DNA from: a virus
Reading direction: 5' to 3' (one strand)
Length of the DNA: 63,153 bases
IMG/VR virus record: IMGVR_UViG_3300032132_000007
Coordinates: 1-63,153 of that record
The position numbers and the translations under genes were made by a program. Shown here piece by piece: positions 1-63,153 of this stretch (positions within the stretch are counted from its first letter, which is position 1; each line of letters starts with the position of its first letter). The notes under the pieces were generated by a model, which made no database searches, was not told the origin of the DNA, and was given only the letters and a program-made list of their open reading frames with translations.

Positions 1-127
1 TCCCGGCACATACTCTGTAGCGAGGTAAATCATGGCACTCGATTTTCTTGGATACGACCCGTATGAAGAGGAGGGTCGTCTACGACGAGCAGCCCGGATT
101 GATTCGATCGGTGGGCAGGGATCACCG
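1..127. repeat. Terminal direct repeat, left copy
   Basis: Bases 1-127 are identical to 63027-63153. The repeat spans the end of the 60931-63054 gene and the start of the gene at 32. Reading frames run through the join without disruption, so this is the overlap of a circular (or circularly permuted) molecule. A length of 127 equals a common assembly k-mer size, which favours an assembly overlap over a packaged terminal repeat. Confidence 0.95.
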
Positions 128-616
128 TACACCGGTCGACCGGTTGTGAATTATCCGTCGTCTGTGTCGAATCCGAATCCGGTGTCGGTTCCGGTAACGT
201 CATTCCCCAATCAGACCAATCTCGACCCGTCGATCGCGTATCCGTTGTTTGAACGCTTTGAGGGATACGTCAATGACCAGGCAGAAGCGGGCCTTGACTG
301 GATGCCCTTGCCGACCCCCTACTACACGTACAACGAATCGCGTGATCCCACCACGGGAGACTACCTCTCTCGGAATGTCAGTGCAGATTACTCAGGTATG
401 GCGGAACCCCTTGTGGACTTTGCGAAGTGGTACGCAGAGCCGGTGCAGGGTCGCCTCGCACGCGGGATTGGAACACTGAACGACGCCCGGCACGTCGTCA
501 CGGACAACTCACAGATATCCCACTACACAGATCCACGCACGGGCATCGCGACACCGTACCCATTCCTAACGTCTGCGAGACCCGGCGCCTCGGCGTATGA
601 TCCTGTCTATTATTGA
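32..616 (+). CDS. Hypothetical virion-region protein
   Basis: 194 residues, ATG after a GAGG ribosome site. No family recognised. It is rich in Tyr, Pro and Asn with several PY-type turns, and has no membrane segment. It lies directly downstream of the 60931-63054 gene once the circle is closed and upstream of two other low-complexity proteins. Position suggests a structural or ejected virion component of the tail end of the morphogenesis operon. Function unknown. Confidence 0.8.
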   Translation: MALDFLGYDPYEEEGRLRRAARIDSIGGQGSPYTGRPVVNYPSSVSNPNPVSVPVTSFPNQTNLDPSIAYPLFERFEGYVNDQAEAGLDWMPLPTPYYTYNESRDPTTGDYLSRNVSADYSGMAEPLVDFAKWYAEPVQGRLARGIGTLNDARHVVTDNSQISHYTDPRTGIATPYPFLTSARPGASAYDPVYY

Positions 617-629
617 TGAAAGGTAAGTC

Positions 630-1328
630 ATGCCAAATCGACTCAACGCGTTTGGATTGTTCGGGGGCGTGAACGACGCGAGATCTCGCCAAGGAATCGT
701 TCCCAGTAACCTGCAGAATACTGGCGGTAACCTGACTGGCAGAGCGGGCCAGGCAGCAAATTTCGCCCTTGCGCAACAGGCACAGCAACAGGCAGAAGCG
801 CAACGGGTGTCGCAGGCACCGTCATTGGCTGCGTCGTACGGACCACAGGTTCAGAGTGGTATACAGCAGGCTCAAGACGAGTATTTTCGGGGGATTTCAC
901 AGGCTGAACAAGAACAACGGGACGCCCTTGCCAGAGAACAGCATCGGGCGCAACTGGAGAGGGACCGCCTTTCGTACTCACCAGCATACGTTCAGGCAGG
1001 CAGCAGTGTACCGGGCCAATATCGACCGAGCGCCACGTACAACGCTCTGGGGCAGCAGCTGTCGTCGACACCGTCCACGGGTATGGAGCTGTACGACCGT
1101 GCTGTTGGTGGTGACGCAAATGCCGGTGCGATCATAATGGCGGATTACAACCGACGGGGTCTGGAGACACCGTATGAAGCGCAATTGGCAGTGATGAATC
1201 AGCAATCTCGAACTCCGTCACTCAGAACAACAGGGTCGCGTGGATCCGTTGCTCGACAGACAGGTCAGACTGGCACTGGAGGTCGGTTGGGCGGATGGGG
1301 CGGTCGTCGAAAATGGGGCGGAGCGTAA
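630..1328 (+). CDS. Hypothetical Gln-rich virion-region protein
   Basis: 232 residues, start ATG preceded by AAAGGTAAGTC. The middle (about 40-115) is rich in Gln, Ala and Glu and probably helical. The C terminus is Gly/Arg-rich and basic. No recognised domain. Placed between two other probable internal virion proteins with very short spacers (13 and 3 bases), so it is co-transcribed and co-translated with them. An internal or ejection protein is plausible from position only. Confidence 0.8.
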   Translation: MPNRLNAFGLFGGVNDARSRQGIVPSNLQNTGGNLTGRAGQAANFALAQQAQQQAEAQRVSQAPSLAASYGPQVQSGIQQAQDEYFRGISQAEQEQRDALAREQHRAQLERDRLSYSPAYVQAGSSVPGQYRPSATYNALGQQLSSTPSTGMELYDRAVGGDANAGAIIMADYNRRGLETPYEAQLAVMNQQSRTPSLRTTGSRGSVARQTGQTGTGGRLGGWGGRRKWGGA

Positions 1329-1331
1329 ATC

Positions 1332-3851
1332 ATGAACCAGTACCAGATGGCAACGAACGAAGCTCTGCGCCAGAGGATGGCGCAGATGGCATCCAATAAT
1401 CAGCGTCTGGCACCTGTGGGTGCGTACATCCCCCCACCCTCGTTCAATGCCATTCCAGGCGTTACTCGGGCGCAGCAGCAGGCGGCGCGCGCTGCGGAGG
1501 ATCGTGCGCGTCGTGCGGAAATGGATGCGCAAGCGAAGGCTCACCAGTATGCGATGGAGCTGCAGGGTCAGGGTCTGGCGTCGGATTACAACCGCGCGGC
1601 AATGGAAGCCAACACGCGTGCGAATATGGCATCCGGTCAGCAGTTCGCGGACATGCAGATGCTGCGGGAACAGGGTGCGATCAACCAGGTACTGTCACGG
1701 GAAGAGGCAGCGGCGCGAGCACGTCTTCAGGAACTGGCTGGACGGCAGGATATCGCAGCGATTCAGGAGCGGGGACAGATCGAACAGCAGCTGGCCCAAA
1801 TTCAGGGCGAGCAGCAGATGCAGTTACAGCAGCTGCAGGGTCAGCAGCAAGTCGGGCTGCAAGAGAGTGAGAACCTGAACCGGATGCGTCTGCAGATGAT
1901 GGACGCGAACACCCGGATGAACTTGGGTGAACAGGGCGCGTATTATGACCAACGGATGGCGGATCAAAACAATGCAGCGGCGATGCAGCGGCTGATGGAG
2001 ACGGGTCGTCAGAATACTGGGCTGGCCCAACTGCAGGGCGAGCAGCAGATGGGTCAGATAGGTGCTCGGGGTGACCTCGACTGGCGGAATCTGCAATTTC
2101 AGGAACAGGGATTACAGGATCGTCTCGACACTGAGCTGACCGGGCGAATGGAGCAGATCGGTGCGGCGAATCGGGGCGCGATGGATCAAGCACAACTTAG
2201 AGAAAGGGGTGCGTGGGACCGAGCGAAGCTGACCGGTGAGCAGTCGCGGAAGCGCGCACTCATTGAGGGCAGGAATCGATTGGACGTTGCAGGCCTCCAG
2301 GGACAATGGGGAGTCGATCAAACGGAGGCGCAGGGCCAGTCTTACCAAGACACGGCGAGAATACGCGGACAGCATGACATGCGTCTGCAGAAGACGAAGG
2401 ATGCGACTGAACTGTACGGGTTGGGATATCGGCTGGATGACGACCAGCAAGCCCAGATTCGTGCCCTGCGTGCCAAGAAAGAGCACCTGTATACGAGAGA
2501 GCTTGACTTCAAGAAAGACCCACACGGTGATCGTCCCGAATGGAGGCGGAAGATCAACCAGATCGAAGATAAAATTCTGGACATAAGAGCACGACCGGCG
2601 GTGATACCGGAGGTTCAACACCGCGACGATTTCAGAGTTAACCCGTCCAGCGGACAGCAATACTACTTCGACCCCTCAACTGGCGGTTACAAACCGGAGC
2701 CTTCACAGGGTACTAGCGGCAGTCGTAGTAGAACGGGTGCGGGCACGGGCGATGGTATGGATTTATTGAACATGGCCCAAAAAATGACCGAGCAAGACCG
2801 GGAAGCTCATATCATCAGGCAAGAGCAATTAGACGAAGAGAACAGAGAACCGTTTGACAAAGAAGCAGCCTTCAGCAGAAACCTTCAAATGGTTCACAAT
2901 GCTGCGGGGTCACCGATTCCGGTCACTCCTGAACAACAGCAGCAGCAGGAACAGCAGCGCAGGCAGGAACTTAATACTAGGTTCGGCGTTGAATTTGGGG
3001 ACATTCTTTCGGGGGAAGAACGATACAGCCAGGCGGCACTCCTCGGTAAGTCTCCGGGATTAAGTGGAGCACGGACAATCGGGGGTCATGTGTATACAGA
3101 CCCGAGCTTTTACGAAACCGCAGCGCCAACTTCGCCGCAAGAACTGGTGAAGCTGGTGAATAAAGAACGTCCGAAGGATATGCGTCGTCTCCAAGCTGAA
3201 GTGGCGAAAGGGGTGATATCCCCTGAAGAGGGGCAGCGAATCCTGAATTCTATGGCGGATGACATTCAAGCCGAGCGTCACCTGGAGCGTGGTGCGGAAC
3301 AGGTCTTTAAGGGGGACTACGAGAAGTTCGATCCTCGGATGGAACGGATTCTTCTGGAGACGCGGTTTGACTCACCGGAAGAAAAGGACTGGCTCGCCGA
3401 AACCGAAGCAAAGGCTGAAGCAGCGGGCAAGATTACCATGCCGGGCAATACGTTGGGCGACGGGCGAGGGTCCGAGTGGCCGTTTCAGGAAGAGACGAAA
3501 GGTGTATCCGTGCCGGACGCGTGGAAGACATGGAAATTGGTTCTGGCAAAGTATGGATCAAACGGCCCGCCCCAGTCAGCGCCCGAGTACGGCGAGTTTG
3601 GAGTGGCGACTGCCGTGTTGCGTCAGGCCAAGGTTGTCGACGAGAAGATACTCAACCGGGCACTGGCACCTGCGAAAAGCGCGGTGCAACAACCGTTCGG
3701 GATTACGAAGCAGCCTGATTACAACCCGTACTATTACCCAGACGGTCCAGCGGGATCAAGAGGGGCACGGACAATCGGGGGTCATGTTTATACAGACCCG
3801 AGTTTTTACGAACCCGGAACCAAGCCGATTTATGAGTCGTACGGGTGGTAA
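1332..3851 (+). CDS. Long Gln-rich coiled-coil protein, probable internal virion protein
   Basis: 839 residues, start 3 bases after the preceding stop region. Residues about 45-460 are almost continuous Gln/Ala/Arg/Met-rich helix with many Q-Q runs and no prolines, typical of a long coiled coil. The C-terminal half is charged with short predicted helices. The 16-residue string ARTIGGHVYTDPSFYE occurs twice, near residue 578 and at the extreme C terminus (about 812). Its position immediately before the giant 3,270-residue protein suggests an internal or ejection protein, or a structural scaffold for one. No homologue is recognised with certainty. Confidence 0.8.
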   Translation: MNQYQMATNEALRQRMAQMASNNQRLAPVGAYIPPPSFNAIPGVTRAQQQAARAAEDRARRAEMDAQAKAHQYAMELQGQGLASDYNRAAMEANTRANMASGQQFADMQMLREQGAINQVLSREEAAARARLQELAGRQDIAAIQERGQIEQQLAQIQGEQQMQLQQLQGQQQVGLQESENLNRMRLQMMDANTRMNLGEQGAYYDQRMADQNNAAAMQRLMETGRQNTGLAQLQGEQQMGQIGARGDLDWRNLQFQEQGLQDRLDTELTGRMEQIGAANRGAMDQAQLRERGAWDRAKLTGEQSRKRALIEGRNRLDVAGLQGQWGVDQTEAQGQSYQDTARIRGQHDMRLQKTKDATELYGLGYRLDDDQQAQIRALRAKKEHLYTRELDFKKDPHGDRPEWRRKINQIEDKILDIRARPAVIPEVQHRDDFRVNPSSGQQYYFDPSTGGYKPEPSQGTSGSRSRTGAGTGDGMDLLNMAQKMTEQDREAHIIRQEQLDEENREPFDKEAAFSRNLQMVHNAAGSPIPVTPEQQQQQEQQRRQELNTRFGVEFGDILSGEERYSQAALLGKSPGLSGARTIGGHVYTDPSFYETAAPTSPQELVKLVNKERPKDMRRLQAEVAKGVISPEEGQRILNSMADDIQAERHLERGAEQVFKGDYEKFDPRMERILLETRFDSPEEKDWLAETEAKAEAAGKITMPGNTLGDGRGSEWPFQEETKGVSVPDAWKTWKLVLAKYGSNGPPQSAPEYGEFGVATAVLRQAKVVDEKILNRALAPAKSAVQQPFGITKQPDYNPYYYPDGPAGSRGARTIGGHVYTDPSFYEPGTKPIYESYGW
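3064..3115 (+). repeat. Internal repeat encoding ARTIGGHVYTDPSFYE, copy 1
   Basis: This stretch is nearly identical in DNA to the stretch at about 3763-3814 of the same gene, with only a few third-position differences. Both encode the same 16 residues after a glycine. The second copy sits a few residues before the stop, so the motif looks like a duplicated docking or terminal peptide. Confidence 0.85.
3763..3814 (+). repeat. Internal repeat encoding ARTIGGHVYTDPSFYE, copy 2
   Basis: Second copy of the peptide repeat described at 3064, located near the C terminus of the same protein. Confidence 0.85.
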
Positions 3852-3947
3852 TCAGGAGACGGAGTCGGCAGCGTCGGGAGGGGTGAATCCATGGCGCCTT
3901 GGAAGTGGAAGACTATGGTCCACTGGTGATATAACAAGGATTATCCA

Positions 3948-6900
3948 ATGGGTGAACTCGCCGGTCTGCTGCGCAGCGTTGGGTACAAAACGCGGGCACA
4001 GCGACAAGAAGAAGAGGAACAGCAAAGACGTGCGAGGCTGTCACGCCGATACAGTACAACAGGCGAGGAGTCGGGCCTGACGAAGTTTCTGCGTGCAGGT
4101 GACGATGCGTCGCGCCAGACGGGGTATCAGCTAGCGCAGCAGGCTGCGCAGACTCCCAGCGGCTGGGCTGGTACTCCCGCACCCATACGCGAGGCGATGT
4201 ACGCGGTGCCCGGTGCGCTCCGCAGTGCAGCGAGCACGGTAGCCCGCCCGTTCTCCCGCAATCTGGCAGACGACATCCTTGAGGAAAAGAGGATTCAGGC
4301 GATTCAGGCCGAGGCGGATCGTCAGGATGACTGGTTCCCCACGGGCAGCCGTATGCTCGGTGGTGCATACGAGTCGATTGCGACCGTGGTTCCGGCATCA
4401 ATGGCAGCGGGTCCGGTAGGAGCGATCGGCGTATTCGCAGCGGAGCGTGGCAACGAAGCGATCAAGGAAGCTGAGGAAGCGGGCTTACAGGGTGACGACG
4501 CCCGCAACTACGTGTTACGCGCGACGGCGATTGAAGGTGGCGTGACGGGTGTGTTTCAGTTGGCAGGTCTGGGAGGCATGGAGTCGCTCGGTCGTGGTGC
4601 GCGTGGCGCGGCGAAAAGCGCAGTAACTGGTGCTGCACGGGGTACGGTTCCGTCAGCAGCGATGAAGACAGCAGCAAAAGGTCTGGAGCGGACGCCAGGT
4701 ATGCGGGCGTTCATGAAGGTGGCTTCCAAGAATCTGGCTGCCGAGACTGCCGAAGAAGAGATCATTGCGTTTTCCGATCTGGTGAATCAGTCGGTCAGTC
4801 GAGTGAATCCGGACGCACTGAACCCGGACAACGTGGTGAGTACGTTGGCGTACACGTTCGGTCAGACGGCGATCACGATGGGGATCATGCAGTCGCCGGG
4901 TGCAGTGGATGCGTTTCGCAGCAGTCCGAGTCGGGCGAAATGGAAGAACCTTCCAGAAGACCTGCGGGACGCGGTAAGAACAGTATATGGCAAGACGGTA
5001 AATTCTCAGCAGGACCGTGAGGAAATTGCCGACGTTCTTGGCGGGATGATGGCGGGAGTTGTGCAGGCGAAGGCAGCAGAGCAGGCAGCGGGAAGTCCCC
5101 CGTCGGAGGGGCAGGACGGTGACGGTGTACGTCAGCCTGCCCCTCTTCCTCCAGGAGATGTACAACCGGCAGAGGGTTCCACTCCCCTCGTGCCGACCCC
5201 GGATCCGCCGCCCACCGAGCAGGCGGATCCGGTTTCTCCAGAGACCACCGCGCCCGTACTTGAGCCGGGTATGATGGTGACGTGGACGACCAACAAAGGT
5301 ACAGACAAGGCACGGACCTATCGGGGTGTCTACAGGAAAACGTATGACACCGGACGAACAAGCATTGCCGAGGTAGAGTATCAGACACCGGAGGGTGGAT
5401 GGGCGCGCTTAGAGCGGGCACGCAAGCAGCCTGCCGAGAAGAGTCTGACCCCGTTGCAGGACGCCGCGCCGGAACCGGCTGCGGTCGAGCCGAGCGCTGC
5501 ACCCGAGGCGGGTCCGGTTACTGTTGACCAGAACGAAATAGCCACAGCACTAGAAGAGGCAGCACCGTACACGGAATACGGTCCCAACTACGTCCGAGAC
5601 GTTGATGACCGGGCGATGCGTCTGCGTAAGGCAATAGACGACGGATTTGATGAGAGGATGCAGAACCAGCTGCTGGGGGAGCTGCGTGCGAGTCTGGAGT
5701 TAGTGAAGCAGCTTCGAGCGGATCAGCCTGACCCCGCACAGGTGGAACCGGAGACACCATCCGAGCCTGAGTCCAGGCCGTTCAAGGTGGGCGATCCGGT
5801 AGTTCTAAACGAAGCGGAATGGGGACAAGTCGGGGGTAAAGTCGTTGCTGTCAATGATGACGGCACCGTGGAAGTGGCGTATGTGAACTCTCGCCCTGAC
5901 GAAGGTTTGGAAGAATATGAAAACCAGAGTTATGACGCAGATACAATTTATCACGCTGAGTGGCCGAACCTGGCGCCCAATACGCCGGTCGAAGTCGATC
6001 AGGAAGAAGGAGGAACAGAGAACGGTATAGTGCTAAGGGTATACCCAAGCGACCAAGCTGATGTACTTTACGCTGATGGCGAGACAGAGAAAAAAGTCCT
6101 GCTGGAGTTTGTGAAAGAGAAGCAACTTCCGTTTGCAGAAATGTCGGAACAGGCGTTGCGGGCGTGGATACAGAAGCACGACACGACGGGGGATTGGCCC
6201 GAGCAGGAAATGCAATCGTCCAGTCGTGACGAGTTGATTGAATCGGCCCAGGATCTGTGGTTGAAATTAGACGGCGAAGTCACATTCGCAGCGGAACCTG
6301 ATCAAGCACCTGCCGCCGACACACCAGCACCCGAAGCAGATGAACGCCGGTACGGACCCGCCCAGCAGACGGTTTTAGAGTTGGTTAAGGAAGCGGACTT
6401 GAAACTGCGCGAATCCGAAGCGGAGCGTGGCGGCACACATTTCGGGGATGTTCACGAAGGTGAACCGTGGAAGGGTGCGATCCAGCGCCTGGTCACCGAG
6501 AAGTTGGATAAGCACTACCCTGAAGGCACACCGGCAAGCGTGTACGACAGACTTACTCATGTGCTTGCGTCAGGATTCGACGGTCCACCTGATTCACCGC
6601 AGCCTGACACGCCGTCCGATGTGGCAGCACCGGAACCGTCCGTCACGCCACTCCTGGCGAAAGACGTAAAAATCCCCGACTTCGACAAGATCGACGACCC
6701 GGAAGATCTCAGGCAGGCATTGAAAGCCGCTCATGACGGGATACTTGCCGACGAACGCAACCGTAAGGACGGCGCGTTGAATGGAGAGGCAAAGCGCAAA
6801 CTAAAATCCATAGTGAAACGGCAGCAAAAACTGCCGCGCACGCCCGCAGAGATGGACACCCTGATCGACGCAGCGATCGAAGAAGCGATACCCGATGGCA

Positions 6901-9900
6901 AGACTGCAGCTGACGGTGTGAAATACCTGAAAGACCGCGTCAAACTGAACGACCTGAAGGATCGCTGGGCAGTCGACAAATGGCGAGGCGGTGTAAACAG
7001 TGTCCAATATAAGATCCAGAAAGAGATCGACCGCAGACTGAACCCCTACGCGGTCGAGGAGTCCGATGCCGATCAGGAATGGGATCACGAGGCGCATCGG
7101 AAGGAGGAAGCTGAGGCGATGTTGGGCGAGGCATACAGACTCCTCAAAGCGGGTACGGTCGACGATGCAGTCAGATATTTGAAAAGTGAATCAAAGCACT
7201 CAGTTAATAAGTTGGGGGATCTGCGAGAGCTGCTGGGGCTTCCGCTCCAAAACCACAACACCTTCAAAGACTTCGTCAACAACTACCTCGAACCGGAGTA
7301 CGACCCCTTCGGCGAGGAATCGCCGTTCGTGGATCCGGAAGCTGAGGCTTCAGCACCGGACGCTGCGCCCCCGCGACAGGAGTCGGAGTACGAGAAGCTC
7401 CAACGGCAGATCGACGCAATCGAGAGCGATTACGAAAGTTATGAAGAGGGGGCGGGGGCATGGGAACGTGGCGACACGAACATGACGTTGACAAAGCGTG
7501 CCGAGAAGAAGATTGCCCGCCTCCAACGCCAGATCGATAAGCTGCCCAAACACCCGGACGATATCGCGCAGTCCCTGACTGACGCGGAGGATGCGTTGCG
7601 TACGGAAGGCGTCGACGCGTGGGAAGCGGCCATGAAGGAGGACCACGTTACGGCGAAAGAACTTCGGGAGTATCTGGACCTGAAGAAAGGCTATGGGTGG
7701 AAGAAGATCGGTCAGCATCTGCTTGAAAAAGCGAAGGCGGAACAACAGGACGCGGCGCCCCCGCCAGTAGAACCGGAGCTGGATGAATCAGAGCCGAGTG
7801 GCCCGGAGTCTGAGGTGCGGGCAGAGCAGGAACCCGTGGTCGAGGACACGGTCGAACCTCCCATGACTCCATTGCAGGAGAGGCGTAAGGAACGACAGGA
7901 GACAGCCGCTACCGAACGGTACTTTCGGCAGCTGGATGAACGGGTGAAGACGGCAGGATTTCAGAAGGCACGGGTGCCGGTTCAGGTGCGAGACAGGAAT
8001 GACGATGACGCGACTCCCGAACTCCCCGGCCAGCAGCTGGGCGACTGGTTTGTCTACCGCCATCGGGAGCAGGACGAAGACGGCAACTGGGCGACCGCGA
8101 AAGGTTGGGGAGTGGTTCATGTGCCGACCGGTTTAGAGGCGGCGTCAGCGGGCACACAGAAAGACGCGAAGCAGCTGGCTCTTATGTACCGCGAGGCTGG
8201 GATTGATATGTCTCGGGTGACCTCAGCGGACCAGATGACAACGGAGCAGAGCAGCATCCTGAAGTCCATGCGGTCAGCGTGGGACCGCTCGGATCTACGA
8301 AACGTAGACGACACGCTGCGTCAGCAGATGCTGGATACGGTTCGACCCGTAGACCCCGGACTGAATGCGGACATCACGCTGGACGCAGGTGACTTAATTC
8401 CTCGGGGGAAAACAGCGCCAGACCCACGAATTGCCAAGTTGGTGAGGGAAGTTCCGGAGTTCGGGTACAACCCCGTCTTCACGGTAAATGACAACCGGCA
8501 ACTGGTGTTTCAAGACGGGTTCCGGTTTGCCTTCGAGCCGAAGTTGTTTGGATTAGAGGAAGGGGATGTTGAGCCGGGTATGCGTATCGGGATCAACCTC
8601 GGTGACATCGGGATCAAAACCCCGGCATCAGATAAGGTGGTCAAGTCCGTTCTGGAGCGCGAGTTCGCGGTAAAGAAGAAACCCAACAAGCGGGAACCCA
8701 GCGGTCCCGGTTTGATTGCCACACAGAACGATGAGCAGGTGGTCATTGCTGGCGAGGGGGAGAGCTGGACGGTCGTGGGTGACAGTCCTGCGGCTCAACG
8801 TGCTCGGACCCTGCTCGATGGTATCCCGTGGAAACGTGCGGAGCAGATCGCACAGAACGACGATGCCGCTGCCGAGCCGACCGCAGCGGAACCCTCAGCG
8901 CCGCGTCTTACAAAGACCATAGTTGAGGAAGGCCTGGCTGATGTTGAGAGTGGCGGGTATACAGTGAAGGCACATCCGTCCGTCGTCGGCGCGAATAAAA
9001 AGCAATCGCTCCAACAACATATTACTCGGGCGACGAGCGAGAGCGACAGGTTGCGCGAAAGTATCACGGTGATGCAGCGCAATGCCGACGAGGAAGGCGC
9101 CGACACTCGTGACGCTCAGGAGAAAGCACAGATAACACTCGGCAAAAAAATACGCGATCTGTTCAAGCTGCGGAAGCTCGCAGAGGGTCACACATACTGG
9201 GAAGTGAAGCGTAGCGACAATCTGGGCGCGGAACCATATCTGGTGTTTTCGGACGGCACAGTCCTGCACACATATGAGGGCACGTCTCCGCAAGAGGGGG
9301 CGGACGTGGAAGGCGAGTCCGTCCAGTGGCCGGTTGCCAATGCGCCGACCGTGGCGACGTATACGGAGTCATGGGACGAATTCCTTCGAATGCAAGGGCC
9401 GGATGATTCGGGAGCGGAATACATGCCCGCGAGTGGAGGCGACTCGGGACCGCGTGTTGCGGACTCGCAGGTACGTCCTGTGGCAATGAATTATCCATCG
9501 ACCACCGCGAATGTAGACGGCACTGAAACGGCACAGCGATCGCTGCGTGAGAGAGCGGAGCGTGCGTTTGAGGCAGCGAAGTCGTGGGTTACTGGACGGG
9601 GCATCCCCCGTGACCCCGATGCGCGCGTGGCTCACCGGGACATTATGCGGTCAGCTGAAGCGGCGATGACGAACGTGTCGAACACGTTCGGTCTCAAGCT
9701 GGGCTTTGTGAAAACGGGAGTGCGCGGGTTCTACGACCGCATTAGCGATATCGCTCGAATTGCAAACGTGGGTGATCTCCCGGCAGTGGTTCATGAGATC
9801 GGGCACGCAATCTCTCACGAGACAGTGGTTGCGACGCTGATCGAGAACGCAAACGAAACGGTGCTGGGCCAGCTGGAGGTTCTTGGTCAGGCAATATACA

Positions 9901-12900
9901 AGGAAGAACCTCACAACGGGTGGATCAGCGAAGGGTTCGCCGAGCTGGTGCGTTCGTGGATGACCGCTCAGGGACCAGACCGTCATAGGCTGGATGGTGA
10001 CGGACGGGGCAACACAGGCATCGCTCCGGATGCTGTGAAGTGGTTCGAGAACAAAGTGTTGCCACAGCTGGGTGACAACAGAGGCCAGGACTTCATCGAG
10101 ATGCAGCGACTGATGCACAAGTATGACAGTCAGGGAGCTGTCAATCGGGCGCTGGCGAACCTCATTGACATGGGCAAAAGAAATAATCCGTTTGATTTCA
10201 AAGCTCGCGTACGAGACGCACGCATTGCTCACGTTGACGCATACACGATGCTGATGGAAATATCGGATTGGGTTCGTGAGCACACCGGGAAGGAGTTACT
10301 GCCCCATCAGGATCCCTATAAGCTGGCCGCCATGAGCAAACTTGTGCATCACTCGCAGGCATTCAACGCTGTGATGGATGAGGGAATCGTCATCTTTCAG
10401 CGGGGGCACTACGATAAGGAAACAGGAGAATGGGTCCGCAACGAAGACCCGAACGATCAGCGTGGTGCATTTCGTAAGATCGGCCCGGCTCTGAACGAGG
10501 TGAACGCGATACTGGAGGATTCAAACAAGGGTGAGTTCGGTATCTACCTGGTAGCGAAACGGTCGCTGGCATTAAAGGACAACAAGAAGGCGCAGGCGAA
10601 GTGGCTGTCACGGGCGATGGGTGCCCCGGTGGAATGGGACGGCACTGAGTTCCACATTATGACGCCGGGCGGACTCGTGGCGTTCACCAATAAGGACGCC
10701 ATAGCCAAAGCGAAGAAGGAGACTGCGAAAAACACACCGATGACCGAAAAGGATGCACGCGCAGCAATCGCCGAGCTGGAGTCCCCGGCATTCGAGAATG
10801 CTGCCGATATCGTATACCAGTTCTCCGATGCGATGCTGACCTACATGGCATCAAAGTCCCCCGCGTTCGTGCCGATCGTGAATCGGATGCGTGCCAACGA
10901 CGCCGGGTTCTACGCGCCCCTGTCCCGATACTTCTACGAGCTGGGGTCGTGGCAAGCTGACGAACGTAAGGGTGGAGGCTCCGACGCACAGAGGGGTGCT
11001 ATAGGACATGGTCAAAAAGGATCCACGCGTCCGGAAGTCAAAGATCCTATTCCGCAGCTGATATCGAACGCACAACAGATGTTTCAGGCGGCGAACGACC
11101 GTGCGGTGATTGACGCACTCGCTGCCCTGACCCGACCTCGACCCCCGGAGCCGGGAGAAAAGGTGACGTGGGTAACGGAGGGGGGCAAAGAAAGGACTGC
11201 CACCTACGTGAAACGCAAGGATCAACGCTTCTCTCAGGTGAAGCTCGAAAACGGTAGGCTGGAAAACATACGGACGCTTCGCCTTACCGGAGAGCATGAC
11301 TGGCAAGGGATCGGCAAGTTGATAAGTCAAGTGCCCACTGAACATGAGAAGGTGTTGTCGAAGGAGGTCAAGGATGTGGTTAAAGCACTGCGAGACACGT
11401 TGGAGGAGCAGGGTGCTACGCTGGAAATTACAGACGAGGCGGGGCGTGAGTTTGACGATGACGAACTGATGGGGTTCATCAACTTCTTCCGCCAAAAACC
11501 ACAGTACCTGGGAAACAAGCCCGTGTTCCCGATCCTGACGGATGGAAAGGTGACGTGGTTGCAGGTGGAACCAGATCTGTACGACGCGTTGCAAACCAAC
11601 GCGGTGGTTGACCATGGCGCTGACTGGGGCGGCCTGAAAGACCTGCTGATAGGTGCTCCGAACCGTACGTTCCGTGCGATGACGACGACATTCAACACGG
11701 CGTTCGGTCTATTCAAGAACCCCCTGCGTGATTTGCAGACGGCAGCTATCAACACGCGTTCTTCCCCACAACCGTGGGAGAACGTGAAGGGGTACTTCGG
11801 TGAGTTACTTGGTTCGACCAAAGAACTTCTGGGGCACGTAGGAAGCGGTGCCCAGGCTGCTGCAGGTGCTGCGGATAAATACGTGCTCGACCCGTTTACG
11901 GGGAAGGCGGGAATGTTGTCGGGAGTGGTGGCGAAGACACCGGACTTTGTTGAGAAGGTGCGTGGCAAAGAGGTGAAGTGGGAAGGTACTCAGGTCAATC
12001 GATGGGCGAAGCTGATGGGCCTGCATATGGCACAGCCAACGGGCCAGGACACTGCCATCACCCGCGACCTGGGGAGCATCATTACAGGTGATCGCACGTT
12101 TAGACAAGCGTGGATCTCTGCACCGGCGAACTACATCCGGGATGGGATCAACATTTTTGAGACGACAGCACGCAACGCCGAGGTGATAAACCTTGCACGG
12201 CAGCGGGGGATCGACCTGAACCACATGACGTGGGACCAGATGATTGAAATGGCGATCGCGTGGAAGGAAGTGACGGCAGACTTCTCAGCAGCGGGCACTG
12301 CCACCAGGCAGGCGAATTACTATATTCCATTTTACGCAGCACAGATTGCCGGTCTGCGGTCGTACTCTCGTGCAGCGGTCAGGAACCCAAAAGACTTTGC
12401 GATTCGTCAGTCTGCGATGGCGACACTGGGACTGTTTGCGTGGTTCTTGAACAAGGACGACGACTGGTATAAGGAAAGCACAGGTATGGAGAAGTACCTG
12501 TATTGGAACTTCGAGATTGGCGACAACATCATCAAGGTGCCGAGGTCGTATGAGGCGGGCACGATGGTGGCGGGGATGATGGAAGCGATGGCAGATGCTG
12601 CGTATCAGAAGGATCCGGCAGGCCTGGATGAGTTCATGGAGACACTTCAGGAAGTGCTTGGTCCGACTGGTCTGCCGGTGGCGGCTGCACGCAAGGCGGC
12701 AGGTACGATGGAGTGGGGTGAGGTGGGAGGCCTGGTGTCCGACTTCCTGCCTGTGATTTTGCGTGAAGGTCTCGACCAAGCGACGAACTGGGACCACTTC
12801 TGGAACCAGCCGATCGTGTCGAGGAGTCTGGAGCAGATGCCTGCCGAGGAGCAGTTCGACAAGTTCACATCAAAGGTGGGCATCGCCATTGGTGGGATGA

Positions 12901-13760
12901 TGGGGATATCTCCGAAGCGTGTTGATCATGCCATCCGAGGAATCGGTGGTGCTGTGCCGATGGATATCATCAAGGCGGCAGGCATGGGTCCAGCCGGGGT
13001 GGAGCGGGAGTTCGAGGCGTCGGACATCCCGATCCTTGGTGTGTTCTTCAAGAAGGGTGGTGTGGCTGGTCGACGCCCGAAGTCCGTGGCGGATATGTAC
13101 GATCTGCAGGACAAGGCGCACGAGCGGTCCAAGTCCAGGAAGACCCCAGAGACGGAGCAGGAACGGCAGACGCGGATGATGCTGGAGGATGCCACACATG
13201 CAGTGGGTATGCTGCTGACTGCTCGATCGATGGCGACTCCGGACGATCCCGTGCTGTACAGGGACTGGAAGAACAGGGTGCGGCGATACATTGAGGAGCA
13301 GGACGAGCCTTCCACGAAGGCGCGGCTTCAGGAGCTACTGGACACAGCGGAGCCGGGGAAGGTCTTTGCGACCGGAAAACAGCAGGCTGAGTTGACGGAG
13401 CTGGCTCGGGACATTGCTCGTTCCGCGATCTCCTATGCGGAGAAGGGCACGATCCCGACAAAGCAGGCGGGCCAGGCGGTCTACGGTTTGTCCCAGGGCA
13501 TCAGTAAGAAGGGACGGCACGAGACGGTCGCGGAATACCGGGCACGGCGTGCAGCGCAGCAGCAGGAGAAGGAGCGTCAGGCCGAGTTCCTGAAGTCTCA
13601 GGGGCTGGAGTACAGTGAGCTGGCGCAGCAGTTGCGGTCGGAGTATTACGCTCGGAATCCCCGGTCGAGGAGTGCATCCGGCAGGAAGTCGCAACAGAAG
13701 TCCATCATGGAGCGTCTGCGGTCTCTTCGTTACTGGATGAATAAGACAACAGCCAACTGA
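3948..13760 (+). CDS. Giant virion protein (3,270 aa) with metallopeptidase motif; polyvalent-protein type
   Basis: Largest gene of the genome, ATG after AAGGA. The N-terminal 250 residues are Ala/Gly-rich with membrane-active-looking segments (about 145-220). Three SH3-like or beta-barrel-like segments begin near residues 438, 611 and 2399 (patterns such as PGEKVTW and KVGDPVV). A zinc-metallopeptidase signature HEIGHA lies at 1949-1954 with a downstream EGFAEL at 1995-2000 that could supply the third ligand. The last 800 residues contain segments like the C-terminal region of large polyvalent phage proteins (NYYIPFYAAQIAG near 2785) and end in a basic tail. Such proteins are packaged and ejected with DNA in many podovirus-like phages. 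An ejected multidomain effector or transport protein is the inference. I see no lytic transglycosylase motif. The 3' end overlaps the convergent beta-helix gene by 56 bases. Confidence 0.85.
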   Translation: MGELAGLLRSVGYKTRAQRQEEEEQQRRARLSRRYSTTGEESGLTKFLRAGDDASRQTGYQLAQQAAQTPSGWAGTPAPIREAMYAVPGALRSAASTVARPFSRNLADDILEEKRIQAIQAEADRQDDWFPTGSRMLGGAYESIATVVPASMAAGPVGAIGVFAAERGNEAIKEAEEAGLQGDDARNYVLRATAIEGGVTGVFQLAGLGGMESLGRGARGAAKSAVTGAARGTVPSAAMKTAAKGLERTPGMRAFMKVASKNLAAETAEEEIIAFSDLVNQSVSRVNPDALNPDNVVSTLAYTFGQTAITMGIMQSPGAVDAFRSSPSRAKWKNLPEDLRDAVRTVYGKTVNSQQDREEIADVLGGMMAGVVQAKAAEQAAGSPPSEGQDGDGVRQPAPLPPGDVQPAEGSTPLVPTPDPPPTEQADPVSPETTAPVLEPGMMVTWTTNKGTDKARTYRGVYRKTYDTGRTSIAEVEYQTPEGGWARLERARKQPAEKSLTPLQDAAPEPAAVEPSAAPEAGPVTVDQNEIATALEEAAPYTEYGPNYVRDVDDRAMRLRKAIDDGFDERMQNQLLGELRASLELVKQLRADQPDPAQVEPETPSEPESRPFKVGDPVVLNEAEWGQVGGKVVAVNDDGTVEVAYVNSRPDEGLEEYENQSYDADTIYHAEWPNLAPNTPVEVDQEEGGTENGIVLRVYPSDQADVLYADGETEKKVLLEFVKEKQLPFAEMSEQALRAWIQKHDTTGDWPEQEMQSSSRDELIESAQDLWLKLDGEVTFAAEPDQAPAADTPAPEADERRYGPAQQTVLELVKEADLKLRESEAERGGTHFGDVHEGEPWKGAIQRLVTEKLDKHYPEGTPASVYDRLTHVLASGFDGPPDSPQPDTPSDVAAPEPSVTPLLAKDVKIPDFDKIDDPEDLRQALKAAHDGILADERNRKDGALNGEAKRKLKSIVKRQQKLPRTPAEMDTLIDAAIEEAIPDGKTAADGVKYLKDRVKLNDLKDRWAVDKWRGGVNSVQYKIQKEIDRRLNPYAVEESDADQEWDHEAHRKEEAEAMLGEAYRLLKAGTVDDAVRYLKSESKHSVNKLGDLRELLGLPLQNHNTFKDFVNNYLEPEYDPFGEESPFVDPEAEASAPDAAPPRQESEYEKLQRQIDAIESDYESYEEGAGAWERGDTNMTLTKRAEKKIARLQRQIDKLPKHPDDIAQSLTDAEDALRTEGVDAWEAAMKEDHVTAKELREYLDLKKGYGWKKIGQHLLEKAKAEQQDAAPPPVEPELDESEPSGPESEVRAEQEPVVEDTVEPPMTPLQERRKERQETAATERYFRQLDERVKTAGFQKARVPVQVRDRNDDDATPELPGQQLGDWFVYRHREQDEDGNWATAKGWGVVHVPTGLEAASAGTQKDAKQLALMYREAGIDMSRVTSADQMTTEQSSILKSMRSAWDRSDLRNVDDTLRQQMLDTVRPVDPGLNADITLDAGDLIPRGKTAPDPRIAKLVREVPEFGYNPVFTVNDNRQLVFQDGFRFAFEPKLFGLEEGDVEPGMRIGINLGDIGIKTPASDKVVKSVLEREFAVKKKPNKREPSGPGLIATQNDEQVVIAGEGESWTVVGDSPAAQRARTLLDGIPWKRAEQIAQNDDAAAEPTAAEPSAPRLTKTIVEEGLADVESGGYTVKAHPSVVGANKKQSLQQHITRATSESDRLRESITVMQRNADEEGADTRDAQEKAQITLGKKIRDLFKLRKLAEGHTYWEVKRSDNLGAEPYLVFSDGTVLHTYEGTSPQEGADVEGESVQWPVANAPTVATYTESWDEFLRMQGPDDSGAEYMPASGGDSGPRVADSQVRPVAMNYPSTTANVDGTETAQRSLRERAERAFEAAKSWVTGRGIPRDPDARVAHRDIMRSAEAAMTNVSNTFGLKLGFVKTGVRGFYDRISDIARIANVGDLPAVVHEIGHAISHETVVATLIENANETVLGQLEVLGQAIYKEEPHNGWISEGFAELVRSWMTAQGPDRHRLDGDGRGNTGIAPDAVKWFENKVLPQLGDNRGQDFIEMQRLMHKYDSQGAVNRALANLIDMGKRNNPFDFKARVRDARIAHVDAYTMLMEISDWVREHTGKELLPHQDPYKLAAMSKLVHHSQAFNAVMDEGIVIFQRGHYDKETGEWVRNEDPNDQRGAFRKIGPALNEVNAILEDSNKGEFGIYLVAKRSLALKDNKKAQAKWLSRAMGAPVEWDGTEFHIMTPGGLVAFTNKDAIAKAKKETAKNTPMTEKDARAAIAELESPAFENAADIVYQFSDAMLTYMASKSPAFVPIVNRMRANDAGFYAPLSRYFYELGSWQADERKGGGSDAQRGAIGHGQKGSTRPEVKDPIPQLISNAQQMFQAANDRAVIDALAALTRPRPPEPGEKVTWVTEGGKERTATYVKRKDQRFSQVKLENGRLENIRTLRLTGEHDWQGIGKLISQVPTEHEKVLSKEVKDVVKALRDTLEEQGATLEITDEAGREFDDDELMGFINFFRQKPQYLGNKPVFPILTDGKVTWLQVEPDLYDALQTNAVVDHGADWGGLKDLLIGAPNRTFRAMTTTFNTAFGLFKNPLRDLQTAAINTRSSPQPWENVKGYFGELLGSTKELLGHVGSGAQAAAGAADKYVLDPFTGKAGMLSGVVAKTPDFVEKVRGKEVKWEGTQVNRWAKLMGLHMAQPTGQDTAITRDLGSIITGDRTFRQAWISAPANYIRDGINIFETTARNAEVINLARQRGIDLNHMTWDQMIEMAIAWKEVTADFSAAGTATRQANYYIPFYAAQIAGLRSYSRAAVRNPKDFAIRQSAMATLGLFAWFLNKDDDWYKESTGMEKYLYWNFEIGDNIIKVPRSYEAGTMVAGMMEAMADAAYQKDPAGLDEFMETLQEVLGPTGLPVAAARKAAGTMEWGEVGGLVSDFLPVILREGLDQATNWDHFWNQPIVSRSLEQMPAEEQFDKFTSKVGIAIGGMMGISPKRVDHAIRGIGGAVPMDIIKAAGMGPAGVEREFEASDIPILGVFFKKGGVAGRRPKSVADMYDLQDKAHERSKSRKTPETEQERQTRMMLEDATHAVGMLLTARSMATPDDPVLYRDWKNRVRRYIEEQDEPSTKARLQELLDTAEPGKVFATGKQQAELTELARDIARSAISYAEKGTIPTKQAGQAVYGLSQGISKKGRHETVAEYRARRAAQQQEKERQAEFLKSQGLEYSELAQQLRSEYYARNPRSRSASGRKSQQKSIMERLRSLRYWMNKTTAN

Positions 13761-14889
13761 GCAGCTCATCGCGTGGCATGTCAGGCACCTCCAGTGTACG
13801 TGTGTGCTCTGGGTAGTGTGGCATACCATCGATTGCCCACTCGGTACGGCACCACCATCCCCCGTTCCGTGCTTTGCGTCGTCCTCTGACCTGCTTCCGC
13901 ATCATCTGGTCCCAGCGATCGTTGAATATGGTGCCCGCTTCGTCGATCACTTGGTTCCAGCTCCACCCGGATTCCGGGACATTGAACTGCGGTTCGTCCT
14001 GCATCTCCACGGATGCTGTCTCTGGCGATTCGTTGGCGTACAGGCGCTCGCTGGAGAACGGAATGGACTCGTACTTCAATCTCATATTGCGGCCCAAATA
14101 GAGCCGAACGGTGCCTTCCTGTGCGGGCTGTGTGGTAACGGGAAACACTGGGGGTTTTCGGCGGGAGTTCAGGCCCGGAATGTAGAGGTTTCGGATGACA
14201 TCGTACGATCCTCCACCCATGACTCCCGTTGCCATCGTGCCATAGTTGTACACCACGTTGTTCAGGGATGTGCAGCGGTCACCGTGTAGCTGTGGGCAGC
14301 GTCGGTTTGCGTGTGCGAAGAAGCAGTCACGGACCACAGCATTTCGTGCGTGGCTGAACATCAGGTGGTGATTGTGGTATCCCCGGTGCAGGTACCAGGA
14401 TGGTCCGAACAGGCAGCGGTCGAACAGCACACCATCGCTGGCGTACGCTTCGGGGTCGTGTTCCCTCGAATTCAGGGGTGTGACCCCGTTCTCATCCTGT
14501 CCACCATAGATTGAGCAGTGCGTGAAGGAGACGGTTCGGGTCTGATGTTCAGCTGTCGAGATCACCCGGATCGGAGACCAGGACTTCACCATCCTGCGGT
14601 TACGCTGTGCCTGCAGATGCCAGGCAACGTGGTAGAAGTGTACGTTCTCAGCGTTTTTGAGGTAGAACGGGTGCCCAGTGATGCGAACGCCACCGGGCGA
14701 TGTGTTTCCAAAGACGCGAATGTTGCGTGGTTCGGCATCGAGCAGACAGGAGTCGGCGTCGAGGGTGATGGAACCTGCCACGTCGAACACAATCCACCGT
14801 TCTTCGTCTCCGTTGTAGCTGAGTCCTTCGATGAGGCTGCCGTTACCCAGCGCAGCCAGTGTTGTCACCACGTAAACGTGAAAGTCCAT
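13705..14889 (-). CDS. Pectate-lyase-like right-handed beta-helix protein (PL1-like)
   Basis: 394 residues on the minus strand, ATG after a GGAGGGA site. The sequence follows the polysaccharide lyase family 1 layout: an N-terminal WIVFDVAGSITL strand, RNIRVFGNTSPGG, a rung around HFYHVAWH, a rung with DGVLFDRCLFG, then FFAHANRRCPQLHGD and NNVVYNYG. The canonical RxPxxR motif is reduced to RCPQLH, keeping the first Arg and Pro but with His for the last Arg. No signal peptide. Likely a depolymerase-type tail fibre or spike, or a released enzyme against acidic host polysaccharide. It is encoded opposite to all virion genes and its last 56 bases overlap the end of the giant gene. Confidence 0.8.
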   Translation of the reverse strand: MDFHVYVVTTLAALGNGSLIEGLSYNGDEERWIVFDVAGSITLDADSCLLDAEPRNIRVFGNTSPGGVRITGHPFYLKNAENVHFYHVAWHLQAQRNRRMVKSWSPIRVISTAEHQTRTVSFTHCSIYGGQDENGVTPLNSREHDPEAYASDGVLFDRCLFGPSWYLHRGYHNHHLMFSHARNAVVRDCFFAHANRRCPQLHGDRCTSLNNVVYNYGTMATGVMGGGSYDVIRNLYIPGLNSRRKPPVFPVTTQPAQEGTVRLYLGRNMRLKYESIPFSSERLYANESPETASVEMQDEPQFNVPESGWSWNQVIDEAGTIFNDRWDQMMRKQVRGRRKARNGGWWCRTEWAIDGMPHYPEHTRTLEVPDMPRDELLSWLLSYSSSNEETADAP

Positions 14890-14934
14890 GATTCCCTCCG
14901 GTGCAATCGTGTGTACGGAGGGGATGTATCGGTT

Positions 14935-16059
14935 CTATCCGTCGACCATGACGTAGCGTATCACTCCATTGCTGCGGGCGTGGGACTTTTCAAATCGTTT
15001 TGTTTTCTTGTTGGCGACTGCCCCGCGTACCTGCGGAATGCTCAGTCCGGTCGCTGCGCTGAGTTCGTGGACACTGGCGGCTGCGTTTCCAGTGTTCCGA
15101 AAGTGCAACAGGATCCTCTTGGTGACTGATCGAGACCTGACAGTGCGTGGTTTCCGTTTCGGGGCCACTGGTTTTGTGTCAAGGATTTCCGCAAGCTCAT
15201 CAGCGATGCAAGGGTCGCTCATGCAGGTGCGCATTTCCTCCAGCCTCTCCAGCTCCATCCTCTTCCGGTTGATCTTGGTCTCAATCCGTTCCAGAAAGTC
15301 AGTCATCGTTATTTCCCTTTTCTCTGGTAACACAGGGGGCACGCATTCCTCAGCGATTTGTGCCAGATGCCACTCGTACCCCAGGTGCGGTGACAGTTGC
15401 AGCTCCACGAAGACCCTGTCGGCGAATACGGTCGGCCTATCGCCTGCCTCAAATGAATGTATCGGGCCAAATTCAATTACGTCACTGATCTCTATAGGGA
15501 ACCACTGTCCGGGGTTGCGAACCGCATGTAACCCGCACCAATCAAGGGTCACCAGCATGAACCGGGACGTGCTGGTGTCCGTGTACTCCGTGCCTCGATG
15601 CCGTGCAAGGTCGTAAAGGAATCCAGAAGTTCCGTTGATCGCTGTTTCCACCTGGTGAGGCGTGATGTCAATTCTATCCGATATCTCTTGGGCGTTGTGG
15701 TGACCGTCGTGTCGTGCGGAGGAGATAACATCCCGGAGTGCCGTGACCGAACGTCGGACAGTGTCAGGGAGCAGGTCTTCGCCTCGCATCCAGTCCCGCA
15801 TTGCACCCTCGACTCGGCGTCCTGCGTAGGATGTGAACGGCACCCCCTTTTTCGGGTTGAACCTCCCGATACACACAAGCAGGGCGATGTGTCCCTCTTG
15901 TATGAGGTCGCTCACATCGACGCATTCGGGAGCGCGCTTTGCAACACGACGGGCAATGTGCTCGACGAACTGGGAATAGTGGGCGGAAAGTGAGTTTCGG
16001 ACACTGTCCGATGGTGCATTCTGATATTGCAGCCACAGTTTTTCTTCGTCGTCCGGCAT
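14935..16059 (-). CDS. Phage-encoded sigma-70 family factor with atypical C terminus
   Basis: 374 residues. Residues about 28-95 match sigma region 2: FVEHIARRVAKRA, DVSDLIQEGHIALL, GRFNPKKGVPFTSYAGRRVEGAMRDWMR. The FTSYA..R..GAM.D pattern is close to FliA/WhiG-type factors. Region 3-like helices follow (about 100-140, with NAQEISDRIDITPHQVETAI). Residues 150-240 match no sigma region I know. The C-terminal part starts near an internal Met (MTDFLERIETKINRK, about residue 252) with a coiled coil and a basic linker. It ends in a winged-helix-like segment (SVHELSAATGLSIPQVRGAVANK, about 330-352) instead of region 4. An internal purine-rich site (AAAGGGAAA) precedes that Met, so a separate C-terminal product is possible. 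It probably redirects host RNA polymerase to phage promoters. Confidence 0.8.
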   Translation of the reverse strand: MPDDEEKLWLQYQNAPSDSVRNSLSAHYSQFVEHIARRVAKRAPECVDVSDLIQEGHIALLVCIGRFNPKKGVPFTSYAGRRVEGAMRDWMRGEDLLPDTVRRSVTALRDVISSARHDGHHNAQEISDRIDITPHQVETAINGTSGFLYDLARHRGTEYTDTSTSRFMLVTLDWCGLHAVRNPGQWFPIEISDVIEFGPIHSFEAGDRPTVFADRVFVELQLSPHLGYEWHLAQIAEECVPPVLPEKREITMTDFLERIETKINRKRMELERLEEMRTCMSDPCIADELAEILDTKPVAPKRKPRTVRSRSVTKRILLHFRNTGNAAASVHELSAATGLSIPQVRGAVANKKTKRFEKSHARSNGVIRYVMVDG

Positions 16060-16138
16060 TCAGTTGACCTTCCGATAGTCCGTGACGGGCGAGGCAAAAT
16101 CGTAACACACAAAAACGTGTTCTGACAGAGGTCGTCCA
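16060..16138. promoter_or_regulatory. Divergent control region between sigma factor and lysis operon
   Basis: 79 bases separate the minus-strand sigma gene from the plus-strand small membrane protein, so promoters for both directions should lie here or within the flanking starts. The stretch AACACacaaaaacGTGTT is a short inverted repeat. I do not see convincing -35/-10 boxes. Confidence 0.4.
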
Positions 16139-16423
16139 ATGTTGATTGGTACTGTGGGACTTGACTGGGTGAATCCGGTGATACAGCTCGCAACAGCAGG
16201 CGGTTTTGGAGCGCTGGTGTGGTACCTGGTGTTGAAGCACATTCCCAATATCGAGTCGCGTCACTACGGCGAGCGTACAGAGTGGCGGGAGTACATCGAG
16301 AAGAGGGACTCAGAATTCCAGGAGCTGATCAAAGAGCACAGCACAGCGGTGCAGAACGTGACCAGCAACGTGACCAATTTGCGAACTGAGGTTAATTCGT
16401 TACGGGACACACTCACACGCTGA
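16139..16423 (+). CDS. Small membrane protein, holin-like candidate
   Basis: 94 residues. One hydrophobic segment at about 10-28 (VIQLATAGGFGALVWYLVL) is followed by a charged helical cytoplasmic or periplasmic tail with heptad-like leucines and valines. First gene of a plus-strand operon followed by a lipase, a protease and a nuclease, which supports a role in lysis or export. Single-segment holins and spanin-like proteins have this layout, but the family is not recognisable from sequence alone. Confidence 0.65.
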   Translation: MLIGTVGLDWVNPVIQLATAGGFGALVWYLVLKHIPNIESRHYGERTEWREYIEKRDSEFQELIKEHSTAVQNVTSNVTNLRTEVNSLRDTLTR

Positions 16424-16433
16424 AAGGTATACC

Positions 16434-17210
16434 GTGGGAGCATTGGCACTCTACACTGGAGGATGGGACCGCGCATCGGTAAGTGAACTGGCGCATTACG
16501 CGGATGCTGCGTACGAATCCGGTGTCGGAACGCTGATCGAGAGCACGCACACAGATACCCAGTGTTTCCTGCATGACGCTGGCACACACGCCGTCCTGTC
16601 ATTTCGTGGGACGGAGGTGCCGAATCTGCTCGGCCTTGCAAGGGCATCAGGTTCGTTCTGGGATCGTCTGTGGGGTCAGCTTAAAGACTTGTGGACGGAC
16701 CTGATGATTACCCAAGACGGATGGGTAGGGGGCGGGTATGTACACCACGGATTCCTGCGTGCGTTCACCTCTGTGGAGAAAGAGATCTATGACGCATTGC
16801 ATGATCTGCCTCCGGAGTCACGGAAGAACCTTTTTATTACTGGTCACAGTTTGGGTGGAGCACTGGCTACACTGGCGGCGTCCCGGTTCGGGTGCCGAAT
16901 GGTGGCTACGTTTGGCAGCCCGAGAGTGGGGGACAGGGAGTTTGCTAAGGCTTTCTCACTGAAGAACGCTGGCAAGTATTACCGGGTGTTCAATCGCTCG
17001 GACATTGTGGCACGCATACCGGTACCGATCCGCTTCAAGCATTGCGGTCTGCCGATTTTCATAACGTATCAGGGGGAGATTTACCCTCGCCCTGGCTACC
17101 TGATCCGCATCGCAGCACTCGCACGGAACTCCATACGGGGCAACCGCGCCAGTCTGCTGGGGGATCACGGCATCCACAATTACCTGGAAGCACTGACGGA
17201 GAAGTCATGA
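16434..17210 (+). CDS. Class 3 (alpha/beta-hydrolase) lipase
   Basis: 258 residues with GTG start preceded by GAAAGGTATACC. The nucleophile motif GHSLGG is at 137-142 (Ser139), preceded by the FRGTE strand (oxyanion region, 58-61) and followed by FGSPRVGD (160-167). Asp190 in NRSDIVARIP and His248 in DHGIHNY complete the expected Ser-Asp-His triad. This is the standard order of fungal-type class 3 lipases. There is no signal peptide, so export would need a holin or cell disruption. Its stop overlaps the start of the protease gene (ATGA). In this cassette it could attack host membrane lipids during lysis. Confidence 0.9.
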   Translation: MGALALYTGGWDRASVSELAHYADAAYESGVGTLIESTHTDTQCFLHDAGTHAVLSFRGTEVPNLLGLARASGSFWDRLWGQLKDLWTDLMITQDGWVGGGYVHHGFLRAFTSVEKEIYDALHDLPPESRKNLFITGHSLGGALATLAASRFGCRMVATFGSPRVGDREFAKAFSLKNAGKYYRVFNRSDIVARIPVPIRFKHCGLPIFITYQGEIYPRPGYLIRIAALARNSIRGNRASLLGDHGIHNYLEALTEKS

Positions 17211-18766
17211 AGATCACACTTGCCACTACACTGATGTGCATGGCGATGAGCACAGCGGAAGCACGTACGCCTGAAGAATACCCACTCGCCCGCATCGGTG
17301 GGGCGTGTGGATTTGTCGTGAACAAAGACCTGTTGTTGCATTGCATCCACGGCATGTCACACCGGTCTACCTACAAGCTGACCGACACGGTGACGGCGAA
17401 CCGTCGCGTGAAACTGCAGATGGACCCGAGTCTTCCGGACTGGACCGACCCTCCGAACGCGGACGGTACGAAGGAATCGACACGGGATGGAGTGACGGTA
17501 TGGAAACTGTCGGGAGCGAAGTCGTTTCATTCACTGACACTGGCTACGAGGGCACCGAAACCTGGTGATTCCTGCACTGTGCGGGGATATCCAGCGGGTC
17601 GGTTCGAGACAATGAGCGGCACAGTGAAGGCGATCGGGGCACACCAGATGGAACTCACCTGTCTCGTGCGTCCGGGATACAGTGGCGGTCCAGTGCTGAA
17701 CTCAGACGGCGAAGTGATCGGCATGGTGCTGAGTGTTACAGGACCAGAGCACACACCACATCAACAGTTCTGGGGCAGCGGATGCGTACGGTGGGAGACA
17801 CTGCGCACAGCTGTACGCATGGCGCAGGATGCAGCACCAGGACCGGAAGAGTTGGAGCCGAAGGCGGCAGACCACCTGCCTGTGGCGGCTCGGAAGCCGG
17901 TGCAGGAGCAGCGTCTGGTCGTTGCTTTCACCACGGATCAGTGCGGTGGCTGTGCGGCACTGAAGAGGGACATTGCTGCAGGGCATTTCGCCCGGTTCAA
18001 CATAAAGATCGCCCACTACAACCGCTCATCACGGACATGGGAGGATGGCGGGAAGCTGTTCGAAGAGTTCTGTAAAGACACCGGCTACGACGGTGGTCGT
18101 ATCGTGTTCCCGGTGTTGTGGGTGCGTGGATCGAACCAGTTCAAGAGCGGATATCTGCCGGAAAAACGTGGTGGGATCATCGGATTCCTGTCGGGGATCA
18201 TCGACGGGCTGGCTCAGATCGTCGTCGGGCAGCCTGAAAATGCCCCGTTCCCGCAGCCGTATGACGGAGCACCAACCCCGTCGACCGATTCAGCACCAGT
18301 GGAGACAGAAGCTGCAGTCGACACGGAATTACAGCAGGCGATCGCCACTCTCAAGGCAGACATTGACAACCTGAAGAACGGTAACCTGTTTGAGAAGGTG
18401 GGTGCCGTGAAGTCACTGCGTTCAGACATTGACAGCGTGCGTAGCGAAGCGAAGACAGCACTGGCTACAGCTACGGAAGCAGGGGAAGGTGTGGAGTCGA
18501 AGCTCGCTGACCAGGCTACACGCCTGCGAGCGGATATCGAGAAGGTGAAGTCGGGCAATCCATTCCTGAAGGCACAGGGTGCGCTGGCTCTGAAGAAGGA
18601 TGTGAGGGAGAGCGTGGACTTGGTGAAGGGCACCGTCAACGACCTTAGATCATTTCAACCTCTTGCTATGTTGGGGTTGTTGGGCGCAGTCCGCGCCTAT
18701 CTACGTCGCAGAAAAGAGGATGAAGAAGCAGACGAATTGGAACACATTAAAGAGGAGGTGGCGTGA
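17207..18766 (+). CDS. Secreted trypsin-like protease fused to thioredoxin-like domain and coiled coil
   Basis: 519 residues from the ATG that overlaps the lipase stop; a longer upstream frame exists but runs through the lipase gene. Residues 1-19 form a signal peptide ending in EA. Residues 30-180 are a chymotrypsin/trypsin-fold protease with a visible triad: His48 (LLLHCIHGM), Asp94 (RDGVTVWKL) and Ser159 in GYSGGP. Residues about 235-320 look like a thioredoxin fold with CGGC at 246-249. A Pro/Thr linker follows, then a long coiled coil (about 365-490) and a short hydrophobic stretch (LAMLGLLGAVRAYL) before a charged tail. Probably periplasmic and membrane anchored. It could cleave or refold envelope proteins during egress. 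The combination is unusual in a phage. Confidence 0.85.
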   Translation: MKITLATTLMCMAMSTAEARTPEEYPLARIGGACGFVVNKDLLLHCIHGMSHRSTYKLTDTVTANRRVKLQMDPSLPDWTDPPNADGTKESTRDGVTVWKLSGAKSFHSLTLATRAPKPGDSCTVRGYPAGRFETMSGTVKAIGAHQMELTCLVRPGYSGGPVLNSDGEVIGMVLSVTGPEHTPHQQFWGSGCVRWETLRTAVRMAQDAAPGPEELEPKAADHLPVAARKPVQEQRLVVAFTTDQCGGCAALKRDIAAGHFARFNIKIAHYNRSSRTWEDGGKLFEEFCKDTGYDGGRIVFPVLWVRGSNQFKSGYLPEKRGGIIGFLSGIIDGLAQIVVGQPENAPFPQPYDGAPTPSTDSAPVETEAAVDTELQQAIATLKADIDNLKNGNLFEKVGAVKSLRSDIDSVRSEAKTALATATEAGEGVESKLADQATRLRADIEKVKSGNPFLKAQGALALKKDVRESVDLVKGTVNDLRSFQPLAMLGLLGAVRAYLRRRKEDEEADELEHIKEEVA

Positions 18767-19017
18767 TGGGGATTACAGCACTCGTGGGAAGCGGATTGAT
18801 TCAGACAGCGGTGGTGTACCTGATCAGCGATAAGGCGGGCGGATTCGTCAGCAATATCCTCAGCCGGAAGGGTCTGCTGGGTATGGGAACAAAGGCAGGC
18901 AAGCGTGTGGCGCAGCGGCGGGTCGATCGTCGTCACGCTGAAGCACGCAGCCAGCGGGTGAAGTGGCTGGAATCCGAGCTGGCACGGGAAATCGAAGACC
19001 TCAAGGAGCACTCATGA
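18766..19017 (+). CDS. Small basic membrane protein
   Basis: 83 residues from the ATG preceded by AGGAGGTGGCGTG; an in-frame GTG three bases upstream is an alternative start and overlaps the protease stop. The N-terminal segment (GITALVGSGLIQTAVVYLI) is hydrophobic. The rest is strongly basic and helical (KRVAQRRVDRRHAEARSQR). It sits between the protease and nuclease genes with overlaps at both ends. A holin or pinholin-like role is possible. No family recognised. Confidence 0.7.
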   Translation: MGITALVGSGLIQTAVVYLISDKAGGFVSNILSRKGLLGMGTKAGKRVAQRRVDRRHAEARSQRVKWLESELAREIEDLKEHS

Positions 19018-19448
19018 GACGCTCGCTCGCTACGTGCCTGATGGCAGCGGTGATCCTCGGGTTCGGTATTGGTCGTGCTTCTCAGCCAGCGCCGGTCACC
19101 GGGTGGACAACCTCAGCCACTGTTGTTGATGTGTACGACGGAGACACATTGACGGTAGAGGTGACACGACGGATGCGTGTTCGCCTTCTGGACTGCTGGT
19201 GCAGCGAGGTACGGACTCGTGACAAGGCAGAGAAAAAGAAGGGCATCGCAGCACGGGAACACTTGAAGTCGATCCTGCCTGTGGGCAGTGAGGTTGTCCT
19301 GCAGATTCCAAACTCGACGGACCTGGGTAAGTCGTTTTCTTTCGGGCGGGTGTTAGGCCAGGTCTGGGACAGTCCAGATTCGGTGGAGTCGGTTGCTGAA
19401 AAAATGGTGGCAGCGGGTCACGCCACGAAATCAAAACCGAAACGCTAA
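19014..19448 (+). CDS. Secreted thermonuclease-like (SNase-fold) protein
   Basis: 144 residues from the ATG overlapping the preceding stop. Residues 1-25 form a basic-hydrophobic signal sequence. The body matches the staphylococcal nuclease OB fold: VVDVYDGDTLTV (38-49, with Ca-binding Asp42 and Asp44), RVRLLDCWCSEVRT (Arg57, Glu65) and FGRVLGQVW (Arg112). Arg57, Glu65 and Arg112 correspond to the catalytic Arg-Glu-Arg set of SNase. It should be exported and degrade DNA or RNA outside the cytoplasm. Possible roles are degradation of host debris or of competing phage DNA during lysis. It is the fifth gene of the cassette. Confidence 0.85.
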   Translation: MRRSLATCLMAAVILGFGIGRASQPAPVTGWTTSATVVDVYDGDTLTVEVTRRMRVRLLDCWCSEVRTRDKAEKKKGIAAREHLKSILPVGSEVVLQIPNSTDLGKSFSFGRVLGQVWDSPDSVESVAEKMVAAGHATKSKPKR

Positions 19449-19457
19449 AGGATTAGC

Positions 19458-19874
19458 ATGGTAGATGATCACGGTGGAACTCTGGACTGGAATAGCGGTG
19501 GAAAGACCAACGCTATTATGCAGTTGTCGATGAAGGTCGCAAAGCTGGAGACGTTCGTGCGCGAACTGGAAAAGGACGCGGTCGCTGCAGAGCGGGTGAT
19601 CAAGCAGGAGACCCGCATCGACATCCTGGAGTCACGTATGCAGCAGAGTGAGAAACAGGTCTCCGAGCTGGACGATCTGAAATCGGCAGCGAAATATGCC
19701 AATCCGAAGACGATCACGTTTCTGATCACGATATTGCTGGGTGGTAGTGTTGCTGGCAATTCGGCGATCGAGAAGATCACTGGTCGGAGTGAGGAGCAGC
19801 ACAATCAGAGTCAGGATGCACAGCTGCAGCGTCTGATGGAACTCATTAACAAACAGCCCGCTTCGGGTGAATGA
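19458..19874 (+). CDS. Coiled-coil membrane protein of the lysis operon
   Basis: 138 residues, ATG after AAAGGATTAGC. Residues 20-80 are a coiled coil (KVAKLETFVRELEKD, then QETRIDILESRMQQSEKQVSELDDL). Residues about 90-107 are a hydrophobic transmembrane segment (TITFLITILLGGSVAG). A polar Gln-rich tail follows. This layout resembles haemolysin XhlA-type or other holin-like accessory proteins, but I cannot name the family. It ends the plus-strand operon and faces the minus-strand cluster. Two DNA segments of this gene recur, one of them inverted, in the neighbouring coiled-coil gene. Confidence 0.75.
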   Translation: MVDDHGGTLDWNSGGKTNAIMQLSMKVAKLETFVRELEKDAVAAERVIKQETRIDILESRMQQSEKQVSELDDLKSAAKYANPKTITFLITILLGGSVAGNSAIEKITGRSEEQHNQSQDAQLQRLMELINKQPASGE

Positions 19875-19899
19875 GGAACGTCACACTCATCCCTGGCTG

Positions 19900-20238
19900 C
19901 TATTCCTGACCGGCGTTGCGTACGTCGTCGGACTCCTGGCTCACACTGTTTGATGGTTCTCCGCACTCCCCCAGCTGCGACAACGTGCTCCGAATTCGAT
20001 CCGCCCTCGCCTGGTCATCAAACAGGCTAAGTATCTGGTCATCAATAAGTATCCTGTTCAGGCGTGACGGAATCACAACCTGTGTGTTGCAGGTATCACA
20101 GCACCGGGCGTCGGTGCCACCAAGATCTGGGTAGTCCGGGCATTCTGGGTTGTGCCCCTGATCCCACCCGTTTACGGGGTCTGGTGTGATCGTGGCATCG
20201 CAGAAACAGCACTGCAGTTCCTCGTTTTGTGGTGGCAT
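19900..20238 (-). CDS. Small Cys-rich, zinc-ribbon-like protein
   Basis: 112 residues from the ATG whose first bases overlap the preceding stop (TGATG); the ribosome site GGAGG lies six bases upstream. The N-terminal half has paired cysteines: CCFC at about 11-14, then CPDYPD and CCDTC. This suggests a zinc-binding module. The C-terminal half is acidic and polar. Last gene of the long minus-strand operon. No family recognised. Confidence 0.7.
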   Translation of the reverse strand: MPPQNEELQCCFCDATITPDPVNGWDQGHNPECPDYPDLGGTDARCCDTCNTQVVIPSRLNRILIDDQILSLFDDQARADRIRSTLSQLGECGEPSNSVSQESDDVRNAGQE

Positions 20239-20726
20239 CACTTGCCTCCTTTCGACTTCATTGGTTGACCGTTGCGGTCAAGTGCGGGATGCCAATCGTT
20301 GTCTCGCCATCTCTCCATACACTCTTGCCAATGCTCCACTTTCCCGTAACAAACCTCCGATTGGGCGTTTGCGATCAGCCCCCAGGCTGCCTCCATGCCA
20401 TCCATCAGGCGTTCGATCTCTGCCCGCTGGAGTTCGTTCTCTGCACGCAGACGCTCGTTCTCTGCCCGCAGGTCTTCGTTCTCTGCATATTGGAGACGTT
20501 CGTGCGTGAGTTGGAAAAGGATGTCGATGCGAGTCTCCAGCGTGGTGACTCTTTCCCGAAGTTTGTGTAGTGTTGATTCACCATCGCTCACCTCATGTTC
20601 ATTATGTTCATTGAAGCGTCCGACGAGGGAGCCAACCATCTCCCACAGTCGATCGGTTTCGCCCCGCAGACGCTCGATTTCTCTCCGCACCAAGTTGCCC
20701 AAACACTCAAATTCCGATTTACTCAT
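20238..20726 (-). CDS. Heptad-repeat coiled-coil protein
   Basis: 162 residues, ATG overlapping the upstream gene's stop after GAGGTGATCG. The middle is a strong coiled coil with repeated heptads of the RAENERL type, preceded by KLRERVTTLETRIDIL. The heptads come from imperfect tandem DNA repeats at about 20405-20490. The C-terminal 60 residues contain a W-rich segment with CYGKVEHWQECMERWRDNDW. Function unknown. A DNA segment in the centre is shared in mosaic fashion with the gene at 19458. Confidence 0.75.
   Translation of the reverse strand: MSKSEFECLGNLVRREIERLRGETDRLWEMVGSLVGRFNEHNEHEVSDGESTLHKLRERVTTLETRIDILFQLTHERLQYAENEDLRAENERLRAENELQRAEIERLMDGMEAAWGLIANAQSEVCYGKVEHWQECMERWRDNDWHPALDRNGQPMKSKGGK
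20491..20537. repeat. Mosaic segment shared with 19546-19627, partly inverted
   Basis: Bases 20491-20520 match 19546-19575 in the same orientation at 27 of 30 positions. Bases 20518-20537 match the reverse complement of 19608-19627 at 19 of 20. The two matches meet at the same point, giving a junction of direct and inverted copies of two nearby pieces of one gene. Confidence 0.75.
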
Positions 20727-20991
20727 CGATCACCTCTTTCCCGAGTGAGGTAAACCTCCAGAACTTGTAGCCCAGCGCAACCGTGTCTTTGCCGACTCGC
20801 TCGCAGAGGTTATTCCACGCGGCGGGGTCGGGAATGCGGCGGGCAATCAGTTCCCACAACGGATCGTCTTTAATTTGTCGGTAGGCCAGCACAGCGGTCA
20901 CACTTTGTTCGCCATAATACTGGGCACGACGCTCTCTCCCTTCTCCCTCGATGCTTTGAGTCCCCTGTGGGGGCGTCTTATGTTTCTTCAT
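20719..20991 (-). CDS. Hypothetical small protein
   Basis: 90 residues beginning MKKHKTPP. Basic N terminus, then a helical body with DDPLWELIARRIPDPAAWNNLCERVG. No recognised family. Its stop region overlaps the next gene by eight bases and it follows the repeat protein at 20996 by four bases, so it belongs to the same operon. Confidence 0.65.
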   Translation of the reverse strand: MKKHKTPPQGTQSIEGEGRERRAQYYGEQSVTAVLAYRQIKDDPLWELIARRIPDPAAWNNLCERVGKDTVALGYKFWRFTSLGKEVIDE

Positions 20992-20995
20992 AGAG

Positions 20996-21676
20996 TCACG
21001 CTCCTGTCATACGAGGGATAAACCACCGCAGCAGCCAGTGCTTCCGCATCTGATCCAGCGTCGCCTCGATCGACGCCAGCCTGTGGTGCAGTACCAGGTC
21101 GGAGTCACGCAGCAGGTCCATCTGGCGGTCCAGGCCCCCAACCATTTCCTTCACACCATGCAGACCGATTGCCTCAGCCACACCGCATGTGAGTTGTTCG
21201 GTCAGCGTGTCGGTACTCACCACTTCCGCAAGTGCGCTATAGTCAATTTCCTCAGCAATACTGTCGTAGCAAAGATGGTCCCTTACACTGGTGTCGATTG
21301 CGTACGTGTCGATGTGTGCTGCGACCTCTTCCGCGTCCAGATACGAGGCGACAGCCGATGCGTCAACGTACTCGGCGACATCCGATGCCCCCATGTTTTC
21401 AGCGATGCTTTCGGAGAGGTCATTCAGATCAATGTGTTCAGCGATATTATCGGGATCAATCTCGGCAGCAATATCGCTCGCATCGATGTTCGCAGCCGCT
21501 CCCTCAGCGATTTGGTCGGCATCGATCTCTGACACCAACTCGCGTGCCAATGAACTGATGTCAATCGCAGCAGCCACTTTGGATGTAAAGAACTCCAGGT
21601 GGGACTGCATCTCACCATTCATTGGAGTGGTCTGTTCTTCGGTCGTGGTTTCTTCGGTCATGGTTTCTTCGGTCAT
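20996..21676 (-). CDS. Acidic nine-residue-repeat protein with C-terminal amphipathic tail
   Basis: 226 residues, ATG after AGGAG with eight-base spacing. The N terminus carries a short Thr/Glu repeat (MTEETMTEETTTEE). Residues 40-145 consist of degenerate nine-residue repeats of the form x-I/V-D-x-x-x-I/V-A-E (for example EIDPDNIAE, HIDLNDLSE, YVDASAVAS). At least eight copies are visible. The last 60 residues form a helix (DRQMDLLRDSDLVLHHRLASIE) and end in a basic, Trp-containing tail. The regular acidic repeat suggests a beta-solenoid or a nucleic-acid-mimic surface, but there is no sequence evidence for function. Confidence 0.75.
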   Translation of the reverse strand: MTEETMTEETTTEEQTTPMNGEMQSHLEFFTSKVAAAIDISSLARELVSEIDADQIAEGAAANIDASDIAAEIDPDNIAEHIDLNDLSESIAENMGASDVAEYVDASAVASYLDAEEVAAHIDTYAIDTSVRDHLCYDSIAEEIDYSALAEVVSTDTLTEQLTCGVAEAIGLHGVKEMVGGLDRQMDLLRDSDLVLHHRLASIEATLDQMRKHWLLRWFIPRMTGA

Positions 21677-22023
21677 CAGTGTGACTCCTGTCTTGGTGCG
21701 GTGATGGATGTCTGCAGGTCGAGGACGTTCGCTTCCAGTGCGGTGACCCGTTCATCCAGTGAGGTGACCAGGGCGAACAAATTACTGACCGGTGTTCCGC
21801 CAGTTGTGTAGGGTGCAGAATCCACCCCTGCGGCATCGAGCAATCCCTTTACCGCACTCGCTTTGAAATACTTCTTGTCTATTCCACAACTTGCGGCGAG
21901 CATTTCTCCGACTGCGGCGTAGCCTTTACCGGTCGGCAGGGCATCCGATTCGTGGAGCTTTTCCAGTGTTTTTGTGGCACTGTATCGATCCGCAGCATTC
22001 AGCCTGTAGATTTTGGTCGTCAT
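21676..22023 (-). CDS. Hypothetical small protein with C-terminal coiled coil
   Basis: 115 residues from the ATG that follows AGGAG by eight bases; an upstream in-frame Met lacks a ribosome site. N-terminal half is helical (KIYRLNAADRYSATKTLEKL). C-terminal half ends in VTSLDERVTALEANVLDLQ, a short leucine-zipper trimer. Stop overlaps the start of the repeat protein by four bases. Function unknown. Confidence 0.65.
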   Translation of the reverse strand: MTTKIYRLNAADRYSATKTLEKLHESDALPTGKGYAAVGEMLAASCGIDKKYFKASAVKGLLDAAGVDSAPYTTGGTPVSNLFALVTSLDERVTALEANVLDLQTSITAPRQESH

Positions 22024-22057
22024 CCAGCAATCTCCTGAAAGGGTAAGCAAACAAAGA

Positions 22058-22345
22058 TCAGTCATCAGTATCAGGACGAAGCGGTGTCCACCCGTCTGAC
22101 GGAGCGCCGTCTATCTTGTCGGGACCACCGTCGTGAGTGAGCGGTGGGTTACCGTCAGTGATTCCAGGAACCTGTGATCGGATCAGATCAACCCTACCTT
22201 TCCGGGCAGCGGCGATCAGTTTACAGGCGTACTCATAAGCGTCCTGATGTGATCCGAACTGTGCGACAGGTCCGTCCGGACAGTCCACGCCGAAGCATTC
22301 GTCCGACTCGTCATGTTCAATCATCAAACACACTCGGTAGGTCAT
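22058..22345 (-). CDS. Hypothetical small acidic protein
   Basis: 95 residues, strong ribosome site GAGGAGG. N-terminal MTYRVCLMIEHDE strand, then an FGSHQDAYEYACKLIAAARKG helix, then a Pro/Asp-rich disordered tail. No family recognised. Two bases separate it from the upstream YkgJ-like gene. Confidence 0.65.
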   Translation of the reverse strand: MTYRVCLMIEHDESDECFGVDCPDGPVAQFGSHQDAYEYACKLIAAARKGRVDLIRSQVPGITDGNPPLTHDGGPDKIDGAPSDGWTPLRPDTDD

Positions 22346-22347
22346 CC

Positions 22348-22878
22348 TTAATCCTCCTCGGGTTCGTCGGATACTTCCACACGTTGCAGACCCCGCTGAA
22401 ATCGACCACGCCGGTCATCCACGGGGTCAGCAACCGCACCAACATTCGCCAGTGCCAGCCACAGTTCTGGATAGTTTTCATCCAGAGATATCGTCTGTAA
22501 TGCGTGCCGATATCGCTCATCGTTGTCACCCTCCCGGTCCTGGCATACGTTGAACCGAGAGCATCCGAACGGTGCGACAGGATGCACAGAGCAGCGCCCG
22601 TCTTCCGTCAGGAAAACACACTGTCCGTTGGTCTCGTTCTGAGCCGGTACAATCGTGGGGATATACACCGACTCCCCGTGAACACGGACTGTCGATCCTT
22701 CACTTGCCGCGAAGTGTTCCGTAATCCATTCGAGGGTAGGCGGTCTGCCGAGGTACTTAGCAATCTTCTGCACGTCGCCCGGCACACACATCCCTGGCAT
22801 GTAGCGACAGGTGAGTGAGCATTTCCTGCAGTCGCAGTACGACCGTTCGTACTGGTCAAGGTCAGGTGCGTCGCTCAT
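22348..22878 (-). CDS. YkgJ-like cysteine-cluster protein
   Basis: 176 residues. N-terminal cysteines in CDCRKCSLTCRYMPG and a second cluster DGRCSVHPVAPFGCSRF match the CxxC ... GxCxxxPxxPxxCR plan of the YkgJ / UPF0153 family (putative Zn or Fe-S binding). The family is widespread in bacteria, has no defined reaction, and is rare in phages. Start ATG overlaps the stop of a newly noted 34-residue membrane protein (ATGA), indicating coupled translation. Confidence 0.75.
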   Translation of the reverse strand: MSDAPDLDQYERSYCDCRKCSLTCRYMPGMCVPGDVQKIAKYLGRPPTLEWITEHFAASEGSTVRVHGESVYIPTIVPAQNETNGQCVFLTEDGRCSVHPVAPFGCSRFNVCQDREGDNDERYRHALQTISLDENYPELWLALANVGAVADPVDDRRGRFQRGLQRVEVSDEPEED

Positions 22879-22979
22879 TGGTCATCCCTTTCCGAAAATA
22901 TCCAGTGCAGCGTGTAAAACATGGTGATCGACGCACAGACTGCGCCGCCCGCTGCCAGTATATCAACCAGTATTTTCAT
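22875..22979 (-). CDS. Small membrane protein (34 aa)
   Basis: 34 residues, start MKILVDILAAGG, with one hydrophobic segment spanning about 3-28 and a short charged end SERDDQ. It fits exactly between two neighbours: its ATG overlaps the upstream stop and its stop overlaps the downstream ATG, both as ATGA. That double coupling makes it a likely real gene despite its size. Role unknown. Confidence 0.65.
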   Translation of the reverse strand: MKILVDILAAGGAVCASITMFYTLHWIFSERDDQ

Positions 22980-23209
22980 TGTGTGTGCTGCGCCTCCACC
23001 ATGAGCCGCAGGTCTACCGGCATAGCGTCGTACACCTGTTTCTGCTGGCTCAAAGGACGGTCCATGAGTTCATCCATTGCGATGTTCCCGAAGAACGGAG
23101 AACTCGTATCGAAGTGAAGCCGGACCATAGCCAGATATAGCGTCACCTCGCTTTCAGATAGCGTCACCTGGCTTTCGGGGAGAGGCCCAGCAGTTGTGTC
23201 AGAATCCAT
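22976..23209 (-). CDS. Hypothetical small protein
   Basis: 77 residues. Begins MDSDTTAGPLPESQVTLSESEVTLYL, with a short repeated QVTLSESEVTL pattern, then a mixed helix with LDRPLSQQ-type polar residues. No membrane segment, no recognised family. ATG overlaps the upstream stop by one base and its own stop overlaps the 34-residue gene. Confidence 0.6.
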   Translation of the reverse strand: MDSDTTAGPLPESQVTLSESEVTLYLAMVRLHFDTSSPFFGNIAMDELMDRPLSQQKQVYDAMPVDLRLMVEAQHTQ

Positions 23210-23472
23210 TAGAACTGCTCCTGTGTTTCAGGGAGGAAATCGAAGTACAGACGGGGTTCATGTTGAAACGTGACCGTGCCTGACATGCCATCTGATTTCT
23301 GTGTGACAAAAGCGAACGGTGCCATGAACCCTTGAACTGTGAAATCCCGTAACAGTTCGGTCGTATCCCAGACCTCAGAACCACCCGACTCCAGTTCCTC
23401 ACGGGTTCGGGGAGTGCTGTTGATCCGTTGCTGCTCACTACGACGATGTTCTTCAGTTGTATCTGCCGACAT
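23209..23472 (-). CDS. Hypothetical small protein
   Basis: 87 residues from the ATG after AGGAGACAGGT; the longer frame upstream runs through a terminator-like hairpin and is not used. N terminus is polar and Glu/Arg-rich; C terminus has beta-like FMAPFAFVTQKSDGMSGTVTF and FDFLPE. Function unknown. It is the first gene after the hairpin at 23501. Confidence 0.65.
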   Translation of the reverse strand: MSADTTEEHRRSEQQRINSTPRTREELESGGSEVWDTTELLRDFTVQGFMAPFAFVTQKSDGMSGTVTFQHEPRLYFDFLPETQEQF

Positions 23473-23495
23473 ACCTGTCTCCTGTGGGGTAATAG

Positions 23496-23518
23496 AAAAA
23501 CCACCCGAATATGGGTGG
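23496..23518 (-). terminator. Hairpin with U-tract, minus strand
   Basis: CCACCC (23501-23506) pairs with GGGTGG (23513-23518) around a six-base loop, and on the minus strand the stem is followed by TTTTT. Placed between two minus-strand genes, so it can attenuate the operon. Very similar in sequence to the hairpin at 23883. Confidence 0.65.
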
Positions 23519-23534
23519 CGGGGAACTCCGACAG

Positions 23535-23852
23535 TCAGTCGATTGGTGCTCTCCAGAGTAGGTCGGAGAGATAGGACCGCAGTTTCTTCTGACCTTCCGG
23601 CTTTACCCGGTCGATTGCGGTCAGCACTTGCCTCAGTGCTTCGGTCAGTCTCACTGCGACCTGCTCCGCACCTTCCATACCGCCAAAGATGTCCCAATCA
23701 TCCGGTGTGCTGGGGAGTTCATACTCCCGGCGCAGGTAATGGCAGCGAACGCAGTTTTGAAACACCATATCCGGTTCCGTATCAATCGACCCGTACATGG
23801 ATGTCTCCCCAGCCACAGTCCTGAACGCTTTCACGGATTCATGTACTGTCAT
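23535..23852 (-). CDS. Hypothetical small protein
   Basis: 105 residues from the ATG after CAGGAGAGACGGCG; the upstream extension crosses a hairpin. Contains CVRCHY (a CxxC), a DDWDIFGGMEGAEQVAVRLTEALRQVLTAIDRV helix and a basic C-terminal helix. No recognised family. Confidence 0.65.
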   Translation of the reverse strand: MTVHESVKAFRTVAGETSMYGSIDTEPDMVFQNCVRCHYLRREYELPSTPDDWDIFGGMEGAEQVAVRLTEALRQVLTAIDRVKPEGQKKLRSYLSDLLWRAPID

Positions 23853-23873
23853 CGCCGTCTCTCCTGAAAGGGG

Positions 23874-23902
23874 AACAAGAAAGCCACCCATATCCGGGTG
23901 GC
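23874..23902 (-). terminator. Hairpin with partial U-tract, minus strand
   Basis: GCCACCC (23883-23889) and GGGTGGC (23896-23902) form a seven-base-pair stem; the minus strand continues with TTTCTTGTT. It follows the gene ending at 23924 and precedes the gene starting at 23852. Nearly the same sequence as the hairpin at 23501. Confidence 0.65.
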
Positions 23903-23923
23903 TTGTGGACTCCGGCTGTGGTC

Positions 23924-24844
23924 TCAGTCAAACAGTGCCAGAAGTTCGTCCATCGTTCTTCGTTTCTTAGCCTGCGGCCCCTCATCCACGACTTCCTCTT
24001 CCGGGGTCGGTTCCGGATCACCATCGTCCACACCGAGTGCTTTCTGCAGACCGTGACGCACCTGACTCAGTGCATCCTCGACATCCGTGGTGTAGTCCTG
24101 CAGGAGATCCCTGTACGCATCCAGCTTGGCCTGGGCAGCAGCAATGTTGGCAAAGGTTTTGTCCCGCTGCTTGTCACTGTCCTCATCGGTGATCGTGTCC
24201 AGCAGGGTGACGGATTCCTCAGCCTCATCCACCATTTTGTAGATGGCATCCCGGATACTGGTGGCGACCGACTCGCCACTTTTGCCGTCGCCGCTGATCT
24301 CGAACCGCTGGATGCTGCCACCGACCTCCCGGAGAAAGTCATCCACCCGATCGGTCACATCACTGGCAGACTCCGGAACAAAGTACACGCCTCCCTGCTG
24401 TCGGATCGGAATCAGGTCACTCTTCTGCCGGAACATCTTCTGCACAATGCGGGTCACATCATTCGCATTACGCTTCTGCATCTCCGTGTTGATCAGATGC
24501 TGTGCCCGCTGCTCGATGCCGTAATCTGTGCAGGTGACGATGCCGGATTTCTTATCCAATTCCAAGTCGCATTCCTTCGTGTACTTGAACTCGTTGATGT
24601 CCAGGTATTCGGAAGTGAATTGAAATTTGATCACATCCTCATCGGAGTATGTTTCCCGGATCACCCGGTTCTCCGTGAGCTGATGAACAGCACGACGCCA
24701 GGCATTGGATGGACGCATGTCCAGAGCCAGTGAGGACGGGAGGTTGCACCGTGCCATAGCTGCCTGCAGTGTGCTGAAGTGGACGCTTTTCGGGGCGACC
24801 CAACTGACGATCTCCCCAATCTGGCTTGTGAGTTTGAAGTTCAT
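23924..24844 (-). CDS. MoxR/VWA-associated protein of unknown function
   Basis: 306 residues from the ATG after GGGAGACACGCAGT. N-terminal 90 residues resemble a small winged-helix-like fold (QIGEIVSWVAPKSVHFSTLQ). The middle is mixed alpha/beta with VTRIVQKMF and GGVYFVPE. The C-terminal third is a coiled coil (about 215-265) then an acidic tail ending KKRRTMDELLALFD. It stands next to the VWA and MoxR genes. A protein of this general look travels with MoxR/VWA pairs in other phages (possibly DUF6744), which I infer from memory and have not confirmed. Confidence 0.7.
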   Translation of the reverse strand: MNFKLTSQIGEIVSWVAPKSVHFSTLQAAMARCNLPSSLALDMRPSNAWRRAVHQLTENRVIRETYSDEDVIKFQFTSEYLDINEFKYTKECDLELDKKSGIVTCTDYGIEQRAQHLINTEMQKRNANDVTRIVQKMFRQKSDLIPIRQQGGVYFVPESASDVTDRVDDFLREVGGSIQRFEISGDGKSGESVATSIRDAIYKMVDEAEESVTLLDTITDEDSDKQRDKTFANIAAAQAKLDAYRDLLQDYTTDVEDALSQVRHGLQKALGVDDGDPEPTPEEEVVDEGPQAKKRRTMDELLALFD

Positions 24845-24956
24845 ACTGCGTGTCTCCCATTGAAGTAAAAGTAAAACCGATGATCGGCGGTGTTGGATTG
24901 CATTACCTCGGCGTACTGTCCACTCCGGAGTGGAGACTACCTCGACCAACTCCCGC

Positions 24957-25013
24957 CAATCATCGAACCACTCGACCGCTCACCCAACCACCCATCGGCC
25001 CCTTCTTTGTACA
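24957..25013 (-). promoter_or_regulatory. Intergenic element A (box plus hairpin)
   Basis: Read on the minus strand: TGTACAAAGAAGGGG then CCGATGGGTGGTTGG (box, 25013-24985), followed by a GGTCGA / TTCGAT-type hairpin (24976-24957). It begins three bases after the stop of the VWA gene and lies upstream of the gene starting at 24844. One of a family of related elements up to 30.8 kb. Confidence 0.65.
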
Positions 25014-25015
25014 GA

Positions 25016-26356
25016 TCAGATACTCAACACATCCCGAACAACCTCAGCATCAGTACCGAGTACAGGAATGCTGGCGACTACATCGCTGATCGGTCGGAAG
25101 GAATCTCCACTGGTTCCGATGGCGATCGTCCACACCCTGGCCTGATTCGCAGCAGCGAACTGCTTGAAGGAAGCGACCTCTTCATCGAGAATGCGCGTCT
25201 CACCATCGGTGATCCAGATCACATCTGTCTTACCCTTTGGTGCGTTGGTTTCGTCGAAGAGACTTTGCATCTGTGACACAGGTGGGGTTGTCCCACCACA
25301 GTAGAACTCACTGCACCAGTCCATCAGTTTCGTCTGGTCGAACCGGTCAGGGGGAAGGGCGAGCGACCGGACCTGGCTGATAGACGACCAGCCCACCAGA
25401 GAAATCCACCGCTTCTGATGTCGTGCCAGCCACGCCAGGGCCAGCGCCAACCCTTTGGCATGGGCGATCGGGTCACCACCCATGCTGCCAGACTCATCGA
25501 TCAGCACCATGATCGGGCCTCGCCCTTCCCCCTCCATCGCTTTGTACTCACGGCACAGCGTCTCCTTCTCCATCAGCCGACGCAGTGTGTCCATCTCAGT
25601 TTCGGGAACACACAACGACGCCGCTTCTGAAGAAACGAGACGGGACAGGTCGTCATCCAGTGTGACTCCCACGTTGTCGTCCATGCCGTGTACTGGTTTC
25701 GACCGCTGAAGACTGGACGCCAGGCGGCGATACCGACCAGCCACTTCTGAGATATGCCTCAGCTGTGGGTCACCCTTCAAGCGACGGAAAGCCGCCATCA
25801 CATCTCTTCCGGACATGCCAGCATCGCCACCGGCACCGGTACCAAAGGCAGCCGCCGCATCCCGAGCATCCTTCACGTCATTCAACGCGTCTGCCACGGC
25901 TTTGCCCGTGGTCTTGATCCGTTCGATGATTTGATGGATGTTCTCAGTGTCCAGATCTTCTTCTGGTTCGGGATGTTCTGCTGCGAATTTTTTCCAATGT
26001 TTTAGTAACTGACCACATCCGATCTCAGCCATTTCCTCACTGCAGGCGGTCTGGGCGTGCAGGGATTTGAACTCCGGTGTATCCATGAGTTGCGTGAACC
26101 ACTGCTGACGCAGTGTGTCGGCGGTCTCATCAGCGGGCAGCAACTGTGGACGTGGTTCAAAGCACGCCGCAAACCCATCTGCCCATTCAGCATGAGTGTG
26201 GTGTTCCTCATCTTCGTCGATGCGTTCTGCGTGTCGCCGATTGAACAGGTCAACATGCAGCACCGTGTCCGACAGTTCCTTCTCTTCCACCTGTGTGCTG
26301 CCATCCACCGGAGTAACGTGGTCCGGTGTGGCATCCATCAGTTCATCGAATTCCAT
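25016..26356 (-). CDS. Von Willebrand factor A domain protein (CoxE/ViaA-like)
   Basis: 446 residues, ATG after GGGAGCAACAC. Residues 1-270 are helical and charged. Residues 280-446 are a VWA domain: MVLIDESGSMGG gives the MIDAS DxSxS (Asp287, Ser289, Ser291), Thr near 356 in GGTTPP and Asp384 in WITDGE complete the metal site. In bacteria such proteins pair with MoxR-type AAA+ ATPases and help assemble or activate metalloenzymes or remodel other complexes. Here the MoxR gene lies four genes upstream in the same operon, so a phage-encoded chaperone pair is likely. Confidence 0.88.
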   Translation of the reverse strand: MEFDELMDATPDHVTPVDGSTQVEEKELSDTVLHVDLFNRRHAERIDEDEEHHTHAEWADGFAACFEPRPQLLPADETADTLRQQWFTQLMDTPEFKSLHAQTACSEEMAEIGCGQLLKHWKKFAAEHPEPEEDLDTENIHQIIERIKTTGKAVADALNDVKDARDAAAAFGTGAGGDAGMSGRDVMAAFRRLKGDPQLRHISEVAGRYRRLASSLQRSKPVHGMDDNVGVTLDDDLSRLVSSEAASLCVPETEMDTLRRLMEKETLCREYKAMEGEGRGPIMVLIDESGSMGGDPIAHAKGLALALAWLARHQKRWISLVGWSSISQVRSLALPPDRFDQTKLMDWCSEFYCGGTTPPVSQMQSLFDETNAPKGKTDVIWITDGETRILDEEVASFKQFAAANQARVWTIAIGTSGDSFRPISDVVASIPVLGTDAEVVRDVLSI

Positions 26357-26381
26357 GTGTTGCTCCCGTGTCCAATGAAAA

Positions 26382-26438
26382 AGGCGACCGAACCAATCGA
26401 TCGCCTACCAACCACCCATCGCCCCCTGCTTTTTACAG
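26382..26438 (-). promoter_or_regulatory. Intergenic element B (box plus hairpin with U-tract)
   Basis: Minus strand: CTGTAAAAAGCAGGGGG, GATGGGTGGTTGG (26438-26408), then the stem GGCGATCGA/TTCGGTCGCC and TTTTT. It starts three bases after the stop of the 26441 gene and ends just before the ribosome site of the VWA gene. The hairpin with T-run looks like an intrinsic terminator or attenuator. Confidence 0.7.
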
Positions 26439-26440
26439 TC

Positions 26441-26650
26441 TCATGAGTCACACTCCTTTAATGTGGCAACGGTGATGTCGTAACGTCGCTGATGATCGCT
26501 CAGGTCAGCCTGTGCCGCTGCCAAATAAGCAGTCAACTGACTCACCAGGTATTCCGGGCAGGTGCTCTGGCGGATCAAACAATCGCCGATTGTCGCGCCG
26601 GGGTTGTGCTGGTCCCGTTGCCGGTCACGCAGTGCGGTGATGTGTTTCAT
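26441..26650 (-). CDS. Hypothetical small protein
   Basis: 69 residues, ATG overlapping the upstream stop (ATGA), ribosome site GGAG. Amphipathic helical C-terminal half (SQLTAYLAAAQADLSDHQRR). Two cysteines. No recognised family. Confidence 0.65.
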   Translation of the reverse strand: MKHITALRDRQRDQHNPGATIGDCLIRQSTCPEYLVSQLTAYLAAAQADLSDHQRRYDITVATLKECDS

Positions 26651-27090
26651 TGGTCACACTCCTTTGGAGAGAACGTGACTTTGCCACACTGTTCGGCCCG
26701 GTGTATCTCCATGAACGCATACTTCCACGGACCACCGTCTTCCTCCATCAGGCAGGTCGCTTCGTCCACAGAGATCCCTTTGTGATGTGCTATCAGTTCG
26801 GCGGGACTGCTGAACACCCTTTCGTGATCCGGTTCCAGCTTTCCAATGCGGGGATGCAGGTCTTCGTGACCACAGTTGGCACGATATTTCGCAGCCCCAG
26901 CACACTGTTGTCCCTCCCCGACAGTGGCATTGTTGTCCGGAGACTCCATGTGGCAGGGTAGAATCGCATTGATCATCCCCTGTCCCACAAACCGCTCGCT
27001 GTTGTCGCCCCGTGTGTCCAGGTATTCCTTGTCTGTGGACCGAGAGTACGGGCATTGCGAGCAGCATTCCTTGCGCTGTGGCGTGAACAT
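26647..27090 (-). CDS. Cys/His cluster protein (DUF6283-like)
   Basis: 147 residues, strong ribosome site GAGGAGG. Cysteine plan: ECCSQCPYSRS near the start, then PCHMES, then QQCAGAAKY and CGHEDLH. The CxxCPY ... CH ... CAG order resembles DUF6283-type small metal-binding proteins. Function of that family is unknown. It is one of several Cys-rich small proteins in this operon. Confidence 0.65.
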   Translation of the reverse strand: MFTPQRKECCSQCPYSRSTDKEYLDTRGDNSERFVGQGMINAILPCHMESPDNNATVGEGQQCAGAAKYRANCGHEDLHPRIGKLEPDHERVFSSPAELIAHHKGISVDEATCLMEEDGGPWKYAFMEIHRAEQCGKVTFSPKECDQ

Positions 27091-27341
27091 CAGCGGTCCT
27101 CCTCGTAAGATCTGTCGCTTATGTCGTTGCCGATCAGGTGGTAGTACAGGGCGCTGATCTCCAGCTTCGTGTCACCGTCGGACGCTGTGTCGTAAGCCAA
27201 CACAAGCAGTGCGACCTGCTCGTGTTTCGACCGGTTTCTGATCCGGTCATAAATCTCGAAGATGTTCAGGTTCCACCACCAATTGGACACCTCCCCAGAG
27301 ATGTCATCATCCTGTTCGTTTTCACACTGTGGGCAGCTCAT
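27090..27341 (-). CDS. Hypothetical small protein with N-terminal CxxC
   Basis: 83 residues, start MSCPQCENEQDD preceded by GAGGAGGACAA. A single CPQC pair at the N terminus, then a Trp-rich stretch (NWWWNLNIFEIYDRI) and a helical body (KHEQVALLVLAYDTA). No recognised family. Ends one base into the next gene. Confidence 0.65.
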   Translation of the reverse strand: MSCPQCENEQDDDISGEVSNWWWNLNIFEIYDRIRNRSKHEQVALLVLAYDTASDGDTKLEISALYYHLIGNDISDRSYEEDR

Positions 27342-27350
27342 TTGTCCTCC

Positions 27351-27569
27351 TCAGTTCATTTCTGCAGCGGCACGCCGCTTTGTTTTGACATGCTCTCTGT
27401 ACAACGCCAACGACAACGCCGCCATCGAGCAGAGCGCCATCATCTCTGCCGTAGATAACTCCAGCATCCCTTCATCCGGCTGGGCTGTTATGGTTTTTCC
27501 TACCTTCTCTAATGCTTCTTCCGCTACGTCTGCCATCCCATCGGGGATGAAGTCCAAATAGTCATCCAT
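27351..27569 (-). CDS. Hypothetical small protein
   Basis: 72 residues from MDDYLDFIPDG, which follows GGAGG at seven bases; the upstream Met has no ribosome site. Acidic N terminus, hydrophobic helix MLELSTAEMMALCSMAALSLALY (possibly membrane-associated), basic end KTKRRAAAEMN. Function unknown. Confidence 0.65.
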   Translation of the reverse strand: MDDYLDFIPDGMADVAEEALEKVGKTITAQPDEGMLELSTAEMMALCSMAALSLALYREHVKTKRRAAAEMN

Positions 27570-27864
27570 CTTGATGCCTCCGGAGTTTGAACATTCCGAA
27601 CCGGCGATCGTCATAGCAGTACGCTACGACCAGATCGCCACCAAAACCGGTGCGAGATTCACCGACCACCACTGCCATCTTGTTTGTATAAACACGGTCG
27701 ATGCCGACCGATAACAGGAGAGCTTCAATCACCATGCTCCCGGCACACTCCACGACCACCAGATCCCCGGTCTCGTATTCCACATCATGCAGCGTCACCG
27801 TATCCGGTAACCCATAGTGCATGTCGCACACCACCTCGCCGATCTCGGGATGTCTTTGGTTCAT
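27562..27864 (-). CDS. Hypothetical beta-rich small protein
   Basis: 100 residues from the ATG after GAGGATATTCA. Short alternating hydrophobic strands (DTVTLHDVEYETGDLVVVECAG, KMAVVVGESR, GDLVVAYCYD) suggest a small beta-barrel. Its 3' end overlaps the next gene by eight bases. First gene after the terminator that follows MoxR. Function unknown. Confidence 0.65.
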   Translation of the reverse strand: MNQRHPEIGEVVCDMHYGLPDTVTLHDVEYETGDLVVVECAGSMVIEALLLSVGIDRVYTNKMAVVVGESRTGFGGDLVVAYCYDDRRFGMFKLRRHQDG

Positions 27865-27881
27865 TGAATATCCTCGTGGTT

Positions 27882-27930
27882 GAAAGAAAAGGGGTCGCCC
27901 AGGGAGGCACCACCGAACCCAGGCGACCCC
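27882..27930 (-). terminator. Strong intrinsic terminator after MoxR gene
   Basis: GGGGTCGCC (27891-27899) and GGCGACCCC (27922-27930) form a nine-base-pair stem extended by CCAGGG/ACCC pairs. The minus strand then reads TTTTCTTTC. It lies 12 bases beyond the MoxR stop, so it ends or attenuates the MoxR transcript. Confidence 0.8.
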
Positions 27931-27941
27931 GGCGGCCATAC

Positions 27942-29054
27942 TCACAGTCCGCACAGCTCCCGGACTTCCTCCATCCGTTCCTGGATGTAGGTCGCAGCCT
28001 GTGTGCCACGACCATTCGCACCGGGCAGTGCTTTGACTCGCTCCCGGCAGGATTTGAGCTTTCTCAGTACGCTCAACCGCTGTGCCGAAACATCCAGGTC
28101 GTTCCCGGACTCGTCACAACCATCCATCGCTTCTTGGACTTCGGCAAGGATGGTGTTGATCTCCGACCCCACTGGATTGGCGATCTTTTCCACGATTGCC
28201 TGCACAACGGCAGGATGCTCCACCGGATCGGTCCAGTAGACATACTTGAGACACTCAAGGTGGTGTGGTTCCACCTCGTCGGCGTCGTCCAGATATGCTG
28301 CGGCACGCACCACATCCATTGAGGCACGCAGCCTGCGGTCACCGATCTCGATTCCTTCCTTCTTCAGCAGGTCGAGGATTTCCACGACCGCTTTCCACGC
28401 CGGTTCCGACACATCCAGCTCAGACGCAGCAATGATCGCGTCGTCGATCTCGTCCATTGTCGTGATCGGCTGAATGTCAGGCTGCGTACCCAGCATTAGC
28501 CGACGCCGATTAGCGTCAGACACCGGGCGAACAACCCCACGAATCAGGAACCTGTCGTACAGGGCAGCGGTCGTTTCGTACCCCTCTCCGACCGGCCATT
28601 CATTGCTGGCGGCGAAACACGAACGCATACGGCACTCAACAACATCAGTGCCATTGCGGAACGTCCGCTCGTTCAGCAACTTCAGCAACGTGTTGAGGAG
28701 AGCGGGTGACGCTTTCCAGATTTCATCCAGGAAGATCAGGTCTGCTGTCGGAGCGAACCCCTCGATCTTCCGAACGTAGTTGTCCTTCTTGAACTCGGTC
28801 ACGCTCATTTGTCCGACCAGTTCATCAGGCGGCAGGAACTTGTGCATGAGTGTGCCGAAGTGTTCACAGTCGTCGATTGTCTGTGCGAACGAGTCACACA
28901 GATATGACTTGCCAACGCCGGGAGGCCCGACCAGGCAGACGTTTTGCTCACTGATGAGACCGAGCAGCAGCATTTCGACCTGCTCGTCCCGTTCGACCAG
29001 ACAGCGGGCCAATGTGGTCCGCATCCCGTTGATTCCTGCGGCTGTTGCGTTCAT
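27942..29054 (-). CDS. MoxR-type AAA+ ATPase
   Basis: 370 residues from the ATG after GGAGGTACCAC. Walker A GPPGVGKS at 43-50, Walker B LIFLDE at 106-111, the NERTF motif near 128-132 that is typical of MoxR/RavA ATPases, sensor-1 Asn151 (AASNEWP) and a likely arginine finger at Arg168 (LYDRF). The C-terminal lid domain and a helical tail follow. MoxR ATPases act with VWA proteins as chaperones for complex assembly or cofactor insertion; the VWA gene lies downstream at 25016. What the pair acts on here is unknown. Confidence 0.9.
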   Translation of the reverse strand: MNATAAGINGMRTTLARCLVERDEQVEMLLLGLISEQNVCLVGPPGVGKSYLCDSFAQTIDDCEHFGTLMHKFLPPDELVGQMSVTEFKKDNYVRKIEGFAPTADLIFLDEIWKASPALLNTLLKLLNERTFRNGTDVVECRMRSCFAASNEWPVGEGYETTAALYDRFLIRGVVRPVSDANRRRLMLGTQPDIQPITTMDEIDDAIIAASELDVSEPAWKAVVEILDLLKKEGIEIGDRRLRASMDVVRAAAYLDDADEVEPHHLECLKYVYWTDPVEHPAVVQAIVEKIANPVGSEINTILAEVQEAMDGCDESGNDLDVSAQRLSVLRKLKSCRERVKALPGANGRGTQAATYIQERMEEVRELCGL

Positions 29055-29077
29055 GTGGTACCTCCAAGAAACAAAAA

Positions 29078-29135
29078 GAGCCGGATCGACCACCGACCCG
29101 GCTACCAACCACCCATCCGGCCCTGCTTTTTACAG
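29078..29135 (-). promoter_or_regulatory. Intergenic element C (box plus hairpin with U-tract)
   Basis: Minus strand: CTGTAAAAAGCAGGG then CCGGATGGGTGGTTGG (29135-29105), then AGCCGGGTCG / CGATCCGGCT hairpin (29103-29078) followed by CTTTTTG. Directly upstream of the MoxR ribosome site (GGAGGTACCAC). Confidence 0.7.
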
Positions 29136-29150
29136 AGACTGCCTCTTCAC

Positions 29151-29315
29151 TCAGTCAAATACGTTATTCACGAAAAAATCATGCACGGTTGCTATTGCGG
29201 TTTCCTGCCGCTTCTTTTCGTCCAGTAAATCTGGGTCGTTGGCGACGATGCTCTCGTCGAGCGTGTTGCCGCCTGCCAGTTGCAGTACCATCTCTATCGC
29301 ATCTTCCAATTTCAT
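29151..29315 (-). CDS. Hypothetical small protein (54 aa)
   Basis: 54 residues starting MKLEDAIEMVLQLAGG, preceded by GAGGAGAGAAC at the right spacing. Fully helical and acidic, ending VHDFFVNNVFD. It fills the gap between elements C and D. No recognised family, but the ribosome site and codon use support it. Confidence 0.6.
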   Translation of the reverse strand: MKLEDAIEMVLQLAGGNTLDESIVANDPDLLDEKKRQETAIATVHDFFVNNVFD

Positions 29316-29345
29316 GTTCTCTCCTCTGAGAAACGATCCTCGAAC

Positions 29346-29366
29346 ACCACTCCCTGCTTTTTACAG
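29346..29366 (-). promoter_or_regulatory. Intergenic element D (partial box)
   Basis: Minus strand CTGTAAAAAGCAGGGAGTGG. It matches the 5' half of elements B and C exactly (CTGTAAAAAGCAGGG) but lacks the CCGATGGG part and the hairpin. It lies two bases after the TAG stop of the 29369 gene. Confidence 0.6.
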
Positions 29367-29368
29367 GA

Positions 29369-29602
29369 CTACCAAGCCACACTCAGTGGCCCATAAGAGA
29401 ACAGGAACTCCAGTCTGTTCGCTCCCAGCCAGCCTCCACTGGTCGGACCACAGACGACAAACGGTCCACAGTGACCCGGATCATGGTCCTGGCCTGCTTC
29501 CAGCCCGGAGACCGCTTCTCCGAGGCTTAATGCCCAGCGCCAGCAGTCGCTGGCTCCCGATCCCGTCGTTTTTCGAAGCAGTGCGTACAGTTCTTTCCTC
29601 AT
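29369..29602 (-). CDS. Hypothetical small protein
   Basis: 77 residues from an ATG overlapping the upstream stop (ATATGA). Contains two cysteines and a Gly-rich stretch GHCGPFVVCGPTSGGWLG, perhaps a compact beta-hairpin. A TTG seven codons upstream is a weaker start. No recognised family. Confidence 0.6.
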   Translation of the reverse strand: MRKELYALLRKTTGSGASDCWRWALSLGEAVSGLEAGQDHDPGHCGPFVVCGPTSGGWLGANRLEFLFSYGPLSVAW

Positions 29603-29799
29603 ATGGTCCCTTTCTTTTGCCAATCGTGGTCGTACTCGCCTGTCTGGGCATCGAAAACAGTCTCAAACCGGAGACTGATGTCTCCCGCTTTGACTCTTTC
29701 GACAAGCTTTTTTTCTGCTTCCGGGATCAGTGTGTCGGGGTCCGTGCCGGGAGCAGCCTCGACACTTATCACACTTTCCACGTCAAAGTCATAAATCAT
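29599..29799 (-). CDS. Hypothetical small protein
   Basis: 66 residues, start MIYDFDVESVISV after AGGAGCCACCAC. Predicted beta-alpha-beta layout (VISVEAAPGTDPDTLIPEAEKKLVERVKAG, then DISLRFETVFD). Overlaps both neighbours by four bases. Function unknown. Confidence 0.65.
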   Translation of the reverse strand: MIYDFDVESVISVEAAPGTDPDTLIPEAEKKLVERVKAGDISLRFETVFDAQTGEYDHDWQKKGTI

Positions 29800-30107
29800 G
29801 TGGTGGCTCCTGCCAGTTGCTGTCGGAAATCACTCAGATCGGCCCGGAACGCTGCCATCTGTTCGGCAGAGAAGTCTGCCGTCATGTGCAGGCAGTCTGC
29901 TGTGCAGTTGATCGCTGTTCGCAACCATTTGGTGCGAATTACTGCGGTCGGCTGCCTGCAGAACTTCTCGAACCCTCTGATCGCCTCGATCCGGGAAGGG
30001 AACTCCCCGCACTCTCCCAGTCGGTCGTCACTCAGGTCACTGGCATGGAACTGTCTGCCTGCCAGCGACACTCGGATGCCGTCACGCTCTACAACTGCTT
30101 CTCTCAT
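29796..30107 (-). CDS. Hypothetical small protein
   Basis: 103 residues from the ATG preceded by GGAGGTACCAC, the same 11-base leader as the MoxR gene. Beta start (MREAVVERDGIRVSLAGRQF), then a helical C-terminal half with two cysteines (NCTADCLHM). No recognised family. Preceded by element E. Confidence 0.65.
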   Translation of the reverse strand: MREAVVERDGIRVSLAGRQFHASDLSDDRLGECGEFPSRIEAIRGFEKFCRQPTAVIRTKWLRTAINCTADCLHMTADFSAEQMAAFRADLSDFRQQLAGATT

Positions 30108-30137
30108 GTGGTACCTCCATCTCGCCATAAACCGCTC

Positions 30138-30188
30138 GGATCGACCATCGACCCGCAACAACCATCCATCCGGCCCTTCTGTTTACAC
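30138..30188 (-). promoter_or_regulatory. Intergenic element E (box plus perfect hairpin)
   Basis: Minus strand: GTGTAAACAGAAGGG, CCGGATGGATGG (30188-30161), then the hairpin GGGTCGA-TGG-TCGATCC (30154-30138). The stop codon TAA of the upstream gene lies inside the box. The 17-base hairpin is identical to that of element F. Confidence 0.7.
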
Positions 30189-30413
30189 AGCAGATTCTTC
30201 CGGCACGATGACCGCCCTGAATGCTCCGTAGATTTGGACCCTAAGCTGGCAGCACACCACATGGGTCATGTTTCTTTGCGACCACCCTGGACCGCCATTG
30301 GTCGCTTCACAAATCTCCTCCAGTGCAGAGAGCCAGTCGGTGATTTTGTCCGTGACGGCCTGCTTGCCCTCGGTGTCCCGAAGGTCTTTAAGGTTTTCAA
30401 TGAGTTTGTCCAT
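30183..30413 (-). CDS. Hypothetical small protein
   Basis: 76 residues from MDKLIENLKDLRD after AGGAGCAATCTC; an upstream extension runs through element F. N-terminal helix, then EEICEATNGGPGWSQRN and a hydrophobic strand THVVCCQLRVQIYGAF. Function unknown. Its stop codon is embedded in element E. Confidence 0.65.
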   Translation of the reverse strand: MDKLIENLKDLRDTEGKQAVTDKITDWLSALEEICEATNGGPGWSQRNMTHVVCCQLRVQIYGAFRAVIVPEESAV

Positions 30414-30446
30414 GAGATTGCTCCTGTGAGTAGTTGGGGAAGCAGC

Positions 30447-30498
30447 GGATCGACCATCGACCCGTCGCCAAATACCCATCGGTCCCTGCTGTTCAAAG
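30447..30498 (-). promoter_or_regulatory. Intergenic element F (box plus perfect hairpin)
   Basis: Minus strand: CTTTGAACAGCAGGGA, CCGATGGGTA (30498-30473), then GGGTCGA-TGG-TCGATCC (30463-30447), the same 17 bases as in element E. Directly upstream of the 30413 start. Confidence 0.7.
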
Positions 30499-30633
30499 AG
30501 AAGAACTAGAAGTGTCTGCCCGCCTCACGTTCACCGGGCTGAAAGTCGCGCGCGTTTCCCTTTCTCCGTAATGCCGATACTGCCGCAGTCTTTCGTTCTC
30601 AAGACGGAACGACTCCGCTCTCGTCACGCTCAA
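30493..30633 (-). CDS. Possible small protein (46 aa), weak start
   Basis: An open minus-strand frame ending with a TGA inside element F, as other genes here do. Starts available are TTG at 30633 or GTG at 30627, neither with a convincing ribosome site. The product would be basic and coiled-coil-like (ESFRLENERLRQYRHYGERE) with a Ser-rich end. It fills a gap between elements F and G, which is the main reason to list it. Confidence 0.35.
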   Translation of the reverse strand: MSVTRAESFRLENERLRQYRHYGERETRATFSPVNVRRADTSSSSL

Positions 30634-30675
30634 AGTGCTGGGTCCGAGCAGTGTTCCCCTGGTGTCTGTAAGTAT

Positions 30676-30731
30676 GGCCGGAAATCCGGCCTGGAATCAC
30701 CGTAAACCCATCGGTCCCTACGGTTTACACG
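30676..30731 (-). promoter_or_regulatory. Intergenic element G, first of the minus-strand operon
   Basis: Minus strand: CGTGTAAACCGTAGGGA then CCGATGGGTTTA (30731-30703). GTAAACC and GGTTTAC within it form an inverted repeat. A perfect hairpin GGCCGGA/TCCGGCC follows at 30691-30676. No minus-strand gene lies upstream of it, so it is the best candidate for the promoter of the leftward operon. Confidence 0.65.
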
Positions 30732-30773
30732 CAGGCATTAAATACAGGAACAGTGTCTGTACTTGTTTTTCTC

Positions 30774-30795
30774 TTTACAAAGCAGGGACCGATGG
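30774..30795 (+). promoter_or_regulatory. Intergenic element H, plus-strand copy of the box
   Basis: Plus strand TTTACAAAGCAGGGA then CCGATGG. It shares AGGGACCGATGG with elements F and G but points rightward, about 45 bases from G. It lies about 65 bases upstream of the first rightward gene at 30863. Inversion of the box together with the direction of transcription is the strongest hint that it is a promoter or transcription-start element. Confidence 0.65.
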
Positions 30796-30862
30796 TCTGA
30801 TGTTGTCCGGTCGGCTGCGTTGGTCGGCTGTGGTTTGTTGTTCTGAAGGAGGCACCGACGTG

Positions 30863-31261
30863 ATGAGAGAAAACGAAGTTCTGCGGCGGTTGGCTGCGGG
30901 GAGGCTCAAACGCCGCGAGACGATGTACCGTTGCAAGGCTGCGGGCTATTTGCGGGAAAGACCGGATTCGGTAGACGATGCGGTTCAAGATCTGCTGATG
31001 CTCGATCATCAGCGGTCTGCTTCAATTCCGGACGATCGGCACAGGTTTGTCCGCTGCTGGAATTTGTGGCTAATGCAAGAGCATCGTCGACGTGCAAAGG
31101 AAGAGCGCACCGCCGAAGCCGTGACCACATACGGCGAACTGAAGCGCATCAGGATCCGGGATATCCACCGGGGGTCAGACGGGAAACCGGTACCAGTCCT
31201 GGCGAATGGTCTGCTGCACAGAAACCCGACAACGCCGGACAAATACGCAGAGTACTGCTGA
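30863..31261 (+). CDS. Hypothetical basic protein, possible sigma-like or DNA-binding
   Basis: 132 residues; ATG with an adjacent in-frame GTG (30860), AGGAGG upstream. Highly charged and helical: MRENEVLRRLAAGRLKRRETMYRCKAAGYL, then DAVQDLLMLDHQRSASIPDDRHRFVRCWNLWLMQEHRRR. The middle vaguely recalls sigma region 2-type helices but lacks clear motifs, so I do not assign it. First gene of the short rightward operon behind element H. Confidence 0.6.
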   Translation: MRENEVLRRLAAGRLKRRETMYRCKAAGYLRERPDSVDDAVQDLLMLDHQRSASIPDDRHRFVRCWNLWLMQEHRRRAKEERTAEAVTTYGELKRIRIRDIHRGSDGKPVPVLANGLLHRNPTTPDKYAEYC

Positions 31262-31317
31262 GTGAAACGCGACAGGAACCACCACTTTTCTTTTCTCGAC
31301 ATTGAAGGACAGAAGAC

Positions 31318-31815
31318 ATGAAAACGACACGCAAAACAGCACGTAAAACGGCACGTAAATCCAGCAGCCGGAAACAGACCGCCAGTCAGAAACTGACTGC
31401 GTTTGTGACGAGGATGATTGCGGAATTCGGCGACGACGACGACGCAGCAGAGATGATCCAGACCATTGGAATTCTGCAGGCGGACAGCCCGCCATATGTC
31501 AAGAAATCTGCCAGGATGATTGACCGGGCAGCACGACGACAGACGGACGACTTCGATCTGCTTGAGGACTTGGCGGACGAAGCAGAGGACTGGACAGAAT
31601 CGCCACAGGTCGAGACTCTGCCAGGCGTCTACATCAAGCCTGCTTCAGGGGATTACCCCGCTATGCTGGCAATTCGGAAAACGCTCCGCGGAGCGGTCGG
31701 CGAAGGCAAAGAGACGTGGTGTGGTCCGGCGATCTGTCAGACACTGCTCGACACGATTGCGGACGGCAGTCTTCAGAACACGCTGGACGCAGTCGTGAAG
31801 GCTAACGCAGACTGA
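31318..31815 (+). CDS. Basic-tailed hypothetical protein
   Basis: 165 residues. The N-terminal 25 residues are a Lys/Arg/Thr-rich tail (TRKTARKTARKSSSRK) resembling histone-like tails. The body is acidic and helical (EFGDDDDAAEMIQTIG, DLADEAEDW), followed by a mixed domain with CGPAICQTLL. The tail could bind nucleic acid. No family recognised. It ends 24 bases before a strong terminator. Confidence 0.65.
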   Translation: MKTTRKTARKTARKSSSRKQTASQKLTAFVTRMIAEFGDDDDAAEMIQTIGILQADSPPYVKKSARMIDRAARRQTDDFDLLEDLADEAEDWTESPQVETLPGVYIKPASGDYPAMLAIRKTLRGAVGEGKETWCGPAICQTLLDTIADGSLQNTLDAVVKANAD

Positions 31816-32423
31816 TTGACTGCCAGCATGTGAGACAGCGTCCGGTGCCGCAGTGGTGCCGGACGTTTTTTCATGCGCTGACAGGGAGGCCGACAGGGGC
31901 GCCACAGGTGACGGTAGAGCCGGACAGCTACCCGGACAGCCTACGCCACCAACGGAGCGCCTGCAGGCTCTCTGCATCTCTCACGATACAGGACACAGGG
32001 TCGATCGATCTGCCGGCGTGTCCAGCCGGACCAGTCGCGTCACGCAGCTGGCCCGGCGGATTGCTCCGGGCCGTGGTCCAGTCAGCGATGCAGGCTCACG
32101 GGATGACCGGACAGACGCCGGACCCGCACGAACGCCGATTCCCTTGCCATTGCAGGGGATTTCACGATACAGGCCGGGACTGGTGCTGTAAGAATGTGGA
32201 GGTCACGCGAATCGCGATGGCTTTGCCTTTTATTTACATGAGAAGTCTGAACCCGACCCCCCCGGGCCTCCCGGCCCGGTTCCCCCACAATTAGCCACAC
32301 CCCGTTCATCCCGCTGTTACGTGAACCGTTTCGAGTCAGGAGGCCCGTTCGCCCCCCAACCCGAGGTAGGAGTCGTCTTTTGGATTTGCGTCGTTTTTAG
32401 GTCGATTTGAAGGAGCTGTACCA
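31816..32423. other. Gene-poor region between accessory operon and integration module
   Basis: About 600 bases. The first part holds the terminator at 31839. The rest is rich in GC dinucleotides and short CCGGAC/CAGCC repeats. A perfect inverted repeat CCGGGCC-TCCC-GGCCCGG lies at 32262-32279. A long plus-strand open frame (31830-32294) crosses the terminator, has no ribosome site and looks non-coding. A replication origin or regulatory leader is possible but nothing proves it. Confidence 0.5.
31839..31871 (+). terminator. Intrinsic terminator
   Basis: CGTCCGGTGCC and GGTGCCGGACG form an 11-pair stem (two G-T wobbles) with a five-base loop, then TTTTTT. It lies 24 bases after the stop at 31815. 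Confidence 0.85.
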
Positions 32424-32828
32424 ATGGAGTGTGTCAATCTGCGTGAGGAGTTTGGTGATCGTTACCGTTTGTTTTTTGATGCGAGTGTTCCAGTGAGTGG
32501 TCCTGGTCGTGATACGGGTCGTCGTGATCCGTGGATGATGTGTCTGAGGACGGGTAGTAGGAACGGTCGGTTTGTGGAGTTGTATCCTGGTGGTGGTGGT
32601 CGTTTGCGTGTGGACGTTGATTATCGTGGTCCGACTGTGTCGCGGTTACTGGCGATAGAGGGTGTCGAGTTGGTTCAGGACGGTGACCGGGAGAAGACGT
32701 TGGAGTTTGACGTAGGTTTATTTGGTGATGTGGATGCGGTGTTGAAGTTCCGTCGTAAGCGTCAGTTGAGTGACGAGGAGCGTGCGCGTTTGCGTGCGCA
32801 GATACTTGCGGTGCGTGCTGAGGGGTGA
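32424..32828 (+). CDS. Hypothetical protein next to integrase
   Basis: 134 residues, ATG after GAAGGAGCTGTACCA. Pattern LREEFGDRYRL...DPWMM near the start, then FVELYPGGGGRLRVDVDYRG, VELVQDGDREKTLEFDV and a basic end RRKRQLSDEERARLRAQ. From memory this pattern occurs in short unannotated proteins of Planctomycetota located near mobile elements; I cannot confirm it here. The G/T-rich codon use sets it apart from the rest of the genome together with the next two genes. Confidence 0.7.
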   Translation: MECVNLREEFGDRYRLFFDASVPVSGPGRDTGRRDPWMMCLRTGSRNGRFVELYPGGGGRLRVDVDYRGPTVSRLLAIEGVELVQDGDREKTLEFDVGLFGDVDAVLKFRRKRQLSDEERARLRAQILAVRAEG

Positions 32829-32838
32829 TTGCCGACAA

Positions 32839-32876
32839 GTCGGAATTGTCGGAATCGGCTGTCGGAATGTCGGAAT
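32839..32876. repeat. Iteron-like array of GTCGGAAT
   Basis: Four exact copies of GTCGGAAT start at 32839, 32848, 32861 and 32869. They form two pairs, each followed by CGGCT, so the pair unit repeats with a spacing of about 21-22 bases. The array lies just after the 32424-32828 gene and upstream of the next gene. It fits a binding array for a DNA-binding protein such as a recombination directionality factor, repressor or initiator. Confidence 0.7.
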
Positions 32877-32957
32877 CGGCTGTTCATATCTTTCGCGAAT
32901 GCGGGATATGACGGGGTTTCACTGGTGAATGTGTTTAGATTCGTAAAGGAGTGAGAG

Positions 32958-33236
32958 ATGATCAGTGTGAGTACGAGATTTGAGACGGTGTTCGAGGAGT
33001 GTCCATTTAGTGAGTTGGCGTCGCGGGATCCTGAGAGTCTGGGTGCAGAATCCACGGAGTCGCTTGTGGAGTCGGTGTCTTTGCTCCGAGCGTTGATGGC
33101 GAAGGTTTTCATTGAGGGTATTGGTTTTGCGGCGGACAGTGTTGCTGACGGTGTGGCTTTGGAAGATCTGGGGGAATCGTGCGTCGAGTTGCACGATCAT
33201 CTGACCTCGATTCTGGAAGACTTGAGGAGGGAATGA
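32958..33236 (+). CDS. Hypothetical small acidic helical protein
   Basis: 92 residues, ATG after GGAGTGAGAG. Acidic and helical throughout (TESLVESVSLLRALMAKVFIEG, CVELHDHLTSILEDLRRE). No recognised family. Its stop overlaps the integrase start region (TGATG), so the two are coupled. Shares the G/T-rich codon use of its neighbours. Confidence 0.65.
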   Translation: MISVSTRFETVFEECPFSELASRDPESLGAESTESLVESVSLLRALMAKVFIEGIGFAADSVADGVALEDLGESCVELHDHLTSILEDLRRE

Positions 33237-34000
33237 TGGAGAGTCGAAAACTGCCTGTGGAGATATTGAGTAGTGATGATTTCCGTGCGTTGTATGAGAA
33301 TTTGAGTTACACGAAGCAGGTGAGTCGTGGGAGGTTGGGTCCGGACAGGCGCTGGCAGTGGTTGTTGTTGCGTGGGCGCGCGTTGTTGTTCGTGCTGTGG
33401 GGGACTGGTGTTCGCGTGAGTGAGTTGTTGAATCTGACGTTGGACGACGTGAATCTGGCTGAGTGGCGGATTGTGGTTCGTCAGGGGAAGGGTGGTAAGT
33501 CTCGTGTGGTGTGTTTTGACCGTGAGACGCATGACGCGTTGAGTGCGTGGATTTATCTTCGGGACGGAGAGGATGGTGGGAACGCGTTGTTTCCGCGTTG
33601 TCCGGTTGGTGGTCCGTCTGAGGAGTGGGAGCGGAAAGAGGCACCGAACGGTCGGACGCTGCATATGTGGCTTTCGAAGCTGACGAAGCGGGCTGGTATC
33701 ACGAAGCGGGTGCATCCGCACTGTTTCCGGCACACCCATGCTCACCGTATGGATCAGCGTCGTGTTCCGATGAGTGTGATTCAGAAGCAGTTGGGTCACA
33801 GCAATTTGAGTACGACGAACACGTATTTGAGTCATGTGGACACGGATACGCAGGGTGAGTTCATGAAGCACGCTCCGGGTGTCCTTCCGGGGGCTGTGCC
33901 CCAACCTCTGACGGGTACCGAGCGAGAGACACCGAGTCCTCTGGGATTCGATGGTTGTGCCGACAGTCACCTGTGTGTGGTGGAGACGTACGGGTACTGA
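33236..34000 (+). CDS. Tyrosine recombinase (phage integrase), short form
   Basis: 254 residues from the second of two adjacent ATGs, five bases after GAGGAGG. The catalytic set is complete: Arg60 in GTGVRVSEL, Lys85 or Lys88 in GKGGKSR, His162 and Arg165 in HCFRH, His188 in LGHSNLSTT and Tyr197 in NTYLSH. Only about 40 residues precede the catalytic domain, so the usual SAM-like core-binding domain is short or missing. A Pro/Thr tail of about 45 residues follows the catalytic Tyr. It probably mediates integration or circular-form resolution. The flanking excisionase-like genes and inverted repeats support a site-specific recombination module. Confidence 0.92.
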   Translation: MESRKLPVEILSSDDFRALYENLSYTKQVSRGRLGPDRRWQWLLLRGRALLFVLWGTGVRVSELLNLTLDDVNLAEWRIVVRQGKGGKSRVVCFDRETHDALSAWIYLRDGEDGGNALFPRCPVGGPSEEWERKEAPNGRTLHMWLSKLTKRAGITKRVHPHCFRHTHAHRMDQRRVPMSVIQKQLGHSNLSTTNTYLSHVDTDTQGEFMKHAPGVLPGAVPQPLTGTERETPSPLGFDGCADSHLCVVETYGY

Positions 34001-34006
34001 GTCTCC

Positions 34007-34057
34007 GAAGGCGCCCAAGATGCCCACACACGGGTACGGGGCGCCTTGGGCGCCTTC
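34007..34057. repeat. 13-bp perfect inverted repeat after integrase
   Basis: GAAGGCGCCCAAG (34007-34019) and its exact complement CTTGGGCGCCTTC (34045-34057), separated by 25 bases, beginning six bases past the integrase stop. No U-tract follows, so a recombination or protein-binding role is as likely as termination. Confidence 0.8.
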
Positions 34058-34119
34058 GGGCGCCTTCGGGCGCGGGAAATACGTCCGGGGAGAGCTGACT
34101 GGTGGCATATCCAGGCCGG

Positions 34120-34144
34120 AATATCCAGGTGGCTCCTGGATATT
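34120..34144. repeat. 10-bp perfect inverted repeat AATATCCAGG
   Basis: AATATCCAGG (34120-34129) and CCTGGATATT (34135-34144) around a five-base loop. An extra direct copy of ATATCCAGG is at 34107-34115. Confidence 0.8.
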
Positions 34145-34314
34145 GAAATGCGTGCGAATTCAAAAACGTACTGTGGCATTGCAGATCGTGCGGTTTCGCA
34201 CCGCGAGTTCTTTAGAACTTCGGATTCGAACATCTAACTCAATGGGCTTACATCATTGTCCGTTCCAACGCAGCCGATTGAGAGCTGCCTCAGTATGGAC
34301 AGGAGGATGTGAGT

Positions 34315-34506
34315 ATGTCGAAGCGGAAAATGAATCCACTGATGGTGACGTACGACGAAGCTGGGGAAATGCTGGGAGTGTGCTCCCGTGTTGTCTGGCA
34401 ACTGGTGAAGGATGGGCGATTGACTGCGGTCCAGATTGGTCGATCTGTTCGGATCCCTGTTGCCGAGCTGGAACGATTTATGGCTGACCACACTCGCCAC
34501 CCATAG
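34315..34506 (+). CDS. Excisionase-like helix-turn-helix protein 1
   Basis: 63 residues from the ATG eight bases after AGGAGG. MVTYDEAGEMLGVCSRVVWQLVKDGRLTAVQIG is the MerR/excisionase winged-helix pattern (helix-turn-helix, then a G-R/K-L wing), ending RSVRIPVAELERFM. Such proteins act as recombination directionality factors or small repressors. A paralogue lies at 34708. The GTTACCG repeats between them are candidate binding sites. Confidence 0.82.
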   Translation: MSKRKMNPLMVTYDEAGEMLGVCSRVVWQLVKDGRLTAVQIGRSVRIPVAELERFMADHTRHP

Positions 34507-34519
34507 ACCAAAAAACGGA

Positions 34520-34603
34520 GTTACCGGTCAGTTACCGCACTTCGGGTGGGATGCGGTGTTTTCCAAAGGTTCTGGGTGGTTTTGGTTACCGCTGCGGTTA
34601 CCG
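34520..34603. repeat. Four GTTACCG repeats between the two HTH genes
   Basis: GTTACCG starts at 34520, 34531, 34585 and 34597, giving two pairs spaced 11-12 bases apart, about one helical turn. Each pair is followed within about 15 bases by GCACTTCG. This is the layout expected for operators bound by a dimeric or cooperative winged-helix protein. Confidence 0.65.
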
Positions 34604-34707
34604 GTAGCTCGCACTTCGAGTTCCCCCCGATACACACTCATGTGTCAGTGGTGCGGCGAGGCGAAGAGTCTCACACCCCTGTACATTCACGTAATCGGGG
34701 GAGTGCA

Positions 34708-34899
34708 ATGGAGTCCAACAGACTGGTGACTTACAGGGATGCGACGGAGATGTTGAGTGTCTGCACTCGGACGGTCAGGAAATTGGTGGAGACAGGTAAG
34801 CTGCGTCGCGTGAAAATTGGTTCGGCGGTGCGTATACCGCTGCGGGACATCGAGAAATACATCGAGGGAGGTGGCGATGTACCAGCAGTGGAAAGATGA
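34708..34899 (+). CDS. Excisionase-like helix-turn-helix protein 2
   Basis: 63 residues, ATG four bases after GGGGGAG. Aligns along its length with the 34315 protein: LVTYRDATEMLSVCTRTVRKLVETGKLRRVKIG and SAVRIPLRDIEKYI. Identical length and spacing point to a gene duplication, with diverged recognition helices. Its end overlaps the methyltransferase start. Confidence 0.82.
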   Translation: MESNRLVTYRDATEMLSVCTRTVRKLVETGKLRRVKIGSAVRIPLRDIEKYIEGGGDVPAVER

Positions 34900-35833
34900 G
34901 TCGGGGGATTCGAATTCGGCGGGGAAGTGGCAGGCTCTGCGTCTCGACCGGTTCGAGATGAAGGGGGCACGCGTACTCGATATCGGGTGCAATGCGGGGT
35001 ATTTCGCGGGGAAGTGCCTGCAAACTGGTGCGGAGACCGTGGTCGGGATCGACAAGGATCCGGAGATGATCACGTTGGCACGCGCGAGGTATCCAGGTGC
35101 CGAGTTCGTGTGCGAGGACTGGGGCTGGCCCTTTCCGGACGAGCATAAGTTCGATTTGGTCCTGTTCCTGTCGGCGCTGCATTACGCACACTACCCGGCA
35201 GGTGTGCAGGATGTCCTGTCTGCCTGTTGGGAGTCCCTATCAGAAGACGGGATGCTTGTGCTGGAGTGTGGTGCGATCCGGGAACCTGGCCTGTTCGCTC
35301 AGGATGTGACGCGTGATGACGGTTCGACCGTGCCGATGATGTCGGTCGGGGAGCTGTCTCGTATGCTGAGTCAGACGGGGTTCACACTGCGTAACCGTGG
35401 CAAGTCAGTCAAGCAGAAAGGTGACCCGATCGAGAGGTACGTGTACCACTGCCACAAGATTATCAGGACGCTGGTGGTGGTGTCTGGTGAGAGTTTCGCT
35501 GGGAAGACGCAGTTGTGCCGCGACCTGAAAGTCCCGACGTTTGAGTGGGATCAGTTCGTGCTGCGGTCTTCGAAACTGGCGCGGGGTGTGTCGGAAGACT
35601 GTCTGCTCGATTACAGATGGGCCGAGGCGGTTACGAGCGTCGACCTGTCTGGTTTCTACAGCACGATCCGCGACACTCCCGAGCTGTACAGCGAGATGAT
35701 TTTTGCGGGATTCCAATCGCTACCCGACGTACCAGTGGTGGTGGTGGATGCGATCGACACGGTCGCAGAGGGTCTGATCGCACGCGCGGACGCGTGCGGG
35801 TGGAGAGTCTGGGAGGCTACCAAGTGCAACTGA
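34877..35833 (+). CDS. SAM-dependent methyltransferase fused to P-loop domain
   Basis: 318 residues, ATG after GGGAGGTGGCG. Residues 15-195 are a class I methyltransferase: motif I VLDIGCNAG (33-41), acidic Asp59 after beta-2 (VVGIDKD), then DLVLFLSALHYAHY. Residues 197-318 carry a Walker A GESFAGKT (204-211) after the strand LVVVSG, then a kinase-like body (DQFVLRSSKL, VPVVVVDAID). So a methyltransferase joined to a small P-loop NTPase or kinase. Substrate unknown: DNA, RNA, nucleotide or small molecule are all possible. I know of no named family with exactly this fusion. Confidence 0.82.
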   Translation: MYQQWKDESGDSNSAGKWQALRLDRFEMKGARVLDIGCNAGYFAGKCLQTGAETVVGIDKDPEMITLARARYPGAEFVCEDWGWPFPDEHKFDLVLFLSALHYAHYPAGVQDVLSACWESLSEDGMLVLECGAIREPGLFAQDVTRDDGSTVPMMSVGELSRMLSQTGFTLRNRGKSVKQKGDPIERYVYHCHKIIRTLVVVSGESFAGKTQLCRDLKVPTFEWDQFVLRSSKLARGVSEDCLLDYRWAEAVTSVDLSGFYSTIRDTPELYSEMIFAGFQSLPDVPVVVVDAIDTVAEGLIARADACGWRVWEATKCN

Positions 35834-36234
35834 ACGATACAGAGAGGGCTGTCCTTCTTCGCCTGAGCTACGGGCTGGCTCCAGTCCGGGATTCCAGGGA
35901 GTTCCAGCCCGTAGCGAATGGCGTGATCTCGTTCCGGCAGCTGAGGGAAGAGGTGTATCAACACCTGAACTACAAGGATCTGCGGCGGCTGATTTCTGCT
36001 GGTCTGATCCGGGACGTGCGTCTGCTGCCTATCGAGACGGACGCTGGTGTTGCCCCGAGCCGGGTGATCCTCGGGTCCGGGCGCGCGTTCTACGAGGTTC
36101 GGGAAAGCCCGTGGTACTTTGGGTTGACTTTGGCCGGTAAGAGGGAACTCTCGGTTGATCCGCCTGTCGTCGAAGAGAAGCCTCCGAACGCCGCTCCCTG
36201 GAACCCGCTGGACGCCCAGGAACTCTACGGATGA
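35824..36234 (+). CDS. Winged-helix-like hypothetical protein
   Basis: 136 residues; GTG start seven bases after GGGAGG, overlapping the methyltransferase by ten bases. N-terminal helices and a YKDLRRLISAGLIRDVRLLP segment resemble a winged helix. C-terminal SPWYFGLTLAGKREL then a Pro-rich tail. Possible DNA-binding protein. Family not recognised. Confidence 0.6.
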   Translation: MQLNDTERAVLLRLSYGLAPVRDSREFQPVANGVISFRQLREEVYQHLNYKDLRRLISAGLIRDVRLLPIETDAGVAPSRVILGSGRAFYEVRESPWYFGLTLAGKRELSVDPPVVEEKPPNAAPWNPLDAQELYG

Positions 36235-36474
36235 CGTGGTCGATGCCGACCCGACCACTGCGGTTTTTATCGTTCTTGGAAGATCTTATTTTTTTTCGCT
36301 TTACAAACTGAAAATCCGTGCTCTCATAAGTGCTCTCCCAGTGAGCCTGGGAGATAAGCCGGAACGCCGTTCCTCACAGCGGTGTTCAGAGTGCGGTGAG
36401 GCGAGTGAGGTGAGTTTCACGCCTGCGAGCGGGGCAGTTCCGAGGCAGGTCTGGGTGTGATTCCTACGGGATCC
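36235..36474. other. Intergenic region with T-tracts and hairpin
   Basis: Contains a weak stem TCTTGGAAGA before an eight-T run near 36288, and the inverted repeat CTCCCAG-TGAG-CCTGGGAG at about 36334-36352. These may end the upstream transcript. A 26-codon frame (36231-36311) overlapping the preceding stop is probably fortuitous. Promoters for the DNA-metabolism operon are expected here. Confidence 0.4.
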
Positions 36475-36633
36475 GTGTGGAAAGTGGAGACGATAATCGC
36501 CGTGGCAGCGTTTTTGATAACGCTAATCGACCATACTGTTCGGCTCCGTCACTGGATATCCAGGGTGGTGAGGCAGCAGGAGGGAGAGGCCCGAGGGAAG
36601 GTTGCGCATCCATCACTCAAGGAGGGGGTATGA
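36475..36633 (+). CDS. Small membrane protein before RuvC-like gene
   Basis: About 52 residues with GTG start (alternatives GTG at 36457 or 36484). A hydrophobic segment (VETIIAVAAFLITLID) is followed by a basic tail (HTVRLRHWISRVVRQQ). Its TGA overlaps the RuvC-like ATG as TATGA, the same coupling seen across this genome. Start is uncertain. Function unknown. Confidence 0.5.
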   Translation: MWKVETIIAVAAFLITLIDHTVRLRHWISRVVRQQEGEARGKVAHPSLKEGV

Positions 36634-37097
36634 GAATAATCGCGATCGACACAGCGACGAAGACGGGGTGGGCGACGATCGACGGGGGTCGAGTCGTGGA
36701 AAGCGGTGTGCAGGATTTCACACGCCGACGAGGTGAGTCGACGGGGATGCTCTTTCTGAAATTCCGAAAGTGGCTTACTGAACTGGTCGAAGCGTTTCCG
36801 CCAGACGTTGTTGTCTACGAACAATCTCACCACAGGGGTGGTGCCGCGACTGAAATCGGTGTGAACCTCACTGGTCGAGTCCAAGAGATTGCCACCGAAA
36901 ACGGCCTGGAGTACGCATCCGTGCATACGTCAAGCCTCAAGAAGTGGGTCACAGGGTCCGGCACAGCGAGTAAAGCGGACATGATTGAGGCAGCGAAGGA
37001 AGTGCTTGGTCGTGACCCGATCGACGACAATGAAGCAGATGCCGTTCATATTGGCATGTGGGCGACTTCAAACTACGACGCCAAATCCACTTGGTAA
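36630..37097 (+). CDS. ruvC-like: RuvC-like Holliday junction resolvase
   Basis: 155 residues, ATG after GGAGGGGGT. RNase H-fold acidic residues: Asp7 in IIAIDTATKTGWA, Glu64 in VVVYEQSHHRGGAA, and Asp132/Asp133/Asp137 in IDDNEADAVHIG. The HRGxxA element after the second acidic residue is typical of RuvC-like phage resolvases. It resolves branched DNA before packaging or during recombination. Partners with the RecE-like nuclease a few genes downstream. Confidence 0.88.
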   Translation: MRIIAIDTATKTGWATIDGGRVVESGVQDFTRRRGESTGMLFLKFRKWLTELVEAFPPDVVVYEQSHHRGGAATEIGVNLTGRVQEIATENGLEYASVHTSSLKKWVTGSGTASKADMIEAAKEVLGRDPIDDNEADAVHIGMWATSNYDAKSTW

Positions 37098-37100
37098 GCA

Positions 37101-37138
37101 AAAGAAAACCCACCCGGATGTATGGAAATCCGAGTGGG
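37101..37138 (-). terminator. Hairpin with U-tract oriented leftward
   Basis: CCCACCCGGAT (37109-37119) pairs with ATCCGAGTGGG (37128-37138) with one mismatch. The T-rich flank (TTTTCTTT) is on the minus strand, opposite to the direction of the surrounding genes. The stem resembles the hairpins at 23501 and 23883. Confidence 0.55.
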
Positions 37139-37251
37139 CGAAACCGAAACCACGAGGCGAGATTACTCGACAAAATCTTCCCCGTACTCACAGGCTATGC
37201 CGAATCGCGAATTGTGGCAAGCCCAAGGGTATGGTACAGGGGTACCGAAGA

Positions 37252-37566
37252 ATGACGCACCCGCGTGAATCGTTCTGTGACCAAAGTGCATACGAGATGC
37301 TCCGCAGAAATGCTGCCAGTATGCAGGATGTCTACAACCAGCTCTGCGACGAGCTGAAGACTCGTGACGCGTGCCCAGGCGAGGTGAGCCTGCTCGCCGA
37401 TCTCGACAGCGCTGTATGGTCGACCACGCGCTGCTGCCGCCGAATAGAGACTCACGCGAGCGAGCAACTGCAATACGGAAAAGACAAACACCCACAGCGG
37501 TATTCCAGCGAAGAGGACTACCCGGAACACACCGCCGAGTCACGGATTGACTCCACGCAGGCATGA
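37252..37566 (+). CDS. Hypothetical helical protein
   Basis: 104 residues from MTHPRESFCDQ; the ribosome site is weak, and the frame is open upstream, so the start is uncertain. Helical body (AYEMLRRNAASMQDVYNQLCDELKTRD) with five cysteines and a polar tail. No recognised family. Located between the RuvC-like and zinc-ribbon genes in the same direction. Confidence 0.5.
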   Translation: MTHPRESFCDQSAYEMLRRNAASMQDVYNQLCDELKTRDACPGEVSLLADLDSAVWSTTRCCRRIETHASEQLQYGKDKHPQRYSSEEDYPEHTAESRIDSTQA

Positions 37567-37603
37567 TGCCTGGGCGGTCATCTTTTTCAGGGAGGGGTTT
37601 AGT

Positions 37604-37867
37604 ATGAGTGTGCCAGTTTGTTGTAGTTGCAAAAACGCTATGCGGTGCGAGCGCAACGGAGTTTATATCCACGACGAGGAGCACAACGGAGTGCCGGTCA
37701 GGTATTACTGCGGAGACCGTTACGAATGCCCGTGGTGTGGTGTACAGGTGATTACTGGATACAGAGGTTCGTTTGAGTCACGCGAGGTGCTTCCCTCGAT
37801 GGGTTTTGGGCACGGGAGTCCACAGCCGGAATTCAAGAGTCACGACAATCTAACACAGGATGGATAG
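37604..37867 (+). CDS. Small zinc-ribbon protein
   Basis: 87 residues, ATG after GGGAGGGG. CCSCKNAMRC near residues 5-14 and CPWCGV near 44 with an intervening YYCGDRYECPWC give a CxxC-CxxC ribbon. The rest is polar. Possibly nucleic-acid or protein binding. Directly upstream of csrA. Confidence 0.65.
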   Translation: MSVPVCCSCKNAMRCERNGVYIHDEEHNGVPVRYYCGDRYECPWCGVQVITGYRGSFESREVLPSMGFGHGSPQPEFKSHDNLTQDG

Positions 37868-37869
37868 AT

Positions 37870-38049
37870 ATGCTGGTACTCGGTCGTGAGGTTGGCGAGT
37901 CAATAATCCTGCACACACAGGACGGGGAAATAACAATTCTGGTTGTGCGTGTGAAAGATCAGGCGGTTCGCATAGGTGTTGACGCACCAAAGAATGTGAA
38001 CATTCGGCGAGGTGAAATTGAAATAGTGAAACGGGAGGCTGGTAAATGA
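37870..38049 (+). CDS. csrA: CsrA-family RNA-binding translational regulator
   Basis: 59 residues, ATG after an AGGA site. Begins MLVLGREVGESI, continues ITILVVRVKDQAVRIGVDAPKNVNI and RRGEIEIV, the full five-strand CsrA pattern. Leu4 and Arg6 and the second RNA-contact Arg47 (aligned with Arg44 of E. coli CsrA) are present. CsrA dimers bind GGA motifs in mRNA leaders and block translation or stabilise transcripts. Carried by the phage it could reset host carbon flow or control phage leaders. Its stop overlaps the next ATG (ATGA). Confidence 0.93.
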   Translation: MLVLGREVGESIILHTQDGEITILVVRVKDQAVRIGVDAPKNVNIRRGEIEIVKREAGK

Positions 38050-38435
38050 CTGTAGTTACAGCAGACTCGGCGGCGGAAGTGCTTCACGACTATGCCAATT
38101 TGCGGTGTCTCCAACGTCGAGTCGAGGATCGGATCGAAGATCTGTGCGAGCGTTTTGATGATGAGTATTATTATGGAGTGGTTCTTGTTCATGACTCGGA
38201 GGAGTGGGGCACACGTAATCTAAAAGTACGCGTTGCCGAACTGGAGCGCCAGACTCCGGTTGTGGTCTGCGACACAGTCGTAGAAGGCATCGAGTATGTT
38301 GTGTGGTACTGCCTGCGGAACAGTGCCTGGTACTCAGCGCCACTGGAGAGTGTCGAAGTGTACCCTTCACTGGGTGTGGTGCAGGTGGATCCGGAATGTT
38401 GTCCGTTGCGACTGACGGAAGTGGGAGAGGTTTAA
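38046..38435 (+). CDS. Hypothetical protein coupled to csrA
   Basis: 129 residues overlapping csrA by four bases. Helical N terminus (LHDYANLRCLQRRVEDRIEDLCERF) then beta-rich C-terminal half (YYYGVVLVHDSEEW, VVEGIEYVVWYCLRN). No recognised family. Coupled to the RecE-like gene by a TAATG overlap. Confidence 0.65.
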   Translation: MTVVTADSAAEVLHDYANLRCLQRRVEDRIEDLCERFDDEYYYGVVLVHDSEEWGTRNLKVRVAELERQTPVVVCDTVVEGIEYVVWYCLRNSAWYSAPLESVEVYPSLGVVQVDPECCPLRLTEVGEV

Positions 38436-39421
38436 TGTTGAATGAAATAACCGAGGGGATGCCGTGGCTGGAATACTGTGACTTGGGGTCGGACCTGTCG
38501 CCCGAGGCACGTCCGGTCAACCAGAGCGCTCTGAAAAAGATAGACGTGAACCCCAGAGCGATGTTGTCGTACCTGCAAGGATCGCTGCGGGTTGACAGTC
38601 CGGCCCTGCAGTTTGGTCGCGATTGCCACACAGCGCTGCTTGAACCGGACAAGTTTGACCGGCACTATCGTGTTGCTGGGCAATGTGAGGCGACAAAGAA
38701 GGACGGCGATCAGTGCTCGAAGACTGGTCGCTTTCATGACGGTTCGCGGTGGCTGTGTGGCACGCACGGTGACGGGTATCCCGAGCCGGAAAATGTGATG
38801 AAGCACGAGACCTACCAGCAGATTCAAATGATTCGGGAGAAGTTCGAAATACACCCGGCAGCGCACCATTTGGTTGGCGGTAAAAAAGAGGTCGTGATCC
38901 AGGCAGAGATTCGGGGAGTCAGTTGCAAGGGTCGGATCGACATGCTGTCAGAAGACCTGACAGTGATTACCGATTTGAAAACGTGCGGTCCTCTGACCAC
39001 CACTGCCGACGAGATGGAGAAGGCTGTCGAGCGGTATGGGTATCACCAGCAGCTTGGGTTCTACCAGCTGTTGGTTGAGGCAGTCACGGGCGAACTCCCG
39101 GAGTGCCGGATCGTGTTCGTTGAGAAAAAAACTCCGTACGGGATCAATGCTCGCAGAATCAACAGTCGTCTACTCGCAATCGGTCGCGCGGACTGTGTGC
39201 GGTGGCTGCAGCGATTCAGGAAATGTCGAGAGTCGGGACAGTGGCCTGACTGTTACCCGGAGAGTGTGGACTTTGATGGTGGTGGGCTGAAATCAATAAC
39301 TGGTCGCGAGTGGCTCCATGAGGCTTACAGCGACAGCGAGCTGGAGCAGGTTGGTTGGGACGGGGAAGACCGCCCGGACATGGTGGTCTGGAATGACATG
39401 GAGGAAAACAATGAGCAGTAA
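38435..39421 (+). CDS. RecE-like PD-(D/E)XK exonuclease with zinc insertion
   Basis: 328 residues. N-terminal RPVNQSALKKIDVNPRAML matches exonuclease VIII-type proteins. The PD-(D/E)XK core is GRIDML (Asp169) and ITDLKT (Asp180-x-Lys182), with the family's C-terminal YHQQLGFYQ (Gln209). An insertion at 84-111 carries Cys84, Cys94, Cys108 and His111, likely a zinc site, which the standard enzyme lacks. It should degrade one strand from double-strand ends for recombination. No RecT/Beta-type annealing protein is obvious; the next gene may fill that place. Confidence 0.82.
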   Translation: MLNEITEGMPWLEYCDLGSDLSPEARPVNQSALKKIDVNPRAMLSYLQGSLRVDSPALQFGRDCHTALLEPDKFDRHYRVAGQCEATKKDGDQCSKTGRFHDGSRWLCGTHGDGYPEPENVMKHETYQQIQMIREKFEIHPAAHHLVGGKKEVVIQAEIRGVSCKGRIDMLSEDLTVITDLKTCGPLTTTADEMEKAVERYGYHQQLGFYQLLVEAVTGELPECRIVFVEKKTPYGINARRINSRLLAIGRADCVRWLQRFRKCRESGQWPDCYPESVDFDGGGLKSITGREWLHEAYSDSELEQVGWDGEDRPDMVVWNDMEENNEQ

Positions 39422-40046
39422 AGCAATGCGGGACCGGTACGAAGGTCAGTTTCTGGAGGGCGCGGATCTGATGGCGAAGGACGCGTTTGCTCTGAAGATC
39501 GTGTCCGTGGCTGATCCGGGGACAATACGTGATTCAAGGAAAAAGGTAATCGAAGAGGCGGTCATTGAGTTCGCGAAGGCGAAAAAGAAGTTGGTGCTGG
39601 GAAAAACCAACTATCGGATCCTGGTGTCGCTATTCGGCACGGACGAAACGCTCTGGATCGGTAAGACGGTACAACTGCAGTGTCGATTCCTTGACTGTTT
39701 CGGCGAGCTGGATGTTCCATGTGTGCGGATCGTTCCCCCTCATGGAACGCCGATTCCAAAAGGCGCTCGTGATTACATGGGGACGTTCCAGCCGCAACAT
39801 GGCCCGAAGGTGACACGCGGTGCCGCATTGGAACCGGCGAAGAAACGCAGTCCAAAGAAAGAGAAACCGAAGGAAGATCCGCCTGAAGAACTCAGCGCGT
39901 ACGAGTTTGCGATGGGTCTGATTTCCGAAGCACCGGATCGTGATGCGCTGGATCAGATTATGAGTGAGCTGGAAGTCGAACCGTGGAGTGAGGACGAGCG
40001 GGTAGGCTTGCAGCGACAATTCACTGAACGGTGTGAACGCAAGTAG
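39411..40046 (+). CDS. Phage protein of the recombination module, unknown function
   Basis: 211 residues, ATG after GGAGGAAAACA, overlapping the nuclease gene by 11 bases. Pattern AKDAFALKIVSVADPGT, KKLVLGKTNYRILVSLFG, TLWIGKTVQLQC and VPCVRIVPP matches a widespread phage family found beside recombination genes, perhaps an OB-like single-strand binding fold. The C-terminal half is Lys/Pro-rich then acidic, as in SSB tails. A single-strand DNA-binding partner of the nuclease is a reasonable inference. Confidence 0.7.
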   Translation: MSSKAMRDRYEGQFLEGADLMAKDAFALKIVSVADPGTIRDSRKKVIEEAVIEFAKAKKKLVLGKTNYRILVSLFGTDETLWIGKTVQLQCRFLDCFGELDVPCVRIVPPHGTPIPKGARDYMGTFQPQHGPKVTRGAALEPAKKRSPKKEKPKEDPPEELSAYEFAMGLISEAPDRDALDQIMSELEVEPWSEDERVGLQRQFTERCERK

Positions 40047-40063
40047 TGTCAGGGGGATAGGTA

Positions 40064-40321
40064 ATGAAGGATGACTGTGGTTTCTGCCAGAAACGCACTC
40101 GATTCTGGAACGGTCTATGTTCTGGATGTGGAATGCCAGTAGAGGCTGCGAGGACACGAGCGAGCCACCGTGGTCGGTCAGTGGAGACGCTGCGATGTCC
40201 GTCGTGTGGATCACCGCGAGCGAACAAGTTCGACGCGCGCCGGTATCGATGCGCACAGTGTCTCGCTATGTTCGAAAGGGCGGATCCGTCGTGTTGGAGA
40301 CCGTGGGTGTTGAGTAGATGA
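40064..40321 (+). CDS. Double zinc-ribbon protein
   Basis: 85 residues, ATG after GGGGGATAGGTA. Two CxxC-CxxC ribbons: CGFCQKRT and CSGCG, then CPSCGSPRANKFDARRYRCAQC. The second one resembles transposase or transcription-factor ribbons. Overlaps the next ATG by four bases. Nucleic-acid binding likely. Confidence 0.7.
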   Translation: MKDDCGFCQKRTRFWNGLCSGCGMPVEAARTRASHRGRSVETLRCPSCGSPRANKFDARRYRCAQCLAMFERADPSCWRPWVLSR

Positions 40322-40542
40322 CACGGAGTGTTCGAAAAGTGCAGGTCGGCGATCAGTTTGGGTGTCGTGTTGTGATACAGGTAGGAAAATGGAAACCCAC
40401 CTGTAAACGCATTGCGCGTATGATGTGTCTGCACTGCGGGTTAAAGACGGTTTCACACGACCGTATACCACCACCTAACTGCCAGCTGTGTATGAGAAAT
40501 AGAAGACGTGAAGATCCGGAGAAACACCGTGCTCACCTCTAA
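40318..40542 (+). CDS. Small zinc-binding DNA-binding-like protein
   Basis: 74 residues beginning MTRSVRKVQVGDQFGCRVVIQVG, then CLHCG and CQLCM. The layout (short beta start, then a treble-clef-like CxxC pair and basic tail) is common in small phage DNA-binding proteins. Function inferred only in general terms. Confidence 0.65.
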   Translation: MTRSVRKVQVGDQFGCRVVIQVGKWKPTCKRIARMMCLHCGLKTVSHDRIPPPNCQLCMRNRRREDPEKHRAHL

Positions 40543-40906
40543 GTTGTTTCTGGTTCTGCTGTGTCCGGGTTTCCCCTGGGCGCAGAATGATCCCTCGACG
40601 CTGGCTGCGTACGAGGCGGCGCAACAGTGGAGAGCACATTACGGACTGGCACGGCAGGTGCTGGATGAGCGGTCCTGTATTCTGGCGCAGAGACATGCGG
40701 AGCAGATGGCGCGGTTTGAATGGTACGAGCACGGCGCCCATGACCAGATAATAACACGCGGTTACCGCACCGCAGATGGGGCTGTACGCAGCTGGGTGTA
40801 CTCGCCTCCGCATCTGGCTTGGCTACTGACACGCAGAAAGCAGTGTGGATTCGGGCACGCAGTGTCGAGGTCAGGCACACATTACTGGGCAGGAGTTTAC
40901 AAATGA
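40508..40906 (+). CDS. Secreted CAP/SCP-domain protein
   Basis: 132 residues, GTG start inside the end of the preceding gene. Residues 1-25 form a signal peptide (basic start, LFLVLLCPGFPWA). The rest follows the CAP pattern: WRAHYGLARQVLDERSCILAQRHAEQMARF, then an EHGAHDQIITRGY helix, WVYSPPHLAWLL, and CGFGHAVSRSGTHYWAGVY. His and Glu residues of the CAP cavity appear present. CAP proteins are extracellular or periplasmic, with varied roles. Such a gene amid replication genes is unusual. Confidence 0.78.
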   Translation: MKIRRNTVLTSKLFLVLLCPGFPWAQNDPSTLAAYEAAQQWRAHYGLARQVLDERSCILAQRHAEQMARFEWYEHGAHDQIITRGYRTADGAVRSWVYSPPHLAWLLTRRKQCGFGHAVSRSGTHYWAGVYK

Positions 40907-41331
40907 ACAGTCTGCGAGACCACTATGCTGCGGCGGCGCTGGCGGGTTTGCTGGCGAGCGGTGAGCGTGATGGAGTTCACACGGCAGCGTTTCGACACGC
41001 CGATGCAATGGTCGCAGCGCGTGAGGAAGGGCGGGAGAAGAAGAGTACGGCGAAGAAGAAGTTCGTGCCGCCGACGATCGGTCAGGTCAAAGCGTACTGT
41101 GAAGAGAAGGGGCATAGAATTGACGCGCTGGCATTCGTGTCGCACTACACTGCGAATGGGTGGAGAGTCGGCGGGAGAAGCCAGATGCGGTGTTGGAAAT
41201 CGGCGATCGTTACCTGGGTGAAGAGGAATGAAAATGAATCCGGAAAAGGAACCGGACGATCTACAGACAGTCCTGCAAGGGTTAAGTCTCAAGGGGGGTT
41301 CGAGTTTACCGAATCCGTCGATTTCACCTGA
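40903..41331 (+). CDS. DnaD-like replication accessory protein
   Basis: 142 residues overlapping the CAP gene by four bases. Contains PTIGQVKAYCEEKGHRIDALAFVSHYTANGWRVGGRSQMRCWKSAIVTW, a segment typical of the C-terminal domain of phage replication initiators of the DnaD type. The N-terminal part is helical and Lys-rich. Followed directly by a DnaC-like loader, so it likely recruits the host helicase to phage DNA. Confidence 0.75.
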   Translation: MNSLRDHYAAAALAGLLASGERDGVHTAAFRHADAMVAAREEGREKKSTAKKKFVPPTIGQVKAYCEEKGHRIDALAFVSHYTANGWRVGGRSQMRCWKSAIVTWVKRNENESGKGTGRSTDSPARVKSQGGFEFTESVDFT

Positions 41332-41881
41332 GCGTGATGTGCCTGGTCACGTCAGCATGGCTGACTGGGGTGAGGTGCGTCCGGCACTGAAGAAGGTGTT
41401 GAAGCAGGCAATCTCCAATCAGGAGTGGCCGATTCTGTTGCATGGTCCTCCCGGTACTGGCAAAAGTTGCGCATCTGCGTGTGTCTATCGCGATTGGGAA
41501 TATCCGGTGGCTCGCTGGTACAGGCTGGAGCAGTTCGTACGCGACATCAACACCTGTCGGCGACATGGCAGCGTGGCGATGCTGGTGCAGGGGAAGTCGA
41601 TCGATCGCACAGAGCGTGCGTTGTGGACGTTTGCGGAGAGTGATCGCGAGCTGTGGTGTATCGATGATTTCGGGACTCGGCAGGTGACGGAGACGGCGTT
41701 CGACATTGTGTTCGAGCTGATAGATCGCCGTGCATCACGACCAACGATCGTGACGAGCAATCTGGGTCTGCAGGAGTTGTCGGACCTGTTTGATCGCAGG
41801 ATCGCCGACAGGCTGGCGAGTGGAACAGTGGTTGAGGTGACTGGTAAATCGCAGCGGAAGGGGAAACGGGTGAGAGTATGA
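41234..41881 (+). CDS. DnaC-like helicase loader ATPase
   Basis: 215 residues from the ATG six bases after an AGAGGA site; a Met two codons upstream lacks spacing. Walker A HGPPGTGKS (71-78), Walker B WCIDDFG (141-147), sensor-1 TSN (174-176) and a likely arginine finger in FDRRIADRLASG. The order matches DnaC/DnaI loaders that place the replicative helicase on DNA. No phage helicase is recognised, so it probably loads the host DnaB. Confidence 0.88.
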   Translation: MNPEKEPDDLQTVLQGLSLKGGSSLPNPSISPERDVPGHVSMADWGEVRPALKKVLKQAISNQEWPILLHGPPGTGKSCASACVYRDWEYPVARWYRLEQFVRDINTCRRHGSVAMLVQGKSIDRTERALWTFAESDRELWCIDDFGTRQVTETAFDIVFELIDRRASRPTIVTSNLGLQELSDLFDRRIADRLASGTVVEVTGKSQRKGKRVRV

Positions 41882-42324
41882 AGCGCCAATCAGCGGCAGC
41901 CCGGAAGCGCCGTGCGGCATACCTGGCCCAACACCCGGAGTGTGAGTACACGCTCGCAGCTGCGGGAGACATCGACTTCTTCGCGTACGCAGGTATGTCT
42001 GGAAGCTGGAGGTACCAGACGAGACCTCAGTCGACTGAGATCGACCACATTTTCGGGCGGCGCGGAACTGAGGAAGACGTTGAGCACCCGTCAAACTACA
42101 TTGCGTGCCACACGATCCCGCACAAGTGGAAAACTGACAACGACCGTGACGGTAGGATATTGGCTATCTGGTGGAAGCAGCAGACCGGCGAGTTCGATGA
42201 AGAGAGAGCATCGCGTGTGTTCGGTCAGCGGGTGCTGGGGTGGTTGGAGAACAAACTCAACTCCGGGGTATTGCCAGACTGGATTCAAGGGAGAGCCGAG
42301 GAGGTGGTGGGGGATGGCGTATAA
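41878..42324 (+). CDS. HNH-family endonuclease candidate
   Basis: 148 residues, ATG overlapping the loader stop. TEIDHIFGRRG (Asp-His pair) and the downstream NYIACHTIPHKWKTDN give an HNH-like beta-beta-alpha metal site (H-N-H spacing). N-terminal basic helix (RKRRAAYLAQHPECEY). In many phages a small HNH protein next to terminase aids packaging. It precedes the terminase pair here. Confidence 0.75.
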   Translation: MKRQSAAARKRRAAYLAQHPECEYTLAAAGDIDFFAYAGMSGSWRYQTRPQSTEIDHIFGRRGTEEDVEHPSNYIACHTIPHKWKTDNDRDGRILAIWWKQQTGEFDEERASRVFGQRVLGWLENKLNSGVLPDWIQGRAEEVVGDGV

Positions 42325-42943
42325 GAAGACACGAACAGAGTGGATCACATGGCTGTGTGACTCTCCGGAAAAAGAGGCAGTGCTGGAGCGATATCTGTCA
42401 CTGATTACCACGCATGGTCTGGCGGAGGCGTACGGACAGATACAGGATGAGTTTCCGGTAGGCAGCGAAGACAATGTCGGCGGTTTGTCTGTGCTGGATG
42501 ACGACGATCCACAGCCTGTGGAAGTGGAGACCGTCACAGCTACGGAATATCGTAGCCCGGCAGAGCACCTCCGTCAGACACAGCTCGACATCCGCTGGGC
42601 GCTGGACAATCTCGGGAAATCGGAGGCAGTCAAGAAAGCCCCAAATGGTGCATCCCGTGCGTATCTCGAAATGGGGGAAACCGGAAAGGTTAAGGAGCTG
42701 ACTGATTTGCTGATGAAAGTGGGGGACAAGATCGTTGCTGCTGATGATCACGATGCCACTATTCTGGAAGACCAGCGCCGTGACATGGCGCTGGTGTCCA
42801 AACTACAGGCAGTAATGCGTCCAAAGGCAGAGCGGCAGATCGACGACCTTATCCGAACACACCCGAAGTTGATTCTGGCGCGGATGCAGCGAGCGGGATA
42901 TTCCGTGACAGACGCTATACTGCAGGAGGCGTCGAGTGATTAA
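42314..42943 (+). CDS. Probable small terminase subunit
   Basis: 209 residues. Helical N terminus (TEWITWLCDSPEKEAVLERYLSL), an acidic linker (LDDDDPQPVEVE), then a long helical and coiled-coil central region and a C-terminal basic helix (LIRTHPKLILARMQRAGYSVTDAIL). Sequence alone does not show terminase homology. The place directly before the large subunit, with an eight-base overlap, and the helical make-up favour the DNA-recognition subunit. Confidence 0.6.
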   Translation: MAYKKTRTEWITWLCDSPEKEAVLERYLSLITTHGLAEAYGQIQDEFPVGSEDNVGGLSVLDDDDPQPVEVETVTATEYRSPAEHLRQTQLDIRWALDNLGKSEAVKKAPNGASRAYLEMGETGKVKELTDLLMKVGDKIVAADDHDATILEDQRRDMALVSKLQAVMRPKAERQIDDLIRTHPKLILARMQRAGYSVTDAILQEASSD

Positions 42944-44792
42944 AAACGGGCATCTCCCACTGGGTCCGACCGACGAATACTACCGGTCACTCGTGCCGAA
43001 AGACCCGGTGTTGAATCTGGAATTTCGACGGACGGTGCTCGAACTGTGCTACAGCGACCGGCAGGCCCGGCAGGAATTCGCGCTGATCTGCAGTCGCGAC
43101 ATCCTCTTCTACATCAACGTCTGTGGATGGACTTTGAACCCTCGCCTGAAACCTCCACTGCGTCCGATGATCACCTATGGATATCAGGACAAAGCCATTC
43201 TGGAGATTCAGGAAAGCCTCGGTGTGTGTGACCTTGCGGTTCCAAAGTCGCGAGACATGGGTGCAAGTTGGTGCTGTCTGCTGGTGCTGGAGCACGCCTG
43301 GCACTTCGAGATCATGCAGCAGTTCCTGTTGACCTCTGAGAAAGAGGAGCTTGTTGATGGGAAAAGTGAGAAGGCTTTGTTCCGGAAGCTGGATTTCTGG
43401 TGGAGGCACCTGCCGGGGTTCCTGAAGCCTCAGAGCAACAGGGTAAAAAAGCACGCGAAGAACACGGTTACAGACAGCGCGTTCGACGGCGAGGCCACGG
43501 TGCAGCACATGGGTACGGGTGACAGGCGAACAGCAATTCTTCTGGACGAAGCGTCGAAGATGGAGAACGCGAGTGCGATCCGTACGGCGACCCGCGACGT
43601 GTCCGACTGCCGTATTTTCAACAGCACGCCGAACGGCAGGCAGGGAGCAGGCCAGGCATTTTATGAGCAGGTTCGTAATCCGCACTGCAAAAAGGTGTTC
43701 ATGCACTGGTCGGAGCACCCAGATAAGCAGATCGGATTGTACATGCTCTCGCCGAGCGGAGAGAAAATCCCGCTGGACCCGGAGACTTACAACTGGAGGG
43801 ATGACTATGATTTCGACACCCTCACTTTCCGAGCGAATCGGAGACCACAGTCTCCGTGGTATGACAAACAATGTGAGCGCGCGAACCACAATCCAATTGA
43901 GATTGCGCAGGAACTGGATATTGATTTTGTTGGCAGTACGCAGAGGCTGGTGTCGTCGGAGACAATAGCGTACGTGCGTGATAGCTTGGTGAAACGACCA
44001 CTGGAAGTGGGTGAGTTGCTTGTTGATCCCATCGATGTGACGGTGCAATTCACTGGTCAGAACCTCGGTCCTGCACTTCTCTGGTGCCCCCTGGACGTTC
44101 AAGGTCGACCACCGCACGGGCAGTATGCGATTGGGATCGACACTTCGATGGGTCGGGCGGGCCAATACAGCAGTGAGTCGGCGATCTCAGTCTGGAATCG
44201 GGCGACTCGTGAGCAGGTCCTGGAATACACGTCGCGCAGCACTCCACCTGCCGAATGGTGCCGTGTTGCTGTCGCGGTGGCGAAATGGTTTCACGATGCG
44301 TTTATGGTTCCGGAGAACAACGGCAGTATCAATCTGACGTTCATGGATGAGCTGGGCGAGGTTGGGTACTGGAACGTGTACCAGCAGACCTACCAGACTC
44401 TGGGATACAAAAAGCACAGGAAAACACGCGGTTACCACAACAACGATCGAGGTCAGCAGATCCTGGAGAAGTTGTGCGCGGACATGGTTCGTGGGCACTG
44501 CAAGTTGCGGTCTGAACGAACTCTGAAGCAGTTGCTGGAGTACGAGATACGTGCGGGCGGCAAGATGGTTCACGCGGGGTCTGCTGCTTCGAATGCGACC
44601 GCTGATCAGGGAAAATTGCACGGTGACGCAGCCATTGCAGCGGCACTGGGGTACCTCGGATGTATCGAACGACCAGCCTCCGAGAAGACCACCACGCTGT
44701 CTGAGCCAGACATTCAGCCGGGTAGCATGGCATGGCGCATGCAGCAGTTGGACCGCAGTTCGGCAGGTGGTGGTGGTGATTTTGTGTGGTGA
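42936..44792 (+). CDS. terL: Large terminase subunit
   Basis: 618 residues, GTG start after GGAGGCGTCGA. ATPase motifs: KSRDMGAS (104-111, a Walker A variant with Arg/Asp), Walker B ILLDE (201-205) and coupling motif FNSTPNG (228-234). A nuclease domain begins near 395 with IGIDTSMG (Asp402 the first metal ligand). It cuts and pumps DNA into the capsid. The unusual Walker A lacks the usual GxGKS run but keeps the MGASW pattern seen in many large terminases. Confidence 0.88.
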   Translation: MIKNGHLPLGPTDEYYRSLVPKDPVLNLEFRRTVLELCYSDRQARQEFALICSRDILFYINVCGWTLNPRLKPPLRPMITYGYQDKAILEIQESLGVCDLAVPKSRDMGASWCCLLVLEHAWHFEIMQQFLLTSEKEELVDGKSEKALFRKLDFWWRHLPGFLKPQSNRVKKHAKNTVTDSAFDGEATVQHMGTGDRRTAILLDEASKMENASAIRTATRDVSDCRIFNSTPNGRQGAGQAFYEQVRNPHCKKVFMHWSEHPDKQIGLYMLSPSGEKIPLDPETYNWRDDYDFDTLTFRANRRPQSPWYDKQCERANHNPIEIAQELDIDFVGSTQRLVSSETIAYVRDSLVKRPLEVGELLVDPIDVTVQFTGQNLGPALLWCPLDVQGRPPHGQYAIGIDTSMGRAGQYSSESAISVWNRATREQVLEYTSRSTPPAEWCRVAVAVAKWFHDAFMVPENNGSINLTFMDELGEVGYWNVYQQTYQTLGYKKHRKTRGYHNNDRGQQILEKLCADMVRGHCKLRSERTLKQLLEYEIRAGGKMVHAGSAASNATADQGKLHGDAAIAAALGYLGCIERPASEKTTTLSEPDIQPGSMAWRMQQLDRSSAGGGGDFVW

Positions 44793-44817
44793 GTAACCGT
44801 GTCCCGATACAGGGGAC

Positions 44818-46650
44818 ATGGTAAACATCAAACAAAAAGGCCCGCGCCGACGACTGTGGAAGGCACTGCAGCACAGCTACAGCGAGCTGCGCCCCTTCCG
44901 GGAGCACCGAAGGGCACTGCTGGAGAGGTATACATCCTCCTGGCCGATCGGTGAGGACAAGAAAAAAAGACCGACGATGCTGCCGTTGGTGGCGCAGACG
45001 GCGAATGCTTACATGCAGGCGCTTGTCGCGAGCAACCCCCGAGTAATCATTTCCACCCACGATCAGGAGCTGCGGGGGTTTTCGCACCACTACACCGCAG
45101 CCATAAATAACCTGATCAAAGAGATCAAATTCGCCGACGAGCTGCGTCTGGCGACGCTCGATGCCTTCTTCTTTGCCGGGTTCATGAAGATCTACTGGGC
45201 ACCTGGTGAGCCTGTGGAGATTGAGGATCCGGACAAACCGAAGGAGCCGGGCCTGTACTCGAAAGACGAGGAGTGGGACCAGTACACGAAACGACAGCAC
45301 AACACGATCTGGGTGGATCCGGGCAAGCCGATGATCGAGAGGATCAGTCCGGACGACTTCACATTCGACATGACCGCCACGAAGTGGAGTTCCAGCCGGT
45401 TCATGGCTCACGAGTACGATGTGCCCCTGAGTGTTCTGGAAGAGGATGACCGGGTCGACAAGAAGATGCTGAAGACCCTTCCGGAGTGGAGCAGGTGGAA
45501 GGGCAGCCTGTTCTCTGGTGGCGGGGATCGAGCTGACCAGCTGCACGAATCGTCAGGTTCTCCGGTGACGCTGGAGCCGATGATTCGCGTGGCAGACCTG
45601 TACATGCCATTCGAGCGGTGCTGGGGCATGATGGCGTCAAACGGCGAAATGCTGTTTGTTGACGACTATGAGGGTCCGGAAGGCGGCATGTATCGGATGC
45701 TGTCATTTGACGATGTGCCCGACTCCATACCCGGAATTGCACCGGGGATGCACCTCATGCACCTTCATGACCTCCAGAACAGTCTGTTCCGCAAACAAGC
45801 AAATCAGGCGAAGCGCCAGAAGGAAGTCATCGGGTATCTCGGCGACCGCGAGGACGCGAACACTCACAAGAATTCGCCGGACGGAGAGTACATCCGTCTG
45901 GGTTCTGAGAACGGTCTGGTACCTATGCAGACCGGTGGTCCGAGCCAGGTGAATCTGGCGTTCGGGCAGCTGCTCGACGGTGTATTTAACGATGTCGCTG
46001 GAAATCCCGACGCAATGTCTGGTCGGGGTCCGTCAGCGAAAACAGCCAGTCAGGAGCAGTTGATCCACGCACGGATGGCGGGTCGTGAGGAGAAGATGCG
46101 TGAGCGGATTATCTCTCTGACGCAGGGTCTCAGTGAGGATCTGGCGCTCATGCTGTGGGTGGATGAGCAGACGGAGATGCGTGGTGAGTACACGATTCCG
46201 GGCATCGATGAACCGATTGCGGCGAACTGGACCCCGGAAGACCGTGAAGGTGATTTCATACAGTACCGCGTGACTGTCGAGCCGTACTCCATGCAGTACC
46301 AGAGTCCTCAGATGCGATCGCAGGCACTGACTGGTCTACTTCAGCAGGTGATTATGCCTGTGATGCCGATGCTTCAGCAGCAGGGTGGCACGATCGACGC
46401 GGCTGCTCTCACTGACATGCTCTCGGAGTTGAACGACCTCCCGCGTTTGAAGGAATTGGTGAAGTTCACCGCGCCTATGGCTCCTCCACCTGGTCAGCAG
46501 CAGCAACCCGCCAACCCGAACACCGGTCCTCGACACTACGTGCGTGAGTCTGTGAGCAACGGAGGTTCTCCCGATGCACAGCGTGTGCAAAACATGCAGG
46601 CACTGATGTATGGCGGTCAGAACCAGAACCAGGGGGGTGCGCAACCATGA
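44818..46650 (+). CDS. Portal protein
   Basis: 610 residues. N-terminal helical region (REHRRALLERYTSSWP), then AGFMKIYWAPGE, a conserved WVDPGKPMIERISPDDFTFD segment, FRKQANQAKRQKEV and a Gln/Pro-rich C-terminal helix. This follows the general portal plan of short-tailed phages. It comes directly after the large terminase and before the scaffold, the standard place for portal. Confidence 0.8.
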   Translation: MVNIKQKGPRRRLWKALQHSYSELRPFREHRRALLERYTSSWPIGEDKKKRPTMLPLVAQTANAYMQALVASNPRVIISTHDQELRGFSHHYTAAINNLIKEIKFADELRLATLDAFFFAGFMKIYWAPGEPVEIEDPDKPKEPGLYSKDEEWDQYTKRQHNTIWVDPGKPMIERISPDDFTFDMTATKWSSSRFMAHEYDVPLSVLEEDDRVDKKMLKTLPEWSRWKGSLFSGGGDRADQLHESSGSPVTLEPMIRVADLYMPFERCWGMMASNGEMLFVDDYEGPEGGMYRMLSFDDVPDSIPGIAPGMHLMHLHDLQNSLFRKQANQAKRQKEVIGYLGDREDANTHKNSPDGEYIRLGSENGLVPMQTGGPSQVNLAFGQLLDGVFNDVAGNPDAMSGRGPSAKTASQEQLIHARMAGREEKMRERIISLTQGLSEDLALMLWVDEQTEMRGEYTIPGIDEPIAANWTPEDREGDFIQYRVTVEPYSMQYQSPQMRSQALTGLLQQVIMPVMPMLQQQGGTIDAAALTDMLSELNDLPRLKELVKFTAPMAPPPGQQQQPANPNTGPRHYVRESVSNGGSPDAQRVQNMQALMYGGQNQNQGGAQP

Positions 46651-47105
46651 GGTATGAGGTCAATGGGAGATTGGTGTCACAAGAAGAGTTCAAGGCCCAT
46701 TCGAAGCGGCGTGTGCGCCTTCACGGTGGGATTAAGGGGATGCTCACGGATGGCAAGGCGCCTGGTGGACACGCTCCGTACTGGGGCACCGGGCACAACT
46801 CATTCGGTGCAGGGGTACCACCACATCAAGCCGGTGAGTACCAGCAGTGGTTGAAGGAGCAGGGATTGTCGGGAGTCACCGTGAACGGTGATGGGTCCGT
46901 CGATGTTGCTTCCCCAGAGAACTGGCGCAAGCTCCTGGCCGCGAGAAACCTCGCAGAGCAGACACCGTACGGCACCGGTAAGAAGCGGACGGAGCCAAAC
47001 ACTGACCCGCCCAAACCGAGCACGCCGGACGCGGGAAAACTCCGTGAAGCGGCAGCGAAGATCCGTCAGTCACCGCGCATCAAACAGATACTCGGTGAGT
47101 CGTAG
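46647..47105 (+). CDS. Hypothetical head-region protein
   Basis: 152 residues, ATG overlapping the portal stop. N terminus MRYEVNGRLVSQEEF, a Gly-rich patch (GGHAPYWGTGHNSFGAG), then a basic Pro/Lys tail. No family recognised. Between portal and scaffold, so possibly a head accessory protein. Confidence 0.65.
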   Translation: MRYEVNGRLVSQEEFKAHSKRRVRLHGGIKGMLTDGKAPGGHAPYWGTGHNSFGAGVPPHQAGEYQQWLKEQGLSGVTVNGDGSVDVASPENWRKLLAARNLAEQTPYGTGKKRTEPNTDPPKPSTPDAGKLREAAAKIRQSPRIKQILGES

Positions 47106-47161
47106 TAGTAACCCCCGATACAGAGTCGCGGACAAAACTAACTCAGTGGCGGGGAAACACT

Positions 47162-48190
47162 ATGGGTCTGCGAAACCTGACAGAAGACACACGCGTCATG
47201 GCACCGGAAGAGGACACAGAGCCTGCAGGCGCGGTTGCGCTTCCAGACTCCCCAGAGGATGTCCGCGAGATGGTGCGCGATGCTGGTGAACGCCTGGGGA
47301 TGAATCAGTCGTCAGAAGAACCAGCGGAAGATCACGGGGATGAATCAGAGGGTACAGAGGACACCTCAGAGACTACTGAGGTGCGCAACGAGTCACCGGT
47401 CGTTGACAACGATCCGACCGATGGAGTGCGGCACGACGATGAATATGTCCGTTTTGCCAAAGAGAGATTGGGGTGGACTGATTCGGTTATCGATTCAGTG
47501 ACACCCGAGGTGTTGGAGCAGGCTGTCACGGAGAAGGCGCAGGCGCTGTGGTTTCCACAGCAGCAAGCGCCACCACCCCAGATGCAGCAGGCACCGGCGC
47601 AGCAACCCGGTTCTCCACCAGAACCAGCCACCGACCATGATGCAGCGGTCGCGAGTGCGTTGGAAAAGGTGAAAGAGGAGGGTTACGGCGACGAGATTTC
47701 TGAACTCATCACCGCAATGCAGGCTCAGTCGCAGGCCAAACAGCAGGCGCTTGAGCAGCAGGTGTACGGGATGCAGCAGCATTTTCAGCAGCAGGGAGAG
47801 AGGCAGTTTCAGGGCGCACTGAATCAGCTGATCGATGGGCTGGGAAATGCGGAACGGTACGGAACCGAACAGGACTGGACACAGGCTCAGATGGAGCGTG
47901 CCCAGACGCTGCAGAACGAAGTCGTGAAGCGCGTTCAGGCAGGCGAGCAGATGAGTCCCCTTATGGTGAAAGTTCTGGACGAACGAATGTTCGGTGGAGT
48001 TGGGACACCATCGAATATCGTGCAGGAGTCAAAAGCTCGTGCGCTGAAAAGTCAGTCCCGACGACGAGGTGGCGTTGGATCGAAAGCGGCAGCACCCCGA
48101 GAGGACAAATTCACGGGGTCTCCGGATGACAATCCGAAGCTACATGCACTTTGGCAGAAACTAAATGCGGAGAATGGTCGCCCTGGGTGA
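47162..48190 (+). CDS. Scaffolding-protein candidate
   Basis: 342 residues. Acidic, low-complexity N terminus with many Glu/Asp, a middle with VDNDPTDGVRHDDEYVRFAKERLGW, a Gln-rich coiled coil (about 190-270) and a basic C terminus (SRRRGGVGSKAAAPRED). Acidic front, coiled coil and basic tail directly before the capsid gene is the usual layout of phage scaffold proteins. Confidence 0.72.
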   Translation: MGLRNLTEDTRVMAPEEDTEPAGAVALPDSPEDVREMVRDAGERLGMNQSSEEPAEDHGDESEGTEDTSETTEVRNESPVVDNDPTDGVRHDDEYVRFAKERLGWTDSVIDSVTPEVLEQAVTEKAQALWFPQQQAPPPQMQQAPAQQPGSPPEPATDHDAAVASALEKVKEEGYGDEISELITAMQAQSQAKQQALEQQVYGMQQHFQQQGERQFQGALNQLIDGLGNAERYGTEQDWTQAQMERAQTLQNEVVKRVQAGEQMSPLMVKVLDERMFGGVGTPSNIVQESKARALKSQSRRRGGVGSKAAAPREDKFTGSPDDNPKLHALWQKLNAENGRPG

Positions 48191-48219
48191 TCGTCCGCAC
48201 CTGATAAAAGGAGCTACTC

Positions 48220-49269
48220 ATGGCTGCTCTCTATCCAGATCAGCTGGATGATTTCGTCAACGCGACACTTGACGAATACATGAAGAAAAACTGGGTCGAC
48301 ATTTCGCTCGAACACCAGGAATACACGTTCGCCGAGCACTTCATGGGTCAGAAAGGCCCGAAAAGTCGTGGCGGCGTTCAACTGACATGGGATGTTCAGG
48401 TTGAGAATCTGGGTTCTGCCCGGATGACCGGCTTGTATTCCACGAACCAAGTCCGTCAGAAGAACATTCTGACGCAGGCGAAGCAGCAGTGGGCGATGTC
48501 CACGGCGAACTTCTCCTACGACGTGGACGAAGATGCCATGCAGACGGGACCGGAAGAGATCATCTCTCTGGTTCTGGCTCGCGAGCACGCGATGTGGAAC
48601 GACTGGTTCGACCTGATGGAAGAACAGCTGTGGGGTGCTCCGGCATCTGACAGTGAGAATCCACGGAATGTGTCTGGTGTCCCGTTCTGGGTCCAGAAAA
48701 ATGCAACCCTCGGCTTTTCCGGTGGCAACCCGACTGGGTTCTCCGGTGGCGCTGGTGGCATCAGTTCAAGCACGTACTCGAAGTGGAAGAACTTCTCCGG
48801 AACGTATTCCACCGTGTCACGTCCCGATCTGATTGCGAGCTGGATCAAGGCTGTGAACTTCTGTCAGTTCAAGTCGCCGCACAAGTTCAATCAGCTTGAC
48901 GGCAATCCCCGTTGGGAATTCTGGACGACGTTCCGACTCGTTCAGCCTCTCTGGGAATTCCTCGACAGCCGCAACGACAACCTGACTGACCTGGCTGGAA
49001 TGGCTGGCGATGCAGCGAAGTTCATGGGTATCCCCGTCAGGACTGCCTGGGTGCTGGAAAACAGCTCCACGGTGACTGACACGTCCGATCCTCTGTACGG
49101 GATCGACTGGGGCAGCCTGGAATTCTTCTTCTCGAAGGGTCGTGAGATGCGTCTTGGTCCGGTGGTTAGCGCCCCGAACCAGAGAAACGTCCGCGAACGG
49201 CACCTCGACTCGTTCTGCAACATTGCGTGCAAGAACCGTCGCCGCAACTTCGTTCTGTACTCAGCCTGA
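48220..49269 (+). CDS. Major capsid protein
   Basis: 349 residues, ATG after AAAGGAGCTACTC. Order and length fit an HK97-fold capsid subunit: N-terminal arm with LDDFVNATLDEYMKK, VQLTWDVQVE strand, SYDVDEDAMQTGPEEIISLVLAREHAMW long helix, and a C-terminal MRLGPVVSAPNQRNVRERHLDSFCNIACKNRRRN. The sequence is not close to any capsid I can name. Position after the scaffold supports the call. Confidence 0.78.
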   Translation: MAALYPDQLDDFVNATLDEYMKKNWVDISLEHQEYTFAEHFMGQKGPKSRGGVQLTWDVQVENLGSARMTGLYSTNQVRQKNILTQAKQQWAMSTANFSYDVDEDAMQTGPEEIISLVLAREHAMWNDWFDLMEEQLWGAPASDSENPRNVSGVPFWVQKNATLGFSGGNPTGFSGGAGGISSSTYSKWKNFSGTYSTVSRPDLIASWIKAVNFCQFKSPHKFNQLDGNPRWEFWTTFRLVQPLWEFLDSRNDNLTDLAGMAGDAAKFMGIPVRTAWVLENSSTVTDTSDPLYGIDWGSLEFFFSKGREMRLGPVVSAPNQRNVRERHLDSFCNIACKNRRRNFVLYSA

Positions 49270-49317
49270 TGTCAGGTAAGTAACCAATCACACAACTCCA
49301 ATCAGGAGAATTGAATC

Positions 49318-50052
49318 ATGGCAGGAATCAATCGCCGATTTGATGGCGAGTATGAAAGTTCGGATAAGCGAGGAAGGACCGGCGAGATTTTTCGTCTGAT
49401 TGATGTCGGTGACATCCTGAACGGAAATCGGGTCCGTGGGTTTGGTGTTGCCGATGATGGCGTCGATACCTTCAGCGGTTGGGTTCAAACTCAAAAGACT
49501 TCTGGGACAGTGACAAATGTGTCCACTGGTCGAGGCAGCGTTGTTCAGATCGATCCCGGTGCAACAACATCCGGTAATGGAATGAACCTCCAGTGTGGAG
49601 GTGGGTTCACGCCCGCAGCCGGAACGACCATTGCATTCGAGTGCAATGTTCAGACTGACCTTGTGCGCGGAAGTTTCTTTTTCGGTCTCGCAGAAGTCGA
49701 CACTACCACCCTGACTTCGTCAGCTAACACGACTTCCAACCACATTGGGTTCGAGTCCATAGCTGCCAGTGGTGTGTTTGGATTTCACAGCGAGAAAGCG
49801 GATACCCGCGTTTCAACGGCGGGCGTTCACACGCTCGTGGCAGCCACCGAAGTGCTGCTTGGTTTTCGGATCAACGGCCTTTCGAGTGTCGAGGTGTATG
49901 TAAACCGGACGAAGGTGACGACTACGGAAATCACCGGATCCTCCATTCCCATTGTGGGAATGGCACCCACCATTGTGGTCCAGGCAGATGGCGGCAGATC
50001 GGTAGCCAAAATCGACTGGGTCGACTGCTTCCAGCAGGATCAGGGTGACTGA
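49318..50052 (+). CDS. Beta-rich head decoration or tail protein
   Basis: 244 residues, ATG after AGGAGAATTGAATC. All-beta pattern with Thr/Ser/Gly turns and strands such as TTIAFECNVQTDLVRGSFFFGLAE and VLLGFRINGLSSVEVYVNRTKV, similar to concanavalin-like or adhesin jelly-rolls. No catalytic motif. Follows the capsid gene, so a head decoration protein is possible. Confidence 0.65.
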   Translation: MAGINRRFDGEYESSDKRGRTGEIFRLIDVGDILNGNRVRGFGVADDGVDTFSGWVQTQKTSGTVTNVSTGRGSVVQIDPGATTSGNGMNLQCGGGFTPAAGTTIAFECNVQTDLVRGSFFFGLAEVDTTTLTSSANTTSNHIGFESIAASGVFGFHSEKADTRVSTAGVHTLVAATEVLLGFRINGLSSVEVYVNRTKVTTTEITGSSIPIVGMAPTIVVQADGGRSVAKIDWVDCFQQDQGD

Positions 50053-50091
50053 TGACATCACTTCTGAGAGGGGGGTGATCGCGGTATCTGG

Positions 50092-50124
50092 GGGGCAGGG
50101 CGCGAAGGTGCCCTGCCCCTTTTC
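50092..50124 (+). terminator. Strong intrinsic terminator after head genes
   Basis: GGGGCAGGGC (50092-50101) and GCCCTGCCCC (50110-50119) form a perfect ten-pair stem with an eight-base loop, then TTTTC. It lies 39 bases after the 49318-50052 gene, separating head genes from the downstream tail genes. Confidence 0.88.
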
Positions 50125-50146
50125 ATGACACGGGGGAGGGGATCTG

Positions 50147-50950
50147 ATGGACAGCACACACATTCTTGAAGAACTGGAAGCACTGCGGGGGATTCTGAAT
50201 CTGTCACCAGACGAAGAGGTGCCGAAAGATCTTGAGAAGGCGGTAGCGAATGCACAGAGGATGATGCACGGCGCTGGTATCACGGGGCGAATTGAACCGT
50301 TCGGCCTGGTGCTTCTGGCATTGCAGGCGGGTTATGCCCGGAAGACGAGGACGGTGAAGAATGCGTTCCGGAAGGTGAAAAAGAACACACGCGTGAAGTG
50401 GCAGGAGAAGTACCGAGAGACGTGGGGTCTGTTCCAATTTGTGTGTGATGCACCGCGTGACACCTACTGCCGCGTGATCGAACTGGGTGACCACAGTGCG
50501 CCGCGTGACATTGAGGAGCACCGCCTGACGATCGCAGAAGATGCAGAGCCGCCCGAGGCCCGTCCGGTAGACGAGGAATTGCCGTTCAATCCGGGACAGC
50601 GCGTCATCGTGGGCGAGGAGCAGGGTTATTTCCGTGCAGTGAGTCCGACTGGGCGCATTCGAGTGGAGCTGAACCGGGTCGGTCTCACCACGCTGGAGTC
50701 GTTTGACCTGGAAGAAGTGCGGGCTTTCGACACTGACAAAGACGCGGCAGAGGAACCGAAAGGTTGGGGCACAGTACAGTCTGGTCACCCCTGTAGTTTC
50801 GTTACAGCAGAGGGTGACCTTGAGGACGCGGTGTTCGTGCGCACTGACGGTGAAGGCAAAGTGTGTCTGCGTGTAATCGAAACCGATGCAGAGATAGTCG
50901 TGGACACGGATGATGTGGTACTTGACTCAATGGTGACTATCGATGGCTGA
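50147..50950 (+). CDS. Hypothetical virion protein with SH3-like segment
   Basis: 267 residues, ATG after GGGGGAGGGGATCTG. Helical N-terminal third (ILEELEALRGILNL, KNAFRKVKKNTRVKW), then a beta-rich segment FNPGQRVIVGEEQGYFRAVSPTGRIRVELNRVG resembling an SH3-like barrel, and an acidic C terminus. Overlaps the next gene by eight bases. Possible connector or completion protein. Confidence 0.65.
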   Translation: MDSTHILEELEALRGILNLSPDEEVPKDLEKAVANAQRMMHGAGITGRIEPFGLVLLALQAGYARKTRTVKNAFRKVKKNTRVKWQEKYRETWGLFQFVCDAPRDTYCRVIELGDHSAPRDIEEHRLTIAEDAEPPEARPVDEELPFNPGQRVIVGEEQGYFRAVSPTGRIRVELNRVGLTTLESFDLEEVRAFDTDKDAAEEPKGWGTVQSGHPCSFVTAEGDLEDAVFVRTDGEGKVCLRVIETDAEIVVDTDDVVLDSMVTIDG

Positions 50951-53900
50951 ACCCACTCTCTCTCTGAAGCGTGACGACGTGCGTACCCGGATCGCTCTGT
51001 ATCTGGGGTATGGTGTCGACCCAAATGAGTGGGAGCATGATCAGATCACGTTGATCGATCTGTGTCTGGCGGATGGTCTCCGAAAGTTCGAGTCGCCTGT
51101 CATAGAAAAGCAGCCATACGAATGGTCGTTTCGGAAAGTCCAGGGAACATTGACGACCGTGGTGGCACAGCAGGCATACGACATTACGCAAGACGATTTC
51201 ACTGGCATTCTGGATGTCATGATCAACACGGCTGCCGGTGGCGGTACGCCGATCGCGATGATTCCAGTGGACACACTGCTGCAGAAAGCGTCGAAAGAAG
51301 CGCCCGCCAACGGTGTACCTCAATACGCAGCGTTACGCAAAAAGGCGGGCGCTCCGAGCACGACACAGAGTGTTCGGTGGGAGGTGTTGCTTTTTCCGAA
51401 ACCGTCTGCGATTCACACTATCCAATACACGTACCCGTTTTACCCGGATAGCGTGTCCACCAACACATTCCTGTCAGTACCGGCACCACATTCCCAGACG
51501 GTGATTGCGGCTGCCCTGTCGGTCGCCGAGCAGTACACGCGTCCCGAGGAAACGACGCAGCGCGAGTCCTATCAGGAATTATTGGCAGCATCGGCGGCTC
51601 ACGACCAGCAGGTTGGTCGTAGCATGGAGCAGACGTTCGCCTATGCCGCACCAGCGTTCGGAACGTACAGCTGGTTCGCGAGACGGATCGGGAACTGGCT
51701 GCAGCACGGGTGGAACCAGCACGAATGGTCGGCAGCCCAGACAGAGGAAGTCGATGACATCCTTCAGCGCGGGCTGAAAAAGTTTTACTTTCCTACATTG
51801 GGTGGGGAGCCTCATACGTGGTCGTTTTTGACGGTGTCGTCGACGATCGCGATGGTCACGAACCAGGTGGACTATCCTCTACCGAGTGGTTTTCAGGGTA
51901 TTCTGGGCAGCCTCACGTTCAAGGCAGGGTCAACTGACAAGCCGGTGACGCAGATACCGCATGAGGAGTTACGTGCCCTCCGAGCATCCAGCGACACCGC
52001 AGGTACGCCTCAATTCTTTGCGGTGACTCCGAAGACGACGACCGGTAGCAGCAGTCAGCTGCGTCAGGTGAGTCTGTACCCGAAACCCGATTCGCCGCAC
52101 AACACGGATGACCTGAGCTTTCGGTACACACTTACCCCCGGCGTGCTGACCACAACGAATTCGTATCCATACGGTGGTGAGGCTCACTCGGAGTGCATCC
52201 TGGCGGCATGTCGGTCGGTCTGGGCGCAGGGCACAGAGAATCAGCCGGGTTCGGACGAGTCGTTCCAGATGTGCCTGGCGGCATCGGTCGCGATTGACCG
52301 ACAAAACGAGATATCCTCACGTAACACCACAGTCAACGTGACGAGTCCACAGTTCGGGACATATCTCTGGTTCACGCGGCAGGTTGGAGACTGGCTGGGA
52401 TTCGGATGGAATCAGAACGAGTGGACCGAGTCTGAGACAACACGGGCAGACGATGTTCTACAGCGGGGTCTGAACAAGTTCTACTTCCCGATGACGGACC
52501 ACAGCTGGTCGTTCTTGACTCTGTCAGACGATATCACGATGACAACAAACACTGTGGATTATCCTCTTCCTGCAGGGTTCCAGGGACTGCTGGGTGATTT
52601 GACGTTCCCGGCAAACAGCACGTTCAAGCCGGTCACGGAAGTTCCGCACGACGAGCTGCGGTCGATGAGGGCGAGCAGTGACACTGCGGGAACTCCTCAG
52701 TTTTTCGCGATCACGCCGAAAACCACAACGGGCAGTGCATCCCAGCTTCGTCAGGTGTCCCTGTACCCGAAACCATCTTCTACGCACAACTCGACCGACC
52801 TCAGCTTCCGGTACACGCTCACGCCAGCGGTGTTGGACACATCAAATCCTCATCCGTACGGTGGAACCGCGCACGCGGAGACCATCCTGGCCGCTTGTCG
52901 TTCGGTAGTGGCATCTGGCACCGAAGCGCAGGAGATGGCAGATGCAGCGTTTGATAAGTGTTTGGCTGCTTCTGTTCAGATAGACAGGCAACAGGAAGAG
53001 CGCGAGAAAGGTACGTCAGTCAACGTGACGGCGCCATCGTTTGGCACATATCTGTGGTTCACGCGTAAGATCGGCGAATGGTTGGGATTCGGGTGGAACC
53101 AGTCGGAATGGACGGAATCCGAGACGACGAGAGCCGATGACATCCTGCAGCGGGGCTTGAAGTGTTTCTATTTCCCGCCCCCGTTGCCGGTGAACACCGA
53201 CAAGGCGGCATTCAAGCCGCCCCACAGGTGGAGTTTTCTGTCGCTGACAGGGACATTTACTATGGTGGTAGGCCAGGCGACATACCCACTCCCCGAGGGG
53301 TTCCAAGGTGTGGACGGAGACCTGTCGTACCCGGCAGGCGACCAGAACCGGTCGATCAAACAGATCACTGATAGCGACCGTCGCGGAATGAGCAGCGACT
53401 CAAACGCAAACGCGGTGTCCAAGTATTTCTCGGTATTGCCACAGACAACGACTGGTGCAGCCAATCAGCTGCGTCAGATTGTGCTGTACCCACCCCCGTC
53501 AGGGACACAGACGCTGACGTACCGCAGCACGCTCACGCCTGGGGTGCTGACATCGACCAATCCGCATCCGTATGGGGGCACTGCTCACGCGGAAACAATT
53601 CTGGCTGCGTGCCGTTACGTCTGGGCACAGGGCACAGAGCAGGAGGGTCCGGCTTATCAGTCGTTCACTCAGCGTCTGTCGGCATCTGTGGAGACCGACA
53701 AGAGCATCGAGGGAATGGCGGTCAAACCGTGGTCCCCGACCGCTTCGACATATGGGACGTACGATTGGCTGCTGGAAGAGGTGGGCGACATCATGGGGAT
53801 CGGCGCGAATCCGACCACATGGACTCACGAGGAGGAGCGTCGAATCGACAGCTTCGTGCAGCGTGGGTACGAGCTTTTCCTGCAGCCACATCTGGCGTCG

Positions 53901-54878
53901 AATCCCCGCACGCGTCATCACCGCTGGTCATTCCTGTATGCGACAGAGACCTTGACGACGAGCGCGTCTTATACAAGTGGTGCCGTGACGGTGTCGAGCG
54001 GAACAGTCACACTGGCGGAGTACACAACAGGGACCGTAGGTGCATCCTCCGGCACAGTGACCTTAGCGGGCGGAACCTGGCCGACCTGGGCAGGAGTGGC
54101 GGAATTGACGATATCGGGTATCACTTACCCGGTGAGTTCCCGTACGAGCGACACGGTACTGGAGCTGGAATCGAGTGCTGTCACTTTCGGCGGAGGGGCA
54201 ACTTATTCGTTGGGCGGAACATTCCCGGCCTGGGCAGCGGATGGCGATCTGGTAATCGACGGTTCGTCTTATGAGGTCGCGACAAGGACGAGCGGAACCG
54301 AGGTAGTGCTGGTCGACACCAGTGTGTCCGTGGCAGCGGAAACGGTGTATTCACTGGACCGTGTGTGGTACGACCTGCCAGTTACGATGCAGGAAATTGA
54401 CGGTCCTCTGACCTATCAGTCAGGGTCTGTGACGTACCCGAACGTGTTGGAGCGAGACGAGAGATACATCCGTATGCGTCGCCAGTCATACCCAAACAAG
54501 GGCACGGCACAGTTCTTCGCTCTGGCGCCCAAAATCGACACGAGCGCGGGGACATCCTGGCGACTCACCAGCTGGCCCCTGTTCGACGGGGAGTACGTGC
54601 TGACATACCGATACAAAGTAAAGCCAGGAGTTCTGTCCACAAATAAGTACCCACTGGGTGGGAGCCAGCACGCGGAGACTGTCCTCGCGAGCTGCCTGGC
54701 ATTGATTGATCCGAATGTGTATCGCGACGAGTTTGCGATGAAACTGGAATCATCCGTAGCGATGGATCAGCGTGAGCAATCCCCGACTTCGCTGGGTGTT
54801 GGTCGCGACGCGACGGCGAGGTACGGAGATTGGGACGACTGGTACAGACGTGACAACCATACGGTGACCTACTCATGA
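50943..54878 (+). CDS. Five-repeat structural protein, tail or connector
   Basis: 1,311 residues built from five tandem copies of one domain of about 230 residues starting near residues 5, 242, 474, 703 and 940. Each copy has a W-x-x-x-x-x-W-N-x-x-E-W start (for example GFGWNQNEW), a DDILQRGLKKFYFP helix, a WSFL strand, YPLP-x-GFQG, a PQFFAVTPKTTTG loop, VSLYPKP and a YPYGG-AHAE-ILAA helix. Repeats 2 and 3 are closest. Copy 5 carries an extra pair of Thr/Ser/Gly-rich beta repeats (about 1000-1110). Single-domain homologues are expected as head-tail adaptor-like proteins. A fused five-copy form is unusual. Confidence 0.82.
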   Translation: MAEPTLSLKRDDVRTRIALYLGYGVDPNEWEHDQITLIDLCLADGLRKFESPVIEKQPYEWSFRKVQGTLTTVVAQQAYDITQDDFTGILDVMINTAAGGGTPIAMIPVDTLLQKASKEAPANGVPQYAALRKKAGAPSTTQSVRWEVLLFPKPSAIHTIQYTYPFYPDSVSTNTFLSVPAPHSQTVIAAALSVAEQYTRPEETTQRESYQELLAASAAHDQQVGRSMEQTFAYAAPAFGTYSWFARRIGNWLQHGWNQHEWSAAQTEEVDDILQRGLKKFYFPTLGGEPHTWSFLTVSSTIAMVTNQVDYPLPSGFQGILGSLTFKAGSTDKPVTQIPHEELRALRASSDTAGTPQFFAVTPKTTTGSSSQLRQVSLYPKPDSPHNTDDLSFRYTLTPGVLTTTNSYPYGGEAHSECILAACRSVWAQGTENQPGSDESFQMCLAASVAIDRQNEISSRNTTVNVTSPQFGTYLWFTRQVGDWLGFGWNQNEWTESETTRADDVLQRGLNKFYFPMTDHSWSFLTLSDDITMTTNTVDYPLPAGFQGLLGDLTFPANSTFKPVTEVPHDELRSMRASSDTAGTPQFFAITPKTTTGSASQLRQVSLYPKPSSTHNSTDLSFRYTLTPAVLDTSNPHPYGGTAHAETILAACRSVVASGTEAQEMADAAFDKCLAASVQIDRQQEEREKGTSVNVTAPSFGTYLWFTRKIGEWLGFGWNQSEWTESETTRADDILQRGLKCFYFPPPLPVNTDKAAFKPPHRWSFLSLTGTFTMVVGQATYPLPEGFQGVDGDLSYPAGDQNRSIKQITDSDRRGMSSDSNANAVSKYFSVLPQTTTGAANQLRQIVLYPPPSGTQTLTYRSTLTPGVLTSTNPHPYGGTAHAETILAACRYVWAQGTEQEGPAYQSFTQRLSASVETDKSIEGMAVKPWSPTASTYGTYDWLLEEVGDIMGIGANPTTWTHEEERRIDSFVQRGYELFLQPHLASNPRTRHHRWSFLYATETLTTSASYTSGAVTVSSGTVTLAEYTTGTVGASSGTVTLAGGTWPTWAGVAELTISGITYPVSSRTSDTVLELESSAVTFGGGATYSLGGTFPAWAADGDLVIDGSSYEVATRTSGTEVVLVDTSVSVAAETVYSLDRVWYDLPVTMQEIDGPLTYQSGSVTYPNVLERDERYIRMRRQSYPNKGTAQFFALAPKIDTSAGTSWRLTSWPLFDGEYVLTYRYKVKPGVLSTNKYPLGGSQHAETVLASCLALIDPNVYRDEFAMKLESSVAMDQREQSPTSLGVGRDATARYGDWDDWYRRDNHTVTYS

Positions 54879-55276
54879 CAACTCCAAACAATTCTGTCGA
54901 ACTGGCTGCTGCTGTCGTGAACGGGTGCAACGTCTTCCGGGCGTTGGATCTGGACGAAACGAAACAGCAGGTCAAATCCACTACCGGTCATGTGTATTCG
55001 ATCTTTGCGATGAACATGACTGCGGCTCCCCTGTACCTGAAGATCTGGTTCCTGAAATCGTCCAGCGTGACGGTGGGTACGACCGGGCCGAATATCGTCA
55101 TTCCACTGCCCACGCTCGGGACTACAAACGGAGCCGGTGTGGTGTGGGACAACGTGTACGGAATGACGATTCCCACCTCAACGGGCATCACCTGTGCCTG
55201 CACGACCGGGGTTGCCGACACCGATACGACTGGACCCGCGACCAACGGTTGCATCGTCAACATCGCATACAAGTAA
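54875..55276 (+). CDS. Small beta-rich virion protein
   Basis: 133 residues, ATG overlapping the preceding stop. Beta-rich: VYSIFAMNMTAAPLYLKIWFLK, SSVTVGTTGPNIVIPLP, TGITCACTTGVADTD. Pattern of small tail or capsid-stabilising proteins. No family recognised. Confidence 0.65.
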   Translation: MTTPNNSVELAAAVVNGCNVFRALDLDETKQQVKSTTGHVYSIFAMNMTAAPLYLKIWFLKSSSVTVGTTGPNIVIPLPTLGTTNGAGVVWDNVYGMTIPTSTGITCACTTGVADTDTTGPATNGCIVNIAYK

Positions 55277-55285
55277 GGGAACACG

Positions 55286-55648
55286 ATGAGAGACAAGATT
55301 GCACCGCATACAAGATATGCACAGAAGTACCATCAGGCGACCGGCTCTAGCTCGTCGGTGACCGCAGAGGTTGACGCAGACGCAGACGAGTCGTGGTGTG
55401 CAGAAGAAGTCGTGGTGTCCTGCAAAGAAATACCGACAGGGGGCACCCTGACGGTGGAGTACGTGAACAGCGCCGGTGTGCCGCAGACACCCTCCGTGTT
55501 GCACGCACATCTGACAACCGCAGGTGCGATTCGGTTTAACCTTCATGGCGTCAATCGCAGTCCGACGCAGAACGAAAAACTGAGAGCAGTCGCCGAGCAA
55601 ACAGGAAGCCCCGCCAAAGAGATTAGCGTTACTCTGTTCTACAGATGA
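55286..55648 (+). CDS. Small virion-region protein
   Basis: 120 residues, ATG after AAGGGAACACG. Acidic and Ser-rich early part, then TLTVEYVNSAGVPQTPSVLHAHLTTAGAIRFNLHGVNR, an immunoglobulin-like or jelly-roll strand set. Function unknown. Confidence 0.6.
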   Translation: MRDKIAPHTRYAQKYHQATGSSSSVTAEVDADADESWCAEEVVVSCKEIPTGGTLTVEYVNSAGVPQTPSVLHAHLTTAGAIRFNLHGVNRSPTQNEKLRAVAEQTGSPAKEISVTLFYR

Positions 55649-55658
55649 GGAAGCGGAC

Positions 55659-56513
55659 GTGGACATTCAGTGTTACAGATTGCCGCTGACAGGCGTAACG
55701 GCGAGTGCAACTCACGACGAGTCGCTGGTGGACGTTGCGTTGGAGAAGAAGCGCCGTCGCCGGAAATACGCACTGGTGTGTCCACACGCAGGCAAAACAT
55801 TCTGCTGGTCGGACTTTCGTCGCAGCCTTGAGAGGATGCCCGTCTCCCAGTCGCACGTTGTGCTGTATGACAACAGCCTCAGTACGCGGCACGGTTCCCG
55901 GATCGACAAGCTGGCGGATGAGCTGGACTCAGTGACGGTGGTACGAGACAGGAACAACCCGGAGTCGATCGAGTCGACGCTGGATTTCATCCCGATCATG
56001 CACCGGTGTGCGGACGTGTATGAGCAGATTTACCGCAATCACCTGCCGAAGAGTGATTACGTGATCAACCTGGAGGACGACATCGGTGTTCCGGAGGGTG
56101 GCGTGGATCGACTTCTGACTGCTCTGGATTCGTACCCCGAGATCGGAACGGTCATCGCGGACTGTAATGACCGTCGCGTGAAAGTGTCCGAGCACCGTGA
56201 TCAGAGCATTGTGGTCAACTTCGAGGTCGTGCATCAGATCGGTGGCGCGGAGAATTCTCGAATATCAACACAGATGGTGCCGACGAAACCGTACGGGTTG
56301 GAATACGTTGGCGCGGGACACATGGGATTGTGGGTGTCCCGACGTGAAGCAGTGGATGCGAGCGGGATGTGGATGAACCGCGTGCGTCCGATGGGACACG
56401 ACATTGAATATGGACTCCGTCTGAATCAGGCCGGATGGTCCTTTGCGGTGGACTGGTCGGTGAAGTTGAAGCACTTTTACCGAAACGAGTCCGGGAAAAA
56501 GGTCAGCGTCTGA
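55659..56513 (+). CDS. Glycosyltransferase (GT-A, family 2-like)
   Basis: 284 residues, GTG start after GAGGAAGCGGAC. The central YVINLEDDIGVPEGGVDRLL contains the EDD metal/nucleotide motif (near 134-136), preceded by strand-helix pairs (VVLYDNSLS, VTVVRDRNNPESIE). Later GAGHMGLWVSRREAV and MGHDIEYGLRLNQAGW match acceptor-side motifs of GT2 enzymes. There is no membrane segment. Embedded among virion genes, it may modify a host receptor, a virion protein or modified DNA. Confidence 0.8.
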   Translation: MDIQCYRLPLTGVTASATHDESLVDVALEKKRRRRKYALVCPHAGKTFCWSDFRRSLERMPVSQSHVVLYDNSLSTRHGSRIDKLADELDSVTVVRDRNNPESIESTLDFIPIMHRCADVYEQIYRNHLPKSDYVINLEDDIGVPEGGVDRLLTALDSYPEIGTVIADCNDRRVKVSEHRDQSIVVNFEVVHQIGGAENSRISTQMVPTKPYGLEYVGAGHMGLWVSRREAVDASGMWMNRVRPMGHDIEYGLRLNQAGWSFAVDWSVKLKHFYRNESGKKVSV

Positions 56514-56560
56514 CCGATCTACAGCCAGGCATTGTGCCGGTAACTTTTAAGGAGAGCGAG

Positions 56561-56944
56561 ATGAGCGTACAGCAGCAAGCAGCACGGGACGCAGCGGAAC
56601 TGGTCATTGCTGATCCTGGCGATGGGAAAACCATTGGTGGTGGTGGTGGTGCGGGATATCGATGCAACCTGACGACTGGCGCGACCGCCGAAACGCGAAC
56701 CCTGGCCGATCCGACGCAGGACGGTGAGACGCTGACCATCACGCTGAAGACGCATGGTGGTGGCAACTGTGACATCACGCCTGCTACAGTTGGTCTGCGT
56801 TGTAACACATACGAAAGCGTTACTACCACACTGGACAGGGCCGATTTCGACGTGAATGGTGACACACTCACTGTTCGTGCCGTGAATGTTGGCGGGACGC
56901 TTAAATGGTCCGCTGTCGAAGTGGCCGGTGCGATCCTTAGCTGA
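56561..56944 (+). CDS. Beta-rich small virion-region protein
   Basis: 127 residues, ATG after AAGGAGAGCGAG. A Gly run (TIGGGGGAGYRC) then repeating beta strands (ETLTITLKTHGGGNCDI, VTTTLDRADFDVNGDTLTVRAVNVG). Small tail or fibre tip-like protein. Function unknown. Confidence 0.62.
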   Translation: MSVQQQAARDAAELVIADPGDGKTIGGGGGAGYRCNLTTGATAETRTLADPTQDGETLTITLKTHGGGNCDITPATVGLRCNTYESVTTTLDRADFDVNGDTLTVRAVNVGGTLKWSAVEVAGAILS

Positions 56945-56971
56945 TAATCAGTACAGGAGTGACTCGTAGCA

Positions 56972-57691
56972 ATGCCGACTGAGATACTGAAAGTTCGCGA
57001 GCCACACGCCACGGTGGACCTGAAGCCAGGGCCAGGGACTATTTCGACCTCCCTGGACGAAGGTGCAGAGGTCGCATCGGTCGGAAATAATCCGTGGCAT
57101 TTATTGGGCGAAATGCTTCTGTATGACACCAAGCACAGTCTGGGTAACGCATACGGAGCTGAATGGCATCACGCGTTTCGGTTCGAGCTACCCACGACGG
57201 GCTGGCTGGCGGGCAAGATTATTGACAATGTGTCACTGAATCTGACGCAAACAGGAGCTGGGTTAGGATCGTGGACAGCAACGGCATATATGCAAAAGAG
57301 TGCCACTCCTGCAGCGTTGGCGGATGTGTCAGACAACATATCAGACGGTGCGACCCGCCCGTTGACGACTGCCAATCTCGCATTCGGGTCTGGCACCGTG
57401 GTATCCGTATCAGGAGGTCAACAGGTGAAGTACCACGGTGACAACACAACGGAGTTCAAAGATCTATTGAACGAGGTCACTGGGGCAATCGTTCCAACAT
57501 CCATTGACGCGATCATGATCATTATTGTTCACGGATTAGACGGCGCTAATGGAAGACGACAAATTTTTGCGGGTGGGGCTGATCCCGCAACGCGTCCCGA
57601 ACTGGAAATTCTGTATCGAGAAAATGTAGTCGATCTCGACTTCAAAAAGAGGGAAATCGTCCGTCTGGATTCGGCACGAGTGAGGATTTGA
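56972..57691 (+). CDS. Beta-sandwich virion protein, carbohydrate-binding-like
   Basis: 239 residues. Start at an ATG after GGAGTGACTCGTAGCA. Strands HHAFRFELPTTGWLAG, SLNLTQTGAGLGSWTATAYMQK and the ATRPELEILYRE end resemble DNRLRE or carbohydrate-binding modules on phage fibres. No catalytic motif. Possible receptor-binding component. Confidence 0.62.
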   Translation: MPTEILKVREPHATVDLKPGPGTISTSLDEGAEVASVGNNPWHLLGEMLLYDTKHSLGNAYGAEWHHAFRFELPTTGWLAGKIIDNVSLNLTQTGAGLGSWTATAYMQKSATPAALADVSDNISDGATRPLTTANLAFGSGTVVSVSGGQQVKYHGDNTTEFKDLLNEVTGAIVPTSIDAIMIIIVHGLDGANGRRQIFAGGADPATRPELEILYRENVVDLDFKKREIVRLDSARVRI

Positions 57692-57692
57692 C

Positions 57693-58022
57693 ATGGCGAT
57701 AGTCATCGTGAAGGGAGACACCGGGACGGTTGTTCGTCGTGAACTCATAGACGAAGACGGGGTCACGGTGGACATATCCAGCGCGTTGGCTGCTGGTCGG
57801 CGGTTTTATTTCATCAGTCCGACCGGGGTCGTAAAGGACGTTGAAGCCACGTACACGACTGATGGCACGGACGGTCAGTTGCAGTACATCATCGCTTCAA
57901 GCGACATCGATGAGGTGGGTCCGTGGCGCCTTCAGGTGCGTATAAACGTCACGGGCACCGGAGGCTTTGACCAGTCAACACAGACTGAGGACTGGGCACA
58001 GGTACATGAGAGGCTGGTTTGA
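57693..58022 (+). CDS. Ig-like/BppU-N-like small virion protein
   Basis: 109 residues starting MAIVIVKGDTGTVVRRELIDEDG. Pattern DGVTVDISSA, RRFYFISPTGVV, VEATYTTDGTDGQLQYI, WRLQVRINVTGTG resembles the N-terminal domain of BppU-like receptor-binding proteins. Ends overlapping the next gene (TTGATG). Confidence 0.7.
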   Translation: MAIVIVKGDTGTVVRRELIDEDGVTVDISSALAAGRRFYFISPTGVVKDVEATYTTDGTDGQLQYIIASSDIDEVGPWRLQVRINVTGTGGFDQSTQTEDWAQVHERLV

Positions 58023-60718
58023 TGCCGGAGCCGTACTTTGTCGAGGTCGGTTTCCCAGTGAACGGGCTGAGCGCGGTAACCCCGTTCTCCAGCCAGGAAG
58101 CCGGTACGTCTCCAGATATGCTCAACATGGTGCCGTTCGATGTGTCCGGTCGATTGCGGGGTGACGGAAGACCGGGGTTGAAGAAGTTCTCTGATCTCCG
58201 ACCCGCGTCTACGGTAGTGCAGTGCCTGACCAATCTGTCTTCTACCTTCGTGAAACCAGTCCTTGGTGACGGGGACGCGGTGATCAACGGCAAGTTGGGA
58301 TCTGCCTCGCCGGGATTTGCCTTCAAGTCGGCAGGTGCTGGGACGAACGCGGACGTGGCATCGTCAAACACGTATCTGGCATCTGTGTTTGGTCCAGACG
58401 GAAAGTGCTATGTGGTTGAGCACTCAGGCACGACAGTGAAACTGAGCCGGTATCAGACAGACGGCGTTACGGTGGACTACTCCGTGACCATATTCACCGC
58501 CTCCGCGACTCCCGCAAGTGTGGATGTGACAGGTCTGACGATAGATGAAGACACTGTGTATCTGTGGTATCAGAAGGTTGCAAACATTGGCGAGGGCGTA
58601 TTACGGCTGAATTCATCAGATGGAACCAACCGCGACAGCACCACGGGTGGCGTATGGCTATACCGGGAGCCACTCGCCACACACATCGAGAAGGTGTTCG
58701 CCGGAGTAAGCACTCCATCGTGGACAGTTGTCGGCACTACCGCACATTCGGCAATGAAAGTATTTGCTGGTCGCCTGGCAATCGTCGGGGCACCATTGAA
58801 GGATGGTGGAGCAGGCGGTGAACACGAGCTGGTTCTGTACATTGTCGACGTGAAGACTGGGATTATTGACGCAGTCCATGATTTAGGTCTGGATGGCACT
58901 GCAACGTCTCCCGATAAGGGCATTATCCTGGACCTGGAGTTCGGGCTGGACGGGTTCGTGTACGTCCTGATGAAAGATTCCGGCACGTCAAATGTGCAGT
59001 ACATAAGAAAAGTCGACACCGCTGGTAACGGTATCTGGGAAATCACGATCCCTAACACTCAGACGGTCAACTCAATCTGTTGGAATCCGGATCGGTCACT
59101 GCTGGCGGCAGCGGGGACCAATGCGATGGTGACTGGTCAAAGCCTGGTGCTGATCGATCCCGACTCGAAGGGTGTCGTGGATTACGCCAGCCCGACCCCT
59201 GTGTCTCCTGCGGTCACCGAGTGGCACATGGTGCGGTGCGATGCAGGCGGGAACTACATTCTGTTTCGCAATGTCGCGTCAGCGGCAGTCCACAAGTGCA
59301 GCCCGACATTCGTCACGGTGTGGACGGGTGATGCCACTGCCACTGATCAAGCTCGCGCGAGTGTGAACACGTTCTGGAACTCGGGAACTGACGAGCAGGG
59401 AAGCTCGCGGCACCAGGTAACGCTCCAGATACACGGAGGTGTTGCAAGGACGATCACGGAATCGTCATTTGGGACCGTCGCACAGGCTGCCGTTACAGGG
59501 CGTCACTTATCGACGGTGGCAACTCGTATCTACGACGCCAAGTACGGGGTGCTGACCTTCTTCGCGGACGGTTACAACGCAAGGTACTACGACGGCAGCG
59601 ATGGTGCCAATGGAACAATGAAGAACTGGGACGACGAATTGTCGTACGGGGCACTGCCGAGCGACATGAATGGCGGGTTCCAGTACATCGAAGTATGGGA
59701 TCAGCGAGTTCTGATCTTTGGTCTGAGCGACGACCCGTCGAACTATTACTTTTCGGCACGCGGAAACCCGTTCGACTGGAAGCTGGAGAGTGGCATCACG
59801 GGAGCGGCGATCAGCGGTCGTTTAAGTCCAGCGGGTCTGTTCCCGGAGAAGCTGAACTCAGCAATCCCGTACAACGAAGACCTGCTCATTCTCGGCGGCG
59901 ATCACAGCATGTACCAGATGACACTGGATCCGGCTGTCGATGCCACGCTGGACCTGATCAGCGACACGGTTGGGATGGCGCCGGGACGCAGTTGGTGCAA
60001 AGACGGGTACGGATCGGTGTACTTTTTCGGAAACAACGGTGGTCTGTACCAGCTCTCCCTGAACGCCCCGCCGAAACGCATCAGCAATCAGACGATTGAT
60101 CAGCAGCTGGTCGACGTAGACGTTAGAAATTCGAGCATACAGCTGGTGTGGGACGCCCCCCGGCAGGGTATCTGGATATTCATCCGTCCTGACAACGGCG
60201 ATGCACAGACCCAGTATTTCTACGACTTCCGAACTGAGGGATTCTTCCCGATTAAGTTCGCGAACCCCGATTACAACCCTGTGAGTGTCGAGGTGCGGGA
60301 TCTGGATGAACCAAAAGACCGGAGGGTGCTGCTCGGGTGTGCGGACGGGTACGTGCGTACGTTCGACGATCTGATCCGCCTGGATGACGGCAACAAGTTC
60401 GACAAATACTTCGTGTGTGGACCGTGGGTGAGTCGCGGCGGCGTGGGTCAGTCCGTGATGGTCGACCAGATGAGCGTCGCAGTGGGCACCGACGTGAATA
60501 TGAATGCCGAGATATTGTCGGGAAAGAGTGCAGAGGCGGCTGCAACAGAAACCCGCAGCAAATACAGAGCAGCGGTACGTTCGGATCGCCACAACATCTC
60601 CACGCCGCGCATACGTGGGAACGCCGTGGCACTGAAGATGAGTACACAAGGTAACTCAGCGGTCGCGTTTGAGAGTGCGAGACTGCAACTCCGCGATGTC
60701 CGCAATCTGGAGGGATGA
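58022..60718 (+). CDS. Large tail protein, nozzle-like
   Basis: 898 residues, ATG overlapping the preceding stop (TGATG). N-terminal EAGTSPDMLNMVPFDVSGRLRGDGRPGLKKF matches the start of podovirus tail-tube/nozzle proteins, which form a beta-propeller-like ring. The body is repeated beta blades with YYFSARGNPFDWKLESG near 570 and DHSMYQMTLDP near 625. It forms the distal tail or host-contact ring in comparable phages. Confidence 0.72.
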   Translation: MPEPYFVEVGFPVNGLSAVTPFSSQEAGTSPDMLNMVPFDVSGRLRGDGRPGLKKFSDLRPASTVVQCLTNLSSTFVKPVLGDGDAVINGKLGSASPGFAFKSAGAGTNADVASSNTYLASVFGPDGKCYVVEHSGTTVKLSRYQTDGVTVDYSVTIFTASATPASVDVTGLTIDEDTVYLWYQKVANIGEGVLRLNSSDGTNRDSTTGGVWLYREPLATHIEKVFAGVSTPSWTVVGTTAHSAMKVFAGRLAIVGAPLKDGGAGGEHELVLYIVDVKTGIIDAVHDLGLDGTATSPDKGIILDLEFGLDGFVYVLMKDSGTSNVQYIRKVDTAGNGIWEITIPNTQTVNSICWNPDRSLLAAAGTNAMVTGQSLVLIDPDSKGVVDYASPTPVSPAVTEWHMVRCDAGGNYILFRNVASAAVHKCSPTFVTVWTGDATATDQARASVNTFWNSGTDEQGSSRHQVTLQIHGGVARTITESSFGTVAQAAVTGRHLSTVATRIYDAKYGVLTFFADGYNARYYDGSDGANGTMKNWDDELSYGALPSDMNGGFQYIEVWDQRVLIFGLSDDPSNYYFSARGNPFDWKLESGITGAAISGRLSPAGLFPEKLNSAIPYNEDLLILGGDHSMYQMTLDPAVDATLDLISDTVGMAPGRSWCKDGYGSVYFFGNNGGLYQLSLNAPPKRISNQTIDQQLVDVDVRNSSIQLVWDAPRQGIWIFIRPDNGDAQTQYFYDFRTEGFFPIKFANPDYNPVSVEVRDLDEPKDRRVLLGCADGYVRTFDDLIRLDDGNKFDKYFVCGPWVSRGGVGQSVMVDQMSVAVGTDVNMNAEILSGKSAEAAATETRSKYRAAVRSDRHNISTPRIRGNAVALKMSTQGNSAVAFESARLQLRDVRNLEG

Positions 60719-60721
60719 GAC

Positions 60722-60934
60722 ATGGCAGTTGATACAAAATTCGCTGCGAAAACGACGACTGTGGCTCCGTTGACGAGGGTTGCGGATGCGTTCAGCGCGC
60801 ACACGTACGCGACTCCCGACTTTCGCCAGGGCCGCGTTGTGGTCGCAGACTTCCAGTACCCGGAGACATTCCGTCTGCGAGATTTCGGCACCAGCTACAC
60901 CGGAAGCACTGAGACGGCAGGGGAGACGACATGA
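60722..60934 (+). CDS. Hypothetical small tail-region protein
   Basis: 70 residues, ATG after GGGATGAGAC. Polar, Thr-rich ends and a PDFRQGRVVVADFQYPETFRLRDFG core. No recognised family. Overlaps the next ATG. Confidence 0.6.
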   Translation: MAVDTKFAAKTTTVAPLTRVADAFSAHTYATPDFRQGRVVVADFQYPETFRLRDFGTSYTGSTETAGETT

Positions 60935-63054
60935 GAAATCTCATCCGTGGAAGCCTGTATCCGGGTGCGCTGAACGAACGTAGACGAGGCACTGCATCTC
61001 GTTTGTCTCAGCTTGCCACGTCGTCGCCCGATGCTGCCGCGCGGATTGGTCAGTCGTATCGTGGTGCGGCTGTCGGGCAGCTTCCACGCGTCACATCACA
61101 GGCTGATGCGTTTGGTGGGGTTGAGGGGCCGGAGACAGGAGTCAATGTAATCGGGAGGCTTGGTGAGCGTGCCCACCTACAGGACGTGAAGTCGCAGCGC
61201 GCCGAGGTTCAGACGCAGATAGATAGAATTGAGCAGGAACGGGAAGCGCAGCGAGCACAGGGTGTGCCGGAAAGCGAGCTGACTCCTCTTCCGACATTGC
61301 CGACGCTTCCGTCACTGGATACGCAGGGGCGCACGATTCCGAATGAAGGTGCAGGAACGCGACAGTTTTTCGGCGGCGTGGGAACACCGAGCGGATTTGG
61401 ACAGGAGCGAGTCCAGAAGATCGGTCGCCTGGGCGATCGCTCGGCGCTCCAGGACATCAACCGCCTCAATGCGTTGGCGGGAGACTCTACTCTTGCACAG
61501 CAGTGGAACCCCACGATCAATCAACTGAACACGTTGGGCGGGCAGTACACGAGCGCTCTGCAGGCGTATCGCGACACAGGGGTGGAGACTCCTCAGTTTG
61601 TGAACTCAATGAGGAACTATTGGGATGCACTGGCAACGACGCAGCTTCCACCGAATGCGTCGTCGGAGATTAAGATTCTCCAGTCAATGGCACAGCAGAA
61701 TGCTCCAGGAGCTATTCCTCTGGCATCAACCTTTACGCAAGCGCGAGGCGCTTCACCAGATCGGTTCGGGTACGGCAGGTATTCGCCGCTGTCACTCTCC
61801 GCACTACCGAGTGGAACTGAATACGACGTAAACAGGTTCGGTCGACAGTACATCGACAATCTGATCGCGGCGGGAAAAATGAGATCGGACTACGGTCGAT
61901 CGTCGGGGGATTTGACAGAGCGGTACGAAGACGACGAGGGGCCGATGTCTTACAACTTCGGTGGTCTCGGTCGGGGTACGATGGAGGGTTACAACCCCAG
62001 AGACTGGAGTCGCAATTACACTCAGGCTGTGGCGGATCCGTGGGGTGGTGACGCGATCAACCGTTACTGGTGGTGGCAGTCGGATCAGGGTAAGAGTCGC
62101 TTGCTGGCACCGGACGCGCCCGCTGTGGTGCAGGGATACGGAGATAGATACCTTGGTGGATCTGGATACCGTGATCCCCAGTCGGAGATGTATCCGGGTT
62201 CAACGACATACTCGATCGAAGAGGAAAGACCGGAAACTCTTCCGGAAGGTCCAGCCAGACAGCGACTGGACAGGAGAGCACGACAGACCCCAGTGGGTTC
62301 GTATACGACCGGTGGCGGAACGGGCGTGCCACTGGTTGGGCAGCGTCCGGCGGGATTCTCAATGAAGGATGAATACGAGCGCCCGTCGATTCCGCTGTAT
62401 GGTACTCAACTGGACTACGAGACCTACAAGATACGCCGTGGTCCCGACGATCTCACAACCTTCTCCCGAAACAACATGGCACCGGAACCCAACATTTACG
62501 GACCAACGTCCGATGTGCCGTTTCGCTCTTACTATTCTCCCACAGGTGCGCGAAACCTCAAAGTGGATGACGACTCAGTCGGCAACCCGTGGGGTGCATA
62601 CGCAGACGGGAGTGTTGTCCTCGATAGTGGGCGCATTGGCGGAGAATCGTATGACTTATGGGATCCGAATTTCCAAGGTGGAGCGTTCGTCGTCAACACT
62701 CCAATTAGAGCGCCGTTCCATCAGGGGGGTGGTAGCCTCGCGGTTCACGCAAACAACCCGGCCCTGCTGGGCACGAAGTTCTGGGGAGGAAGTGCAACTC
62801 CTGATACGTGGGAGAGCATGTTCAACCGACTCGGAAATACACGATACGACTGGAGAGGATTTCGTACCCCGACCAATGCAAACCGGGATCGGTGGTGGGC
62901 GCTGGCGGATCAGGATTTCGGCCCGAGGACGCCGGGTTTTCAGACGCAACCAGTGTGGAACATTCCTATGAACCAAGTCGCGCCTGCGAACGAACCCGGC
63001 TGGCCGATTATTGAGTTCAACGCACTTCCCGGCACATACTCTGTAGCGAGGTAA
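60931..63054 (+). CDS. Large hypothetical virion protein
   Basis: 707 residues. Contains two copies of an IGRLG(E/D)R.x.LQD motif (near residues 75 and 165), a Gln-rich helical part (160-230) and a Tyr/Pro/Gly-rich disordered second half. A WWW run at about 375. The IGRLG repeat may be a docking motif. Ejected-protein character (disorder, aromatics) is plausible. Joins the left end of the contig in frame with the next gene. Confidence 0.75.
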   Translation: MRNLIRGSLYPGALNERRRGTASRLSQLATSSPDAAARIGQSYRGAAVGQLPRVTSQADAFGGVEGPETGVNVIGRLGERAHLQDVKSQRAEVQTQIDRIEQEREAQRAQGVPESELTPLPTLPTLPSLDTQGRTIPNEGAGTRQFFGGVGTPSGFGQERVQKIGRLGDRSALQDINRLNALAGDSTLAQQWNPTINQLNTLGGQYTSALQAYRDTGVETPQFVNSMRNYWDALATTQLPPNASSEIKILQSMAQQNAPGAIPLASTFTQARGASPDRFGYGRYSPLSLSALPSGTEYDVNRFGRQYIDNLIAAGKMRSDYGRSSGDLTERYEDDEGPMSYNFGGLGRGTMEGYNPRDWSRNYTQAVADPWGGDAINRYWWWQSDQGKSRLLAPDAPAVVQGYGDRYLGGSGYRDPQSEMYPGSTTYSIEEERPETLPEGPARQRLDRRARQTPVGSYTTGGGTGVPLVGQRPAGFSMKDEYERPSIPLYGTQLDYETYKIRRGPDDLTTFSRNNMAPEPNIYGPTSDVPFRSYYSPTGARNLKVDDDSVGNPWGAYADGSVVLDSGRIGGESYDLWDPNFQGGAFVVNTPIRAPFHQGGGSLAVHANNPALLGTKFWGGSATPDTWESMFNRLGNTRYDWRGFRTPTNANRDRWWALADQDFGPRTPGFQTQPVWNIPMNQVAPANEPGWPIIEFNALPGTYSVAR

Positions 63055-63153
63055 ATCATGGCACTCGATTTTCTTGGATACGACCCGTATGAAGAGGAGG
63101 GTCGTCTACGACGAGCAGCCCGGATTGATTCGATCGGTGGGCAGGGATCACCG
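63027..63153. repeat. Terminal direct repeat, right copy
   Basis: Identical to bases 1-127, closing the circle. The unit length is therefore 63,026 bp. Confidence 0.95.
63058..63153 (+). CDS. Partial copy of the gene at 32-616
   Basis: First 96 bases of the gene that begins at 32, present again only because of the contig overlap; not an additional gene. Confidence 0.95.
   Translation, partial: MALDFLGYDPYEEEGRLRRAARIDSIGGQGSP

Follow-up and report, generated by a model that had tools for sequence, protein, structure and literature searches.

A repeated box-and-hairpin cassette, probably a built-in start-and-control unit, before the genes of a phage MoxR-ATPase/vWA operon

The question raised by this phage locus is what a short box, repeated before gene after gene and in most copies followed by a small hairpin, does for the genes it precedes. 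The 22-bp motif TNTRMAMAGMAGGGNSSGATGG was found in eight copies, all within positions 24992-30795 and none elsewhere in the window (the whole 63,153-nt stretch of viral DNA that was analysed). A 22-column matrix scored the eight boxes at 26.9-32.1 bits and no other place in the window above 15.9; the matrix was built from the same eight boxes, so the gap is informative and the scores themselves are not. A 14-base search allowing up to three mismatches gave nine matches, compared with 2.7 ± 1.8 in shuffled sequence, and eight of the nine are the boxes.

Seven copies lie on the minus strand and belong to the leftward MoxR-ATPase/vWA operon, with the motif beginning at 25013 (copy A, TGTACAAAGAAGGGGCCGATGG, 24992-25013), 26437 (copy B, TGTAAAAAGCAGGGGGCGATGG, 26416-26437), 29134 (copy C, TGTAAAAAGCAGGGCCGGATGG, 29113-29134), 29365 (copy D, TGTAAAAAGCAGGGAGTGGTGT, 29344-29365, degenerate in its second half), 30187 (copy E, TGTAAACAGAAGGGCCGGATGG, 30166-30187), 30497 (copy F, TTTGAACAGCAGGGACCGATGG, 30476-30497) and 30729 (copy G, TGTAAACCGTAGGGACCGATGG, 30708-30729). 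Copy H (TTTACAAAGCAGGGACCGATGG, 30774-30795) begins at 30774 on the plus strand and belongs to the first rightward gene (30860-31261, plus strand, 133 aa, no family match). Copies G and H form an outward-facing pair with box starts 44 bp apart, and the heads of both divergent transcription units are occupied in this way. The boxes are asymmetric sites in intergenic gaps, and their orientation matches the direction of transcription in 8/8 copies. In copies B, C, E, F and H the start codon lies 80-86 nt from the box; in copy D, which has no hairpin, the distance is only 50 nt, and in copy A it is 169 nt. At the stop codons at 25016 (vWA gene, copy A), 26441 (copy B) and 29369 (copy D) the box begins 3, 4 and 4 nt, respectively, past the last stop base; in copy E the TAA at 30183, which ends the gene at 30183-30413, lies inside the box (TGTAAAC), and the box of copy F, by reading, encloses the TGA that ends a short upstream frame. 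The original prediction had listed the boxes without strand, as mostly touching or containing a stop codon and as restricted to this operon. All eight were recovered at their positions by both the mismatch search and the matrix; a stop codon inside the box or 3-4 nt from it was confirmed for copies A, B, D, E and, by reading, F; copy C begins 17 nt past the final stop base of the gene that ends at 29151; and the restriction has to be widened to the operon plus the divergent gene, since copy H faces the opposite way.

A related hairpin follows the box in six of the eight copies. On the minus strand these are GTCGA-GTGGT-TCGAT in copy A (24962-24976; five inner pairs, the outer two of seven being unpaired), AGGCGATCGA-TTGGT-TCGGTCGCCT followed by a T-run in copy B (26382-26406), AGCCGGGTCG-GTGGT-CGATCCGGCT followed by CTTTTTG in copy C (29079-29103), CGGGTCG-ATGGT-CGATCCG in copy E (30137-30155) and the same 19 nt again in copy F (30446-30464). 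The hairpins of copies B and C are terminator-like and stand in the leaders of the vWA and MoxR ATPase genes. On the plus strand, copy H has CGGTCGGCT-GCGTT-GGTCGGCTG (30808-30830), with many G-U pairs. No hairpin was found after copy D (29365), and copy G (30729) has only the unrelated GGCCGG-ATTT-CCGGCC (30676-30691, minus strand). The hairpins of copies A, B, C, E and F and the two T-runs had been predicted correctly, the stretch common to E and F (CGGGTCGATGGTCGATCCG) proved to be 19 rather than 17 bases long, and the hairpin of copy H had been missed.

An orthologous operon is present in a second virus, IMGVR_UViG_3300037842_000637 (contig G033), which has few other genes in common with the window. 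Three cassettes stand there before the ATPase, vWA and third genes, with the spacing and loop pattern of the window, where the corresponding genes, all on the minus strand, are a MoxR-type AAA+ ATPase gene (27942-29054, 80 nt after copy C, ortholog 41% identical), a vWA-domain gene (25016-26356, 81 nt after copy B, 40%) and a 306-aa gene with no assigned function (23924-24844, after copy A, 34%). Across the two phages the loop pattern is NYGKU and the box-to-loop distance is 39-43 nt in 9/9 hairpin copies. The stems covary, with 60/63 cells paired as against 41 after arm shuffling, 18 double changes as against 5.4 in the shuffles (0/5000 shuffles were equally good) and a compensatory change at six of seven stem pairs; from these compensating stems, the hairpin appears to be under selection as RNA. 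Rfam covariance models run over 24000-31500 at E values up to 1 gave no match. Gene content and order between the cassettes differ between the phages, and a 147-aa gene (67% identical) that lies between the ATPase and vWA genes in the window stands, in the second phage, downstream of the whole module. The similarity between the boxes of the two phages is not significant (about 0.2 of random 107-nt stretches score equally), a model from three window copies fails to recover the second phage's copies, and box homology is accordingly not claimed. Conservation in related genomes, proposed as a check on the original prediction, thus extends to design, spacing, loop and gene position and not to the exact box sequence.

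The best reading, which we consider about as likely to be right as wrong, is that each cassette is a transcription-start unit with a leader hairpin that is read by its loop. The cassette runs from the upstream gene's stop codon through the box (about 22-28 bp), the hairpin and the ribosome site to the start codon. The box would act at the DNA level, most likely as a phage-specific promoter or an activator-dependent start site, and each gene or small gene group would have its own transcript start. Transcription would start near the box end, placing the hairpin at a fixed distance at the 5' end of the RNA. The hairpin would then be a functional RNA with the NYGKU loop read by sequence and the stem free to vary; the reader would most simply be an RNA-binding regulator, or alternatively the hairpin may protect the transcript from decay as a 5' cap. 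In copies B and C, where a T-run follows, the hairpin could also terminate transcription and lower expression of the next gene. A unit giving each gene its own start or leader had been proposed in the original prediction, and the copies at the heads of both units, the near-constant distance from box to ATG, the stems and the boxes of other phages argue for it. The attenuator that was part of that proposal fits copies B and C and one copy of the second phage (49803 on G033, also terminator-like); only these three among the nine hairpins are followed by a T-run, which does not bear out an attenuator as a general feature.

A start site at the box is favoured by the 44 bp between the box starts of G and H, which leave hardly any space to fit two complete promoters beside the boxes, and by a promoter scan that found no sigma-70 consensus at any box and one site in the region compared with 3.2 expected. 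Matrix alignment of the eight copies showed no column conserved ahead of the box. Against a promoter, a -35/-10 layout is missing from the box, which corresponds to no promoter type that we can name, and the hairpin is missing from two of the eight copies. No single-subunit RNA polymerase gene was present among the scanned genes, which are a subset of all. The window has a sigma factor gene at 14935-16059; as a reader common to both phages a sigma factor was rejected, because the second phage has no Sigma70_r2 match. The 133-aa protein encoded downstream of copy H is at most a candidate sigma-like factor, having no family match and a poor structural model (mean pLDDT 48).

In the nut sites of phage lambda, too, a linear box precedes a small hairpin, and the loop of that hairpin is recognised by its sequence. 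The cassettes could be RNA elements of this nut/put type, in which the linear box and a boxB-like hairpin load an antitermination complex that reads through downstream terminators, and this is possible but doubtful. The linear box, recurring loop, covarying stem and fixed spacing are the nut-site layout, and copies head both divergent units, but the box and spacer here are longer, the loop is different, and there are many copies per operon (seven, where one or two sites would be enough), two of which are themselves terminator-like. Copies at 29365 and 30729 lack the hairpin, Rfam gave no match and no boxA sequence was seen by eye on the sense strand; a boxA resemblance on the antisense strand (TGCTTTTTACA) was rejected, its strand and order being wrong for a nut site. 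An antitermination element would also force two separate promoters to overlap within the 44 bp between the box starts of G and H.

The closest known kind is the PeSL (promoter-early stem-loop) cassette of T4-like phages (Arbiol 2010; Comeau 2014; cited in PMC4503421), in which a sigma-70-like promoter is combined with a terminator stem-loop. The cassettes here are alike in being short repeated intergenic units between small phage genes, several per region and in gene orientation, and unlike in that the boxes have no sigma-70 consensus, it is the loop and not the stem that is conserved, and a T-run is the exception. On an explanation of this kind, junction cassettes are kept mainly by gene-swapping recombination and the hairpin only ends the upstream transcript. 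The sequence TGGAGGTACCACATGA common to copies C and E across the ribosome site and start codon, the likeness of B and F over the same segment, as if whole cassettes had been copied, and the differing position of the 147-aa gene agree with this. We nevertheless regard it as unlikely, because a plain terminator needs no conserved loop, too few of the hairpins have T-runs, and head copies with a hairpin have no upstream gene.

Mycobacteriophages offer two further comparisons. The SAS/ESAS elements of Cluster K place a 13-bp sequence at the translation start and an inverted repeat upstream (PMC3203893); they resemble the cassettes in combining a repeated asymmetric sequence with an inverted repeat, before many non-structural genes though not before all genes, and mostly in one orientation. 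In most copies in the window, however, the box stands about 80-90 nt ahead of the start, the hairpin comes between it and the ribosome site, and the stems are not conserved in sequence. Stoperators, as in Cluster A, would have a repressor at each box block elongation in the prophage, which is highly unlikely here. Those of L5 are 13-bp repressor sites on DNA, found genome-wide in a temperate phage, asymmetric, in short intergenic gaps and oriented with transcription as the boxes are (PMC9283540), but they have no hairpin, whereas most boxes here have one. An RNA hairpin would be unnecessary for such sites, the boxes occur only in one operon and at the gene diverging from it, and no repressor or integrase was found among the scanned proteins. 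Least probable is that the cassettes serve a single polycistronic mRNA as signals for its processing (an endonuclease site) or its translation (reinitiation at the stop), since, for all that the box often touches or contains the upstream stop in the window phage, G033 and a third phage (G044), the head copies have no upstream gene and a hairpin of 7-10 bp is a short substrate for RNase III.

Three other candidates were set aside. An antiterminator fold between variable box bases and the 3' arm of the hairpin looked promising in copies B and C; the copies' own pairs, however, did not stand out clearly as the best in a 5 × 5 energy table. A G-quadruplex of the G-rich box is not kept in the sequence of the second phage, and scanning both strands of the window for an antisense RNA gave no site complementary to the boxes elsewhere.

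Searches for further relatives gave no sequence neighbours of the window by blastn against 50,697 phage records, and viral and bacterial contigs scanned for the exact patterns of the box yielded no record with more than one. Relatives identified through their terminase, portal and head proteins have structural genes in common but showed no match to the operon, and a vWA search returned the second phage and nothing else. At the level of design, other phages with this operon put their own repeated box and hairpin, or sigma-70 promoters, at the same genes. Repetition of the unit before gene after gene, with other sequences in the same places in other viruses, makes a built-in unit of start and control for each gene the probable function. 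More tentatively, phages with the MoxR-ATPase/vWA module may each use a private code, composed of a repeated promoter-like box and a leader hairpin with fixed loop and free stem, in which a loop-reading phage RNA-binding factor would control termination or stability of every operon transcript while box and loop turn over between phages and the positions relative to orthologous genes persist. That phages with little else in common have one design in front of orthologous genes, each with its own sequences, gives a testable handle on gene-by-gene control in uncultured phages and on the loop-reading factor, and a simple rule for finding regulons: a repeated box at the stop codon, a fixed box-to-loop distance, a fixed loop and a varying stem. 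Loop reading, if true, would make this a new phage regulon based on RNA; if false, PeSL-like cassettes would occur outside T4-like phages, and the layout would arise repeatedly. In the third phage (contig G044), TTGYGC-type and TARATT hexamers separated by 16-17 nt make up seven boxes on the plus strand, several of which begin at a TAG stop, and its hairpins (eight on the plus strand, none on the minus) have an invariant CCGAGAA loop on differing stems. At locus L199, plain sigma-70 promoters (TTGACA/TATATT) stand at the corresponding place.

The IMG/VR virus record is 63,153 bases long with 56.7 % G+C and encodes proteins matching SU10-type portal and adaptor families; a 1311-aa protein at 50943-54878 (+) has four stretches that match the SU10 adaptor family, so that a single chain holds the adaptor as a tandem repeat. 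Leftward genes span approximately 30.7 to 19.9 kb and form an operon whose promoter-proximal part holds the box family. A 22-column matrix from the eight aligned places was scanned over both strands of the window. The eight boxes (copies A to H, 24992-30795) scored 26.9-32.1 bits and no other site exceeded 15.9 bits, so that all eight, as originally predicted, stand clear of the background and form one family restricted to 24.9-30.8 kb. Seven boxes are on the minus strand and the eighth, copy H (30774), has plus-strand orientation and stands at the head of a divergent rightward unit (gene 30860-31261), and the prediction that the boxes occur only in this operon therefore holds for the interval and not for copy H. 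Copies G and H point outward with their first bases 44 bp apart; the partly palindromic ACAGGAACAGTGTCTGT between them (30734-30765) could be an operator.

Five copies (A, B, C, E and F) run from an upstream stop codon through box, hairpin and ribosome site to the ATG. Four of these have 80-84 nt between box and ATG, and copy A has 169 nt. Copy H is built likewise, except that no gene lies upstream of it, and its box stands 86 nt from the start codon. Copy D, about 30 nt shorter, has no hairpin. The loop sequences of the hairpins are UUGGU, GUGGU, AUGGU or GCGUU. The T-runs previously noted for B and C are present after their hairpins, which are the region's two best terminator-like structures. 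The sequence TGGAGGTACCACATGA around the start is common to copies C and E, and B and F are also alike there, so entire cassettes were probably copied.

An alignment of MoxR ATPases from the window (27942-29054), Moorella phage MTATph1 and two fecal phage contigs led to 80 viral loci, of which G033 (IMGVR_UViG_3300037842_000637; 57,958 bases) has the closest ATPase. Its orthologs of the ATPase (41 % identity), the vWA protein (40 %; window 25016-26356) and the 306-aa protein (34 %; window 23924-24844) are in the same order, and additional operon proteins are common to both phages at 41 % and 67 %; otherwise few genes are in common. A blind repeat search of G033 found a cassette before each of these three module genes (46848, 48312 and 49803), consisting of TAGAAAGAGCTTGG, four variable bases, CGGTACGTTT and a hairpin whose loop is GUGUU, GUGGU or GCGUU; a T-run accompanies the GCGUU hairpin. 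The first cassette is at the operon head, adjoining a divergent gene, and the stop codon of the upstream gene is inside the box at 48312 and a few bases ahead of it at 49803. Box-to-ATG distances are 86-90 nt, and box-to-loop distances are 41-42 nt versus 39-43 nt in the window. The G033 box has no significant likeness to the window box, and a covariance model from three window copies did not recover the G033 copies (the model that does had been trained on them), so only a common design and position is claimed from these sequences; the conservation anticipated in related genomes is seen in design, position and box-to-loop spacing and does not extend to the box sequence. The second phage also encodes a 1081-aa protein with a HINT/intein-like domain (L239:4658-7903, minus strand).

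Nine hairpins from both phages were centred on the loop, and their 7-bp stems (63 cells) were compared with controls in which whole 3' arms were redistributed among the sequences. Paired cells numbered 60 of 63 (mean 41 in shuffles) and cells in which both bases depart from the commonest pair numbered 18 (5.4 in shuffles), with none of 5000 shuffles equalling either value. These statistics overstate independence because copies within one phage are related; the loop positions, moreover, were picked after viewing the sequences. A pair counter covering eight of the nine hairpins found both-side changes in six of seven pairs. Among 236 hairpins in both phages with a stem of at least 7 bp and a 5-nt loop, 13 have NYGKU loops, seven of them cassettes, and this pattern suggests a putative loop reader.

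The three module genes also occur in contigs G044, G032 and G036 and locus L204 (27-39 % identity). All three in G044 are preceded by boxes of the type TTGYGC, 16-17 nt, TARATT (seven plus strand, one minus), many beginning at a TAG stop codon. Between 18429 and 55723 (L243-L245) this contig has eight plus-strand hairpins, and none on the minus strand, with an invariant CCGAGAA loop and differing stems, most of them in leaders behind the repeated promoter-like box (raw 7-mer counts, 21 versus 2 on the two strands); it is a clean example of such an element in a further phage. The G044 vWA copy has no hairpin, and its predicted start codon directly follows the box, an arrangement like that of a leaderless transcript. 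Seven copies of TGTCACCCCTGCCGGATAAC precede genes in G032 (L165, 13158-31059, minus strand), including all three module genes, and small hairpins follow most of them; at 13158 the box itself is the 5' arm of a terminator. In L204 a unit of CTGCTCGAAC, two hairpins and a ribosome site occurs in four copies, and L199 has plain sigma-70 promoters at that place. No such unit precedes the ATPase in several of the 80 viral loci. Phages carrying the module thus tend to place a repeated unit of their own ahead of the module genes, with a box that looks like a promoter in the clearest cases, but the phages compared were those found through the ATPase and the habit may not be special to the module.

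By analogy with the G044 and L199 boxes, which resemble -35/-10 promoters whose start would fall just before the hairpin or leader, the box in the window most likely serves as a transcription start site, of a type that cannot be named, and the hairpin would form the 5' portion of the RNA made from it. A signal acting only in RNA fits the outward copies G and H less well than a start site, since two complete promoters would then need to overlap in 44 bp, and a promoter scan of the region found no complete promoters between them. The nearest known kind to the window cassettes is the PeSL cassettes of T4-like phages, as described in PMC4503421; SAS/ESAS repeats (PMC3203893) and stoperators (PMC9283540) share the oriented, repeated, intergenic habit, but the window cassettes differ from SAS/ESAS repeats in defining features, and a stoperator-like role for the boxes is unlikely. 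No Rfam family matched the cassettes.

The 133-aa protein behind box H (30860-31261, plus strand) had no family match and a poor structure model; judged by eye, the central stretch DDAVQDLLM...RFVRCWNLWLMQEHRRR is similar to sigma region 2. A 374-aa sigma-70 family protein at 14935-16059 (minus strand), in which region 2 is present and the C-terminal half is unusual, is a possible reader of phage promoters.
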